Assembly: GCA_024698075.1 (NCBI GenBank)
Contig: JAILRP010000069.1
Location: 1 to 48,917 of the forward strand
Length of the DNA: 48,917 nt
Direction of reading: 5' to 3'
Source: Lachnospiraceae bacterium
GTDB taxonomy: Bacteria; Bacillota; Clostridia; Lachnospirales; Lachnospiraceae
Positions 1-48,917 of this stretch are shown here, piece by piece. Positions within the stretch are counted from its first letter, which is position 1. Each line of letters starts with the position of its first letter. The notes under the pieces were generated by a model. That model made no database searches, was not told where the DNA came from, and saw only the letters and a program-made list of their open reading frames with translations. Made by a program: the position numbers and the translations under genes.

Positions 1-1245
1 TGCGAACCAGAACACCGGCGCACACAGCTGGAACGCGAGGATGTTCGATCCTATCGACTGAAGCAGGGCCGCCGCCATGATACCGGCTTCCGCAAAGTGG
101 TCCTTTATATTTCTTCCCGCATTCCCAAATGCGAGCACCAGAAGATACACGAACATCGAAAATCCTATCACTCCGTTCTCGCAGTACAGCTTTACCAGCC
201 CGCCGTCCGCGATGACATGCGCGTCTTCTATGCCTATTGCCTTGTGCCCGTTCGCTCCGAGCCCGTTGCCGATCCATGAGCTGTACATGTTGTTGACTGC
301 CGCCACCCACTGCTCGCTCCGCTGGGAAATGGCGGTCGGAAGCGATTCTATCCGCCACCAGAATTTCAGGATGACTCCGAACCTTGCGAAGCATATGGCC
401 GCGAACACAGCGGCGATCGCAATGACTTCATAGGCGAAGAATTTTCTCGGTATGAGGTCAAGCCGGAAGAAAAGAAGATAATTGACATATATGATGACGA
501 GCGCCGCGACGACCAGTCCGCTCCTCTGGTTGGCCATGACGGCGAACACAAAACAGAGCACCATCGAGGAGACCGAGAATATGATGTTCTTCCTCTTGGA
601 TGATCCCTTTTCCGATCCTTCCGTATCTGCTCCCGAACGATCTGCTTTGGCTCCCGAATGATCCGCTTTGGCTCCCGAACGCTCTGCTTCGCCGAGGAAG
701 AACGCCCCGGCAAGCATGCCCGCAACCGACAGATAGGAAAGGCATGTGCTGCCCACCACCGAATGCATGCGCACACGTGCGGTCGCGGCATCGGCTTTTG
801 AAATGTAACTCCACCTGTATGCCCAGTCACAGTAGAACTGCGGAGCGAGCGCATAAAAGATGACGCCGATTATGCCGATGGCAAGCACCGCGATAATGTA
901 ATTCCTGTACCATATCTTCCGCCTGCTGCCTGCGCTCTTTCCGGCAAAATAAAATACCATAGGAAGCGCGGACGAAGCGAATTCCTCCGCAAATACCGAA
1001 AAGGGAAATCCCCCGAGCGTAAGCCATATGACAGACAGTATCTGATACGCAAAGTATGCGGCAAAGATGATGTCCGCCCTGCCGAGCTTAAGCCTTCTGC
1101 TAAACGCCAGCTCTGCGATGACGAGCACCATAAGAAAAGCGCCGAAAATGCCCGGACGCATCCCGTATATGAAAAGCGTCGAAACATATCCCAGCGCGAT
1201 GAGTATGTAATATATCTCCGAAATCCTCAGTTTCCTGATATCCAT
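1..1245 (-). CDS. O-antigen ligase / polymerase-like membrane protein, C-terminus cut by window edge
   Basis: A single open frame runs from ATG 1245, preceded by AAGGGATATAAG, off the left edge of the window (415 codons visible). The translation is a polytopic membrane protein: many hydrophobic helices, a central hydrophilic stretch near residues 185-215, and a later segment GNGLGANGHKA followed by an H-x-I-A-D-G-G-L-V-K-L-Y-C-E-N-G motif. That layout, with a loop between helices and a conserved GxGxG...D.G...Y..G signature, is typical of the Wzy/WaaL O-antigen ligase superfamily, which polymerises or transfers lipid-linked glycans outside the membrane. The hydrophilic loop carries a three-fold 7-residue repeat. 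It lies downstream of hemW with an 83-base gap and may be co-transcribed. Family is fairly likely; substrate unknown. No other glycan genes are visible because the window ends. Confidence 0.72.
   Translation of the reverse strand, partial: MDIRKLRISEIYYILIALGYVSTLFIYGMRPGIFGAFLMVLVIAELAFSRRLKLGRADIIFAAYFAYQILSVIWLTLGGFPFSVFAEEFASSALPMVFYFAGKSAGSRRKIWYRNYIIAVLAIGIIGVIFYALAPQFYCDWAYRWSYISKADAATARVRMHSVVGSTCLSYLSVAGMLAGAFFLGEAERSGAKADHSGAKADRSGADTEGSEKGSSKRKNIIFSVSSMVLCFVFAVMANQRSGLVVAALVIIYVNYLLFFRLDLIPRKFFAYEVIAIAAVFAAICFARFGVILKFWWRIESLPTAISQRSEQWVAAVNNMYSSWIGNGLGANGHKAIGIEDAHVIADGGLVKLYCENGVIGFSMFVYLLVLAFGNAGRNIKDHFAEAGIMAAALLQSIGSNILAFQLCAPVFWFA
630..692 (-). repeat. Three tandem 21-bp repeats inside the ligase-like gene
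   Basis: Three consecutive 21-base units (630-650, 651-671, 672-692) differ at only a few positions. They encode a 7-residue repeat reading roughly R/H-S-G-A-K-A-D in the loop of the O-antigen-ligase-like protein. The unit length is a multiple of three, so copy-number change would keep the frame. Confidence 0.85.
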
Positions 1246-1328
1246 CTTATATCCCTTATCCGCTTCCGGCCAAGCTTCGGCAAAGTGCCGGAAACATACT
1301 CCCAGGACCCCTATGGCAGTTTCTGCGC

Positions 1329-2456
1329 CTATCTAAGGAACTGCGCGAAAACGTGATTGCCGTAGTCGATCCCCATATCCGTGAGCGACAGGCTGCTACT
1401 CCCTTCATATACCAAGCCCTGCGCAGACAGGTCATCTATCGTGTCGCCGTAAAGGCTTCGCAGCGTAACCCCGAACTTTTTCTGAAAATCATCCGTGTCG
1501 ACTCCGTCCATCATCCTAAGGCCCAGATACACGGTCTCCTCTATCATCTCATCCCTTGTGAGGATGCTGCTCTCCTCGCGGGCGAGCGGGTCCTTCAGGT
1601 ACGCTTCTATGCTCGTGGTGTTGCGGCTTCTTACCTCCGCGCCGTCCTCAGGCATGCATGAGCTCGCACCGAGCCCCATTCCGAGATAATGCTCCCTCTT
1701 CCAGTAGCCCATATTATGGCGGCTTTCAAAATCCGGCTTCGCAAAGTTTGATATCTCGTAATGCCTGTAGCCGTGTGATTTTAGCATATCGACCGTCATC
1801 CAGTAGAGCCTGCGCTCAGTCTCTTCTCCCACGACCGGCCCTTCGGTTTCTCCGAACCTTTCATAGAACGGCGTACCTTTCTCTATCATCAGGCTGTATG
1901 CGCTTATGTGTTCGGGCGACAGTCGCAGGACGGTGTTTACCGTTTCGGCGAGCATCTCTTCGGTCTGCCCCGGTATCGCAGTCATTATGTCCACGCTGAT
2001 GTTATTGAATCCGGCTTCCCTTGCGCCCCAGAAGCACTTGAGGAAATCATCGTGGGTATGTATCCGCCCTAGCAGCTCAAGCTCTTCGGCATGGGCCGAC
2101 TGCATCCCGATCGAAACCCTGTTGAATCCGACCCCTCGCAGGAACTGAAGCTTTCCACCCGCACTTTTCGGATTGACTTCTATCGTTATCTCGGCATCAT
2201 CTGTAACATCAAATTCTTCAAACAGCGTCGCAAGGATGGCGCCCGTCTGCTCGGTCTCGAGAATGCTCGGAGTACCGCCTCCAAAGTATATGGTGGTGAC
2301 TTTCTCTCCTCTCCCGATCTTCGCGGCACGCTCCCTGATCTCATTTACGAGCGCATTTACATACAGCTGGCGCACCTTCGGATCCGCGGGTCCGGACAGA
2401 AAATCACAGTAATTGCATTTTTTCTCACAGAACGGTATATGAATGTATATTTCCAT
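1329..2456 (-). CDS. hemW: Radical SAM heme chaperone HemW
   Basis: The 375-residue product opens with MEIYIHIPFC and the radical-SAM cysteines C10-x3-C14-x2-C17 that bind the 4Fe-4S cluster. It also has a GGGTPS motif near residue 60 and the RVSIGMQS strand. This is the HemN-like family without the extra N-terminus of true coproporphyrinogen dehydrogenase. Members are usually heme-binding chaperones (HemW), often misnamed oxygen-independent coproporphyrinogen oxidase. I chose ATG 2456 because it places the YIHIPFC strand at the usual position. A TTG at 2480 in the same frame would overlap the end of lepA and add eight residues (MKKTEETD). The gene sits 10 bases after lepA, a common Firmicutes arrangement, and is probably co-transcribed with it. 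Confidence 0.93.
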   Translation of the reverse strand: MEIYIHIPFCEKKCNYCDFLSGPADPKVRQLYVNALVNEIRERAAKIGRGEKVTTIYFGGGTPSILETEQTGAILATLFEEFDVTDDAEITIEVNPKSAGGKLQFLRGVGFNRVSIGMQSAHAEELELLGRIHTHDDFLKCFWGAREAGFNNISVDIMTAIPGQTEEMLAETVNTVLRLSPEHISAYSLMIEKGTPFYERFGETEGPVVGEETERRLYWMTVDMLKSHGYRHYEISNFAKPDFESRHNMGYWKREHYLGMGLGASSCMPEDGAEVRSRNTTSIEAYLKDPLAREESSILTRDEMIEETVYLGLRMMDGVDTDDFQKKFGVTLRSLYGDTIDDLSAQGLVYEGSSSLSLTDMGIDYGNHVFAQFLR

Positions 2457-2466
2457 GTCAGTTTCT

Positions 2467-4272
2467 TCAGTCTTCTTCAAGTTTGAGAACGCTCATGAAG
2501 GCCTTCTGAGGTATCTCGACGTTTCCGATCTGGCGCATCCTCTTCTTGCCTTCCTTCTGCTTCTCAAGCAGTTTCTTCTTACGCGTGATGTCGCCGCCGT
2601 AACACTTTGCGAGCACATCCTTGCGCATTGCCTTCACGGTCTCCCTGGCGATGACCCTGCCGCCGACCGCTGCCTGTATCGGGATCTCGAACAGATGCCT
2701 CGGTATCTCATCCTTCAGCTTCTCGCACATCCTCCTGCCCCTGTCATAGGCGCTGTCGGCATGCACGATGAATGAAAGCGCGTCGACCTCCTCGCGGTTT
2801 ACGAGTATGTCGAGCTTGACGAGCTTTGACTGCTCATATCCCTTCAGTTCATAGTCGAATGAGGCGTAGCCCTTTGAGCGTGATTTTAACGCATCAAAGA
2901 AATCATATATGATCTCATTGAGCGGAAGCTCATACTTTAACAGGGCACGCGTCTCCTCGATGTATTCCATGGATATGTACCTTCCGCGGCGCGTCTGGCA
3001 CAGGTCCATGATCGGTCCGACAAAATCCTTCGTGACCATTATCTCCGCAGACACGATTGGCTCTTCCATATGCTCTATTTCTGAAGGGTCCGGAAGGTTT
3101 GTCGGGTTCGTGAGGTCAAACGATGTCCCGTCCGTCTTAAATACCTTGTAGACGACGCTCGGCGCGGTCGTCACAAGATCGAGGTTGTATTCCCTCTCAA
3201 GCCTCTCCTGTATTATCTCGAGATGCAGAAGTCCGAGGAATCCGCACCTGAAGCCGAATCCGAGGGCCACGCTCGTCTCGGGCTCATAGTTGAGCGAAGC
3301 ATCGTTCAGCTGAAGCTTTTCGAGCGCATCCCTGAGGTCCGGATACTTTGCGCCGTCCGCGGGATAAACTCCGCAGAACACCATTGACTGGACCTTCTTG
3401 TAGCCCGGAAGCGCCTCGCTGCACGGCCTGTCGTCATCGGTTATCGTATCGCCCACCATCGTGTCCCTTACGTTCTTGATGGAAGCGGTCAGGTACCCGA
3501 CCATCCCGGCCGTAAGCTCCTCGCACGGTATGAACTGGCCTGCGCCGAAAGTCCCTACTTCCACGACCTCGGCAACGGCCTGTGTCGCCATCATGCGCAC
3601 CTTTGTTCCGCGCTTCACCCTTCCGTCCATCATCCTGAAGAACACGATGACGCCCTTGTAAGGGTCGTATATCGAATCGAATATGAGTGCCTTGAGCGGT
3701 TTATCTTCGTCGCCGGATGGCGGCGGGATCTTTGCGACCACGGCCTCGAGGACGTCCTCTATGCCGATCCCCATCTTGGCAGAGATCTTCGGCGCATCCA
3801 TCGCCTCGATGCCGATGACATCTTCGATCTCGTTGATCACCCTGTCGGGCTCGGCCGAAGGCAGGTCTATTTTATTGATGACGGGGAAAACGTCAAGATC
3901 GTGGTCAAGCGCTAAGTATACGTTCGCAAGCGTCTGCGCCTCGATGCCCTGTGCCGCGTCAACCACAAGAATGGCCCCGTCGCATGCAGCGAGTGACCTT
4001 GATACCTCATAGTTAAAATCAACATGGCCCGGCGTATCGATAAGGTTGAATACGTATTCCTCTCCATTCTTTGCCTTGTACACCGTCCTTACCGCCTGGG
4101 ACTTGATCGTGATCCCTCTCTCACGTTCAAGGTCCATGTTGTCGAGCACCTGCTCCTGCATCTCCCTCTGGGTGAGCAGGCCGGTCTTCTCGATTATCCG
4201 GTCGGCAAGCGTTGATTTTCCATGATCTATATGCGCGATGATACAGAAATTTCTAATGTGTTCGCGGTCCAT
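2467..4272 (-). CDS. lepA: Elongation factor 4 (back-translocating GTPase LepA)
   Basis: The 601-residue product is full length for EF4. The G-domain motifs are clear: AHIDHGKST (P-loop), the effector region with [13 protein letters not shown] (G3) and NKIDLP (G4). The EF-G-like domains III and V and the LepA-specific C-terminus follow. EF4 is a ribosome-associated GTPase that remodels stalled or mistranslocated ribosomes. The start at ATG 4272 fits the family but has no Shine-Dalgarno at normal spacing. The nearest purine-rich run, AGGAGGGG, is about 19 bases upstream and belongs to the dispersed repeat at 4286-4308. It follows rpsT after that gene's terminator and precedes hemW by 10 bases. 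Confidence 0.97.
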
Positions 4273-4285
4273 GTGGATATATACC

Positions 4286-4407
4286 GGCCCCTCCTGTCTG
4301 CATTAATTCGGACGATCGGCCATTTAAATCCGACTTCGTCGGATGGGGCCGATCGGTGCAGGCAGGTTCTTCCCATCTTCGATGGGCCCCTCCTGTCTGC
4401 ATTAATT
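4286..4407. repeat. Structured intergenic repeat element, copy A (with flanking 23-bp direct repeats)
   Basis: Two identical 23-base direct repeats (4286-4308 and 4385-4407) flank a 76-base core. The core holds a 9-bp outer stem (4313-4321 with 4347-4355), which encloses a 7-bp hairpin (4328-4334 with 4338-4344, loop TTC). A separate 6-bp hairpin follows (4372-4377 with 4381-4386). A second copy of the core plus one flank lies at 30771-30859. It has different bases but the same pairing, which supports selection on structure. On the minus strand it lies between the rpsT terminator and lepA, so it would be in a lepA leader if transcribed. Identity unknown. Confidence 0.75.
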
Positions 4408-4426
4408 ATATCTCATACGGGAACAT

Positions 4427-4461
4427 AAAAAAAGATACTCATATGACGGTATGAGTATCTT
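4427..4461 (-). terminator. Rho-independent terminator after rpsT
   Basis: An 11-bp perfect stem (4432-4442 with 4451-4461, 8-base loop) is followed on the minus strand by a run of U residues (4431-4427). It lies about 23 bases past the rpsT stop. Confidence 0.88.
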
Positions 4462-4483
4462 CTGAAGATCGTATCAGTTCATG

Positions 4484-4747
4484 TCAGGCCATCTTGTTGA
4501 CAGCGGCTGCCATACGGGAGATCTTTCTTGATACCGTGTTCTTATGGTAGACACCCTTTGAGCAGGCCTTGCTGAGTTCTCTCGTAGCTTCACGGAGAGC
4601 TTCGCCGGCAGCATTCTTATCGCCTGATTCGATATTCTGGTATACCTTTTTAACATATGTCTTAACCTTGGATCTGATCGCTTTGTTGCGCTCGGTCCTG
4701 GTGTTGATAACAAGGATTCTCTTCTTTGCAGATTTAATGTTTGCCAC
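4484..4747 (-). CDS. rpsT: 30S ribosomal protein S20
   Basis: The 87-residue basic protein begins MANIKSAKKRI and matches bS20 in length and in its helical, Lys/Arg/Ala-rich composition. bS20 binds 16S rRNA early in small-subunit assembly. The start is GTG at 4747, preceded by a strong GGAGGTGA at good spacing. It has its own consensus promoter (4801-4829) and its own terminator (4427-4461), so it is a one-gene transcription unit. The non-AUG start is common for rpsT and can lower or tune translation. Confidence 0.97.
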   Translation of the reverse strand: MANIKSAKKRILVINTRTERNKAIRSKVKTYVKKVYQNIESGDKNAAGEALREATRELSKACSKGVYHKNTVSRKISRMAAAVNKMA

Positions 4748-4800
4748 GATTTCACCTCCTATTCATGATAATTTAGGACTTTATGTGAGACACTTCGTAC

Positions 4801-4829
4801 ATTTTATGCGTATTGGGCGCACATGTCAA
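4801..4829 (-). promoter_or_regulatory. rpsT promoter (sigma-A type)
   Basis: On the minus strand a perfect TTGACA (4824-4829) is separated by 17 bases from TAAAAT (4801-4806). This is a near-consensus housekeeping promoter about 54 bases before the rpsT start codon. Confidence 0.88.
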
Positions 4830-4853
4830 GTGATTTTCCCATATTTTCTGCCA

Positions 4854-6056
4854 TTATTCGGCCTCTTCCTCGAAATCGTCAGGATCCGTGGGGGTCTCGA
4901 GCACCTTCTGGGCTTCTTCCTTCGCGGCGTCTTCCGAGGCCTTCTTCTCCTCCGCGCGCTTCTTGGCTTCCTCGGTCGCCTTCATCGCTTCCTCTGCGGC
5001 CTTCATTTCCTCCTCGGCACGCTTAGCCTCGGCTGCCTTCCTTGCGGTGACCACGGGGTCCTCTTCGGGATCGGAATCGACCCTTTCCACCTCGTACGGG
5101 AACTTGAAGTTCCACGCAGACCTTATGGTGTCCATGAGCTGCATCATGAGGAGCGTATCGTAATGTGTCATCTCCTGGCACTCTATCTGTCCTTCCCTGA
5201 TCGCCTTCATGGCCGACTGGACCTCATATTCATATCCCGTAACCTGAGTGGGGGCCGCATATTCGGCAACGACCCTGCGCTCAAGATTGTAAACGCGCAT
5301 CGCCTCGAAATTATTGATGTTGTCTATCTCGATATATCCGTTCGTTCCGTTTATCATGCCGCGTCTGTCTGTCTGTGCGAGCATGGTCGCATAGAGTGTG
5401 GCCATCCTGCCGTCAGGGTATGCGAGCATGATCGTCTCCTGTGCATCAACGCCGGTATGGTACCTGACACAGTTGGCGGAAATGCTCTCGATGTCGTTTC
5501 CGAATACCATCGCGGCAAAGTTCAGCACATAAACCCCTAGGTCAAGCAGCGCGCCTCCGCACAGTGCGGGGCTGACAAGCCTCTCCCTGTGTTCGAGCGG
5601 ATATCCGAGATTGGCGGACAGGGACGTCGGGCGCCCTATCACTCCGGAATTCACGACTTCCCGGATCTTGGATGCCATCGGCATGTAGCGTATCCACATT
5701 GCCTCAGTCAGCAGCAGTCCCTTTGACTCCGCAAGCCGGAGCACCTCTTCCGCCTGTTTGGCATTCGCGGTGAATGCCTTTTCGCACAGGACATGTTTTC
5801 CATGGTTGAGGCAGAGCCTTATGTGCTCATAGTGGTGCGAATGGGGCGTTGCGATATAAACAAGCTCAACACCTGGATCCTCGAGCATGTCGGTATATGA
5901 TCCGTATGCCTTGGCAAAACCGTACTTGTCCGCAAAAACCTGCGCACGGTCTGCAGACCTTGCTGCAACGGCATAACAGGTCACGTCCTTGAGGGGCTGC
6001 AGTGTGGTTGCCATGACGCCGGCGATCCCGCCGGCTCCGAGAAATGCAATGTTCAT
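4854..6056 (-). CDS. Gfo/Idh/MocA-family oxidoreductase with charged helical tail
   Basis: The 400-residue product begins with a Rossmann NAD(P)-binding motif (GAGGIAG, residues 7-13) and contains the family's active-site segment CEKAFTANAKQAEE, where the lysine follows the usual EK pair. The C-terminal substrate/dimer domain runs to about residue 320, the normal family end. An extra tail of about 70 residues follows, very rich in Ala, Glu and Lys (for example KAAEEAMKATEEAKKRAEEK), predicted to be a long charged helix or coiled coil. The family oxidises or reduces sugars and related polyols; the substrate here cannot be read. The start lies 6 bases after the NYN gene, with its Shine-Dalgarno (AAAGGAT) in that gene's last codons, so the two are probably translationally coupled. 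Confidence 0.88.
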   Translation of the reverse strand: MNIAFLGAGGIAGVMATTLQPLKDVTCYAVAARSADRAQVFADKYGFAKAYGSYTDMLEDPGVELVYIATPHSHHYEHIRLCLNHGKHVLCEKAFTANAKQAEEVLRLAESKGLLLTEAMWIRYMPMASKIREVVNSGVIGRPTSLSANLGYPLEHRERLVSPALCGGALLDLGVYVLNFAAMVFGNDIESISANCVRYHTGVDAQETIMLAYPDGRMATLYATMLAQTDRRGMINGTNGYIEIDNINNFEAMRVYNLERRVVAEYAAPTQVTGYEYEVQSAMKAIREGQIECQEMTHYDTLLMMQLMDTIRSAWNFKFPYEVERVDSDPEEDPVVTARKAAEAKRAEEEMKAAEEAMKATEEAKKRAEEKKASEDAAKEEAQKVLETPTDPDDFEEEAE

Positions 6057-6062
6057 TATCGG

Positions 6063-6965
6063 CTATCCTTTCAGGCTGACCCTGTTGTTCCTCACCGTTA
6101 CACCGTCCATGTCCTTGATGAACTGCGAGAACCTGCTGTACTGGTAATCGCTCGTCTTGAAGAGCGGATATTTTTTCTCTATCTTCTGTTTCAGTTCCGG
6201 AAGGCTCATTGATTTTTTCCCGGATTTCTTAACTGCTGCCATGACGAGCTTTTCGATCTCCTCACGCGGAACCTCGCTCTCCTTGCGGGTGACGGTGATC
6301 GAATTGCCATGGGGCGTAAGCGTCAGGCCCTTGATGCTCTCAAGGAACTTCGAGAGTTTCGAATATCCGTAGTTCCTGACGTCAAAATCGGCGTGCCTGT
6401 TGGAAAGCTTGTTGCCAAGCTCGCCGACCGTCGTCTCCCTGTCGTTTGCCTCATTATCGATAAGGATCTTGAGGATCGTGTCCTCGACATCCTCACGTGA
6501 GATATCCGACTGGCTCTCGTCCTCGGATGCTAATACCTCAAGATATTTGAAGGTGGTGCAGCTCGTGCGGAATGCCTCTACGGTCTTCTTTTCGCCCATT
6601 CCGACGACGAGCATGCCGGCTTCGCGCAGTCTTGACGCGAGGCGCGTAAAATCACTGTCCGAGCTGACAATGCAGAACCCGTCAACCTTGCCTGAATACA
6701 GTATGTCCATGGCATCGATTATCATCGCGGAATCGGTCGAATTCTTGCCCTGCGTGTAGCTGTATGACTGCATCGGCGTGATCGAGTTTTTTAAGACCTC
6801 ATCCTTCCAGCCTTTCAGCACCGGATTGGTCCAGTCGCCGTATGCGCGCTTGTAAGTGGCTATCCCGTAGTTGCTTATCTCGTCAAGGATGACTTTCACG
6901 TATTTGATTGATATGTTCTCGGCGTCTATAAGAACCGCCAGTCTTCTTTCATGTCCTTCCATCAT
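6063..6965 (-). CDS. NYN-domain (DUF88/LabA-like) protein with two OST-HTH/LOTUS domains
   Basis: The 300-residue product has an N-terminal PIN-like NYN domain. Its acidic residues are visible in AVLIDAENIS, in TDSAMIIDAMDIL and in CIVSSDSDFTRLASRLREAG, the pattern expected for a metal-dependent RNase fold. Two repeats of a winged-helix LOTUS (OST-HTH) domain follow, around residues 155-225 and 230-300; each carries a KLS/YSRF-type strand (YGYSKLSKFL, YQYSRFSQFI). LOTUS domains bind RNA or helicases in other systems, so an RNA-processing role is a fair inference but unproven. Two ATGs are adjacent; 6962 has better spacing from AAAGGAG than 6965. It is downstream of serS and immediately upstream of the oxidoreductase. 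Confidence 0.9.
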   Translation of the reverse strand: MMEGHERRLAVLIDAENISIKYVKVILDEISNYGIATYKRAYGDWTNPVLKGWKDEVLKNSITPMQSYSYTQGKNSTDSAMIIDAMDILYSGKVDGFCIVSSDSDFTRLASRLREAGMLVVGMGEKKTVEAFRTSCTTFKYLEVLASEDESQSDISREDVEDTILKILIDNEANDRETTVGELGNKLSNRHADFDVRNYGYSKLSKFLESIKGLTLTPHGNSITVTRKESEVPREEIEKLVMAAVKKSGKKSMSLPELKQKIEKKYPLFKTSDYQYSRFSQFIKDMDGVTVRNNRVSLKG

Positions 6966-7006
6966 TGTCTCCTTTAGCGGGCGGAGCGGGGTTTGTGCGT
7001 TCCGTG

Positions 7007-7043
7007 AAAATGGACCGCTGACAGGCCCCGGGGGGTCATTTTT
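7007..7043 (-). repeat. GC-rich stop-codon hairpin, copy 1 (serS 3' end)
   Basis: An imperfect hairpin with arms AAAATGGACC / GGTCATTTTT and a GC-rich centre spans the serS stop codon (7036-7038). The segment gaaaatggacc-n-ctgacag plus ccccggg is nearly identical to the copy after the S1-domain gene (39315-39348). On the minus strand the hairpin ends in a short U run, so it can act as the serS terminator. Confidence 0.7.
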
Positions 7044-8322
7044 GGGGGATGAGCTTTTCGGTGCCGCCCATGTAGGGCTGCAGGACCTTCGGGATGTTCA
7101 CGCTTCCGTCGGCATTTAAGTTGTTCTCAAGGAAGGCGATCAGCATGCGGGGCGGAGCTACAACGGTGTTGTTGAGCGTGTGTGCAAAATACCTGCCGTC
7201 CTTTCCGTTGACCCTGATCTTGAGCCTTCTGGCCTGGGCATCTCCGAGGTTGGAGCAGCTTCCGACTTCGAAATATTTCTTCTGTCTCGGCGACCATGCC
7301 TCGACATCATATGATTTGACCTTAAGGTCCGCGAGGTCACCCGAGCAGCACTCGATAGTGCGGACGGGAATGTCGAGCGAACGGAAAAGGTCGACCGTGT
7401 TCTGCCAGAGCTTATTAAACCACATCGGGCTGTCCTCGGGCTTGCAGACAACGATCATCTCCTGCTTTTCAAACTGGTGGATACGGTATACGCCCCTCTC
7501 CTCGATGCCGTGCGCACCCTTTTCCTTCCTGAAGCAGGGGCTGTAGCTCGTAAGAGTTCTCGGAAGCGTTTCCTCATCGACTATCTGGTCGATGAACTTG
7601 CCGATCATGGAGTGTTCGCTCGTGCCGATGAGGTACAGGTCCTCACCTTCTATCTTGTACATCATGGCGTCCATCTCGGCGAAGCTCATGACGCCGGTAA
7701 CGACGTTGCTTCTGATCATGAACGGAGGAACACAGTACGTGAACCCTCTGTCTATCATAAAATCCCTCGCGTAGCTTATCACCGATGAATGAAGCCTTGC
7801 GATGTCGCCCATGAGATAGTAGAATCCGTTGCCGGCTACCCTTCCTGCGGCGTCAAGGTCTATTCCGTCAAAGCTTTCCATTATCTGTGTATGGTAAGGT
7901 ATCTCAAAATCGGGAACCACGGGCTCACCGAACTTTTCAACCTCAACGTTCTCGCTGTCATCCTTTCCGATAGGGACACTCGGATCGATGATGTTCGGGA
8001 TCGTGTACATGATCTTCTGGATCTGCTCGCTGACCGGTCCCTCAACTCCCTCAAGTTCCGCAAGCCTCTCGGCATCCTTTGCGACCTCTGCCTTTGCGGC
8101 CTCGGCCTCTTCCTTTTTGCCTTCCTTCATGAGCGCGCCGATCTGCTTCGACAGGACGTTCTTCCTGTTCCGAAGGTCATCCGCCTCCTGCTGCATTGAG
8201 CGGCGCATCTCGTCAAGCTCGATGACCTTGTCGACCATCGGGATCTTCTCATCCTGGAACTTGTTTCTGATGTTCTGTTTTACGATATCCGGATTTTCCC
8301 GGAGGAATTTTATATCAAGCAT
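7036..8322 (-). CDS. serS: Seryl-tRNA synthetase
   Basis: The 428-residue product is full length for bacterial SerRS. It has the N-terminal antiparallel coiled-coil arm (residues about 25-100, rich in Glu, Lys and Ala) that contacts tRNA-Ser. A class II catalytic core follows, with motif 2 around FRKEKGAHGIEERGVYRIHQ and motif 3 near the end (LNNTVVAPPRMLIAFLENN). The enzyme attaches serine to tRNA-Ser. The ATG at 8322 has AAGGAGAT at good spacing. It follows carB by 41 bases without an obvious terminator and without a T-box leader, so it is probably read from the carB promoter. Its stop codon lies inside a hairpin shared with two other genes of the window. Confidence 0.97.
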   Translation of the reverse strand: MLDIKFLRENPDIVKQNIRNKFQDEKIPMVDKVIELDEMRRSMQQEADDLRNRKNVLSKQIGALMKEGKKEEAEAAKAEVAKDAERLAELEGVEGPVSEQIQKIMYTIPNIIDPSVPIGKDDSENVEVEKFGEPVVPDFEIPYHTQIMESFDGIDLDAAGRVAGNGFYYLMGDIARLHSSVISYARDFMIDRGFTYCVPPFMIRSNVVTGVMSFAEMDAMMYKIEGEDLYLIGTSEHSMIGKFIDQIVDEETLPRTLTSYSPCFRKEKGAHGIEERGVYRIHQFEKQEMIVVCKPEDSPMWFNKLWQNTVDLFRSLDIPVRTIECCSGDLADLKVKSYDVEAWSPRQKKYFEVGSCSNLGDAQARRLKIRVNGKDGRYFAHTLNNTVVAPPRMLIAFLENNLNADGSVNIPKVLQPYMGGTEKLIPQK

Positions 8323-8363
8323 TTCATATCTCCTTGGTTATTTAATTATTCAGACGGCACTTA

Positions 8364-11300
8364 TCATCTTATCTCGGAATGGTATTCCTGAAGTGATTTT
8401 ACGCCGCTCTTGCTGTTTTTGCTCGCCTTTATGCCCTCAAGGCTTGCCTTTGCGGCAGCCATTGTCGTCACATAAGGTATCCCCGCCTTGATGACGCCCT
8501 TCCTGATGTAGGAGTCGTCCATGGCGCCCTTCTTGTCATCTGGCGTGTTTATGACGATGGATACTTCCCTGTTGGTGATGACGTCAAGCACGTTCGGCCT
8601 GCCCTGCTGGAGCTTGAATATCTTTGTGGCAGGTATTCCGGCGCCGACGATCATGTCATACGTGCCTCCGGTTGCGATTATGTTAAAGCCGCACTCGTTG
8701 AAGCCTTCCGCCACGTCGAGTAGCTCAGGCTTGTCACGGTCGCTTACCGAGATCAGAACGCTTCCTTCAAGCGGAAGTGCGGTCTGCGTCGCTTCCTCTG
8801 CCTTAAAGAACGCCTCGCCGAAGTTGCTCGCCATTCCGAGCACTTCGCCCGTTGAGCGCATCTCGGGTCCGAGCAGCGGATCGACTTCCTGGAACATATT
8901 GAACGGGAACACCGCCTCCTTGACGCCGCAGTGCGCGTATTTCTTTTCACGCAGCTCCGGTACAGGCGAAGGCCTTCCTGTTATCGGCATCGTGATTATA
9001 TCTGTCGCGATGGGAACCATGCCGATGTTGCATACCTTCGATACGAGCGGAACCGTACGCGATGCCCTCGGGTTCGCCTCAAGGACATATACCGTGTCGG
9101 CCTCTATGGCATACTGCATGTTCATAAGGCCCTTGACGTTCATCTCCTTGGCGATCCTGCGTGTGTAGTCCTTTATGATCTCGACATTCTTTTCGGATAT
9201 GTTCTTCGAAGGAAGAACACATGCGCTGTCGCCCGAATGTATGCCCGCAAGCTCGATGTGCTCCATGACGGCGGGCACGAAAACGTTCTCACCGTCTGAG
9301 ATCGCATCTGCCTCGCACTCGAGCGCATTGTTTAAGAACCTGTCTATGAGTATCGGACGGTCCGGTGTGACACCTACTGCCGCCGCCATATATACCTTCA
9401 TGTGCTCGTCGTCATGAACGACTTCCATCCCGCGTCCGCCGAGGACATATGAAGGACGCACCATGAGCGGATATCCGATCTTCTTGGCGATAGAGAGCGC
9501 ATCATCGACCGTTACGGCCATTCCCGATTCGGGCATCGGTATTCCGAGCTTGTCCATCATGGCCCTGAAGAGGTCGCGGTCCTCCGCCATGTCTATAGTC
9601 TCGGGAGTCGTGCCGAGTATGTTTACTCCGTTCTTCTTAAGGTCAGCCGCAAGATTGAGCGGGGTCTGCCCGCCGAACTGTGCGATGACGCCGAGAGGCT
9701 TTTCCTTCTCATGTATCGCCAGGACATCCTCAAGAGTCAGAGGTTCAAAATAAAGCTTGTCCGACGTATCGTAATCGGTTGATACCGTCTCGGGATTGCA
9801 GTTGACGATGATAGTCTCGAAGCCGAGCTTCTTAAGTGCCATTGCCGCATGTACGCAGCAGTAGTCAAATTCTATTCCCTGGCCTATCCTGTTCGGGCCT
9901 CCGCCGAGTATCATGATCTTGCGGTTATCGCTCGAAGGCGACTCGTCTTTTATGTTGTATGAACTGTAATAGTAAGCGCTGTCCTGCGTGCCGCTGACAT
10001 GGACTCCTTCCCATCCCTCGACTATTCCGGCTCCTATCCTTGCATTCCTTATCTCTTCTTCGGAAACGTCGAGGAGCCCTGCAAGATACCTGTCGGAAAA
10101 TCCGTCCTTCTTGGCCTGTTCGAGAACATCCGTCGGAGGAACGGATCCCTTATAGCCTTTTATGGCCTCTTCCTCCTCAACGAGTTCCTTCATCTGCTCA
10201 AGGAAATAAGGCTTGATCTTGGTGATCGCATAAAGTTCTTTAAGGTCGGCTCCCTTCCTGATCGCCTCGTACAGTATGAACTGCCTCTCGCTTGACGGCG
10301 TGTGAAGCATGTCAAGAAGCTCCTTTACCGGAAGGTCTCCGAAGTTCCTTGCACCGCCGAGTCCGTACCTTCCCGTCTCGAGCGAACGGATGGCTTTCTG
10401 GAACGCCTCCTTGTATGTCTTTCCGATCGACATTACCTCGCCGACCGCACGCATCTGTGTGCCGAGCTTGTCCTGGGCTCCCTTGAACTTCTCAAACGCC
10501 CATCTTGCAAACTTGATGACGACATAGTCTCCGTCGGGAACATATTTGTCGAGCGTTCCGTATTTTCCGCACGGTATGTCGCAAAGGTCGAGGCCTGCCG
10601 CAAGCATCGCCGATACGAGTGCTATCGGGAATCCCGTAGCCTTTGATGCGAGCGCCGAAGAACGTGATGTCCTCGGATTGATCTCGATGACTATTATCCT
10701 GCCGTCATCCGTATTTCTGGCGAACTGGACGTTAGTGCCGCCTATGACCTCTATGGCATCAACTATCTTGTAAGCCTGTCTCTGTAGCTCCGCCTGCACA
10801 TCCTCGGGGATCGTGAGCATCGGTGCCGAGCAGAAGCTGTCTCCGGTATGCACGCCGAGCGGATCTATGTTCTCTATGAAGCAGACCGTGATCATCTTGC
10901 CCGTCGAATCCCTGACGACCTCGAGCTCGAGCTCTTCCCATCCGAGCACCGACTCCTCAACGAGGACCTGTCCCACGAGCGAGGCCTGCAGTCCCCTTTC
11001 GCACACGGTCTTTAATTCCTCGACGTTATATACGAGGCCTCCGCCTGCGCCGCCCATCGTGTAGGCGGGACGAAGGACGACGGGATATCCGAGCCTGTCA
11101 GCGATGGAAAGTGCATCATCGACCGAATATGCAACCTCAGACCTTGCCATCTCAATGCCGAGGCTTTTCATGAGGTTCTTGAACTCTATGCGATCCTCGC
11201 CCCTCTCAATGGCTTCGGGACGGACGCCGATGACTTTTACCCCGTACTTGTCGAGCACACCCTTTTTGTAAAGCTCGGAGCACAGGTTAAGCCCTGTCTG

Positions 11301-11576
11301 GCCTCCGAGGTTCGGGAGCAGTCCGTCCGGGCGCTCCTTTTCTATGATCTGCTCAAGCCTCTTTGCATTGAGGGGCTCGATATACGTCACATCTGCGGTC
11401 GCCGGGTCCGTCATTATGGTCGCGGGGTTCGAATTGACGAGCACTATCTCATATCCGAGTTTTTTGAGCGCCTTGCACGCCTGAGTTCCGGAATAGTCGA
11501 ATTCGCACGCCTGGCCGATTATTATCGGACCGCTTCCGATGATCAGTATCTTGTTCACGTCATCTCTCTTCTTCAT
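8364..11576 (-). CDS. carB: Carbamoyl-phosphate synthase large subunit
   Basis: The 1070-residue product shows the internal duplication of CarB: two ATP-grasp synthetase halves, the first starting VNKILIIGSGPIIIGQACEFD and the second after KIMILGGGPNRIGQGIEFD near residue 555. A C-terminal MGS-like allosteric domain follows (SVLISVSDRDK onward, about residue 935). With CarA it makes carbamoyl phosphate from glutamine-derived ammonia, bicarbonate and ATP for pyrimidines and arginine. CarA is not adjacent: the upstream gene is an MFS transporter ending in its own terminator. The start ATG 11576 has AAAGG at good spacing and a leader of about 90 bases. Confidence 0.97.
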   Translation of the reverse strand: MKKRDDVNKILIIGSGPIIIGQACEFDYSGTQACKALKKLGYEIVLVNSNPATIMTDPATADVTYIEPLNAKRLEQIIEKERPDGLLPNLGGQTGLNLCSELYKKGVLDKYGVKVIGVRPEAIERGEDRIEFKNLMKSLGIEMARSEVAYSVDDALSIADRLGYPVVLRPAYTMGGAGGGLVYNVEELKTVCERGLQASLVGQVLVEESVLGWEELELEVVRDSTGKMITVCFIENIDPLGVHTGDSFCSAPMLTIPEDVQAELQRQAYKIVDAIEVIGGTNVQFARNTDDGRIIVIEINPRTSRSSALASKATGFPIALVSAMLAAGLDLCDIPCGKYGTLDKYVPDGDYVVIKFARWAFEKFKGAQDKLGTQMRAVGEVMSIGKTYKEAFQKAIRSLETGRYGLGGARNFGDLPVKELLDMLHTPSSERQFILYEAIRKGADLKELYAITKIKPYFLEQMKELVEEEEAIKGYKGSVPPTDVLEQAKKDGFSDRYLAGLLDVSEEEIRNARIGAGIVEGWEGVHVSGTQDSAYYYSSYNIKDESPSSDNRKIMILGGGPNRIGQGIEFDYCCVHAAMALKKLGFETIIVNCNPETVSTDYDTSDKLYFEPLTLEDVLAIHEKEKPLGVIAQFGGQTPLNLAADLKKNGVNILGTTPETIDMAEDRDLFRAMMDKLGIPMPESGMAVTVDDALSIAKKIGYPLMVRPSYVLGGRGMEVVHDDEHMKVYMAAAVGVTPDRPILIDRFLNNALECEADAISDGENVFVPAVMEHIELAGIHSGDSACVLPSKNISEKNVEIIKDYTRRIAKEMNVKGLMNMQYAIEADTVYVLEANPRASRTVPLVSKVCNIGMVPIATDIITMPITGRPSPVPELREKKYAHCGVKEAVFPFNMFQEVDPLLGPEMRSTGEVLGMASNFGEAFFKAEEATQTALPLEGSVLISVSDRDKPELLDVAEGFNECGFNIIATGGTYDMIVGAGIPATKIFKLQQGRPNVLDVITNREVSIVINTPDDKKGAMDDSYIRKGVIKAGIPYVTTMAAAKASLEGIKASKNSKSGVKSLQEYHSEIR

Positions 11577-11671
11577 GGGACTGCCTTTCTTTTTTTGTAT
11601 TTATATACAGATTTGTTTTTGTCGGCTGATCTATCGACCGAGCACTCACTAGGCCGATTACTCAAACAAAT

Positions 11672-11677
11672 ATTATA
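11672..11677 (-). promoter_or_regulatory. Extended -10 promoter of carB
   Basis: The minus strand reads TTGGTATAAT, an extended -10 (TGn plus perfect TATAAT), about 95 bases upstream of the carB start. No convincing -35 hexamer is present at 17 bases. The leader between it and carB has a weak TCGGC/GCCGA pairing but no recognisable PyrR site or terminator. Confidence 0.6.
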
Positions 11678-11703
11678 CCAAAAATCCCCCTCCAAAACCA
11701 CAG

Positions 11704-11730
11704 AAAAATCCCCGCCTCAGAAGGCGGGGA
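11704..11730 (-). terminator. Rho-independent terminator of the MFS gene
   Basis: A 9-bp perfect GC-rich stem (11709-11717 with 11722-11730, 4-base loop) is followed by five U residues on the minus strand, 8 bases after the transporter stop codon. Confidence 0.92.
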
Positions 11731-11738
11731 ATGATGTA

Positions 11739-13037
11739 TCATTTCTTCGCTTTGTTGTTGAGTTTCGGTACCATCACACAGCTTATTATGAGTGCGACCA
11801 CATAAAGGGCGCCGGTCACGTAAAGCACTGTCTGGTATCCAACCGGATTGACCGAAGCAACATCCCCATTGGAAAGCGTTATCTCCTCAAACTCACCGAC
11901 ACGGTTGACGATAGCGGATGCCATCTGGTTGCCGGTAAGTCCGGCAATGGCCCAGGCGCTGAGGCACATTCCGTGCACTGAAGATATCTTGCCCATTCCG
12001 AAGTGGTCGGAGAGCAGCGTCGGCACGTTCGAAAATCCTCCGCCGTATCCCGCATTTACCATGATGAGAAGCGCCACGCAAAGTATTGCAAGGGGCATGC
12101 TTCCCGCTCCGTTCACGATACCCTGCGTCACGATGACAAGACCCGTGAATGCGATCGAAAGAATGAAGATCAGCTTGTAGATCGTGTTCCTGTCCTTAAG
12201 CGTATCTGCCCATGCTGAAAATCCAAGACGTCCTGCCGCATTTGCAATGGCGGTCACGGTTGCGAGCGTTGCACAGACACCTACGGAAAGCCCGACCGAC
12301 TTGAAGATCATCTTCTCCTGGGATATGAGCGCTAAGCCGCAAGCGATGTTGATATAGAACATCAGCCATATGCCGATGAATGTCTTGTTCCCGAATGACG
12401 TTTTGAAATTGCTCGCAAGTGTTGCGAAGAATTCCTTTATGCCGCCCTCCGAATGGGCCTCAACCCATGTCGAAGGCTTCTTTAAGATGAGGTGTCCGAT
12501 GAACATCATCACGCAGTATACACCGCCCATGATAAAGAACATGGGAGCCGGGTTGTTGTCAAATGCGTTAAGTATCGCCTGCATGATAGGGCTCGCGATA
12601 GCCTTTGCCAGTCCGAATCCGGCAACCGCCAGTCCGGTAGCCAGTCCCTTCTTGTCCTCGAACCAGAGCATAAGCGTCTTGACCGGTGACAAATATCCCG
12701 TTCCGAGTCCGATTCCCATTATGCATCCGTAGAATAAAAGGATGACCGGAAGCGACTTGATCATTATCCCGAATCCGGTCCCGATCATTCCGGCGGTAAA
12801 GCATACCGTTGCGATCAGCGATGAACGGTGGATGTTCTTTTCGACCACGTCGCCGAGGAATGCAGCCGACATTCCGAGGAAGAAGATCGCAAGCGAAAAT
12901 GCCCATTCGGTTGCTGATTTTGTTGCCCCGATATAATCAGCAATCTCTTTGGAAAAAGTCGACCAGCAGTAGACCGTACCTATGCTGCAGTGAAGAAGAA
13001 GCGCGGGAATGGCGCCTCGCACCCATTTGTTTTCCAT
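11739..13037 (-). CDS. OFA-type major facilitator superfamily transporter
   Basis: The 432-residue product starts MENKWVRGAIPALLLH and has about 12 membrane helices with a central cytoplasmic loop near residues 185-215. The opening segment, with CSIGTVYCWSTFSKEIADYIG, resembles the oxalate/formate antiporter (OFA) branch of the MFS, whose members move small carboxylates. No substrate can be assigned from sequence alone. I chose ATG 13037, which has GAGAGGT at good spacing; an upstream TTG at 13088 in the same frame lies at the transcription start and is unlikely. It is a single-gene unit with a consensus promoter, a possible operator palindrome at +1 and a strong terminator. Confidence 0.87.
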   Translation of the reverse strand: MENKWVRGAIPALLLHCSIGTVYCWSTFSKEIADYIGATKSATEWAFSLAIFFLGMSAAFLGDVVEKNIHRSSLIATVCFTAGMIGTGFGIMIKSLPVILLFYGCIMGIGLGTGYLSPVKTLMLWFEDKKGLATGLAVAGFGLAKAIASPIMQAILNAFDNNPAPMFFIMGGVYCVMMFIGHLILKKPSTWVEAHSEGGIKEFFATLASNFKTSFGNKTFIGIWLMFYINIACGLALISQEKMIFKSVGLSVGVCATLATVTAIANAAGRLGFSAWADTLKDRNTIYKLIFILSIAFTGLVIVTQGIVNGAGSMPLAILCVALLIMVNAGYGGGFSNVPTLLSDHFGMGKISSVHGMCLSAWAIAGLTGNQMASAIVNRVGEFEEITLSNGDVASVNPVGYQTVLYVTGALYVVALIISCVMVPKLNNKAKK

Positions 13038-13073
13038 TATGATACCTCTCTCTTCTGTATGTAAAATAAGAGC

Positions 13074-13124
13074 GTGCAGTCTGCACAAACATTTATATTA
13101 TAGGATAAAGCCGCAAAAAATCAA
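13074..13124 (-). promoter_or_regulatory. MFS promoter with a 13-bp palindrome at the start site
   Basis: On the minus strand TTGATT (13119-13124) is 16 bases from a perfect TATAAT (13097-13102). The palindrome GTGCAG-n-CTGCAC (13074-13086) covers the first transcribed bases, which is the position expected for a repressor operator. Confidence 0.72.
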
Positions 13125-13141
13125 GTGCGAACTGGCATGGC

Positions 13142-13179
13142 AAAAAGAAAACCCGCAGAGCCTTTAAGACTCTGCGGGT
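13142..13179 (-). terminator. Rho-independent terminator of the leucine-rich surface protein gene
   Basis: A 10-bp perfect stem (13151-13160 with 13170-13179) with a 9-base loop is followed by a U-rich tract on the minus strand, 22 bases past the stop codon at 13202. Confidence 0.9.
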
Positions 13180-13201
13180 GCCTTATATCATCCGTTCCGG
13201 C

Positions 13202-16200
13202 TTACTTGACTACCATTACCGGGATAGTGATTATCGTTCCCTGTGTATTCTTGGCCTGGTCCTTGTATCTTATCTCTATCGGAACTTTATATATCTGTCC
13301 CTCTTTAAGGAGTGAAGGCCTCTCAAGGAATACCGTTACCGCTCCGGCCGGGATCTTGTAGCCATTTGCATCGAGCACGAAGTTTCCGTCATTGTCCCGG
13401 AGCCAGTATCGGTCTCCTTCAGGATCGTCCTGCGTAACATCGATGACCCTGAATGCCCTTCTGATCTTCTCATCAGCCTTGTCATATATCTTAATGACAT
13501 CGGTGTCACCAAGGATTTCCATATAAGTTGCATCCTCATCAGGAGCTTCGTCAAATACTGCATTCTGGGCCGTAGTCTTGCCGAGCTTTAAGGTGAACAT
13601 CCTCTTTTCGGCACTTCCGCCGGCATACAGCGTATCATTTGTAAGGATCTGCTTAAGCTGAGGAAGCGTCTGTCTTGGTGTTATAGATACCTGTTTCGTT
13701 TCCCATTTTGCATCGGCATCCTCAACGGCGGCTCCGTCCTTTCCGTCAAACTCCTTGATATGGTAATAGATCCATATCGTATGTGCCCTACCGTCTGCAA
13801 GCGGTTCAATACCGTCATCCGGATCACCCATTATGTAGTCACGGTTAAGTGTTACGTCGAAGGTATCCGTATCTTCATCGATCTCACCAAGATCGAAATG
13901 TGGTGAATATCTCTTTCCCGCATCGTTCGTATACGGCTTTCCGGTCCTGATGTTCGTCTCGGCGAACTTCACGGCATTAAGTGTTCCGTTCAGATTCGAA
14001 ATCTTAACTGTATAACTCATATCATAACCGGGCACCTTGATATCGATCGAAGGGCTTACCGGGAAAACCTTATCAGTTACGATCTGGTTGAAGGATCCCT
14101 TCGGCACAACGCTTATGTTCACATCCTTATCATGTCCCTGAAGCGTAAACCTGACGCGCTGGAAGAGAAGCTCGTCTCCGTCATCAGTCTTCACAGGGAC
14201 ATCATACGCATAGTAACTATAGCTGAACGTCCCGGGGTTGATATGGGTGTTCAACGTGAGCGTTAAGATCGTGTTCCTGCCATTGTCATCTTCCTTGACG
14301 CCGAATTCGAACCTTCCGCGCCAGTTTCCATCATTGACCTTGGAGTACGTCTTGGTCGTCTTATCATATTCCACCACATCACCGGTAAAGTTGGTCGGAT
14401 AATTCTTTGCAATTGCTTCGATGTAAATATCATCAAGCGCATCTTCATCTATCTCATATCCGACGCCCTGTCCGAGCCCGTTAACCACGATGGGACACTC
14501 GGCAAGTTCACCGTATCCCGAGTAACGGGTATTAAGTGAGAACGTGCTCTTCTTCAAGACGATCTTTGTCGGTGTATCGGTAACATTAACCGAGAACCTG
14601 ACCGTCGGGCACTCATCGACATCGAGCTCATTATCCCCAAACTTGAGCAGGACTTTTGCAGTGAACGCATATGTGCCCTTCCTGATATCGTCATCTCCTC
14701 CGAGTGTTGCCGTAATGGCAGCGGGAAGGTTGGCGTCATCATCTTTTTCTGCAAAGTCGATGCCGATCTTTTCCGCTTCCTCTGCCCACTTGGCCGCTCC
14801 CTTGTATGTAACCTCATCAATGCCCACAAACTCAGCATCATTTAAGCTGCATTTAAGAGGGATCCTTGCAACCTGCTCAGGTGCCTGTTTGTTAAGCTTC
14901 GCCTGGGCAGGAGTTGCAGATGCATTTGCCTTGCTCTTGACCTCGGTCATGGCAAAGTCGAGCATCTTGGCCCTGCGCCACCAGTTCATCTTAAACGCGA
15001 TACGCTCTTTGCCGTTCGTGGGATAACCGTTTGCGGAAAGCATCATATAATCATTATATATCTGCTTGCCGGTCACGGGATCCTTGATCTTGTTTCCTTT
15101 TGCATCTTTTGCTTCTTTACGGATCTCCTCGTCATCATCCGGCACCTGTGGATCGTTGAAGAAATCCCCAGGCCTTGTCCCCAGAGTGCCCGTATAGTCA
15201 TTCTCTGCTGTCCAGAGCGGATCTCCGGGAGTCTCAGGATCATCCGGATCTGTCTCATAAAGCTCAACCGTCCTCTTGGGCGATACACCGTTATTGACTA
15301 CCGAAACATAATAATACGGGTTAATGAAATACTTGCTGGTGTTAACCCTTGTCGTCGAAAGACTGTAATTCGGGAACGTATACGAGCACGGTACCGTAAT
15401 AAACGAATTGACCGTTTTCTCATATCCGGCAAGCTTGATCATAACGACTCCCGAATTGACCAGGTTGCCCGTCTTGTAATCATACTCGAACATTGTATCA
15501 TCATCTATCGGATGATCTTCCGTATCATTGACACGAAGGACAAATCCAAGGTCATATCCCTGAGCGTTCTTTATGCACGTACCGTCCCACATGAAGTTTT
15601 CGCTGAACTCATCTCCGGCAGGAACAGGTCCGCTGTAATCGTTTGCCACATAGTTTTCTTTTGTTATGAGCTGAACATCCTCTATCGTAAGGTCGGGTGC
15701 ATTGGCAATGTTCATGTATACCTTTACACAGTTCGTATCGTTATACTCATAGTCCCTGTTGTAGAGCAGGTTTATGTTCCCGACATAGGAAAGCTTGATA
15801 GCGGGCTCCTCATTTATGACTACGACCTGGTTTATGGGCATATGGAAATCGACAGGTTCCTGGCCCTCACGCCTCTGCTTGCCGCACACATACAGCATCG
15901 AAGTGCCGCTGAACGTCGTCTTCTTGCCCTTAGCGAATCTCTTGTCATCCCTCTTGACCGAAAGTTTGATGATCTTCTCATACCAGACATCGCCGGTCTC
16001 CTCATCCTCATATCTGACTCTTTCGACATGGGCTGTAAAGTCTCCGGAAGGTGTGTATGTGGGAACACCGTTCGGAGTTGTTCTGAAGCATACCGTCAGC
16101 TGTGCTGTCTCATCGATATCGAAACCGTATACCGGAACGCACTTAAGCTCCGTGCCGCCACCCTGCTGGGTGTTTACAGTCACGATCTTCTTCTTCATCC

Positions 16201-18640
16201 TGGGCGAAGCATCCCTTACCCTGACGATAAAGCCGCCGCGTACAACGGTCTGGTCATCGTTGACGATCTTGATCTCGAAAAAGCAGTCTCCGTACTGCCC
16301 CTTCTTGACAGTGATAAGGTTGGTATTGAGGCCGGTATAGTCATTTGCCGCAACAGCGATCGACTTGTCTGAAGGTAACCAGTTTGAATATACCAGAAGG
16401 CTCTGGTCGTAATCCGGGTCACCTGCATCATCCGCTGCATACGCATCAAATACCGGACTGAACTTGTGGTCCTTCTGGGCTATCGCGTCCACATCGAATT
16501 CGATAACATAAAATCCCGTGTCATTATCAGGATCGTCAGGTGCGAGGACGCTGGCATCCTCGACATATATCTCATCCTCTTCTTCATTGTTTACTCTGTC
16601 AAAATAATCTTCAAATGAGATCTCAGCCGCTTTTTTGCTCTCTTTGACATATACGGCAATGGCGATCCTGTTTCCTATCCTGTTGTCCAGCGAAACGGTC
16701 GCACTGCCCTTCTTTAAGGCCGTGATCACACCGTATTTATCTACAGATGATACTTTCTCATCGCTTGATGCAAAGACAAGGCTCCATGCACCGATCTGCT
16801 GGTTAGTCTTCTTGCTGTATACACTTATCTTTGTCTTATCGCCCGATTCATCGAACTTAAGTATCGTAGAATTGGCACCGCCCCACTTGTTGGGGTTGAA
16901 ATCCCAGGTGATGCCTCCGCCGAACAGATCGTTGTATGTCATGAACGTTGCATGTATCTCAATGTCCTTTGCAGGCATCGTAAATACGAATACCTGATGG
17001 GCGGAACTTTCTATCTCGTACAGGCAGTCCTCCTCACCCTTGTCAAGGCTCAGTTCCTTGAGCGGGACTGCATCGGCCTTATCCCTGTGCTCCCATATGC
17101 TGATCTGTGTAAGGGAATATTTGTTGTCGGGATATACATCCACATATACCCTCTCTCCCTCTGAAGCGTAGAGCTTTCTCGGGATGCAGGTATTCTTGTT
17201 TCCTTCCTCAACATGTCCCCTGAGCGAATAAAGCTTGATGGGCTCATATTTCCATCCGGCCAGGTCCTCGGCGTATTTCTTCACTTTGTTTATCGCCGGG
17301 TTATCGCTTCCGTTACCTCTGATGACACCCCACTTCTGAGGAGGAACCGTTCTCGGAGGAACAGCGTTTGCATTTATATCAACGTTTCCTTCGGGTTCGC
17401 GGAATGTGATCTTTATAAGTTCTGTACAGTCTTCAAACGCGCCTCCGTCTACTTTATTGACGAACTGTCCGAATTCTATCTCCTTAAGGGCCGAACATCC
17501 TTTGAATGCATAGCTTCCGACAGAGGTGAGCAGATTATGCTCGCTGTCAACCTCTTCAAATGCAACCGCAGACAGCTTAACGCAGTTCATGAATATCCCT
17601 GAAGGAAGTACGGTAAGATGTTTCGGAAGCGTCACATTGGTAAGGGAGTTGTTGCTTGCAAAAGCATTGTCTCCAAGATAAGCATCCGGATCATTGTCCG
17701 TATCCGCAAGGAGCGTCAGATTCCTGAGGTTTATCGTCTGCATCGAGCATCCGTAGAATGCACTGTTTCCGATCGTTATGATATCTTTTCCCCAGGTTAC
17801 GTTATTGAGCGAGCCGCAGCTGTTGAAAGCATTGTCTCCGATAATGACAGCCTTCGAAAGATCCGCCGAGCGGAGCTTGGCAGACTTGAACGCGTTTTTG
17901 CCTATTTCGACCGCTCCGGCAAGAGATAAGCTTGAAAGGCTCGTACATCCGTTAAATGCGTCATCTTCTATGACAAGATCCGTCACCTTTCCTATGCCTA
18001 CCTGCTCGATGACGGTATTTCCCTTGAACGCACCCTCTTCTATAGTTGTAAGCTCATCATCCAGGAACCATATTTCCTTGACGATATTTGCGGCAGGGCT
18101 TCCTGCATCAAAAATGCCTGCAGGGATCGTGGTAACGCCTGCGGGAAGAAGAACGCTTTCGGCAAGCTTTGTCTCATCATCAAGCGACAGTACTCCGCCT
18201 CCTGCGCTGAAAGCCTCACTCGGATCATCCGGGCGGACTTCAAATTCGTCGCCTTCATTTTCAGCCTCTTCGGCTTCCTTTTCCTCATCGCCATCCTTTA
18301 CCTCTTCGGAATCCGGAACGGCATCCACGGCTTCTTCTCCGGCGGCATCCTCTATGACGTCCCCGGCATCCTCGGAGCTTTCCGAAAGGCCGGCTTCATC
18401 CGGCTTCTCGGCTTCCTCACCGCCGGCTTCGGCATCTGCAGTTTCTGCTGTCTCGCCTGCTGCGGCTTCTGCGTCAGCATCTGCCTCTAACGTCTCGTTT
18501 ACGGCTGCACCTTCTGTCTCCTGGACGGCAGCGGTGCTGTCGCCAGCAAGCTCCGCGGCATTTGCCATCTGTACGAACGACGATGATGTCATCACCATAG
18601 CCGTTGCAAGCAGTGCAGCAACCAGTTTCTTCAGGTTCAT
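13202..18640 (-). CDS. Giant secreted leucine-rich-repeat (BspA-like) / Ig-like surface protein
   Basis: The 1812-residue product starts with a Sec signal peptide (MNLKKLVAALLATAMVMTSS..., cleavage likely after MANA-A). A very acidic Ala/Glu/Asp linker of about 110 residues follows. BspA-type leucine-rich repeats fill about residues 155-440, with recurring units such as IGDNAFNSCGSLNNV, IGNSAFYGCS and VGSYAFKGCSALKEI. Farther on there is a bacterial Ig-like segment near residue 640 (SSDEKVSSVDKYGVITALKKGSATVS). The remainder is a long beta-rich series of repeats I cannot assign. No LPxTG, SLH or C-terminal membrane anchor is visible. Such proteins often mediate adhesion to host or microbial surfaces, but that is inference. 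RBS AAGGAGG, own promoter and terminator: a one-gene unit. Confidence 0.88.
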   Translation of the reverse strand: MNLKKLVAALLATAMVMTSSSFVQMANAAELAGDSTAAVQETEGAAVNETLEADADAEAAAGETAETADAEAGGEEAEKPDEAGLSESSEDAGDVIEDAAGEEAVDAVPDSEEVKDGDEEKEAEEAENEGDEFEVRPDDPSEAFSAGGGVLSLDDETKLAESVLLPAGVTTIPAGIFDAGSPAANIVKEIWFLDDELTTIEEGAFKGNTVIEQVGIGKVTDLVIEDDAFNGCTSLSSLSLAGAVEIGKNAFKSAKLRSADLSKAVIIGDNAFNSCGSLNNVTWGKDIITIGNSAFYGCSMQTINLRNLTLLADTDNDPDAYLGDNAFASNNSLTNVTLPKHLTVLPSGIFMNCVKLSAVAFEEVDSEHNLLTSVGSYAFKGCSALKEIEFGQFVNKVDGGAFEDCTELIKITFREPEGNVDINANAVPPRTVPPQKWGVIRGNGSDNPAINKVKKYAEDLAGWKYEPIKLYSLRGHVEEGNKNTCIPRKLYASEGERVYVDVYPDNKYSLTQISIWEHRDKADAVPLKELSLDKGEEDCLYEIESSAHQVFVFTMPAKDIEIHATFMTYNDLFGGGITWDFNPNKWGGANSTILKFDESGDKTKISVYSKKTNQQIGAWSLVFASSDEKVSSVDKYGVITALKKGSATVSLDNRIGNRIAIAVYVKESKKAAEISFEDYFDRVNNEEEDEIYVEDASVLAPDDPDNDTGFYVIEFDVDAIAQKDHKFSPVFDAYAADDAGDPDYDQSLLVYSNWLPSDKSIAVAANDYTGLNTNLITVKKGQYGDCFFEIKIVNDDQTVVRGGFIVRVRDASPRMKKKIVTVNTQQGGGTELKCVPVYGFDIDETAQLTVCFRTTPNGVPTYTPSGDFTAHVERVRYEDEETGDVWYEKIIKLSVKRDDKRFAKGKKTTFSGTSMLYVCGKQRREGQEPVDFHMPINQVVVINEEPAIKLSYVGNINLLYNRDYEYNDTNCVKVYMNIANAPDLTIEDVQLITKENYVANDYSGPVPAGDEFSENFMWDGTCIKNAQGYDLGFVLRVNDTEDHPIDDDTMFEYDYKTGNLVNSGVVMIKLAGYEKTVNSFITVPCSYTFPNYSLSTTRVNTSKYFINPYYYVSVVNNGVSPKRTVELYETDPDDPETPGDPLWTAENDYTGTLGTRPGDFFNDPQVPDDDEEIRKEAKDAKGNKIKDPVTGKQIYNDYMMLSANGYPTNGKERIAFKMNWWRRAKMLDFAMTEVKSKANASATPAQAKLNKQAPEQVARIPLKCSLNDAEFVGIDEVTYKGAAKWAEEAEKIGIDFAEKDDDANLPAAITATLGGDDDIRKGTYAFTAKVLLKFGDNELDVDECPTVRFSVNVTDTPTKIVLKKSTFSLNTRYSGYGELAECPIVVNGLGQGVGYEIDEDALDDIYIEAIAKNYPTNFTGDVVEYDKTTKTYSKVNDGNWRGRFEFGVKEDDNGRNTILTLTLNTHINPGTFSYSYYAYDVPVKTDDGDELLFQRVRFTLQGHDKDVNISVVPKGSFNQIVTDKVFPVSPSIDIKVPGYDMSYTVKISNLNGTLNAVKFAETNIRTGKPYTNDAGKRYSPHFDLGEIDEDTDTFDVTLNRDYIMGDPDDGIEPLADGRAHTIWIYYHIKEFDGKDGAAVEDADAKWETKQVSITPRQTLPQLKQILTNDTLYAGGSAEKRMFTLKLGKTTAQNAVFDEAPDEDATYMEILGDTDVIKIYDKADEKIRRAFRVIDVTQDDPEGDRYWLRDNDGNFVLDANGYKIPAGAVTVFLERPSLLKEGQIYKVPIEIRYKDQAKNTQGTIITIPVMVVK

Positions 18641-18692
18641 GGTCTTCCTCCTTGTAATAAAGCAAAATACACACTACTGAATAATATATCGG

Positions 18693-18720
18693 TTTATAAG
18701 TGACATTAATCAATAGGCAA
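18693..18720 (-). promoter_or_regulatory. Promoter of the leucine-rich surface protein gene
   Basis: On the minus strand TTGCCT (18715-18720) is 16 bases from TATAAA (18693-18698), within an AT-rich stretch about 55 bases upstream of the start codon. Confidence 0.55.
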
Positions 18721-18780
18721 AATTACACATTATTGGAATATTTTATCACACGTTTACATAAAAATCTACCTCAAATTTTA

Positions 18781-18816
18781 AAAAAGTCCCGAGGAAATCA
18801 ACGTTCCTCGGGACTG
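18781..18816 (-). terminator. Rho-independent terminator of the SPFH gene
   Basis: A 12-bp perfect stem (18786-18797 with 18805-18816) with a 7-base loop is followed by a U-rich tract on the minus strand, about 30 bases after the stop codon. Confidence 0.93.
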
Positions 18817-18845
18817 ATAATTTAATGTCAACTATAATATGTAAA

Positions 18846-20132
18846 TCACGGTCTGGGTTTTCCGCATGCGCTGCAGAACTTGCCGGTGTTGACCGCTCCG
18901 CATTCACATGTCCATTCGCCTGCAGGTGCGGGCTTGCCGCAGTTGCTGCAGAACTTGCCGGTATTTACCGTTCCGCATTCGCATTTCCACTCTGCCGCAG
19001 GTACAGGCTGAGGTTTTCCGCAGTTGCTGCAGAACTTGCCGGTGTTGACCGTTCCGCATTCACATTTCCAGCCGCCTTCAGCAGCCGGAGCCGCCTGGGC
19101 CGGAGCTGCCTGAGCCGAAGCCCCTGCCATCTGGTATAACTGTGAAGCGTTCATGCCGCCTGCTCCGGCAGCCATGTTCATTCCTGCGAACGCCATCATA
19201 GGGCCTGTTGATGTATTGCTTGCAGCTGCCTTCATTGCATCTGCCTGAGCTCCTACAAGAGTAGCCGCTCCCATGCTCGGATCGCGCATGACTGCTGCCT
19301 TCTGAAGGTCTCTTATCATCTGCTCCTGGTCTTCGGGTGCAGTCACGGAGCTGACACCGAAGGAAACGATCTTGATGCCGCGGAGATCTCCCCACTTGTT
19401 GGAAAGTACTTCGTTGAGGGCCTGTGACATCTCCTCTGTATGTCCCGGAAGTGCGCTGTATCTGATGCCCATTTCCGAGATCTTCGCAAATGCGGGCTGG
19501 AGAGCGGTAAGAAGCTCACTCTTTAACTGTCCGTCGATTTCCTCCCTCTTATAAGTATCTGTAACATTTCCCGCTACATTCGTGTAGAACAGGATGGGAT
19601 CCTCAACCTTGTACGAATACTCGCCGTGGCAGCGGATCGTGATGTCAACATCAAGCCCGATGTTCTTATCAACCACGCGGAACGGTACCGGATTGGCCGT
19701 ACCGTACTTGTTTCCGGGGATCTCCTTCGTGTTTACATAGTATACACGCTGATCCTTGCCGGTGTCCCCGCCGAATGTGAAACGCTTGCCGATCTGCTTG
19801 AACGTCTCAACGATGGAATCGGAGAGCTTTCCGTAAAAGATGCTGGGCTCTGTTGATGTATCATAAACGAACTCACCGGGCTCGGCACATATGTCGACGA
19901 CCTTGCCCTGCTCAACGATCAGCATGCACTGTCCGTCTGCTACAGCAATGACGGAACCATTGCTGATGATATTGTCTGAACCCTTCGTGTTTGATGAACG
20001 TTTTCCGTCAACCTTCTTAGAACCCTTTGTGACGATCACGTCCGCAGGGATAGCCTCGCAGTAAAAAAACTCTTTCCACTGGTCTGCCATTACTCCTCCC
20101 GCAGCCCCAGCAATTGCCTTGATTAAACCCAT
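18846..20132 (-). CDS. SPFH/Band-7 (YdjI-like, 'virion core protein'-like) protein with three zinc ribbons
   Basis: The 428-residue product begins MGLIKAIAGAAGGVMADQWKEF and has an SPFH-type beta/alpha body to about residue 280. A Gly/Ala/Met-rich linker follows. Three near-identical C4 zinc ribbons end the protein, each reading W-x-C-E-C-G-x-V-N-T-G-K-F-C-S-x-C-G-K-P (starting at residues 355, 382 and 407). This matches the family of Bacillus YdjI, which acts with PspA-type envelope-stress proteins at the membrane. No pspA or ydjGH partner is visible in this window. Start ATG 20132 has a perfect AAGGAGG. It has its own promoter in the end of the subtilase gene, and a strong terminator. Confidence 0.87.
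   Translation of the reverse strand: MGLIKAIAGAAGGVMADQWKEFFYCEAIPADVIVTKGSKKVDGKRSSNTKGSDNIISNGSVIAVADGQCMLIVEQGKVVDICAEPGEFVYDTSTEPSIFYGKLSDSIVETFKQIGKRFTFGGDTGKDQRVYYVNTKEIPGNKYGTANPVPFRVVDKNIGLDVDITIRCHGEYSYKVEDPILFYTNVAGNVTDTYKREEIDGQLKSELLTALQPAFAKISEMGIRYSALPGHTEEMSQALNEVLSNKWGDLRGIKIVSFGVSSVTAPEDQEQMIRDLQKAAVMRDPSMGAATLVGAQADAMKAAASNTSTGPMMAFAGMNMAAGAGGMNASQLYQMAGASAQAAPAQAAPAAEGGWKCECGTVNTGKFCSNCGKPQPVPAAEWKCECGTVNTGKFCSNCGKPAPAGEWTCECGAVNTGKFCSACGKPRP
18849..19070 (-). repeat. Three direct repeats encoding C-terminal zinc ribbons
   Basis: Three copies of a segment of about 60 bases start at 19070, 18989 and 18914 (minus strand; offsets 81 and 75 bases). They are almost identical in DNA as well as protein, which suggests recent duplication or gene conversion. 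Confidence 0.85.
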
Positions 20133-20202
20133 TCTGATAACCTCCTTAGAATCCGGCGGAGCCGGTGATCATACAACGGCAGCAGATGCCGCCAACGTTC
20201 AT

Positions 20203-20231
20203 ATTTTATCACAGAAGCTACTCGACTACAA
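20203..20231 (-). promoter_or_regulatory. Promoter of the SPFH gene
   Basis: On the minus strand TTGTAG (20226-20231) is 17 bases from TAAAAT (20203-20208), which is preceded by TGA to give an extended -10. The -35 lies in the last codons of the subtilase gene. Confidence 0.68.
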
Positions 20232-23200
20232 TCCTAATCCTTTTTGTTACAGAGCTTTTATCACGCATCTTTACTGTCACATAATATGTGCCCGGACTGT
20301 TGGCGGTAAGCGCGATCGTCGAATTCGGCATTCCTTCCTCGCGCGTTACGGATGACCATTTTACGTACAGTCCCTCACCGCTTGAAGATACGGAGGCATA
20401 TGAAGAAGAAAGGGAGGATATGTATGCCCCGGGGGATCTGCCTGCGGCCGCAAGCGACATATAGGCGGTACGGCCGTTCTCGATATGGTCAATGTATTCT
20501 CCGAAGTATTTTCCGTCACTTATTCTCTTCATCCGCTTCCACAGCCCATCTGTCGTTATGGATGTGGTATTTGCATAAGAACCGATGGTTATGCTCGCGG
20601 ACAGCTTTCCGTCGTTGGCAGACCTCGCGGTTATCACCGCCGACTTGCCCTCATCGGACCGCGCGCTCACAACGCCTGCAGCGCTTACGCTGACATATTC
20701 GGGCGCGGAACTCGACCATACGAGTTTATAAGAGTCCGGAGACACTTTCCCATATGCGTCTCCTATCTTAGCGGTAAGCTTCATGCTGCTTCCCTTTACG
20801 AGATGCGTGCATGACCCTCCCGGTACGGACAGTTCGAGATATGCCGGGGGATTGCTCACGGTGACCGAAAGCACGGCTGACTTCTTCCCGTCGACAGTCT
20901 TTACGGCTATCCTGGCTGTTCCTGAGGATGCGCCGGTCGCCGCCACATCAAGGAACAGCTTTCCGTCTCTTTCAGCAAAATCCGCGCTTACAAGCCCGGG
21001 TGCCGGATTTTCAACGATAAGCGAATCAGGGCTGCCTCCTTCGAGCAAAACCTGCGCGCTTGAGCTTGCAGGCGAGCCGTAGGCGTTCCTGACCCTGAAT
21101 ATCTCACACCTGCGCCTGTCAAGCTTTAAGCTCCTGACCGCCGTCCCGTATACTTCTATGTCAATGTCCGAATAGACCGCCTCTCCCGAACTGCTCCTGT
21201 CTGCTGCCTTAGCCCTGACTTTGTATACGCCCGGAACAGCTTTTGACGCGGAAAACAGCCCCGTTGAGGCACCGATCGTTGCCGATGTCAGGGTGCCCGC
21301 TCCATCGGGCCGGCCGATGATCGACCATTTTACCGCTTTATTATATGTATCTTCAGGCATCACCTTCGCGGAGAGCTTCATGCCCATTCCGGCCGGGACC
21401 CTCGCATTCTCGACATTTCCCGAGGGAACACTTATCCGGACCTCTTCGGGAAGCTGCCTGACCGTGACAGCTATCGTGCAGGTTCTGTTCGTCCCGTCCG
21501 CGGAAACTCCTTTAACAGTGGCGGATCCCGCGTGGATGCCGCTGACCGTAAGCGTATTTCCGTCTATATCCGCCGCGGCAATTCCCGGATCCGATACAGA
21601 CCATACGCTGTAGTCTTCAGCGGGCTCCGCATGGTTTTTTCGGTTTTCCGTGACACGAAGCTTCACGGAAACGCTGACGGACCTGCCCGCCCAGACCGTA
21701 ACGTTCTTTTTGGATGTCGTTATCGAGCTTACCGTCTTAGAGGGCGCGTCAACGGTTACCGAAAATACTTTCTCGATGTCGCCTGCCCTTGCGGTTATCT
21801 CATATTCTCCCGGAACCGCATTTTTGTCGGCATATGCACGGTTTCCCCTGACGGTGAGCCCCGACAGTTCATGCACACCTTCGGGATATCCAGTGATCTT
21901 ATAGGTGACGGCATTGTCAGGCGCATAGTCCGGAATGACTTTCGAAGTGAATGAGAGCGAGCTTTTGGGACATACGTTAAAGAGCCCGGTATCCGTGCTT
22001 ATATCGATATCGGAAACTTTGGGTTCGAGTATGTATCTGTATGTGCCCTGGCCGCTCACCGCTCCGTTTGAAGGATTGACGGCGACCGTATTGATCACGG
22101 TCGTCCTCTGCCCTGCCACGGTGATCCGCTCGGCGGGGTCATAACGCGTGGCGTTTGCGGAAGGTGTGCCGCCGCTGAAAGTGACTTTTTTACCGTCTGT
22201 AGAATAGAATATCAGGTCTGCATGGGCCGAACCGGAATTCTCCGTATAAAGGCCAACGGTTATCTCCTCTTCCGGATATGTGCCGGGCTTAGTGTCAGGG
22301 AAAGGTTCCGAAGGGACCGAAGAGGACGTGTCAAGCCCGAGGGCGGCACCGACCGAAGGTATCCCGCATCCGACACCCGATGCTTTCCGGCAGCTCCTGT
22401 CAAGCAGCCTCAGGATCTCATCGACCCGGCTGCTCCCTTCTCCCGTTATCTTCCCGGAACTCAGCATGACGGCAATCACCCCGCTGATGACCGGTGCGGA
22501 AAAAGATGTTCCGTCGATGACGGAATAGCCTGATTTTGAAGGAGCTGAGACCTTGTATCCGGGCGAACCGTATCTTACGGAAAATCCGTAATTTGAAAAT
22601 GACGCTCTCTCATCCGAACGGTTCGTTGCGGCAACCGAAATGGCTCCCGGATATGATGCAGGGTACATGGCCGCCATCGTGCCGTCATTTCCCGCAGAGC
22701 ACACGACCGCCACGCCGCTTTGGTATGCGGACCATACGCTCTTTGCATAATACTCAACGTAGTGTGCGCCTCCAAGGCTCATGTTGATGACATCTGCGCC
22801 ATATATCTCGACCGCCCTGTTTACGGCGACTGACTCCGCATAGGTGCTTATGCTTCCGTCCTTATCCACTTTTATCATGTACATGCTGCATTCGGGTGCT
22901 ATTCCGGCTCCGCCTTTACCGTTGCCGGCCGTTCCGCCGATGAGGCCTGACACCGAAGTGCCGTGCGCCTTTTCCTCGACCGCGTCGGCCGTTACCACGT
23001 ATGACGTTTCTTCATCGTCAGGAACTATCCTTTCGGCGCCCGTCCACGCAACATCCTCATGTTCGGTCCTGCCCGAGTCTATTACGGCAACGGTCACCCC
23101 CTGGCCCTTGTATCCCGCGCGCCATGCACTGTTGACATCCATTGTTTCAATGTGCCACTGATACCTTGAACTTTCCCTTGAAAGCATCGGGTCGTCATAT

Positions 23201-23805
23201 TCATATGAAAAATCAGTGAATTCGCTGTAGTCTTCACCTATATCAAAAAACTCATCATAATAATTGGGCCATGCCGCAGGAAGCATCACATGCTCATCAG
23301 CCGAAACAGCGGCTGCGATGCATACCATATCGGTGCCGTATTCCTCCATGGCCTCGGCAGCCGGCTCCATCTTAAGGAGAGCCATCCCGTACTGGTACGA
23401 AACAAGGCTGGCGTTGAAAGCGTCGGCATAAGAGAGTGCCTCTTCTTCATCCTCCGCCATTACGACTATCTCGTTCTCGGCATAGTCCCGCCCCTCATCG
23501 CACTCTTCCAGATCGTCGATATGCTCTGCAAGGTTCTGCTTGGACTCGAGCTGTCCGGCCGTCAGGAAGCCGTCCCCTTCGGGAATGCTGAATCCCGCCG
23601 CTTCCATCATGCGTTCTGCGCCGTAAGCCTCATCTTCCCCACCGGATGAGGCATCATCCTCATATCCGGCTTCTTCATATCCGGCATCATCCTCATATCC
23701 GTCATCGCCCGCCTCGTAGGCATATGCCGGGACATATGAGGCCAGCGCCATTATCAGAAATATGGGAAGTATCCTGTTTTTTATCATCTTTGCTGCTTTC
23801 TTCAT
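20218..23805 (-). CDS. Secreted subtilisin-like serine protease (S8) with Ig-like C-terminal repeats
   Basis: The 1195-residue product has a signal peptide (MKKAAKMIKNRILPIFLIMALASY...). A low-complexity acidic/Tyr stretch follows, then a propeptide-like region containing YAENEIVVMAEDEEEAL. The S8 catalytic domain spans about residues 215-470: Asp243 in VAVIDSGRTE, His281 in AHGTSVSGLIGG, oxyanion Asn373 in SAGNDG and Ser434 in GTSFSAPVISG. The C-terminal 700 residues are beta-rich Big2-type Ig-like repeats, ending without LPxTG. It is probably exported and cleaves extracellular or surface proteins. I chose ATG 23805, which has GGAGATG just upstream and starts the signal peptide; an upstream frame extension to 23847 has no such support. 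Confidence 0.93.
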   Translation of the reverse strand: MKKAAKMIKNRILPIFLIMALASYVPAYAYEAGDDGYEDDAGYEEAGYEDDASSGGEDEAYGAERMMEAAGFSIPEGDGFLTAGQLESKQNLAEHIDDLEECDEGRDYAENEIVVMAEDEEEALSYADAFNASLVSYQYGMALLKMEPAAEAMEEYGTDMVCIAAAVSADEHVMLPAAWPNYYDEFFDIGEDYSEFTDFSYEYDDPMLSRESSRYQWHIETMDVNSAWRAGYKGQGVTVAVIDSGRTEHEDVAWTGAERIVPDDEETSYVVTADAVEEKAHGTSVSGLIGGTAGNGKGGAGIAPECSMYMIKVDKDGSISTYAESVAVNRAVEIYGADVINMSLGGAHYVEYYAKSVWSAYQSGVAVVCSAGNDGTMAAMYPASYPGAISVAATNRSDERASFSNYGFSVRYGSPGYKVSAPSKSGYSVIDGTSFSAPVISGVIAVMLSSGKITGEGSSRVDEILRLLDRSCRKASGVGCGIPSVGAALGLDTSSSVPSEPFPDTKPGTYPEEEITVGLYTENSGSAHADLIFYSTDGKKVTFSGGTPSANATRYDPAERITVAGQRTTVINTVAVNPSNGAVSGQGTYRYILEPKVSDIDISTDTGLFNVCPKSSLSFTSKVIPDYAPDNAVTYKITGYPEGVHELSGLTVRGNRAYADKNAVPGEYEITARAGDIEKVFSVTVDAPSKTVSSITTSKKNVTVWAGRSVSVSVKLRVTENRKNHAEPAEDYSVWSVSDPGIAAADIDGNTLTVSGIHAGSATVKGVSADGTNRTCTIAVTVRQLPEEVRISVPSGNVENARVPAGMGMKLSAKVMPEDTYNKAVKWSIIGRPDGAGTLTSATIGASTGLFSASKAVPGVYKVRAKAADRSSSGEAVYSDIDIEVYGTAVRSLKLDRRRCEIFRVRNAYGSPASSSAQVLLEGGSPDSLIVENPAPGLVSADFAERDGKLFLDVAATGASSGTARIAVKTVDGKKSAVLSVTVSNPPAYLELSVPGGSCTHLVKGSSMKLTAKIGDAYGKVSPDSYKLVWSSSAPEYVSVSAAGVVSARSDEGKSAVITARSANDGKLSASITIGSYANTTSITTDGLWKRMKRISDGKYFGEYIDHIENGRTAYMSLAAAGRSPGAYISSLSSSYASVSSSGEGLYVKWSSVTREEGMPNSTIALTANSPGTYYVTVKMRDKSSVTKRIRIVVE

Positions 23806-23956
23806 AACATCTCCAAAAAAACACCTATAATAAGAATATATCGGCATATCCGGGCCGTGTCATTACATATTGATGAGAATATGCACGCAGTATGCCATCC
23901 GTGGATCACATATGGGTTTTTTCCCTGATTTTCACCCAAACGGCGTGCATTTGTGG

Positions 23957-23962
23957 TATTAT
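23957..23962 (+). promoter_or_regulatory. Extended -10 promoter of the diguanylate cyclase gene
   Basis: TGTGG-TATTAT gives an extended -10 just 21 bases before the start codon, so the leader would be about 15 bases and carry only the AGGAGGG site. No good -35 is seen. Confidence 0.5.
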
Positions 23963-23983
23963 AACATATTTAGGAGGGAAAAA

Positions 23984-25999
23984 ATGTACTATTCCAGTTT
24001 CGGTATCCTGGCGCTGATACATCATCTGATAATAAACTATGACATACTGAAGAACGGAAGGAGTGCGCCTGCAACGGGGCCCCAGTACAGGTACAGGCAG
24101 TTCCTCAATGCCATTCTCGTTTTTTATGTGGCCGATCTTCTGTGGGGTTTTCTGGTCGAATGGAGGCTTTATGTCCTTGCATATGCCGATACGGCCATAT
24201 TCTTCATAGCAATGGCTTTGTCCGTCCTTCTGTGGACACGCTTTGTCGTCGCATACCTCGGCAAGGACGGGGTCCGCGCAAGGGCTTTTCTGGCCGCGGG
24301 ATGGGGGATCTTCTTCTTTGTCATCGTGTGCCTTATCGGAAACTTCTTCTATCCGGTCATATTCGAGTTCAGCAAAGACACCGAATATACACCCGGCCCG
24401 GGAAGATATATTCTGCTCATCTCGCAGCTGATCCTTTTCTTTATGGTATCGGTTTACTCACTCATCGTCACGATAAAGGCCGAAGGCAGGGACAGGATCC
24501 ATTACAGGGTCGTCTGCGTTTCAGGCGCGGTGATGGCGGTCTTCATAATCCTTCAGTCTTTTGACGCTTTTGCTCCCTTCTATACGATCGGAGTATTCTT
24601 TGCGAACTGCCTGATACACGTTTTTGTCGAAGAAGACGAGAAGCGCGAGCAGGACAGGATCACCGCCGATGCCCAGAAGGAGAAGGAGCGGTATACACAG
24701 ATCTCCGGAAGCCTTGCCGAAGATTACGAGGCTATCTACTACATCAACATTGAGACCGGACGGTTCATGGAGATATCTGCAAGCGAAAAGTACCGTTCAA
24801 TGAACGTTCCGCAGGAAGGCAGGGATTTTTACAGTGAGACGCGGGAGAACGCGCGCCGGTACGCGCATCCCGATGACCGGGACTTCGCCGAGAGCTTGTA
24901 CTACAAGGATACGATGCTGAGAAACCTTCAGGGAAAGAAGTCCTACTCCTACAAATACAGGATAATGGTCGGTGACGAGGCAAGGTATTACAGGTTTGTC
25001 GTGATGCTGTCGGAAGACCGGAAGCACTTTGTCCTGTGCGACAAGGACATCCAGGATACCATGACGGACGAGACCGGCCTCATGGAAAAAGAAAAGACGC
25101 ACATCACGTTCAGCCGCATAGCCGAAAGCCTCGCCTCGAACTATGACGTGATCTTCTATGTGAACATCGATACCGGTTCTTATACCGGATACTCGTCACA
25201 GGATATATACGGCGGGCTTCAGGTCCAGAAATCCGGGGATGATTTCTTCAGTGATACCGTAAAAAGCCTTTCACAGGGCATCCATCCGCAGGACAGGGAG
25301 CGCATGATATCCGTCATCGACAGGGACTACCTTATCTCCTCCCTCGAGGGGCGCAAGCAGGTTGATTTCGAATACCGCCTGATAGTCGATGACAGGTCAG
25401 AGCACACGAGGCTTTCAGCCCGAAAATCAAGTGACGGGCAGCATCTTATCATCGGAATCGAGAATATCGATGAAGAAGTCCGCAAGGAAAAAGAGCATCT
25501 TCACGCCCTCAATACCGAAAAAGAGCTCGCAAGGCGTGATGAACTTACCGGAACGAGGAACAAGACCGCTTTTACGGAGCTTGAGCAGTCTGTCCAGACG
25601 AGCATGGATCAGGGAATGGACCACCGTCCGTTTGCGATCGCCGTCTGCGACATCAACGACCTCAAGAAGGTCAACGATACAAAGGGACATAAGGCCGGCG
25701 ACGAACATATCAGGGCGTCCGCCAAGATACTGTGCGACATATTCGACCACAGTCCCGTATTCCGCATAGGCGGGGATGAATTTGCCATTTTCCTGAGCGG
25801 GGATGATTTTGAATCAAGAAATGACCTTATAGAAAAACTCCACGGGATTTCCGAGGAGAACAGAAAAGGCCGCAGGGGGCCCGTCATCGCGGTCGGGATG
25901 TCTGAATACGATCCCAAAAATGATTCCGATGTGACGGCCATATTCGACCGTGCAGACCATCTGATGTATGAAGACAAGCGCAGGCTTAAAGGCGCATAG
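23984..25999 (+). CDS. Membrane-bound GGDEF diguanylate cyclase with duplicated sensor-like domain
   Basis: The 671-residue product has about six to seven membrane helices in the first 210 residues. Two similar 120-residue PAS-like units follow: one with SLAEDYEAIYYINIETGRF, the other with SLASNYDVIFYVNIDTGSY, each ending in a K/E-rich linker. The C-terminal GGDEF domain (about residues 505-668) begins RDELTGTRNKTAF and carries an intact GGDEF motif in VFRIGGDEFAIF, so cyclase activity is expected (two GTP to cyclic di-GMP). I see no RxxD inhibitory site immediately upstream of the motif. ATG 23984 has a strong AGGAGGG at 6 bases. It ends 4 bases from the stop of the convergent TPR gene, with no terminator between. 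Confidence 0.9.
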   Translation: MYYSSFGILALIHHLIINYDILKNGRSAPATGPQYRYRQFLNAILVFYVADLLWGFLVEWRLYVLAYADTAIFFIAMALSVLLWTRFVVAYLGKDGVRARAFLAAGWGIFFFVIVCLIGNFFYPVIFEFSKDTEYTPGPGRYILLISQLILFFMVSVYSLIVTIKAEGRDRIHYRVVCVSGAVMAVFIILQSFDAFAPFYTIGVFFANCLIHVFVEEDEKREQDRITADAQKEKERYTQISGSLAEDYEAIYYINIETGRFMEISASEKYRSMNVPQEGRDFYSETRENARRYAHPDDRDFAESLYYKDTMLRNLQGKKSYSYKYRIMVGDEARYYRFVVMLSEDRKHFVLCDKDIQDTMTDETGLMEKEKTHITFSRIAESLASNYDVIFYVNIDTGSYTGYSSQDIYGGLQVQKSGDDFFSDTVKSLSQGIHPQDRERMISVIDRDYLISSLEGRKQVDFEYRLIVDDRSEHTRLSARKSSDGQHLIIGIENIDEEVRKEKEHLHALNTEKELARRDELTGTRNKTAFTELEQSVQTSMDQGMDHRPFAIAVCDINDLKKVNDTKGHKAGDEHIRASAKILCDIFDHSPVFRIGGDEFAIFLSGDDFESRNDLIEKLHGISEENRKGRRGPVIAVGMSEYDPKNDSDVTAIFDRADHLMYEDKRRLKGA

Positions 26000-26003
26000 G
26001 CTT

Positions 26004-27602
26004 TCAGCCCTCCCTGTGCTTTCCGAAAAGCCTTGAGAAGAATCCTTCTCCCGCATCCCTGCTCTCACGCAGGATGCTCCTCAGCTCATATCTCGAATCA
26101 TCGATGCAGTCCTTCTCATATATCCTGTAGGCTCGCATCAGCTTCCTGTCCTTGAGAAGGCTGTTGTATTCCCTGTCATACTGAGCATAGTACGGATCCA
26201 TGCGTCCCCTGACGAGCTTTCTGAAACGGACGTCGCTTTCGAAATCCTCAGCAACGATATGCGTATGCTGGTACAGTATGAGAAAATCCTCAATGCGGTA
26301 GACGATCCCGAACCTTCCGGGATCGCATTTATCCAGGGCCTCAATGGATTTGCCGGGCTCGTCAAAGAAGCAGTAGAGCTTTGCAAGCTGCAGATGTATC
26401 CACGTGTAAAAATCGGAATTCTCATCCGCCTGTGCAGCAAGGCGGCAGTACATTTCGAACGCCTTCTGGTATTCACCCGTCAGATAGAAGTCAAGCGCGA
26501 CAGACAGCCGCTCATTGACCGACAGGGCCGACTGTTCCGCACCCTTCTTCGGCTCCGACAGCATGAATCCCTCATACTGCTTGTGTATTTCCTGCTCCCT
26601 CTCCTCGGGCTTTTCATATACCTCGAGAAGCTCATCTATCTCATCCGCACCTGCCGGGAGGCTGTTCCTGAACTCGGCATATTTCTTTTTCCCCATATCC
26701 AGGCAGGTGGCCTCATACTCGGCAAAAACCTCGGAAACGCTTGCCTTGGCAGCGGCAACCGCCTGCCTGTGCGTGTCCGCGAACTCGATGTCGATCAGGC
26801 TGTGGTAGTATATCCTCAGGTGCCTGTCATATTTCTTCATCTTCTCATCGATGAGCGCATGGCCGAGATGAAGGTAAAAATCATTCTCATCCTCGATGAA
26901 TTCAAGGTTCACCCTGTAATACAGCATTACCGCACGTTCGTAATTGCCCATGAAGTAATACGTTTCGGCAAGGGTGAAGACCGTCTGGGTATAAATCGGA
27001 AGCCTGTGGTCAACGTAGCGGACGACTTTCTCGAGCCTTACCGCGGCCTCCTCATATCTGTCGAGCTTCCTGAAATAAAGCGCCTCGCTGATGAGCCGGG
27101 AAATGCCCGCGTCATCCATGCGGTTCTCATCTATGTCCATGATCATGCCGACCGCCTGCTCGAACGTGAACTCATCGCCTTCGGTGACTTCTGCCCGGAA
27201 GATCGACATTCCCGAGCTGTCGGCAAATATCCGCAGGTCATATCCCGCGAGCATCTGGTTGACCTGCTCGAACTCCATCGCAAAGTATTCGTCGGAGATG
27301 TTCGCATCAAGCTGCATCCATTTGCGGTATGCATCATTGATCAGCCTGATCAGCACCGCCTCGGCCGAATCCTCCGCGAACCACATCACCGTCTCGCTCT
27401 CGATATCCCAGTTCCTGATGGGGCTGTCCTTCTTGACTTCTTTGGTCAATATGTCCAGGCGCACCGAATGGTCCACCCCGAGAAGAATAAGGGAATCCCC
27501 GTCAAATACATACTTTGCACATGATCCGTATGTCTGGTCAATGGCCGATATGGTCTGGAAAAGGCGTATATCAAGTTGTCTGTAGAGTTCAAAGAAGATC
27601 AT
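26004..27602 (-). CDS. Tetratricopeptide-like repeat protein of unknown function
   Basis: The 532-residue product is soluble and mostly helical. The N-terminal 170 residues are a mixed domain I do not recognise (YVFDGDSLILLGVDHSVRLDI). TPR-like helical pairs follow, for example SEALYFRKLDRYEEAAVRLEK, ETYYFMGNYERAVMLYYR and later ALDFYLTGEYQKAFEMYCRLA. The basic end reads FFSRLFGKHREG. I chose ATG 27602, which sits 7 bases after a good -10 box and may be translated from a leaderless transcript. A TTG at 27638 in the same frame is possible but lies inside the promoter. No partner is certain; the nearby DUF5716/5717 cluster also contains a TPR protein. Function not assigned. Confidence 0.72.
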   Translation of the reverse strand: MIFFELYRQLDIRLFQTISAIDQTYGSCAKYVFDGDSLILLGVDHSVRLDILTKEVKKDSPIRNWDIESETVMWFAEDSAEAVLIRLINDAYRKWMQLDANISDEYFAMEFEQVNQMLAGYDLRIFADSSGMSIFRAEVTEGDEFTFEQAVGMIMDIDENRMDDAGISRLISEALYFRKLDRYEEAAVRLEKVVRYVDHRLPIYTQTVFTLAETYYFMGNYERAVMLYYRVNLEFIEDENDFYLHLGHALIDEKMKKYDRHLRIYYHSLIDIEFADTHRQAVAAAKASVSEVFAEYEATCLDMGKKKYAEFRNSLPAGADEIDELLEVYEKPEEREQEIHKQYEGFMLSEPKKGAEQSALSVNERLSVALDFYLTGEYQKAFEMYCRLAAQADENSDFYTWIHLQLAKLYCFFDEPGKSIEALDKCDPGRFGIVYRIEDFLILYQHTHIVAEDFESDVRFRKLVRGRMDPYYAQYDREYNSLLKDRKLMRAYRIYEKDCIDDSRYELRSILRESRDAGEGFFSRLFGKHREG

Positions 27603-27609
27603 ATAGATA

Positions 27610-27638
27610 ATAATATAGCCAATGTATTCCAAAATCAA
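27610..27638 (-). promoter_or_regulatory. Promoter giving a possibly leaderless TPR transcript
   Basis: On the minus strand TTGATT (27633-27638) is 17 bases from TATTAT (27610-27615). Seven bases separate the -10 from the A of ATG 27602, so the predicted start of transcription coincides with the start codon. No Shine-Dalgarno is seen. Confidence 0.55.
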
Positions 27639-27649
27639 CAGGAATTAAT

Positions 27650-27655
27650 TATAAT
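27650..27655 (+). promoter_or_regulatory. Candidate -10 of the small membrane protein gene
   Basis: A perfect TATAAT lies about 71 bases upstream of the plus-strand start at 27726, with only a weak -35 (TTCCAA, 27628-27633). It overlaps the divergent TPR promoter. The leader contains a 7-bp hairpin (27675-27681 with 27685-27691). Confidence 0.4.
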
Positions 27656-27725
27656 GGGTACTGTATGGCGGTTTCTTCAGGATGCCTGAAGTATTGTTGT
27701 GGTCTCATAAGATCAGGGGGAAGAT

Positions 27726-28016
27726 ATGGAAAAGACAAAACGGATAGTCGCAGTGATATGTGTGGTCCTGCTGGTCGGGCTGTATGTCGCGACTTTCATA
27801 CTCTCACTTGCCGACAGCTCAGCCACGATGACGATGTTCAAAGGATGCGTGGCGCTCACCATCTTCATCCCCGTCGCTGCATACCTGTACATATGTCTTC
27901 ACAGATATGCCATGAACCGTTCCGGACGCAAGGATTACTATACATCCGGTGTCAGCCGGACATCTTCTTCCGGCGGTACTTCCCGGTCAGAAGATAAACA
28001 AGACGTACAGCAATGA
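27726..28016 (+). CDS. Small membrane protein with two transmembrane helices
   Basis: The 96-residue product starts MEKTKRIVAVICVVLLVGLYVATFI and has a second helix around residues 40-60 (ALTIFIPVAAYLYICLH). A Ser/Gly/Arg-rich cytoplasmic tail follows. RBS AGGGGGAAGAT precedes ATG. I do not recognise a family. The last 65 bases overlap, tail to tail, the 3' end of the VanZ-like gene on the other strand; the overlap lies in the low-complexity tails of both proteins. The hydrophobic pattern and RBS make it likely to be real. Confidence 0.7.
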   Translation: MEKTKRIVAVICVVLLVGLYVATFILSLADSSATMTMFKGCVALTIFIPVAAYLYICLHRYAMNRSGRKDYYTSGVSRTSSSGGTSRSEDKQDVQQ

Positions 28017-28488
28017 CAGCCGCCAGCATGTCTATGCCTATATCGATCCAGGATCCATACCTGCCTTCGGTCATGGTCTGGATCTTTTTTTCGTCTATGA
28101 ACGCAAGGACACCCGTGCTGATGACCGTAAAGAGATATGTATATTTTCTCGGAAGGTCCCTGAACCCGAACAGAAAAGACATCTCTAGAACGGCCAGTAT
28201 GGCATATTCCGTCATGTGCGCGAGTTTTCTGACCACTCTCTCGCTGTTGTGCAGGAAGGGAACGGATTCATAGTTTTCCAGCGTAATGTCCGCAGACGGC
28301 GCAACGGTGTTGGCAAGGCCTACGATGATCTTGGCAGACCTCGCGCCCGAGATGTCGGCATCCTCACGCGAAAAGCGGACTATCACCGTTGCCCACATAA
28401 CGGCCAGTATCAGACTTATGCCGGTAAAGGCTATCGGATGCTTCCTTGCAAAAATCCTGTAGGCATCCGCAATCCTTACAAAGATCAT
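27952..28488 (-). CDS. VanZ-like membrane protein
   Basis: The 178-residue product has four membrane helices. It carries the VanZ signature, with a conserved KLAHMTEYAILAVL helix, then DEKKIQTMTEGRYGSWIDIGIDMLAA near residues 130-155. The family includes teicoplanin-resistance VanZ, but most chromosomal members have no shown antibiotic role. It starts 2 bases after the HAD gene, so the two form an operon. The C-terminal 21 codons overlap the convergent small membrane gene. Confidence 0.88.
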   Translation of the reverse strand: MIFVRIADAYRIFARKHPIAFTGISLILAVMWATVIVRFSREDADISGARSAKIIVGLANTVAPSADITLENYESVPFLHNSERVVRKLAHMTEYAILAVLEMSFLFGFRDLPRKYTYLFTVISTGVLAFIDEKKIQTMTEGRYGSWIDIGIDMLAAVIAVRLVYLLTGKYRRKKMSG

Positions 28489-28490
28489 GT

Positions 28491-29096
28491 TCAGTATCTC
28501 ACTCCAAGTTCCAAAAGCCGCTCATCCGCTGATCTTTTGTCCGTAAACAGTATTCCGGTGATCCCGAGCTTTTCGGCCGCAGCTATGTTGTCCGCGTTAT
28601 CATCGATGAACACGGCTTCCTTCGGGTCTATCCCGTATGTGTCAAGCAGATAGCGGTATATCGCGGGATCGGGCTTGATCATCCTCACCTGATAGGAGAT
28701 CACCGCGATATCGGCCTTCTTCACGTAGTCAAGCTCCCTGCTCTCCTCAAAAGCCTTTTTCGAGAAATTGGAAAGGATGCATATCCTGTAGCCTGCTGAT
28801 TTCAGCGCGTCAAGCCATCCGTCCGTATAGTCGAACTTTTTGAGAAAACCCTGAAAGCGGTCGCCCATGAGTTCCTTTATCTCCGGCTCAAGGTCGGGGG
28901 CATTCTTTACAAAAGCCTCGTACATCATCTCATCGGTATACGGAACCCTGTCTATCTCATTCCATATCGGATTGCGGACTGTCGCATCCGCGAGCCGCTC
29001 AAATTTTTCGCCTTCAAATCCCATTTCATGGAAAAGCTCCTTCCATCTGAAATGGACAAGGACATTTCCCATGTCGAATATGACTGTTGTTATCAT
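28491..29096 (-). CDS. HAD-superfamily phosphatase (YihX-like, subfamily IA)
   Basis: The 201-residue product opens VIFDMGNVLVHF: Asp8 is the expected nucleophile, and the second position is Gly (DxGN), as in YihX-type members. Motif II is ILSNFS near residue 110, the motif III lysine is in MIKPDPAIYRYLL, and motif IV is VFIDDNADNI. Such enzymes dephosphorylate small sugar phosphates or nucleotides; substrate unknown. RBS AAAGG precedes ATG 29096. VanZ-like protein follows after 2 bases. Confidence 0.9.
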   Translation of the reverse strand: MITTVIFDMGNVLVHFRWKELFHEMGFEGEKFERLADATVRNPIWNEIDRVPYTDEMMYEAFVKNAPDLEPEIKELMGDRFQGFLKKFDYTDGWLDALKSAGYRICILSNFSKKAFEESRELDYVKKADIAVISYQVRMIKPDPAIYRYLLDTYGIDPKEAVFIDDNADNIAAAEKLGITGILFTDKRSADERLLELGVRY

Positions 29097-29119
29097 TGTT
29101 TAAACCTTTCTTGCCGAAC

Positions 29120-29148
29120 TTGTTCACAGCGGGAAAATGTGGTAAATT
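29120..29148 (+). promoter_or_regulatory. Candidate promoter of the PilZ gene
   Basis: TTGTTC (29120-29125) is 17 bases from TAAATT (29143-29148), preceded by TGG to give an extended -10. The TGTGGTA context resembles that at the diguanylate cyclase promoter (23952-23958). Confidence 0.45.
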
Positions 29149-29182
29149 ATTCAGGAAATCATTTTAGCATCCGGGAGGCATC

Positions 29183-29527
29183 ATGGAAGAGAAACGTTCC
29201 GACAGGCGTGTTCCGATAGGGATCAAGCTTTCAATCTCCAATCTGTATAAGGAAGAGACAAACACGATCATGGACCTTGACCTTGATGTCGAGGTCATAG
29301 ACATATCATCAAAAGGGATCGGTTTTGTTTCGCAGTGCATTCTCCCTGTGGGCTATTATTTCATCGCCAACATCGAACTTTCTCCCGAATTTCCCCAGAT
29401 AATCACCGATGTCCGCGTCATCCGCAGCTCCGCCGTCGATAAAGAGCGCTACCGCTACGGATGCGAGTTCGTATCGATCTCGCCGAGCGTCGGAAAGATG
29501 CTGGATGAGTTCGCGCAGAGTTTGTAA
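29183..29527 (+). CDS. Stand-alone PilZ-domain cyclic di-GMP receptor
   Basis: The 114-residue product has the PilZ binding signature: an N-terminal RxxxR-type arginine cluster (KRSDRRVPIG, residues 4-13) and a D-x-S-x-x-G motif (IDISSKGIGF, near residue 40). A beta-barrel pattern follows. PilZ proteins bind cyclic di-GMP through these residues. It has no output domain, so it probably acts by protein contact. RBS GGGAGGC precedes ATG 29183. With the GGDEF protein at 23984 it is the second cyclic-di-GMP gene on this strand. It ends 11 bases from the convergent coiled-coil gene. Confidence 0.88.
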   Translation: MEEKRSDRRVPIGIKLSISNLYKEETNTIMDLDLDVEVIDISSKGIGFVSQCILPVGYYFIANIELSPEFPQIITDVRVIRSSAVDKERYRYGCEFVSISPSVGKMLDEFAQSL

Positions 29528-29538
29528 CTGTTAAAGCA

Positions 29539-30747
29539 TCATTCATACTCCCCAACAATATTAATTATATCTTCTGCGTATTTCGGGTATTCGCGGACAA
29601 GGGCCTCAAGCTCCTTCTTCGCGGTCTCTAAATTGTACATTTCGAAATCAATACCCTTTTTCAGTCTCTGGCGCTGGACGATGAGCTGCTTCCTGGTGTC
29701 CTTTGCCTCCTCATCATATACAAGGACTCCGGGCTGATATACCCATACCGAAGGATCGTTGATATGGTAATGCTTCAGTACCTGGTACAGCTGCGACCTT
29801 GCTTCCTCCATACGCTCGGACACATCGGTATCGTGCTCGCGCGCAGCCTTCTCCTCTTTGTATTTTTCCCAGATATATGCAAGCTCATGAGAGTTCATGA
29901 CTCCGTACTTGGAATAATTATAGTCGAGCACATTCGTGATGTTGACGTACTTTATCTTTACGGTGTTCTGTACGCTTATAGCCTTGTTCAGTTTCCTGTT
30001 GGCACTCGATATACCGCTCTGTGCGTTCTGGTACATGACGAATGATGCGGTGAGTGCAACGGCAAAGGCGCCCGCGAGTATTATGAATCCCATCTCGACT
30101 TCCACACGCATGGCCTGGTTCAGCACGAACAGGAGTGCTGCCGCCATTACGGCACCGAATATCGCAATGAACGCGATGTTCTTTGCGGTCCTTGCCCGGG
30201 AGCGTTCTTCTTTCCTCTGGTATGCCACGGCTCCTTTTTCACCTTCGAGCAGATTGAGGTCTCGGCGCACTTCCATCTGGTATTTCTCATCCTCAGCCAT
30301 TTTCTCAAGGACCGAGGGAATATCGTTCGCAAGCCGTTCCATCTCACGGTACTGTGCTTCCGTTATCTTTTTGGCAGGACGCGTATAGCCGCTCTCCTCC
30401 TGCTCTATCTTAAGGACCTTCTTGGCCCTTATCCTGACCTGGCTCTTATCCGCCACCGGAAGCTTGTCAAGCTCCTCAAGGTCGGCAAGCCGCTCGGTCA
30501 CCTGCTGATACTCTGCCTTCTGGGCGTCAACATCCTTCGATGCGACCGCCATCATGTCACAGTATTCCCTTACATACTGCTCACGCTGGGCTTTGTCGTT
30601 CATGTTGAGCGTGCGCCTCTTGCGGGACACGTTCGCCAGTGACTGCATGAGCGATTCGGCGGATTCAGAAGAGAAATTGATCTCTATGTCGTCAAAATCA
30701 TCCTCTCCGAATCCAAGTATGTCTTTGAGCCAGTTTATGAATTTCAT
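29539..30747 (-). CDS. Coiled-coil membrane protein of the DUF5717/DUF5716 cluster
   Basis: The 402-residue product is a long charged coiled coil (about residues 30-190) followed by two membrane helices (IAFIAIFGAVMAAALLFVL and MGFIILAGAFAVALTASFVMY, residues about 190-245). A second helical, probably cytoplasmic, region ends the protein. With both ends on the same side, the two helices would form a hairpin anchor. I do not recognise a named family. It is the last gene of the four-gene cluster, preceded by a 113-base gap that carries copy B of the structured repeat. GGAGATAGATC before ATG 30747 is a good RBS. The likely role is as membrane anchor of the system; this is inference from topology and order. 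Confidence 0.8.
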   Translation of the reverse strand: MKFINWLKDILGFGEDDFDDIEINFSSESAESLMQSLANVSRKRRTLNMNDKAQREQYVREYCDMMAVASKDVDAQKAEYQQVTERLADLEELDKLPVADKSQVRIRAKKVLKIEQEESGYTRPAKKITEAQYREMERLANDIPSVLEKMAEDEKYQMEVRRDLNLLEGEKGAVAYQRKEERSRARTAKNIAFIAIFGAVMAAALLFVLNQAMRVEVEMGFIILAGAFAVALTASFVMYQNAQSGISSANRKLNKAISVQNTVKIKYVNITNVLDYNYSKYGVMNSHELAYIWEKYKEEKAAREHDTDVSERMEEARSQLYQVLKHYHINDPSVWVYQPGVLVYDEEAKDTRKQLIVQRQRLKKGIDFEMYNLETAKKELEALVREYPKYAEDIINIVGEYE

Positions 30748-30770
30748 GATCTATCTCCGTTCTGAACATG

Positions 30771-30859
30771 GACTGATCGCCGATTCAAGATCCGACTGCG
30801 TCGGATGCGGCGAGCGGTGCAGCAAGGGATCTTCCCACTTCGTGGGCCCCTCCTTCCTG
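30771..30859. repeat. Structured intergenic repeat element, copy B
   Basis: This copy aligns with the core at 4309-4400. It has an outer stem (30777-30781 with 30809-30813), the 7-bp hairpin ATCCGAC/GTCGGAT (30790-30796 with 30800-30806; loop TGC instead of TTC) and a third hairpin CCCAC/GTGGG (30834-30838 with 30842-30846). In copy A the third hairpin is CCCATC/GATGGG, so the paired bases change together. On the minus strand it lies just upstream of the coiled-coil gene. Confidence 0.75.
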
Positions 30860-30860
30860 C

Positions 30861-31715
30861 CTATTCCATTGAGCGTCTGTATTCCAGCTTCCAGTTTTCG
30901 AGGGTGTTGTCGAGGATCCTGTAGCATTCCGAGATGCGGCCGGCATCGTGGAGTTCCAATATTTTTCTCATTGAGTCGCCGTACGGAGTGTCTATCCGGG
31001 CCTCCCTTGCCGATGTCATGATCCTGACCGCCTCGAGCGCGATCCGCTCATCATATCCGTTCCTGACGACTATCCTGTCATAGTCTTCCTTCTTGGCGGA
31101 CAGGCGCAGGCAGACAAGGTACATCACCAGACTCTCCCTCGACTCATCTATCTCATAAGCCTGCTTGAAATATTCGCCGGCTTTATCGAGCAGGAACATC
31201 ATCGCGTATGCGCACCCCACGTTATGGAGTATCGAGCTGTAGAGCTCGGGTTCCTCATCCTTATCGAGAACGGACAGGACGTACTGGTATTCCTCGATCG
31301 CGCGAGGATACTTGTTTGCGCAAAGCAGGTTGTCGCCCCTGACTTTCCGCTTCGCGGCGAATGACAGCGACGCATTGTCAACGAGTATCTGCTTGATCCT
31401 GGCGATCTCTTCCTCATTGCAGTATTTCGTGTCGATGAGTATCGTCGTGACCATCTCGCCGAGTGTGCGGTTTTCCTTGATCATCTTGCGTATCTTGTTA
31501 GCAAGGGGGACCATGTCAAGGTTGTCGCGCATGTAGTCGCACAGCCTGACGTCGATAAGGTCATTGTCAAGGATATAGGCATTAACGCACAGGTAATAGC
31601 ACAGCTCATCCATTGAATAGATGTTTACGCCGAGTCCTGACAGAAAATATGGAGTTGTGGAAAGTGCCCCGAGGCACATGTACATTTCAGCTGCCACTTC
31701 CGTACTTCCCTGCAT
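30861..31715 (-). CDS. TPR-like helical protein of the DUF5717/DUF5716 cluster
   Basis: The 284-residue product is all-helical and soluble. The first half begins MYMCLGALSTTPYFLSGLG and contains YSMDELCYYLCVNAYILD, a segment I associate with Lachnospiraceae proteins encoded next to DUF5716 and DUF5717. The second half has TPR-like pairs such as YPRAIEEYQYVLSVL and LDKAGEYFKQAYEIDESRESL. TPR proteins commonly act as docking adaptors, including for Hsp70. The start ATG is joined directly to the preceding gene's stop (TGAATG), so the two proteins are likely made by coupled translation in matched amounts. Confidence 0.8.
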   Translation of the reverse strand: MQGSTEVAAEMYMCLGALSTTPYFLSGLGVNIYSMDELCYYLCVNAYILDNDLIDVRLCDYMRDNLDMVPLANKIRKMIKENRTLGEMVTTILIDTKYCNEEEIARIKQILVDNASLSFAAKRKVRGDNLLCANKYPRAIEEYQYVLSVLDKDEEPELYSSILHNVGCAYAMMFLLDKAGEYFKQAYEIDESRESLVMYLVCLRLSAKKEDYDRIVVRNGYDERIALEAVRIMTSAREARIDTPYGDSMRKILELHDAGRISECYRILDNTLENWKLEYRRSME

Positions 31716-32996
31716 TCATCGGAATTCGATGATCTTTTCCCATGTTTTTCCCGTAGAGGGGAAGAACTCACCGAATCCCATGTCCTTTACTTCTATCTTC
31801 ATCCTTGTCTCTGATTCGAAGGATACCGTGATGCGGAGCCGTGATGCCTTCGCGGGCCTGTCGGGCAGTCCCGCAAGGTCGACCTCGATGTTCTCCGCGC
31901 CCTTGCCGTCGAGCGGCGTCATGATCAGCGGAACAGTCTTCGTGTTTCCGAGGACGACATCATATGTCACTCCCGAATCATACCAGTTCTCGCCGGCATC
32001 CGCCACGGCTATGTATTCCTCCTCGCCCGCGACGACCATGTTGAGGCCCAGATTGAACTTAAGCTTGTCGGGGCCTAAGAATACATATTCCCTGTTGAGG
32101 TCACATGGCGCCGCCTTGTCATGTCCGCAGTAGCATGCGCCCTTGGAATACATGTTCCTTCCCTGGAACACGCGGCGTCCCATGCACATGAACTTCAGCG
32201 TCTTGCTGCACCATCCGCCTTCGAATCCTTCTCCGAGAAGGAAGACGGTTCCGACATTTCCGTTGGCAAAATAGTCATGCGCGGTCTGAAGGACGAGTTC
32301 GTCGATCCTGTCTGCCTTCTCCATCGACTCCTCTTCCTTCATCATGTATTTGGGCATCTTGATCTCTTTAAAATCAGTCCTGTCGACAAATGCGACGACC
32401 GGTGTCGTTCCCCTGTTCATCCAGAGTTCATATGCCCGAAGATGCGAAGCGGAATAGTCGAACACCGAAACATCCTTTTCCCAGAGGTCCGCGGGCTGAT
32501 GGATCATGTAATAGTAGATGCTTTCCTCATATGTCTGTATTATTATCTTCTCCCTTGGCACGGGCATTGAATTGGCGATCCGCTCGACGACATCCACAAG
32601 ACGCCCCTCAAGGGTTGCCACGGTGATTATCATGTATTCCACTTCCGAAGGAGACAGGACCATGGACAGGAGGTTCAGCGACCTTCTGACGAACAGGATC
32701 AGAAGGTCCGTTGCATCATATGCCTCGCCCTCTATCTCGATCCTCGCGCCTGCAGACGCAAAGCTCAGGAGATTGTCCACAAGCGTTGCGTTCCCGGCCT
32801 CCGAAGCCTTAATCGCTGCGTTTCCGAATTCCCACTGCGCCACTCCCCTGCGCTTTGACAGCACCGTGGGAATGCCGAGGCGTTCTTCATCGTCATCGCT
32901 CGCGACCGTTTCCGGAACGGTTTCATTCAGTTCAAAATAGCTTATCTGCGACATGGAGTCGTTCAGATCATAGCCGAGTATGTATTTAGCTGACAT
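31716..32996 (-). CDS. Hsp70/actin-fold-like protein (DUF5716-like)
   Basis: The 426-residue product follows the order of Hsp70 landmarks. These are a phosphate-1-like strand (ILGYDLNDSMSQISYF, residues 6-21, Asp10), a segment IPTVL...WEFGNAA (42-61), and EYMIITVATLEGR (120-132) matching Hsp70's VITVPAYF. Next come TYEESIYYYMIHQ (155-167), where EPTAAAlaY is expected, VSVFDYSASHLRAYEL (176-191) in place of VFDLGGGTFD, and TVFLLGEGF (250-258). After residue 300 a beta-rich region with RLRITVSFESETRMKIEVKD resembles the Hsp70 substrate-binding sheet. Glycines of both phosphate loops are lost, so nucleotide hydrolysis is doubtful. RBS GGAAAAAG precedes ATG; the gene starts 8 bases after the DUF5717-like gene. 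Fold assignment is inference from motifs. Confidence 0.8.
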   Translation of the reverse strand: MSAKYILGYDLNDSMSQISYFELNETVPETVASDDDEERLGIPTVLSKRRGVAQWEFGNAAIKASEAGNATLVDNLLSFASAGARIEIEGEAYDATDLLILFVRRSLNLLSMVLSPSEVEYMIITVATLEGRLVDVVERIANSMPVPREKIIIQTYEESIYYYMIHQPADLWEKDVSVFDYSASHLRAYELWMNRGTTPVVAFVDRTDFKEIKMPKYMMKEEESMEKADRIDELVLQTAHDYFANGNVGTVFLLGEGFEGGWCSKTLKFMCMGRRVFQGRNMYSKGACYCGHDKAAPCDLNREYVFLGPDKLKFNLGLNMVVAGEEEYIAVADAGENWYDSGVTYDVVLGNTKTVPLIMTPLDGKGAENIEVDLAGLPDRPAKASRLRITVSFESETRMKIEVKDMGFGEFFPSTGKTWEKIIEFR

Positions 32997-33004
32997 CTTT
33001 TTCC

Positions 33005-36000
33005 TTATCTGAGTTTGAATACCCTGTGCGCAAAGGAATCCGCCTCGACATATTCGCGCATGATGTCGAGCAACGTGTTGTCATCCTTGACGGTGCGGGA
33101 TACGACCATGTCGTTCAGCATCGTGTATCTCGATTCGACATGTGAGTCGCTCGTGTCGCTTACCGACAGCGAATCGCTCGCGGTCAGGAGCTCTTTCCCG
33201 TTCTGCTCCTCAGTGATGTAATACTGGAGATTTTCACCGAAGAAGAGAATGAACTCCCGTGTAAAGACTCCGCCGAACATGTTCCTCATTTCTTCCGTAT
33301 GGTAGCTCTCGTCCTCATCCTGTCCGTTCTCGAGTATGTAGTGGAGCATGACCCTGTTGCTCGGATTGGTCCTGTATTCTATGATCGTCTTGTCAAGATA
33401 ATCCGATATCTCCGGCACAAGATCCGCATATTTCGAGAAGAACCTGAAGTACGTGTTCCTGTGCATGAAGTCGACTAAGAACTCCTTCAGCATCGCCTTG
33501 ACTTTTTCCGTCTGGAGCTGCTTTTCCTCGGAATAATACTTTAAGAGCGCGAGCTTGCACGCATCATTTATCTTCTCTCCGAGCCGGTACAGTTCCGTTA
33601 TGTGCTCGAACACGCGCGGATCGGTAAGCCTTTCCTTGGCGAAATATTCAAATGAACAGTACGACAGGTATGCGAGCATGACCTTTGTCCCGGTGCAGGC
33701 CCTGCTGTACTCCTCGAATATCTCCTCCTTCTCACCGACAGTCGTGTGGGTGTAGAGCATCTGTATGATAAGCCTTTCCATGAGCGGGAATGTGTCCACG
33801 TCAAAACCCCTTGCGGCCTTCCATATGTTCCTCAGCTGCTTTGTCAGCCCGTTGAAATTCTCCACGAGGTAGCGCAGCAGCACCTCATCATACTTACCGT
33901 TCTCAAACGCAAAATAACAGAGCTTGATGAGGAGCGTGTCGGGTGTCTTGTCATTTTCCTGTATCATGTGGCTGCACACGCCGACGCAGTCCTTGGCGGC
34001 GATCTCCTCTGTGCCGTATATGGACAGGATCTGATATGCCTTTTCAAACATGCCCCGCCTGGTCATGAACTTCACCACGCTAGCCCTGTCCTTGGCGGAA
34101 AGGACTTTTACATTCATGTTCATCAGGAACTCATCGAGCGTAGTTACCTGGTCATTGTCATAGTAATACTGTATGAGTGCCATCCTGATGTCGCGCTTGT
34201 AGTATTCGCAGACAAGCTCCGACTCGGCAAGCTCACGGCAGAACTCGACGTTCGAATCGTCGACCGTGACGTAATGCTTCCTGCCCTCGCACAGGTACAT
34301 GTCAAAATATACGTTGTCGAGCACATAATATCTTATGGACTGCATGAACACCGCTTCGTTCATGAGCTTTCTGACGTTTGAGCCGTCGATGATCCTGCGC
34401 CTCTTTGCGGAGTCCTCAGTAAACAGGGTGAACTCCCCGGAATATATGGTAGGGTATGCATATCCGTTCTCGATCTTGAACACGAGCTCGCCCTCGAACT
34501 GTGACTGCACGAGCACAACATTCTTGGCCTCGGGATCGTTGATCTTCACTTCATATGCAAACAGGATCTTTGCAAGATGCCTCGCCATCTCGGGCTTGAT
34601 CATCTCTAAGAACAGCACGTCCTCATAAACCTTGGCAATGTTTCCGTCGATGTGTTCCTGCTCTATCTGCTCAACGGCAAATACCTGCATGTGTTCGCGG
34701 TATGTGTCGTAAGTGTCGGCATATTCCCTCTTGTGGGCTATGAGGTTGGCATACAGCAGCGCTATCCTGTGATAGTTCATGTCGTTCCTGAATCCGAAGT
34801 ACATGAGCACCGACCTCGGTATCAGCCCGTCGTAATCGGACGGAACGGAATACATATAATACTCGTAAAGCCTGGTAATGCGCAGCTGCATCCTGACGGC
34901 TCTGTCAAACCACCTGAAATACTTCGGTCCGGATATGTTCCCCTTGATGAGGAGCGTCGATATGACTTCAACGAGGCCCTCATCGCCTGATAAGTCATAG
35001 CACATGCACAGGAGCGAATACAGCAGCGGATCGTAATCCCTCTGCCTTCCGGCAAGATACATCAGCTGCTTTAAAAGCTCTGCGTCCATTATGTCCATCT
35101 TCGCCGCAAACAGGAGCACCTGTATCTCGAACGCAGAGAGCTTGCTGAACTTTTCCGGATTGGCGACGAAGAAGTTGTACGCCTCTATGTACATGACGGG
35201 GGATGTGCATCCGCCTTCAAACATCTTTTCTATCAGGGTGATCTTGCGCGAAGCATTGTCCGTAAGGTTTTCGTCAAGATAGAGCAGCGTCCACAGTATC
35301 TCGAAGCTGTCCGGGTTGGCCGTGAACAGAGCGTTCACCTTTGCTGCAGTCTCGTTTATGTATTCATCGCTCCGGTTCACGAGTGTTGTAAGGTACATGA
35401 AATATGCCTTCACCCTGTCAGGGCATTCGGCGATGTTCATCTCGTTCTCAACATGCTCGAGCACCCATTTGGCTTCATTCTCGCGCCTCTGCACCACAAG
35501 AAGCTGCGCCTGGTAGAGCCTGGAGACGGGATTTTTGTCATCGAGGGAATTCATGCGTTCCACGATCTTCATCGACTCCCTCACCCAGCTTCCGACATTG
35601 GTCTTCTTCATGCGGAAATCAACATACTGCCGCATGAGCCGCAGCGTAAGGTTTCTCTTCTCGCGGCGCTCGACCCTCTTCGCGTTGACCCTCGCCCTAT
35701 GCCTTGCGATGATGTTTATGTCCACGCAGCTGTTTGCCGAGCTTACGGTGATCGTTCCGAAGTTGCGGCCTTCATGGAGCCTGTCTCCGATTATCGTGAA
35801 CTTCATCATATGGTCGTTGCCGACAAAATCATCGGCTCCGATCTCTTCCTTCTCTATCCTGATGAAAGGAACGTCGCTTGTGATCTTTGCCTCAATGTTC
35901 CCCCATGTTGACTTGTGAAGGAGAAGCTCGCATTCAAGATCATCCGAAACATCGGTGTATTCATAGTGCGTCCTGTCGACCGAATACTCGACCGGACGCT

Positions 36001-36565
36001 TCTTATTGATAGCCACGAGAAAATCATCCACGGCCTGTGAATTGCCCGGAATGTTCGAAAGGCCCCTGTACTTGTCGTAATGTATCCTGTCATTGCCGCC
36101 GAACACCTGCGGAAATACCGGAGAATAAAAAAGCTCTACGGCCTCTTCCCAGTTGACCTGTGCCTGGTTGGTAAAGTGGAACAGGTTCCTGACATTGCCG
36201 AGCGAGCTCTGGACTATCCCGTAGGAAACGGAGAACACGAACGGAAGGTAATACTCTCCCGCATTCGATACGACCTGGATGTCGCCTTTTACGACGTCTC
36301 CGCTCTCGAGTCCCGTCGAATCGAATACATAATGTATGGTTGCAGACGGTTCATCATCGACATGGTCGTTCCTGCATACGAGACGCATGCTGGACGTATA
36401 TATTGTAGCGGTAAAATCCCTCCCGTCTTCGGAAGACAGTGTGAAGCTTCCCTCGAACAGCTGCCCCTTCGGCATGTCGGCTTCGATCCTGGCCGTGGAA
36501 AAAAGAAGTTTCCCGCAGTCATAGTCAAAGAAACCGTCAGCACACCTGTCGATTACCGCCCGCAC
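33005..36565 (-). CDS. Giant beta-sandwich / alpha-solenoid protein (DUF5717-like)
   Basis: The 1186-residue product begins with about 300 residues of beta-rich domains: GSFTLSSEDGRDFTATIYTS, GEYYLPFVFSVSYG and a second sheet around FVGNDHMMKFTIIGDRL. A conserved-looking stretch NLFHFTNQAQVNWEEAVELFYSP lies between them. From about residue 310 onward it is a long helical solenoid with TPR/HEAT-like pairs. There is no signal peptide or membrane helix. I recall this architecture as DUF5717, encoded beside DUF5716 in Lachnospiraceae. I chose GTG 36565, with GGCGGTGA at good spacing and the expected N-terminal segment RAVIDRCADGFFDYD. An in-frame GTG at 36640 would add 25 residues but has only a 10-base leader and no RBS. 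First gene of the four-gene operon. Confidence 0.82.
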   Translation of the reverse strand: MRAVIDRCADGFFDYDCGKLLFSTARIEADMPKGQLFEGSFTLSSEDGRDFTATIYTSSMRLVCRNDHVDDEPSATIHYVFDSTGLESGDVVKGDIQVVSNAGEYYLPFVFSVSYGIVQSSLGNVRNLFHFTNQAQVNWEEAVELFYSPVFPQVFGGNDRIHYDKYRGLSNIPGNSQAVDDFLVAINKKRPVEYSVDRTHYEYTDVSDDLECELLLHKSTWGNIEAKITSDVPFIRIEKEEIGADDFVGNDHMMKFTIIGDRLHEGRNFGTITVSSANSCVDINIIARHRARVNAKRVERREKRNLTLRLMRQYVDFRMKKTNVGSWVRESMKIVERMNSLDDKNPVSRLYQAQLLVVQRRENEAKWVLEHVENEMNIAECPDRVKAYFMYLTTLVNRSDEYINETAAKVNALFTANPDSFEILWTLLYLDENLTDNASRKITLIEKMFEGGCTSPVMYIEAYNFFVANPEKFSKLSAFEIQVLLFAAKMDIMDAELLKQLMYLAGRQRDYDPLLYSLLCMCYDLSGDEGLVEVISTLLIKGNISGPKYFRWFDRAVRMQLRITRLYEYYMYSVPSDYDGLIPRSVLMYFGFRNDMNYHRIALLYANLIAHKREYADTYDTYREHMQVFAVEQIEQEHIDGNIAKVYEDVLFLEMIKPEMARHLAKILFAYEVKINDPEAKNVVLVQSQFEGELVFKIENGYAYPTIYSGEFTLFTEDSAKRRRIIDGSNVRKLMNEAVFMQSIRYYVLDNVYFDMYLCEGRKHYVTVDDSNVEFCRELAESELVCEYYKRDIRMALIQYYYDNDQVTTLDEFLMNMNVKVLSAKDRASVVKFMTRRGMFEKAYQILSIYGTEEIAAKDCVGVCSHMIQENDKTPDTLLIKLCYFAFENGKYDEVLLRYLVENFNGLTKQLRNIWKAARGFDVDTFPLMERLIIQMLYTHTTVGEKEEIFEEYSRACTGTKVMLAYLSYCSFEYFAKERLTDPRVFEHITELYRLGEKINDACKLALLKYYSEEKQLQTEKVKAMLKEFLVDFMHRNTYFRFFSKYADLVPEISDYLDKTIIEYRTNPSNRVMLHYILENGQDEDESYHTEEMRNMFGGVFTREFILFFGENLQYYITEEQNGKELLTASDSLSVSDTSDSHVESRYTMLNDMVVSRTVKDDNTLLDIMREYVEADSFAHRVFKLR

Positions 36566-36656
36566 CGTATTCACCGCCTTTCGTAGGATTTTCTCAGAAT
36601 TTTTTGACGCGATGTTGCCCAAGTGATATACTTTGGGCACATTAGCATACAGAATA

Positions 36657-36685
36657 ATTATAGCTTATTAGCAGAAGAGGTGCAA
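36657..36685 (-). promoter_or_regulatory. Promoter of the DUF5717/DUF5716 operon
   Basis: On the minus strand TTGCAC (36680-36685) is 17 bases from a perfect TATAAT (36657-36662). Transcription would start near 36650. The leader to GTG 36565 carries an imperfect hairpin GCCCAAA / TTGGGC (36617-36638). The -35 lies within 10 bases of the divergent aminotransferase start. Confidence 0.75.
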
Positions 36686-36691
36686 TAAAAT

Positions 36692-37789
36692 ATGCTGAAG
36701 CACAGGGACAGTTTTCATGGCAGCGACCTTGAGAAAATAGAGCGTTTATACGGCATCCGCAAGGAGGACATCATAAGCTTTTCAGCCAACGTCAACCCGC
36801 TCGGGATATCCGGAAAGCTCCGGCGCGAGCTGCCCTACCATCTTGATGTCATAACCTCATATCCCGACAGGGATTATACGGACCTGCGCGGCGTGATCGC
36901 CGGGTACTGCGGGACGGTGCCGGAAAACATCCTTGTCGGCAACGGATCTACAGAGCTCATCACTCTTTTCATCCGCACAGTCGGGCCGAAAAAGGCTCTG
37001 CTCATCGGCCCCACCTACTCAGAGTATGAGCGTGAGCTCTCGCTTTCAGGTGCATCTTCCGCTTATTTTCCCCTGAAGGAGAAGGATGATTTTAAGCTCG
37101 ATGCCGATGCGCTCATCGACAGCCTTGACCGTTCGGTCGACATGCTCATCATGTGCAATCCGAACAACCCGACCTCAACTGCCGCCACAAGGGATGACAT
37201 ACGGCGCATCCTCGATGCCTGCAGGTCATATGGCATCTACGTTATGGTCGATGAGACATATGTGGAATTTGCCGAAAAATATGACGAGATCAGCTGTGTC
37301 GCTCTTACGGCCGACTATGACAATATCTGCCTGCTGCGCGGCGTGTCCAAGTTTTTTGCTGCCCCAGGCCTGAGGCTCGGCTATGCCATATGCGGTAATC
37401 AGGGGCTCCTGTCAGACATCTCGTCCATCAAGGATCCCTGGACGGTCACATCCATTGCGGAAACGGCCGGCAGGATAATGTTTTCGGATACGGAATACAT
37501 CGCAGCCACAAAGGAGCTCATCTTCAGTGAAAGGCGTCGGGTCACCGAGGCACTCCGCGCGATCCCGGGGCTTAAGGTTTACGAGCCTGCCGCCAACTTT
37601 GTCCTCTGCCGCATAGAAAAAGAGAATGCCGATGCCGACATCCTCTTTGACAGAGCGATACGCAGCAATATGATGATAAGAAACTGCTCTACATTTACGT
37701 ATCTTGACAACAGCTACTTCCGCATCTGCTTCATGAACCCCGCCGACAATGACAGGCTTCTTGCACTGATCAGGGAAGTCATCTCATAA
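36692..37789 (+). CDS. PLP-dependent aminotransferase of the HisC/CobD group
   Basis: The 365-residue fold-type I enzyme has HGSDLEKIERLYGI and ISFSANVNPLG at the N-terminus, a form more like threonine-phosphate decarboxylase (CobD) than classic HisC. Cofactor residues are visible: the Asn pair in CNPNNPTS (near 156-160), Asp187 in VMVDETY, and the Schiff-base Lys220 in RGVSKFFAAPGLRLGY. It could be histidinol-phosphate aminotransferase, a CobD-like decarboxylase or another amino acid aminotransferase. No his or cobalamin genes lie nearby to decide. RBS AGAGGTG precedes ATG 36692. It diverges from the DUF5717 operon and is followed at once by a hairpin shared with the convergent HAD gene. Confidence 0.87.
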   Translation: MLKHRDSFHGSDLEKIERLYGIRKEDIISFSANVNPLGISGKLRRELPYHLDVITSYPDRDYTDLRGVIAGYCGTVPENILVGNGSTELITLFIRTVGPKKALLIGPTYSEYERELSLSGASSAYFPLKEKDDFKLDADALIDSLDRSVDMLIMCNPNNPTSTAATRDDIRRILDACRSYGIYVMVDETYVEFAEKYDEISCVALTADYDNICLLRGVSKFFAAPGLRLGYAICGNQGLLSDISSIKDPWTVTSIAETAGRIMFSDTEYIAATKELIFSERRRVTEALRAIPGLKVYEPAANFVLCRIEKENADADILFDRAIRSNMMIRNCSTFTYLDNSYFRICFMNPADNDRLLALIREVIS

Positions 37790-37790
37790 G

Positions 37791-37825
37791 AAATGGCCCC
37801 CGGGGACGGAGTCAGGGGTCCATTA
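37791..37825. repeat. GC-rich stop-codon hairpin, copy 2 (aminotransferase 3' end)
   Basis: Arms AATGGCCCCC (37792-37801) and GGGGTCCATT (37815-37824) pair at 9 of 10 positions. The element begins just after the aminotransferase stop and ends 5 bases before the stop of the convergent HAD gene, so it could serve both as a terminator or 3' end stabiliser. It shares GTCAGGGGTCCATT with the copy after the S1 gene. Confidence 0.7.
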
Positions 37826-37830
37826 CCGGT

Positions 37831-38481
37831 TCAGCCAAGTAAATCCACGACTTCAGATGGGTTTGAAGCAAATGTTGTGGCACCGCATTTTATGAGCTGG
37901 TCCCTGCTTCGGAAGCCCCAGAGAACAGCTATACATGAAAGGCCTGAATTGGCCGCAGTCCGGATATCTACTTCCGAATCCCCGACATACACAGCCTCTT
38001 CACTTGATGAACCAAGCTCCCCCAGGGCTGCAAGAACCATGTCAGGAGCAGGCTTTCTGCTTATCCCCGGCCTCTCTCCCACAGCTATGGAAACATAATC
38101 TGAAAAGAATCTGTCATTCAGCTCCTTTACGGCAGAATCTATCTTGTTCGAGACTATTGCCATTTTATACCCTTTATCCTTCAGGATTTTCATCAGTTCA
38201 ATGATGCCGTCATATGGCCGCGTCTTATCCAGGCAATGTTTGTTGTAATGTTCCCTGAAATACGGGAGCATCTCCTCGATGGTGTCATCCGCCGTCAGCG
38301 GCGGCACTGCACATGTAAGCGCATGTTTTATTCCGTTTCCGAAGAACTGCCTGTATTCATCCGGTCTTCTTTCAGGCATTCCAAACTTAGCAAGGACATA
38401 GTTTACTGAGTCTGCAAGGTCATCAAGCGTATTTAGGACCGTGCCGTCCATGTCAAAGATCACTGTATTATAGCGTTTCAT
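37831..38481 (-). CDS. Phosphoglycolate-phosphatase-like HAD hydrolase
   Basis: The 216-residue product begins with the full DxDGT motif (VIFDMDGTVLNTLDDLADSV; Asp10 and Asp12). It has motif II in MAIVSNK, the motif III lysine in SRKPAPDMVLAAL and motif IV in VYVGDSEVDI. An alpha-helical cap lies between motifs I and II. This is the Gph/PpaX-type HAD-IA group acting on phosphoglycolate or similar phosphates. RBS GGGGAAAAAG precedes ATG. The start overlaps the end of the NERD gene by 14 bases, so translation is probably coupled. Confidence 0.9.
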   Translation of the reverse strand: MKRYNTVIFDMDGTVLNTLDDLADSVNYVLAKFGMPERRPDEYRQFFGNGIKHALTCAVPPLTADDTIEEMLPYFREHYNKHCLDKTRPYDGIIELMKILKDKGYKMAIVSNKIDSAVKELNDRFFSDYVSIAVGERPGISRKPAPDMVLAALGELGSSSEEAVYVGDSEVDIRTAANSGLSCIAVLWGFRSRDQLIKCGATTFASNPSEVVDLLG

Positions 38482-39091
38482 CTTTTTCCCCTTCTGTAAG
38501 CGCTCCGGTAATCTGCTCCTGCACTTCAGGCGAAAGCTTCACCTTCGAGTCCATATGTATCTTCTCTTCTATGTCTGCCTGTGTATTTACCACCAGATCC
38601 GAATTTACCGGACTGTTCCCTTGGGCAAAGAACACGCAGCCGTCTATCCGGACATCAATGCCGCGCTCCTTCAGGTACCTCGACAGGATATATATCTGAC
38701 GCCTGACCTGTTTTATAGGGTTCTTTATCTTTGCCTGGCAGACGGAACCGGCAGGTGTTGTATTGTTCTTTATCCATTCACGGTCATCTTCGTCCCCGAA
38801 CAGCTCGCCATTATAATTCTTGACTTCGATTATAAAGACCCCGTGGCTGTTTATTACGACATTGTCAAGTTCCGTTTCCTTGTCATCCGCAGCCAGGTGG
38901 ACATTTGCAAGAAGGATATCTTCCTGCACAAGGATCTCCCTGATAAGAGTTCTGGCAAACCTTTCCCCAAGCCTTCCCGCGCGCTTTTCCGGAAGCTCGA
39001 TTCGGGCAGGCCGGAAGACGGCAGCAAGGACAAAAACAATTATAAAAATGGCAAATGTGGCTATTATACCTATGATTATCTGATCATCCAT
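38468..39091 (-). CDS. Membrane-anchored NERD (nuclease-related) domain protein
   Basis: The 207-residue product has one N-terminal membrane helix (residues about 5-27). A NERD domain follows, starting with AGRLGERFARTLIREIL and containing TELDNVVINSHGVFIIEVKNYNG. The order E...D...E-x-K matches the restriction-endonuclease-like core (Asp/Glu/Lys). A helical segment with QVRRQIYILSRYLKERG follows, then VFFAQG. NERD proteins are found in many bacteria; few have known roles, and nuclease activity is inferred from fold only. It overlaps the downstream HAD gene by 14 bases. Confidence 0.88.
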   Translation of the reverse strand: MDDQIIIGIIATFAIFIIVFVLAAVFRPARIELPEKRAGRLGERFARTLIREILVQEDILLANVHLAADDKETELDNVVINSHGVFIIEVKNYNGELFGDEDDREWIKNNTTPAGSVCQAKIKNPIKQVRRQIYILSRYLKERGIDVRIDGCVFFAQGNSPVNSDLVVNTQADIEEKIHMDSKVKLSPEVQEQITGALTEGEKDETL

Positions 39092-39267
39092 TTCGTGGGT
39101 TCCGGAATCATCATTAACGGCTATATAAAATAATATAGCAATTCAGATACAATTAACAGTCGCGGGGTTGATCTTTGACAGTATAACATTACCATCAGTC
39201 GGAAAATCAGTTCCGCGCCTTCAGTTGACTATAGCTGAATAACACACCTGTAGATGACATTTAGACG

Positions 39268-39300
39268 AAAAGCGGCCACCGTCTGCCGGTGGCCGTACTT
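39268..39300. terminator. Bidirectional rho-independent terminator
   Basis: A 9-bp perfect stem CGGCCACCG / CGGTGGCCG (39273-39281 with 39287-39295) has A-rich sequence on the left and TACTTTT on the right. It could end transcription of the S1 gene on the minus strand (about 50 bases past its stop) and stop any plus-strand read-through. Confidence 0.82.
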
Positions 39301-39314
39301 TTAAACAATATCAG

Positions 39315-39348
39315 AAAATGGACCCCTGACAGGCCCCGGGAGGCATTA
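39315..39348 (-). repeat. GC-rich stop-codon hairpin, copy 3 (S1 gene 3' end)
   Basis: The segment AAAATGGACCCCTGACAG and the following CCCCGGG match copy 1 at serS at all but one position. The element overlaps the S1 gene's stop codon (39346-39348). It lies just ahead of the stronger terminator at 39268-39300. Confidence 0.7.
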
Positions 39349-40047
39349 CAGTTTGATGCCTTTGAGGAGGTCGCCGAGGGATGTGCCTATGCCTTCGGCT
39401 TCGGGAAGCTTGATGGGAGCTTCTTCCGCGGAGGGCTCTTCGGGATTTTCGATGAGGGCCTTCATTGAAAGGGATATCTTTCCATCCTTGATTTCGATGA
39501 CTTTCACATCGACTTCCTGCCCTTCCTTGAGGACATCGCCGGGGAATTTGACTCTCTCGTGTGATATCTGTGAGACATGGACAAGGCCTGAGAGTCCGTC
39601 ACCTAAATCGATAAATGCGCCGTATTCTTTGATCGTGGCAACTGTGCCGTGGAATACCTGGCCAACCTTGACATCTGACATCTTCTGCTTGCGGCTCAGC
39701 TCTTTTTGTTCCTTCAGTATCTCCTTTGCGGACAGGATCAGCTTGTCCTCATCCATCTTGGCTTCGGAAACCCTGACCTCGATCTCTTTTCCGAGGAACG
39801 GATTGCAGTCGTTTATGCGGTCAAGTGACAGCTTTGATGTGGGGATGAACGCCCTCATGCCCTCAAAGTCAGCAACGACTCCGCCCTTTACGATCCCTGT
39901 GACCGTAACGGTAATATTTTCCTGAGATGCTTTCAGCTCTTCAGCCTTCTTCCATGCCAGAAGGGAATCGGTATCGTGAACTCCGTCTCCCATAAGGCTG
40001 TATGAATCCTCAAGCTCCTTCTCAAAATCCTTCATTGTCTCTTCCAT
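39346..40047 (-). CDS. S1-domain RNA-binding protein (short RpsA-like)
   Basis: The 233-residue product has two S1 (OB-fold) domains. The first is a divergent one at about residues 45-110 (TVTGIVKGGVVADFEGMRAFIP). The second is a canonical one at about 127-197 (GQVFHGTVATIKEYGAFIDLGDGLSGLVHVSQIS). A Pro/Glu-rich linker and short C-terminal motif follow. Full S1 has four or more domains, so this is a short two-domain form as seen in several Clostridia. It may bind mRNA or ribosomes. A strong GGAGG at 7 bases precedes ATG 40047. It ends with two possible 3' hairpins. Confidence 0.88.
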   Translation of the reverse strand: MEETMKDFEKELEDSYSLMGDGVHDTDSLLAWKKAEELKASQENITVTVTGIVKGGVVADFEGMRAFIPTSKLSLDRINDCNPFLGKEIEVRVSEAKMDEDKLILSAKEILKEQKELSRKQKMSDVKVGQVFHGTVATIKEYGAFIDLGDGLSGLVHVSQISHERVKFPGDVLKEGQEVDVKVIEIKDGKISLSMKALIENPEEPSAEEAPIKLPEAEGIGTSLGDLLKGIKL

Positions 40048-40144
40048 CTAAAAGCCTCCTTCTGTCCGGCGCCGTATTATATGGCCGTCCAACTCCATAA
40101 TAATATCATATATTTTGACGAACGGGTATTATTTTCCGTAATGA

Positions 40145-41041
40145 TCATGCATAACGTCTGATAATCTGCACAGATGCCTGCAGATAATGGCCGGCAAACA
40201 GGTTGAAATGGTTGAGATAATGGTACAGGTTGTAAAGGTCTTTCCTGTCCCTGTATCCGTCATCCTCCGGTATCATTTCATGATATCCCCTGTAAAAATC
40301 ATGGGGCATGCTTCCGAACATTTCCGTCATCGCCATGTCCGCCTCGGCATGTCCGACATATGCAGCGGGATCGATGAGCACTGCCTGCCCGTTCTTATCC
40401 ACAAGATGGTTCCCTCCCCACATGTCTCCGTGAAGAAGGGACGGCCTTTCCGGCTCCGTCAGGATATCTCCGAGCCTGTCAAGGAGCCGCAGTACATCCT
40501 TCATGTAAGGTGCCAGTGCATTCCCTGCCATCCTTATCTGCACCTCAAGCCTTCTGCTCCGGTAAAAATCAACCCAGCTGTCCGATGGCGTGTTCACCTG
40601 CTTTGACGCCCCGATGAAATTATCGCGGGCAAATCCGAAGCGTCCGCCCGGTACAAACTCTCCGGTATCGGCAAGATGCATCATGGCATATTCATGTCCC
40701 ATGTCATGCCATGTTTCTTTATCCGGCATCCCTTTCTCTATGAGCTCCATCATCAGAAAGGATACGCCGCGTTTTCTGTCCGTTCCTTTGGCCAGGAGTT
40801 TCGGTGTCCTTATCGTGCCTGTCGCTGCTATAGCACCAAGCCCCTCTTCCTCCGCGTCAAAAAATGCGATGTTTCCGGGGGTGTTCATTTTTACGAATAC
40901 CCTTTGGCCATCCGAAAGATCCAGCACCTCTGTGTCATTGATATCGCCGCCGAAGGCTCGCATTTCCGACTCTATGCGGATACTGTTTCCAAAGCATCCT
41001 CTTACGGCATCCTCAAGGGAGGCGTGTGACGGAAGTCCCAT
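40145..41041 (-). CDS. Fructosamine kinase-family protein (FN3K-like)
   Basis: The 298-residue product has the protein-kinase-like fold of the fructosamine/ketosamine kinase family. AFGGDINDTEVLDL is a glycine/substrate strand, VFVKMN holds the ATP lysine, and LLHGDMWGGNHL is the catalytic loop with the HGD aspartate. IDPAAYVGHAEADMAM carries the metal-binding Asp. The family phosphorylates ketosamines on glycated proteins or free amino sugars, a deglycation step. I chose ATG 41041, which overlaps the MIF gene stop as TGATG and has GGGAG at 9 bases. An in-frame ATG at 41062 lacks spacing for an RBS. Coupled to the MIF-like gene. Confidence 0.87.
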   Translation of the reverse strand: MGLPSHASLEDAVRGCFGNSIRIESEMRAFGGDINDTEVLDLSDGQRVFVKMNTPGNIAFFDAEEEGLGAIAATGTIRTPKLLAKGTDRKRGVSFLMMELIEKGMPDKETWHDMGHEYAMMHLADTGEFVPGGRFGFARDNFIGASKQVNTPSDSWVDFYRSRRLEVQIRMAGNALAPYMKDVLRLLDRLGDILTEPERPSLLHGDMWGGNHLVDKNGQAVLIDPAAYVGHAEADMAMTEMFGSMPHDFYRGYHEMIPEDDGYRDRKDLYNLYHYLNHFNLFAGHYLQASVQIIRRYA

Positions 41042-41385
41042 CAGAAATTGCTCCCGTTCCATCCCCAGTCAGGCGTTGCCGAATATTTGATGTACATCCT
41101 GTCGGGTGCAATTCCGAGCACCTCTCCGAATATTTTCGTGATCTCTGCGGTCATCCTCGAAAACGCATCTTTGTTAGGGCCTCCGAACAGCCTTACCTCA
41201 ACGAATGCCACAGGTTCGCTGTCATCACCCGCAAAGTACAGATGATAATCATCCTCAAAGCCTGCCATAAGCCAGCTCTCGCTCTTGCCGGGTATTATCG
41301 ATATGGCCCGGCCCAGCCTGCTCTTAAGTTCCTTTTCCTGTTCGTCGGTTATCTTGATGCTTACTTTTGAATCTATGAACGGCAT
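41041..41385 (-). CDS. MIF-family (macrophage migration inhibitory factor-like) tautomerase
   Basis: The 114-residue product matches the length and layout of animal MIF (115). It has catalytic Pro at position 2 after Met (MPFIDS), the PGKSESWLMAGFED segment with the family's active-site lysine position, and FGGPNKDAFSRMTAEITKIFGEVLGIAPDRMYIKY. The ending WGWNGSNF corresponds to GWNNSTF of human MIF. The CxxC motif of human MIF is absent. Members tautomerise phenylpyruvate and dopachrome in vitro. AAGGAGAG precedes ATG 41385. It overlaps the fructosamine kinase start. Confidence 0.9.
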   Translation of the reverse strand: MPFIDSKVSIKITDEQEKELKSRLGRAISIIPGKSESWLMAGFEDDYHLYFAGDDSEPVAFVEVRLFGGPNKDAFSRMTAEITKIFGEVLGIAPDRMYIKYSATPDWGWNGSNF

Positions 41386-41450
41386 ATTGTCTCTCCTTCC
41401 TTCTCTGCTTACAGACCTTCCGGCTCATTCCGGAACGGTTTAAGTGATCA

Positions 41451-42428
41451 TCACAAAAGGTGTGCCCTGACCTCTTCCGCGCTCATCGGCAGGAGGTATG
41501 CAGGCGCAATGTCAAACACCGTCATGCAGCCGGTCTTTCCTTCGCTCTTCAAGCGGAAGATTGCGCGTGCATATGCAAGGAGCACCGATGCGGTAAACTC
41601 GGGATTCGAATCAAGCTTCAGGCTGTATTCGATGACATGCCTGTGCTCCCTGCCGGCCCCGGTAGCACCGGTACGGAACACGCTTCCGCCGTGCGGCATT
41701 TCCCTGTGGTCGCGTTCAAATTCCTCACGGCTTATGAAATGGACCGTCGTATCATATTCGTCAAAATAGTTGGGCATGGTCTTTATCGACTGCTCGATCG
41801 CGGACAGGTCAGCACCTTCCTTTGCGACCACGAAGCATTCCCTCGTGTGTTTCTGCCTTGTTGTAAGCTCAGGGTCCTCACCGGCCCTTACCGATGCAAG
41901 GGCGCTCTCAACGGGAACGGTATACTGCTTTGCATCAGCCACACCCTCTATGCGCCTTATCGCATCAGAATGCCCCTGGCTGACGCCGCGTCCCCAGAAC
42001 GTGTAATCTTTTCCCTCGGGAAGGATCGCATTCCCGTATAGGCGCAGGAGCGAGAACATTCCCGGATCCCATCCGCATGATATGAGCGCTACGTTACCGC
42101 CTGCCTTCGCGGCACTGTCTACCTTCGCGAAGTGCTCCGGTATGCGCGCATGCGTGTCAAAACTGTCTATGACGTTAAAATCCTTCGCGTACTTCGGAGT
42201 CATCTCCGGAAGGTCCGTTGCAGATCCGCCGCATATCACCAAAACATCGATCTCATCCCTGTACTGTGTGATCTCGCTTACATTCTTTGCGGGGACGCCC
42301 GATGCCGTCTTCACCGATGACGGATCCCTTCTCGTAAACACATACTTAAGTTCCATGTCCGCATTCTGGCTGACTGCACACTCAACTCCCCTTGCGAGGT
42401 TCCCGTATCCTAAGATCGCGATCTTCAT
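41451..42428 (-). CDS. ddh: meso-Diaminopimelate dehydrogenase
   Basis: The 325-residue product begins MKIAILGYGNLARGVE, with a dinucleotide-binding fold, and has typical Ddh segments: VFTRRDP, DSFDTHARIPEHF, ISCGWDPGMFSLLRLY and FWGRGVSQGHSDAIRRI. The enzyme converts tetrahydrodipicolinate, ammonia and NADPH to meso-diaminopimelate in one step, for lysine and peptidoglycan. I chose ATG 42428, preceded by AGGGAGAAAGAG; a longer frame to 42509 reads through the promoter region. The leader contains GCCGGC-GGG-GCCGGC (42453-42467). A possible weak promoter is TTGCAG/TATTGT (42496-42501 and 42472-42477). An upstream terminator separates it from the aryl-pyruvate operon. Confidence 0.95.
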   Translation of the reverse strand: MKIAILGYGNLARGVECAVSQNADMELKYVFTRRDPSSVKTASGVPAKNVSEITQYRDEIDVLVICGGSATDLPEMTPKYAKDFNVIDSFDTHARIPEHFAKVDSAAKAGGNVALISCGWDPGMFSLLRLYGNAILPEGKDYTFWGRGVSQGHSDAIRRIEGVADAKQYTVPVESALASVRAGEDPELTTRQKHTRECFVVAKEGADLSAIEQSIKTMPNYFDEYDTTVHFISREEFERDHREMPHGGSVFRTGATGAGREHRHVIEYSLKLDSNPEFTASVLLAYARAIFRLKSEGKTGCMTVFDIAPAYLLPMSAEEVRAHLL

Positions 42429-42499
42429 CTCTTTCTCCCTTTCCCTATTCACGCCGGCGGGGCCGGCCTTAACAATACAACACGCCAAATGATCCCTGC

Positions 42500-42548
42500 A
42501 AAAAATCATGAGGCTGAAAGCGCTGACACCATCAGCACCTCCGGCCTC
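42500..42548 (-). terminator. Terminator of the ior-paaK-ACT operon
   Basis: On the minus strand GAGGC (42548-42544) pairs with GCCTC (42514-42510). It encloses a 7-bp hairpin (GUGCUGA/UCAGCGC with one G-U). Six U residues follow (42505-42500). It starts 28 bases after the ACT gene stop. A short coupled frame with a Shine-Dalgarno overlaps it (see findings). Confidence 0.65.
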
Positions 42549-42576
42549 GCAAAAGTCATTTCAGACAGTACATATT

Positions 42577-42987
42577 TCAGATCTCGCTCTGGGCAAGCAC
42601 CCTGAAACCGCTTTTTCTTATCACCGCTTCGGCACTCTCATAGTCCTTGATCTTCATTATCATGGATGCCGTCTCGGCACTCGAGAGCACATACATATAT
42701 TCTATGTTGAACTCAACAAGCGCAGTCAGGAGTCCGTGAAGCGAACCCGGTGCGTTTGATATCTCGACCGCTATGACATCCGAAAGCCTTGCGGAAAGTC
42801 CCTCTGCCTTAAGTGCATCCTTTGCCTTCTCAGGATCCGACACTATCAGCCGGAGCAGCCCGAAATCAACCGATTCCGCAAGCGAGAGCGAGCTGATGTT
42901 GATGCTGTTGTCCTTCAGGACTTCAGTGACTTTTTCTATCCGTCCTTCTTTATTTCCTATAAAAACCGTTACCTGCTTGACTGCCAT
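42577..42987 (-). CDS. Tandem ACT-domain protein
   Basis: The 136-residue product consists of two ACT domains: QVTVFIGNKEGRIEKVTEVL (from residue 5) and AVEISNAPGSLHGLLTALVE (from about residue 72), with no catalytic domain. ACT domains bind amino acids or related small ligands, so a regulator or sensor for aryl-acid metabolism is likely. Similar small ACT proteins are commonly encoded beside phenylacetate-CoA ligases in anaerobes. RBS GGAGGAGG precedes ATG 42987. It is the last gene of the iorA-iorB-ligase set. Confidence 0.9.
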   Translation of the reverse strand: MAVKQVTVFIGNKEGRIEKVTEVLKDNSINISSLSLAESVDFGLLRLIVSDPEKAKDALKAEGLSARLSDVIAVEISNAPGSLHGLLTALVEFNIEYMYVLSSAETASMIMKIKDYESAEAVIRKSGFRVLAQSEI

Positions 42988-43061
42988 GTACGTACCTCCT
43001 CCATCACGAAAAATGCCCCTCCTGCCTGCAGTTACAAGGTCTGCTCGGCCCTGCCTGAATT

Positions 43062-44360
43062 TTACTCTAACTTCCTGTTGTCGATGACGTGTACCGATTT
43101 TCCTTCGTATCTCGGAAGGGTCTTCGGTTCAACGAGCCTGACCTTAACGGCAAGTCCGAGCGCCTGCTTGAGCGCTCCCCCTATCTTGCCTGCGAGATTC
43201 TCAAGCCCTCTCATCTCGTCATCGAAGTAGCTCTCGTCAACCTCGACCTGAACCTCAAGCGTATCCTGGTGGTCAACCCTGTCGACGATCATCATGTAAT
43301 TCGGTGTGGTCCCGCCCATCTCAAGAAGAGCTGCCTCAACCTGTGACGGGAATACATTGACTCCGCGGATGATGAGCATGTCATCGCTCCTGCCCTTGAA
43401 CTTCTGGATCCTCGGCTGCGTACGTCCGCATTCGCACGTTCCGTACTCAATGCTCGTAAGGTCCTTTGTCCTGTATCTGATGAGGGGAAGCCCCTCTTTT
43501 GTGAGCGTCGTGAACACGAGCTCTCCGGTCACGTTCTCGCCGACAGGCTCAAGTGTCTCGGGATCTATGATCTCGGGATAGAAATGGTCGTCATGCACGT
43601 GAAGGCCCTTATGGAATTCACAGTCGCATGCGACACCGGGTCCCATGACTTCCGACAGTCCGTATATATCATACGCCTTGATGTTCAGCTCTTTTTCGAT
43701 CATGTGGCGCATGTTTTCGGTCCACGGCTCCGCACCGCATATCGCGACCCGAAGCTTCAGCTCATCGAGTATCCCCTGTTCCTTCACGACCTCTGCGATG
43801 TGCAGAAGATATGAAGGCGTGCAGGCTATCGCGGTCACACCGAAATCATTCATCATGGTCAGCAGCTTCTTCGTGTTTCCCGTTGACTGAGGAACTACCG
43901 TGGCTCCCATGAACTCGGCACCGTAATGTGCACCTAATCCGCCCGTGAAAAGTCCGTATCCGTATGCCACCTGGATTATATCCTTGGAAGTGACTCCTGC
44001 CCCGGCAAGACATCTTGCGACGCATTCCGCCCAGATATCGATATCACGTCTGGTATAACCGACAACAGTTGCCTTTCCGGTCGTGCCGCTTGACGCATGC
44101 ACCCTCACTATCTGCTCCCTCGGGACCGCAAACAGTCCGAACGGATAATTGTCCCTAAGGTCGTTCTTGGTCGTGTAGGGGAGTTTCTTCAGATCTTCGA
44201 TCCCCGTGATGTCTCCCGGCTCGATCCCGACAGACTGCATCCTCTTCCTGTAGAACTCAACGTTGTGGTACACCCTGTCAACCAGCTTGACAAGCCTTGC
44301 ACTCTGAAGTGTAAGCTTCTCATCTGCGCTCATGCATTCCTTGGTCTCATTCCAGATCAT
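43062..44360 (-). CDS. Phenylacetate-CoA ligase (PaaK family)
   Basis: The 432-residue adenylate-forming enzyme has the P-loop SSGTTGKAT (residues about 90-98), followed by a typical PaaK core with YGYGLFTGGLGAHYGAE, YGLSEVMGPGVACDC and RYRTKDL. A C-terminal domain bears the GRSDDMLIIRGVNVFPSQVE segment. It activates phenylacetate or another aryl acid to its CoA thioester with ATP. I chose ATG 44360, with AGGAGGAGAAAA; ten extra upstream residues in frame have no RBS. Placed after iorAB, it fits interconversion of aryl-acetates, aryl-acetyl-CoA and aryl-pyruvates. Confidence 0.92.
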   Translation of the reverse strand: MIWNETKECMSADEKLTLQSARLVKLVDRVYHNVEFYRKRMQSVGIEPGDITGIEDLKKLPYTTKNDLRDNYPFGLFAVPREQIVRVHASSGTTGKATVVGYTRRDIDIWAECVARCLAGAGVTSKDIIQVAYGYGLFTGGLGAHYGAEFMGATVVPQSTGNTKKLLTMMNDFGVTAIACTPSYLLHIAEVVKEQGILDELKLRVAICGAEPWTENMRHMIEKELNIKAYDIYGLSEVMGPGVACDCEFHKGLHVHDDHFYPEIIDPETLEPVGENVTGELVFTTLTKEGLPLIRYRTKDLTSIEYGTCECGRTQPRIQKFKGRSDDMLIIRGVNVFPSQVEAALLEMGGTTPNYMMIVDRVDHQDTLEVQVEVDESYFDDEMRGLENLAGKIGGALKQALGLAVKVRLVEPKTLPRYEGKSVHVIDNRKLE

Positions 44361-44426
44361 TTTTCTCCTCCTGCTGCATATGGCAGCCATTCAGAATCCG
44401 TCAACGGATCATCCACGGGGTAGCGA

Positions 44427-45002
44427 TCAGACTGCCTTTTCAAATCCGAGTTCAAAGGCCTTCTTGTTTATCTCGACAAACTTCGGCTTTACCACACGTT
44501 CTATCACCGCATTCCACTGCTCTTTTGTAAACTCCATGGCCTTTGCGGCAACACCTAAAATCACCACGTTGAAGACCTTGGTATTTCCAAGCTCCCTTGC
44601 CTCCGAAAGTGCATCGACCGCGATGACCTTATGTTCCTTTGAAAGCTCCTCGATTATGTTTTCGGGATACTTCTCCGCACCCATCACAACAGGCATCGGA
44701 TCCATCCTCTGGTCGTTAACGATGATGATCCCGTCCTTTTTCAGATAATGTGCATACCTGAGCGCTTCAAGGCGTTCAAAGGCAATGAGCAGGTCCGCAC
44801 ATCCCTCTTCAACGATCGGCTCAAAAACTTCATCGCCGTACCGGACGAAAGTCACTACCGATCCGCCTCTCTGAGCCATTCCATGAACTTCGCTCATCTT
44901 GACCTCATATCCCCCGTCAAGCATCACGCCTCCGAGGACGCGGCTGGTAAGAAGCGTACCCTGTCCGCCTACACCTACTATCATTATGTTCTTGGTTTCC
45001 AT
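44427..45002 (-). CDS. iorB: Indolepyruvate:ferredoxin oxidoreductase, beta subunit
   Basis: The 191-residue product has the gamma/beta-type KOR domain with IMIVGVGGQGTLLTSRVLGG (residues 6-25), SEVHGMAQRGGSVVTFVRYG and YVVINDQRM-type strands. It pairs with IorA to decarboxylate indolepyruvate and other aryl-pyruvates to aryl-acetyl-CoA, reducing ferredoxin. It lies 88 bases after iorA and 66 bases before the ligase gene. GGGAGCAG is a fair RBS. Confidence 0.93.
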   Translation of the reverse strand: METKNIMIVGVGGQGTLLTSRVLGGVMLDGGYEVKMSEVHGMAQRGGSVVTFVRYGDEVFEPIVEEGCADLLIAFERLEALRYAHYLKKDGIIIVNDQRMDPMPVVMGAEKYPENIIEELSKEHKVIAVDALSEARELGNTKVFNVVILGVAAKAMEFTKEQWNAVIERVVKPKFVEINKKAFELGFEKAV

Positions 45003-45073
45003 TTAACTGCTCCCGTATATCTTAATCGCTGATAAAACTCATATGTACTGTCCCGTCCCGGAAAATCCCGGCA

Positions 45074-45094
45074 ATAAATAACACTGTTATTTAT
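45074..45094. other. 21-base perfect palindrome at the end of iorA
   Basis: The sequence ATAAATAACA-C-TGTTATTTAT reads the same on both strands around a single central base. It overlaps the iorA stop codon (45091-45093). It has no U tract typical of a terminator. It could be an operator, a protein-binding site or a weak 3' hairpin. Confidence 0.7.
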
Positions 45095-46839
45095 AACGGC
45101 ACATCCGTGATCGCGTCGAACTTGCATAAGCTCTTGCAGAGGTCACATCCGTTGCAGAGCGTATCGTCGATCGCTATCGTTCCGTCCTCACGCTTTGTCA
45201 CCGCAGGGCATCCGGGCTTTAAGCACATGCCGCACTTCCTGCATTTTTCGGGATCCGACGCGCATTTGTGCGTTACCGGCCTCTGGTTCAGCATCACGCA
45301 TGGAGACTTTGTGATGATGACGCTAAGATCGTCGGATGCAACGTATTCCTTAATGATTTTTTCAAGGGACACTATGTCAAAAGCATCGACCTCGGTGACG
45401 TTCTTTATCCCTATGGCACTGCAGAGCCTGCTGATGTTTATCGCCGGGACCACTTCTCCCATGAGCGTTTTGCCCGTTGCGGCATGATCCTGGTGTCCGG
45501 TCATCCCGGTCGTTGAATTGTCGAGTATGATGACCGTCTCTGTGGACTGGTTGTAGAACATGTTCATGAGGGAATTGATGCCGGTATGCATGAACGTGGA
45601 ATCTCCGATCACCGCCACCCAGTTTTTGATATAATCTTTTCCCTTTGCCTTCTCCATGCCGTGAAGCGTCGATATGGATGAGCCCATGCACACCGTTGTG
45701 TCAATGACGGACAGGGGCGCCACCGCTCCGAGGGTGTAGCATCCGATGTCTCCGGCCGCATGTATCTTAAGCTTGTTAAGAACCGTATATACGCTTCTGT
45801 GCGGGCATCCGGGGCAGAGTATGGGCGGGCGGTTCGGAACCTGCGCGGGTGATTTTGCATCGGTCTTCTGCCCGAGTATGGCGGACCTTATCATGTTCGC
45901 ACTGTATTCGCCCTGAACCGTGAAGATCTCTTTTCCTATGCAGTCAATGCCCCAGGATCTTACCTGAAGTTCCGTCAGCGGATCGAGTTCCTCGACTATG
46001 TAGAGTTTATCAACTTTCTTTGCGAAGTCTTCTATGAGCTTCCTCGGAAGCGGATTGACCATTCCGAGCTTTAAAACGCTTGCTTCGGGCACAGCCTCGC
46101 GCACATACTGGTAAGGGATCCCGCTTGCAATGATGCCGATCTTCGTATCCCGCATCTCCACCCTGTTTATGGGCATGGTGCATGCATCGGCTTCAAGACG
46201 CTTCTCGCGGTCCTCGACGACGAGATGCCGCTTTTTGGCCATTGCGGGCATCATGACGCGCTTGGCGATATCCCTTTCATATGTCTTGTCGGGCACGTCA
46301 GTCCTATCCTCAAGTGCCACCATTCCCTGCGAATGTGCAAGACGTGTCGTCGTACGGACTATGACGGGCGTGTCATATTTTTCGCTGATCTCATATGCGG
46401 CCTTCACAAAATCCTTGGCTTCCTGTGAATCGGAAGGCTCAAGCACCGGAACGTGCGCAGCCCTCGCGACCATTCTCGTATCCTGCTCATTCTGCGAGGA
46501 ATACATTCCCGGGTCGTCGGCCGCCACCATTACAAGGCCTCCTGTCACACCTATGTATGAGACCGTGAACAGCGGGTCTGCCGCAACGTTCACACCGACA
46601 TGCTTCATAGAGCACATGGAGCGCACACCCGCCATGGATGCGCCTATTGCGACTTCCGTTGCCACCTTCTCATTCGGTGACCATTCGCAGTACAGGACAT
46701 CGCCGTACTGCACCAGGTTTTCACTGATCTCCGTACTCGGAGTTCCGGGATATGCAGCGCTCACCTTGACGCCGGCCTCGTAGGCTCCGCGGGCGATGGC
46801 TTCATTTCCCAGCATCATGATCTTTTTTGTATCACTCAT
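45091..46839 (-). CDS. iorA: Indolepyruvate:ferredoxin oxidoreductase, alpha subunit
   Basis: The 582-residue product has the pyruvate-oxidoreductase fold: an N-terminal domain (MMLGNEAIARGAYEAGVKVS), a CPGCPHR motif near residue 340, and a TPP-binding half with GDIGCYTLGAVAPL and a GDSTFMHTGINSLMNM segment. The end is a two-cluster ferredoxin domain with cysteines 533, 536, 539 and 544, then 562, 565, 568 and 572. Length is normal for IorA. It oxidatively decarboxylates aryl-pyruvates from Trp, Phe and Tyr. RBS AAAGGAAG precedes ATG 46839. An extended -10 promoter (46872-46877) starts the operon iorA-iorB-ligase-ACT. Confidence 0.95.
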   Translation of the reverse strand: MSDTKKIMMLGNEAIARGAYEAGVKVSAAYPGTPSTEISENLVQYGDVLYCEWSPNEKVATEVAIGASMAGVRSMCSMKHVGVNVAADPLFTVSYIGVTGGLVMVAADDPGMYSSQNEQDTRMVARAAHVPVLEPSDSQEAKDFVKAAYEISEKYDTPVIVRTTTRLAHSQGMVALEDRTDVPDKTYERDIAKRVMMPAMAKKRHLVVEDREKRLEADACTMPINRVEMRDTKIGIIASGIPYQYVREAVPEASVLKLGMVNPLPRKLIEDFAKKVDKLYIVEELDPLTELQVRSWGIDCIGKEIFTVQGEYSANMIRSAILGQKTDAKSPAQVPNRPPILCPGCPHRSVYTVLNKLKIHAAGDIGCYTLGAVAPLSVIDTTVCMGSSISTLHGMEKAKGKDYIKNWVAVIGDSTFMHTGINSLMNMFYNQSTETVIILDNSTTGMTGHQDHAATGKTLMGEVVPAINISRLCSAIGIKNVTEVDAFDIVSLEKIIKEYVASDDLSVIITKSPCVMLNQRPVTHKCASDPEKCRKCGMCLKPGCPAVTKREDGTIAIDDTLCNGCDLCKSLCKFDAITDVPL

Positions 46840-46871
46840 AACTGCTTCCTTTCAGAACCGTATTAAAGGGT

Positions 46872-46877
46872 ATTATA
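46872..46877 (-). promoter_or_regulatory. Promoter of the iorA operon
   Basis: On the minus strand TGTTATAAT contains an extended -10 (TG then T plus TATAAT) about 33 bases before iorA. A -35 is not clear. Confidence 0.6.
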
Positions 46878-46888
46878 ACACATTTCCA

Positions 46889-46911
46889 CAGACAGGTGGA
46901 CGGTTCTTCAG
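46889..46911. repeat. Degenerate REP-like sequence
   Basis: GACAGGTGGACGGTTCTTC, flanked by CA and AG, resembles the GGACGGTTCTT core of the REP-like inverted repeat at 48545-48618 and looks like a single decayed arm. It lies between the symporter stop and the iorA promoter. Confidence 0.55.
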
Positions 46912-46921
46912 GTTTTTGCTC

Positions 46922-48448
46922 CTATTCCTCAAGCGAATTCTTCTTCGATACGACAACGGTCTGCGTGTAGCATGAGAAGATTGCTTCCTTTGATGCATCC
47001 GAAAGCTGCGGCGTTATCCTGCTCACGATCGGAACGATCACAAGCGATACTATCATTGCGACAGCACCGGCGACTATCGGTGATGAGAAGAAGCTGAAGA
47101 ACATGTTGAGGACAGTGATGCCGACACCGGCAGCAAAGCTGGTCCATACAGCTATCTTCGTGGTCTTCGGGTCATAGAGCGCATATACGAACGGGCCGAG
47201 GAAGGCGCCTGCGAGTGCACCCCAGGATATGCCCATGAGTTGTGCGATGAACGTGGGAGGATTGAGCGCGATCACAACTGAGATGACGATGAACACACCG
47301 ATGAACACGCGCATGGTCAGCACCTGCTTTTTCTCTTCCATGTCCTTAGCGAACAGGTCCTTGATAAGGTCGAGCGTGAGCGTCGAGCTCGATGTCAGGA
47401 CAAGTGATGAAAGCGTCGACATCGAAGCCGAGAGCACGAGCACGACAGTGACTCCAATGAGGATATCGGGAAGGTATGAAAGCATATGGGGCATTACGGC
47501 GTCAAACATCATGCTGCCGTCTTCCCTGTAAAGCGAGGGATCGTCAAACAGCCTTGTGAATCCTCCGAGAAAATACGTGCCGCCTGCAACCACTATCGCA
47601 AATACGGTTGAGATCACGGTTCCTGATTTTACGCTTGCTTCGTCCTTTATCGCATAGAATTTGTGGACCATCTGAGGCAGTCCCCATGTTCCGAGCGAAG
47701 TAAGGATTATGACTCCGACAAGTCCCGCGGGATCGGTTCCGAAGAATGATGCGAATGCTCCGGGCTGTCCCATCGTCTGGGGCACATCGCTCTCTATCTG
47801 CGAAAGAGCCATTACCGCATTCATAAATCCGCCCTTGCCGTTAAGGACCGCTGCGATAACGAGCACGATCCCGGCAAGCATTATCATGCCCTGCACAAAA
47901 TCATTCCACGCGGTCGCCACATATCCGCCGACGATAACATATACCGCGGTCAGAAGCGCCATCACGATTATGCATGCTTCATAGGGGATTGAAAACGCCA
48001 TCGAGAAAAGTCTTGATAATCCGTTATATATGGATGCCGTATAAGGGATCAGGAATACGAATATGATGACCGATGAAGCTATCTTCAGCGAGTGGCTTTC
48101 AAATCTCTTCGAGAAGAATTCCGGCATCGTCGCTGATGTCAGATGGTTGGTCATGACCCTTGTCCTTCGTCCGAGGACAACCCATGCCATGAGCGAGCCT
48201 ATGACTGCATTTCCTATTCCTATCCAAGTTGAAGCGAGTCCGTATTTCCATCCGAACTGTCCCGCATATCCGACGAACACAACGGATGAAAAATAAGACG
48301 TTCCGTATGCGAAAGCGGTAAGCCAAGGGCCTACGTTACGTCCTCCGAGAACAAAACCGTTAACGTCCTTCGCGCTCTTCTTGGAGGCAAAACCGATGAG
48401 GATCATAACGGCAAAGAACAGAATCAGAAGTGTGATCTTGATCAGCAT
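46922..48448 (-). CDS. Sodium:solute symporter (SSS/PutP-like family)
   Basis: The 508-residue product has about 13 membrane helices and SSS-family segments such as FVLGGRNVGPWLTAFAYGTSYFSSVVFVGYAGQFGWKYG near the N-terminus and the pair ASMSTLSSLVLTSSSTLTLDL in the middle. That pattern is typical of sodium-coupled uptake carriers for proline, pantothenate, sugars or carboxylates. Substrate is not readable. I chose ATG 48448, which puts the first membrane helix at the N-terminus; the frame extends to 48541 through the promoter. The RBS is weak (AAGG). It lies upstream of iorA in the same direction and might import an aromatic amino acid or keto acid. Confidence 0.9.
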   Translation of the reverse strand: MLIKITLLILFFAVMILIGFASKKSAKDVNGFVLGGRNVGPWLTAFAYGTSYFSSVVFVGYAGQFGWKYGLASTWIGIGNAVIGSLMAWVVLGRRTRVMTNHLTSATMPEFFSKRFESHSLKIASSVIIFVFLIPYTASIYNGLSRLFSMAFSIPYEACIIVMALLTAVYVIVGGYVATAWNDFVQGMIMLAGIVLVIAAVLNGKGGFMNAVMALSQIESDVPQTMGQPGAFASFFGTDPAGLVGVIILTSLGTWGLPQMVHKFYAIKDEASVKSGTVISTVFAIVVAGGTYFLGGFTRLFDDPSLYREDGSMMFDAVMPHMLSYLPDILIGVTVVLVLSASMSTLSSLVLTSSSTLTLDLIKDLFAKDMEEKKQVLTMRVFIGVFIVISVVIALNPPTFIAQLMGISWGALAGAFLGPFVYALYDPKTTKIAVWTSFAAGVGITVLNMFFSFFSSPIVAGAVAMIVSLVIVPIVSRITPQLSDASKEAIFSCYTQTVVVSKKNSLEE

Positions 48449-48512
48449 GATATTATACCTTATCCCTTTCTTTTTATTACTTTGACGCGTTAAAGCGCAA
48501 CGCACTAAAGGG

Positions 48513-48541
48513 ATGATATAATATTTGCCGTACATTGTCAA
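48513..48541 (-). promoter_or_regulatory. Promoter of the symporter gene with inverted-repeat operator candidate
   Basis: On the minus strand a perfect TTGACA (48536-48541) is 17 bases from TATCAT (48513-48518). Downstream, GCGTT-N7-AACGC (48487-48503) overlaps the expected start region and is a possible operator. Confidence 0.72.
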
Positions 48542-48544
48542 GGG

Positions 48545-48618
48545 AGTGTGTCAAGGGGACGGTTCTTTTGACACATCTGACAACATATGTGTCAAAAGAA
48601 CCGTCCCCTTGACACACT
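48545..48618. repeat. Perfect 32-bp inverted repeat (REP/RAYT-type palindrome)
   Basis: The left arm 48545-48576 and right arm 48587-48618 are perfect reverse complements, separated by a 10-base loop. The core GGGGACGGTTCTTTTGACAC is a sequence I recall from many Firmicutes genomes, where it is linked to RAYT-type (REP-associated tyrosine transposase) elements. No transposase is visible here. It lies between the symporter promoter and the end of the surface protein gene. Confidence 0.85.
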
Positions 48619-48632
48619 TGGCAGCTACAGCC

Positions 48633-48917
48633 TCATCTCTTTCCGAACAGGATGTCGATTATGCTCCGTTTTGCGGGCCTGATCCTGAATGTTAATGTCC
48701 GGATCCCGCCGCAGCTGCCTTTCCCTTTCAGGGTTACCGATGCCTTCCCGGCCTTGGTGTTGCCACTGTAGCCGAGCACTTCAAAGTCTGTCCCGGGGAC
48801 AAGGTATGTCTTCTCTTTGGTCTTCTTATCGGTCGTATAGAGGAGGGACCTGAGCTCCCTGGCAGTAAGCTTTATAGGCCTTCCAGTATAGGTCCTGTCG
48901 GCGATCCTGGCCGCCTT
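48633..48917 (-). CDS. C-terminal fragment of a surface/exo-protein, cut by window edge
   Basis: Ninety-four residues of a protein that enters from beyond the right end are visible, ending at TGA 48633. The segment DFEVLGYSGNTKAGKASVTL and KGKGSCGGIRTLTFRI resembles the repeated beta-strand motif (Y-x-G-N-x-x-x-G-x-A-x-V-x-V-x-G-x-G-x-x-x-G) of large Lachnospiraceae cell-surface proteins. The end KRSIIDILFGKR is basic and lacks an LPxTG signal. The upstream part is outside the window, so length and domains are unknown. Confidence 0.7.
   Translation of the reverse strand, partial: KAARIADRTYTGRPIKLTARELRSLLYTTDKKTKEKTYLVPGTDFEVLGYSGNTKAGKASVTLKGKGSCGGIRTLTFRIRPAKRSIIDILFGKR

Follow-up and report, generated by a model that had tools for sequence, protein, structure and literature searches.

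Four adjoining genes of a Lachnospiraceae genome are read here, with the balance of evidence modestly in favour, as encoding a membrane-tethered, ATPase-dead, Ssz1-like Hsp70 chaperone or adaptor scaffold. The anatomy of the products is well supported; that they form one complex, its client and its role are unproven. The operon lies in the window, the whole stretch of 48,917 nucleotides that was analysed. Other families than that of the window carry a larger cluster composed of a split DUF5717, Hsp70-1, a GrpE protein, a DUF5716-like Hsp70-2, Hsp70-3, an Hsp70-vWA fusion, a TPR protein and a coiled-coil protein, and our leaning is that the operon is a reduced relative of it. The features of the operon are as follows.

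36680..36685, minus strand: −35 box TTGCAC (sequence and upstream alignment)
36657..36662, minus strand: −10 box TATAAT after a 17-base spacer (sequence and upstream alignment)
36617..36638, strand unassigned: inverted repeat GCCCAA..TTGGGC directly downstream of the promoter (sequence)
33005..36565, minus strand: gene 1, DUF5717 protein, 1186 aa from GTG 36565 (PF18984, PF18983, start by comparison, model, Foldseek); open reading frame 36640-33005, 1211 aa counted from the first GTG
31716..32996, minus strand: gene 2, DUF5716 protein, 426 aa (PF18980, model, Foldseek, motifs, segment lengths)
30861..31715, minus strand: gene 3, TPR protein, 284 aa, or 278 aa from GTG 31697 (TPR_2, orthologues)
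29539..30747, minus strand: gene 4, coiled-coil protein with a two-helix membrane hairpin, 402 aa (hydropathy, position after the TPR gene, orthologues)

Organisation of the operon and its products

The sequence-only reading had described four tight minus-strand genes, a TGAATG junction and a TTGCAC-N17-TATAAT promoter, all of which held with amended start positions. The four-gene operon was confirmed on the minus strand in the order first described, with successive intergenic gaps of 8, 0 and 113 bases, the stop codon of the DUF5716 gene adjoining the ATG of the TPR gene at the TGAATG junction. The conserved neighbourhood that the same reading expected in other genomes was also found, the complete four-gene order being present in 35 of the 43 loci examined; four of the remaining eight are truncated by contig ends and four have a different gene after the TPR gene. 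Where there is room for it, the coiled-coil gene comes directly after the TPR gene in 36 of 40 loci and is not next in the other four. Both promoter boxes hold their position in 12/12 aligned upstream regions (the window and 11 close relatives), the −35 box as TTGCAC (10/12) or TTGAAC (2/12) and the −10 box as TATAAT (2/12) or TATACT (10/12). The inverted repeat could be an operator or a hairpin of the 5′ leader; close relatives preserve its region, several of them with an imperfect repeat, and folding of the leader RNA revealed nothing exceptional (z −0.64).

The reading frame of the DUF5717 gene is open from 36640, and a start there is doubted because this GTG overlaps the partly conserved inverted repeat and the frames of close relatives stop short of it. 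The start is more probably GTG 36574 or 36565; the Shine-Dalgarno-like sequence AGGCGGTG speaks for 36565, and the Pfam match starts at residue 27 of the long form. The protein matches PF18984 (E 8.7e-276) and PF18983 (E 3.6e-105), and its model (pLDDT 85.5, pTM 0.55) predicts two Ig-like beta-sandwiches followed by an alpha-solenoid, a small beta domain, a second solenoid stretch and a C-terminal beta domain, which supports the earlier claim of a giant solenoid with N-terminal beta-sandwiches. The claim of a TPR protein held on weak Pfam matches (PF07719, TPR_2, E 9.2e-6, slightly below the cut-off); a conserved N-terminal domain precedes the repeats, and translation may begin at GTG 31697 rather than ATG 31715, since close relatives begin there. 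The claimed membrane hairpin of the coiled-coil protein was borne out by hydropathy, which places its helices at about residues 191-209 and 219-237.

The DUF5716 protein as a member of the Hsp70 superfamily

The DUF5716 protein matches PF18980 (DUF5716_C) with E 8.5e-98 and is modelled as a whole Hsp70 with NBD and SBD-beta (pLDDT 88.8, pTM 0.85). Comparison of this model with the PDB by Foldseek gave 431 matches at E <= 0.001, the best being DnaK (7.4e-20). Of 50 listed PDB rows, 48 have an Hsp70 or an Hsp70-containing complex in their titles; the other two chains come from ciliary central-pair complexes and have no closer name. The proposal that 31716-32996 encodes an Hsp70/actin-fold-like protein had been given this test beforehand, and it held, the model giving an Hsp70 fold. 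A profile built from the window's family alone found no PDB sequence at E <= 1, so the link to Hsp70 rests on the model and on a sequence bridge. This bridge is Hsp70-2 of locus L081, which matches both DUF5716_C (1.8e-25) and HSP70 (1.9e-16) and also PDB DnaK chains (best 4.1e-10); Hsp70-2 of locus L078 gave no HSP70 match at E <= 0.1. Model and bridge together make it likely that DUF5716 belongs to the Hsp70 superfamily by fold and by descent, a prediction in both respects.

Loss of the ATPase features

The equivalents of K70, E171, T199 and D201 are all missing from 20 of the 21 aligned DUF5716 rows, and T199 alone is left in one, whereas all 21 rows of Hsp70-1, Hsp70-3, Hsp70-vWA and DnaK in the same alignment retain the four. 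Position by position, K70, E171, D201, T11 and N13 are kept in 0/21 DUF5716 rows, and T12 and T199 in 1/21 each. The E171 column is alignment-sensitive, the next column having E in 8/21 and D in 2/21 of these rows. G6, D8 and G341 are kept in 21/21 rows each and the D194 position is always acidic (D in 16, E in 5), so nucleotide binding cannot be excluded and remains a possibility; ATP binding is untested.

The segment from D194 to G341 measures 60-77 residues in DUF5716, compared with 137-152 in Hsp70-2 and 143 in DnaK, a shortfall of about 70 residues at the expected place of subdomain IIB. Because all nucleotide exchange factors (NEFs) target subdomain IIB (PMC4753570), its loss fits an operon without a GrpE gene. 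The helical lid is also absent, with 21-23 residues beyond the SBD mark as against 162-170 in DnaK. The missing lid is no sign of decay, since Hsp70-1, -2 and -3 of the larger cluster are lidless too (17-32 residues beyond the mark). The criteria of a canonical DnaK-type protein are therefore unmet in the catalytic and phosphate residues, in a complete IIB and in the lid. DUF5716 is likely to be a whole-length Hsp70 relative that lacks the hydrolysis residues and most of the lobe gripped by NEFs and retains SBD-beta, the loss of hydrolysis being inferred from the residues.

Relationship to the larger Hsp70/GrpE/vWA cluster

Orthologues of the window's TPR protein occur in the larger cluster with E as low as 1.4e-27. 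The coiled-coil protein has orthologues in two of five extended larger clusters (E 1.3e-63 and 2.3e-37) and no match was found in the other three; together with the four loci where it does not follow the TPR gene, this indicates that the membrane anchor is not universal. Kinship of the coiled-coil protein with the TM protein encoded upstream in the larger cluster was considered and rejected (hhalign probability 1.7%). No J domain was found among the scanned proteins of either version, nor in the four window proteins at E <= 1. In the tree, DUF5716 groups with Hsp70-2 of the larger cluster, both on long branches, and a branch with 100/100 support puts the intact Hsp70s and DnaK on one side.

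The window's family carries DUF5717 in 119 of the 120 genomes sampled, with one match in most. Hsp70-1 is missing from 60/60 genomes of this family, where the best score was 190 bits compared with at least 747 for genuine members in leave-one-out scoring, and in the window's genome a PF00012 search found DnaK as the only other full Hsp70. Loss in the window's family rather than gain elsewhere is possible, on parsimony and without an outgroup. A bolder reading, to be taken as one joint claim that we would press neither way, is that a dedicated multi-Hsp70/GrpE/vWA machine became, family-wide, an ATPase-dead, membrane-tethered pseudo-Hsp70 scaffold lacking a dedicated exchange factor, and was retained as core equipment. 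This scaffold would be a bacterial equivalent of Ssz1 with DUF5717 as a new platform protein, and the larger cluster would in its own right be an Hsp70 machine not described before.

Comparison with known systems

One close likeness is to Ssz1 of the yeast ribosome-associated complex, an Hsp70 that has SBD-beta but neither a lid nor ATP hydrolysis (PMC7083937) and acts alongside other chaperones in a fixed assembly. DUF5716 matches it in lidlessness and SBD-beta, by length and by model, and in non-hydrolysis only by inference from residues. Ssz1 differs in binding ATP and in partnering the J-domain protein Zuo1 (PMC7083937), whereas the window operon has a truncated IIB, no J domain that could be found and a membrane-hairpin partner, its ATP binding being untested.

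A second likeness is to the GAP1-N2 GTPase clusters, predicted to be conflict systems, some of which carry HSP70, GrpE and FNIII-TPR proteins and some 2TM effectors (PMC7159879). The common theme is a cluster of HSP70, GrpE, a beta-sandwich/TPR protein and membrane proteins, although HSP70 and GrpE genes occur together in the larger cluster that other families carry and not in the window operon. Some GAP1-N2 systems have an HSP70 without a peptide-binding domain (PMC7159879), whereas DUF5716 keeps SBD-beta and loses the ATPase residues; those systems are patchy and the window operon is family-wide. Membership was rejected, the GAP1-N2 domain (PF20013) being found in 0/9 genomes searched, the window's included; no scanned cluster protein gave a GTPase match. 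The DnaK-GrpE system is shared in the fold of DUF5716 and in the GrpE domain and intact Hsp70s of the larger cluster, but the window operon lacks an active Hsp70, GrpE and the lid, and adds its own large scaffold protein.

The window proteins are members of Pfam DUF5716_C (PF18980) and DUF5717 (PF18984, PF18983), with scores of 327.4, 917.6 and 352 bits, far above the curated cut-offs. The descriptions of these families assign no function; the Hsp70 link of DUF5716 and the larger cluster are new here. In the literature searched, DUF5717 was not mentioned, DUF5716 appeared solely in a context judged by title to be unrelated, and no description of the four-gene or larger cluster was found in titles and abstract starts, the nearest being PMC7159879. 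The claim of an undescribed system without assigned function for DUF5716/5717 held within that literature. No support was found for the suggestion of a secretion-like machine, and the loss of ATPase residues and the kinship with the larger cluster had been overlooked.

Proposed mechanism

No interaction data are available, and the assembly of the four products into one complex is inferred. DUF5717 would be the platform, through its Ig-like and solenoid repeats, the TPR protein an adaptor and the hairpin protein an anchor at the inner face of the membrane. Through its beta domain the pseudo-Hsp70 may weakly hold a peptide in extended form, from a partner or a client, with no nucleotide cycle involved, and may pass it on, as Ssz1 does next to Ssb in yeast, with DnaK as a possible acceptor. 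On this same platform, the larger version would run a genuine ATP-driven Hsp70 cycle.

Alternative explanations

One alternative is a conflict or defence system, in which detection of an intruder by the platform and pseudo-Hsp70 sets free the 2-TM coiled-coil protein as an effector at the membrane. The GAP1-N2 systems with HSP70 and GrpE are a published precedent, itself a prediction (PMC7159879), and the coiled-coil protein weakly matches a '2TM effector' model (7/25 members, best E 8.9e-5). This match is perhaps due to composition, since coiled-coil models are matched as well (LeoBC in 2/25, MukB-like JetC in 1/25). The presence in 119/120 family genomes, mostly as a single match, is unlike patchy defence genes; the GAP1-N2 domain is missing in all nine genomes searched, DUF5716, DUF5717 and the TPR protein have no PADLOC match at E <= 1, DUF5716 has no plasmid match at E <= 1e-5, and the putative effector gene is not after the TPR gene in 4/40 loci. 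A defence role, unsupported by PADLOC, plasmid search and family-wide presence, is considered unlikely.

A cell-shape or cytoskeletal scaffold is also improbable; here the actin/Hsp70-fold protein, held at the membrane through the hairpin protein, would be a structural subunit that organises division or the growth of the envelope. MreB, FtsA and PilM have the same superfamily fold as DUF5716, and non-catalytic conservation, the membrane anchor and retention across the family would suit such a role, as would a gene about 6 kb past the cluster in one locus (L095) which, by reading, we take to be MreB-like. However, the model matches entire Hsp70s with SBD-beta, as the 48 of 50 listed PDB rows attest, the tree puts DUF5716 with Hsp70-2 from a GrpE-bearing cluster, and no division or wall gene was recognised, by reading of names, among neighbours in at least four sampled loci. 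A working divergent cycle, in which DUF5716 hydrolyses ATP through other residues and borrows cellular DnaJ and GrpE, can draw on the kept G6, D8, G341 and acidic D194 position and on DnaK being the sole other full Hsp70, but is very unlikely given the residues lost from nearly every row and the missing part of IIB.

Significance and genomic surroundings

Lachnospiraceae are among the commonest bacteria of the animal gut. An operon found in 119 of 120 sampled genomes of the family, and without a function in the literature searched, is a real gap in its core biology. The GrpE, intact Hsp70s and Hsp70-vWA fusion of the larger cluster indicate a chaperone machine and offer a handle on function, and the findings suggest the nature of two DUF families, DUF5716 and DUF5717. 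The existence of two versions makes it testable what use an Hsp70 still has without its ATP cycle and which of SBD-beta, scaffold and anchor stay selected.

A survey of neighbours in the sampled loci revealed no gene family that pointed to function. Neighbours in at least four loci, named by reading without a family search, include, besides the genes of the cluster itself, what we take to be ABC-transporter parts, purine synthesis and CobD-like aminotransferase genes, and further valS-like, RarA-like and sporulation-sigma-like genes. DUF5717 also occurs in four 'phage' records. The one examined has all four genes, followed by what we take to be a valS-like gene (two open reading frames) and others that look chromosomal; this record is therefore taken as bacterial DNA.

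Anatomy and conservation of the operon

The operon is formed by four minus-strand genes:

33005..36565, minus strand, DUF5717
31716..32996, minus strand, DUF5716
30861..31715, minus strand, TPR protein
29539..30747, minus strand, CC, a coiled-coil protein with a two-helix membrane hairpin

The sequence-only reading had claimed four open reading frames, tight spacing, a TGAATG junction and a promoter, and all four claims held. When the upstream regions of the window and 11 close relatives are aligned, all 12 sequences have the −35 and −10 boxes at the same positions. The more likely start of DUF5717 is GTG 36565 (1186 aa), which is preceded by AGGCGGTG; GTG 36640 overlaps an inverted repeat, and the frames of close relatives start near GTG 36574. 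This inverted repeat (36617-36638), flanked by the promoter and the start, lies in sequence that is conserved among close relatives, is itself imperfect in several of them and may be an operator. The TPR-CC gap of the window measures 113 bases (30748-30860) and has repeats that look like hairpins to the eye. Of the 35 other loci with both genes, 34 have a gap shorter than 60 bases or an overlap; in L038 the gap measures 146. Pfam identified the first gene as DUF5717 (PF18984 and PF18983) and the second as DUF5716 (PF18980), the TPR matches of the third fell slightly below cut-offs and no family was above cut-off for the fourth. None of the four proteins gave an NCBIfam match above its cut-offs.

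PF18984 was found in 119 of 120 genomes of the family sample, in 57 of 117 of the order sample and, above cut-off, in 13 of 293 of the class sample, where PF18980 exceeded its cut-off in the identical 13 genomes. Both domains were present in 54 genomes of the order sample and neither in 59; three had only DUF5717 (G484, G502, G546) and one only DUF5716 (G490, match below cut-off). The gene-order survey covered the window, 32 loci from genome contigs and 10 from family genomes, 43 in total, and searched every ORF of 60 aa or more with profiles made from the hits themselves. The complete DUF5717-DUF5716-TPR-CC order on a single strand occurred in 35 of them. Contig ends truncate L033, L041, L045 and L062, and a different gene follows TPR in L056, L091, L093 and L098, so that CC follows TPR in 36 of the 40 loci with room; the rest of these four genomes lies outside the count. 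Where both positions were available, DUF5717 adjoined DUF5716, and DUF5716 adjoined TPR, in 42 of 42 loci each. Some sampled genomes are fragmented MAGs, and genes were called as longest ORFs. Among relatives titled Lachnospiraceae bacterium, DUF5716 is 80-88% identical to that of the window, which is the basis for calling the window's family Lachnospiraceae.

DUF5716 is, by computation, a degenerate Hsp70

The structure model of DUF5716 (pLDDT 88.8, pTM 0.85, 32 sequences in the alignment) gave 431 Foldseek matches in the PDB at E ≤ 0.001, the best at 7.4e-20, and matched chains of DnaK, BiP, Hsc70, Ssb and the Ssz1 complex across 498-563 alignment columns. TM-scores normalised by query length were 0.43-0.60 in 50 of these matches, which we read as domains oriented differently. 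The DUF5716 family profile alone found no chain among PDB sequences. The sequence link is provided by Hsp70-2, a protein of a larger cluster found in other families of the order: Hsp70-2 of L081 matches DUF5716_C at 1.8e-25 and HSP70 at 1.9e-16, and Hsp70-2 reaches DnaK chains of the PDB at 4.1e-10. Two of the three Hsp70-2 proteins scanned (L081, L086) match both domains and that of L078 only DUF5716_C. The assignment of DUF5716 to Hsp70 rests on the predicted structure together with this bridge.

Degeneracy was assessed in an alignment of 21 DUF5716, 10 Hsp70-1, 7 Hsp70-2, 5 Hsp70-3, 4 Hsp70-vWA and 2 DnaK sequences, the DUF5716 rows coming from 21 chosen family loci (370-470 aa; near copies and partial sequences excluded). 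Residue names are those of E. coli DnaK, positioned by motif. No DUF5716 row keeps K70 (one gap), E171, D201, T11, N13 or G342, and T199 and T12 are kept in one row each (L047 and L048, respectively). G6, D8 and G341 are kept in 21 of 21, and the D194 position holds D in 16 and E in 5. Because the column following E171 contains E in 8 rows and D in 2, the E171 position is alignment-sensitive. Taking K70, E171, T199 and D201 together, none is kept in 20 of 21 DUF5716 rows (one in the remaining row) or in 7 of 7 Hsp70-2 rows, and all four are kept in 21 of 21 rows of Hsp70-1, Hsp70-3, Hsp70-vWA and DnaK. The D194-G341 stretch contains subdomain IIB, the target of all nucleotide exchange factors (NEFs) according to a review (PMC4753570). 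DUF5716 has 60-77 residues here, compared with 137-152 for Hsp70-2 and 143 for DnaK. Beyond the mark of the substrate-binding domain, DUF5716 has 21-23 residues and DnaK 162-170; Hsp70-1, -2 and -3 also have only 17-32, and lidlessness is therefore common to DUF5716 and its intact kin. By residues and lengths, and without any assay, DUF5716 is a degenerate Hsp70.

A larger cluster in other families

Twelve DUF5717-bearing genomes of the order from other families (L078-L089) were analysed, with five loci extended and 20 selected proteins scanned with Pfam. Here DUF5717 is mostly split into two genes of about 400 and 900 aa (a single gene in L083), and an Hsp70 gene follows wherever the available sequence extends far enough. 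The order in L081/L102 is DUF5717-A, DUF5717-B, Hsp70-1 (HSP70 1.8e-77), GrpE protein (GrpE 1.4e-14), Hsp70-2, Hsp70-3 (HSP70 2.5e-57), Hsp70-vWA (HSP70 2.5e-95, VWA_4 1.3e-10), TPR and coiled coil. A GrpE match was obtained for each of the three proteins scanned (L081, L078, L088), and a vWA match for both of two (L102, L103). Profiles found the TPR orthologue in four of the five extended loci (E 1.4e-27 to 5.1e-19) and, in pieces, in the fifth, L101; they found the coiled-coil orthologue in two (L101 1.3e-63, L102 2.3e-37), with no coiled-coil match in L103, L104 or L105. All nine genes are present in two of the five, one with broken ORFs; several other-family loci stop short of the cluster end. 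L084 has an Hsp70-2-like gene without the remainder of the cluster in the available stretch. Since Hsp70-3 of L081 also matches PF18980, matches to this domain outside the family probably include Hsp70-3 as well as Hsp70-2.

In a maximum-likelihood tree (49 rows, LG+C20+F+G4), a 100/100 branch sets Hsp70-1, Hsp70-3, Hsp70-vWA and DnaK on one side, and DUF5716 forms one side of a 99/99 branch. DUF5716 pairs with Hsp70-2 of L078 at 99/100 and the remaining six Hsp70-2 rows lie in between. The simplest reading is that DUF5716 descends from Hsp70-2; the program warned of long branches in both groups, and the exact attachment is therefore unsure. In none of the 60 genomes searched from the window's family did the Hsp70-1 profile score above 190 bits (controls: true members left out in turn 747-1103, DnaK 201-217, Hsp70-vWA at most 234). 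This search used Hsp70-1 only, and loss of Hsp70-3 or Hsp70-vWA is outside its scope. PF00012 detected in the window's genome one DnaK and a partial match in a 336-aa frame, which we take to be MreB; many other family genomes also contain frames of about 560-610 aa that match Hsp70 and score no higher than DnaK with the Hsp70-1 profile. Without an outgroup, neither loss in the window's family nor gain in the others is shown.

Proposed mechanism and nearest known systems

The DUF5717 model (22 sequences) combines a pLDDT of 85.5 with a pTM of 0.55, so its domains, but not their relative placement, can be trusted. None of its PDB matches was strong (best E 1.3e-6, low TM-scores). Ciliary central-pair chains and Ig modules gave alignments of some 280-300 columns, which by their length likely belong to the N-terminal beta-sandwich pair; helical-repeat proteins, among them Naa15 and chains of the Ski complex, gave alignments of 720-980 columns.

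Computation, without any assay, supports the architecture, degeneracy, conservation, co-location and existence of a related GrpE/Hsp70/vWA version. What follows is inferred: the four products would assemble into one complex, of which there is no model, CC would tether it to the membrane, and the beta domain of DUF5716 would bind peptides without an ATP cycle, with no assay or client at hand. The nearest working analogue of DUF5716 is Ssz1, which lacks a lid and does not hydrolyse ATP, and hence needs no classical NEF, and still acts as a chaperone of low affinity (PMC7083937). Among published gene clusters, GAP1-N2 systems with the HSP70/GrpE theme come closest (PMC7159879); a difference is that GAP1-N2 was absent in 9 of 9 genomes tested.

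Neighbouring genes and further occurrences

A CobD-like aminotransferase gene, named from our reading of the sequence, lies divergent from the operon at 36692-37789. Sixteen of 55 other loci carry a relative upstream in the same sense, adjoining DUF5717 in 14 and separated from it by one gene in L080 and L081, both from other families. Past the cluster end, a valS-like gene (our reading) occurs in L093, L099, L101 and L102, two from the window's family and two from other families, which suggests an old, vertically kept gene order. In one locus, an MreB-like gene (our reading; L095:38-1033, minus strand) lies about 6 kb past the CC end of the operon. A record labelled Bacteriophage sp. (L119, MT835486.1:1-20868) carries DUF5717, DUF5716, TPR and CC in order at 5332-14920, followed by a valS-like gene (our reading) in two ORFs, and likely represents bacterial chromosome from a faecal sample; DUF5717 was matched in three further phage-labelled records.

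Directly upstream of DUF5717-A, five loci of other families encode a membrane protein with a long coiled coil:

L080:5770-7155, membrane coiled-coil protein
L082:5625-6932, membrane coiled-coil protein
L085:6748-7743, minus strand, membrane coiled-coil protein
L086:6196-7644, membrane coiled-coil protein
L087:9727-10947, minus strand, membrane coiled-coil protein

No Pfam family was above cut-off in the three scanned, and hhalign showed no relation between this protein and the window's CC. Finally, ORFs of 321-338 aa in four genomes (G191, G225, G276, G336) of another family of the class, f30, match a central portion of DUF5717-B (E-values from 2.5e-11 to 4.8e-4), and may point to a domain shared outside the system.
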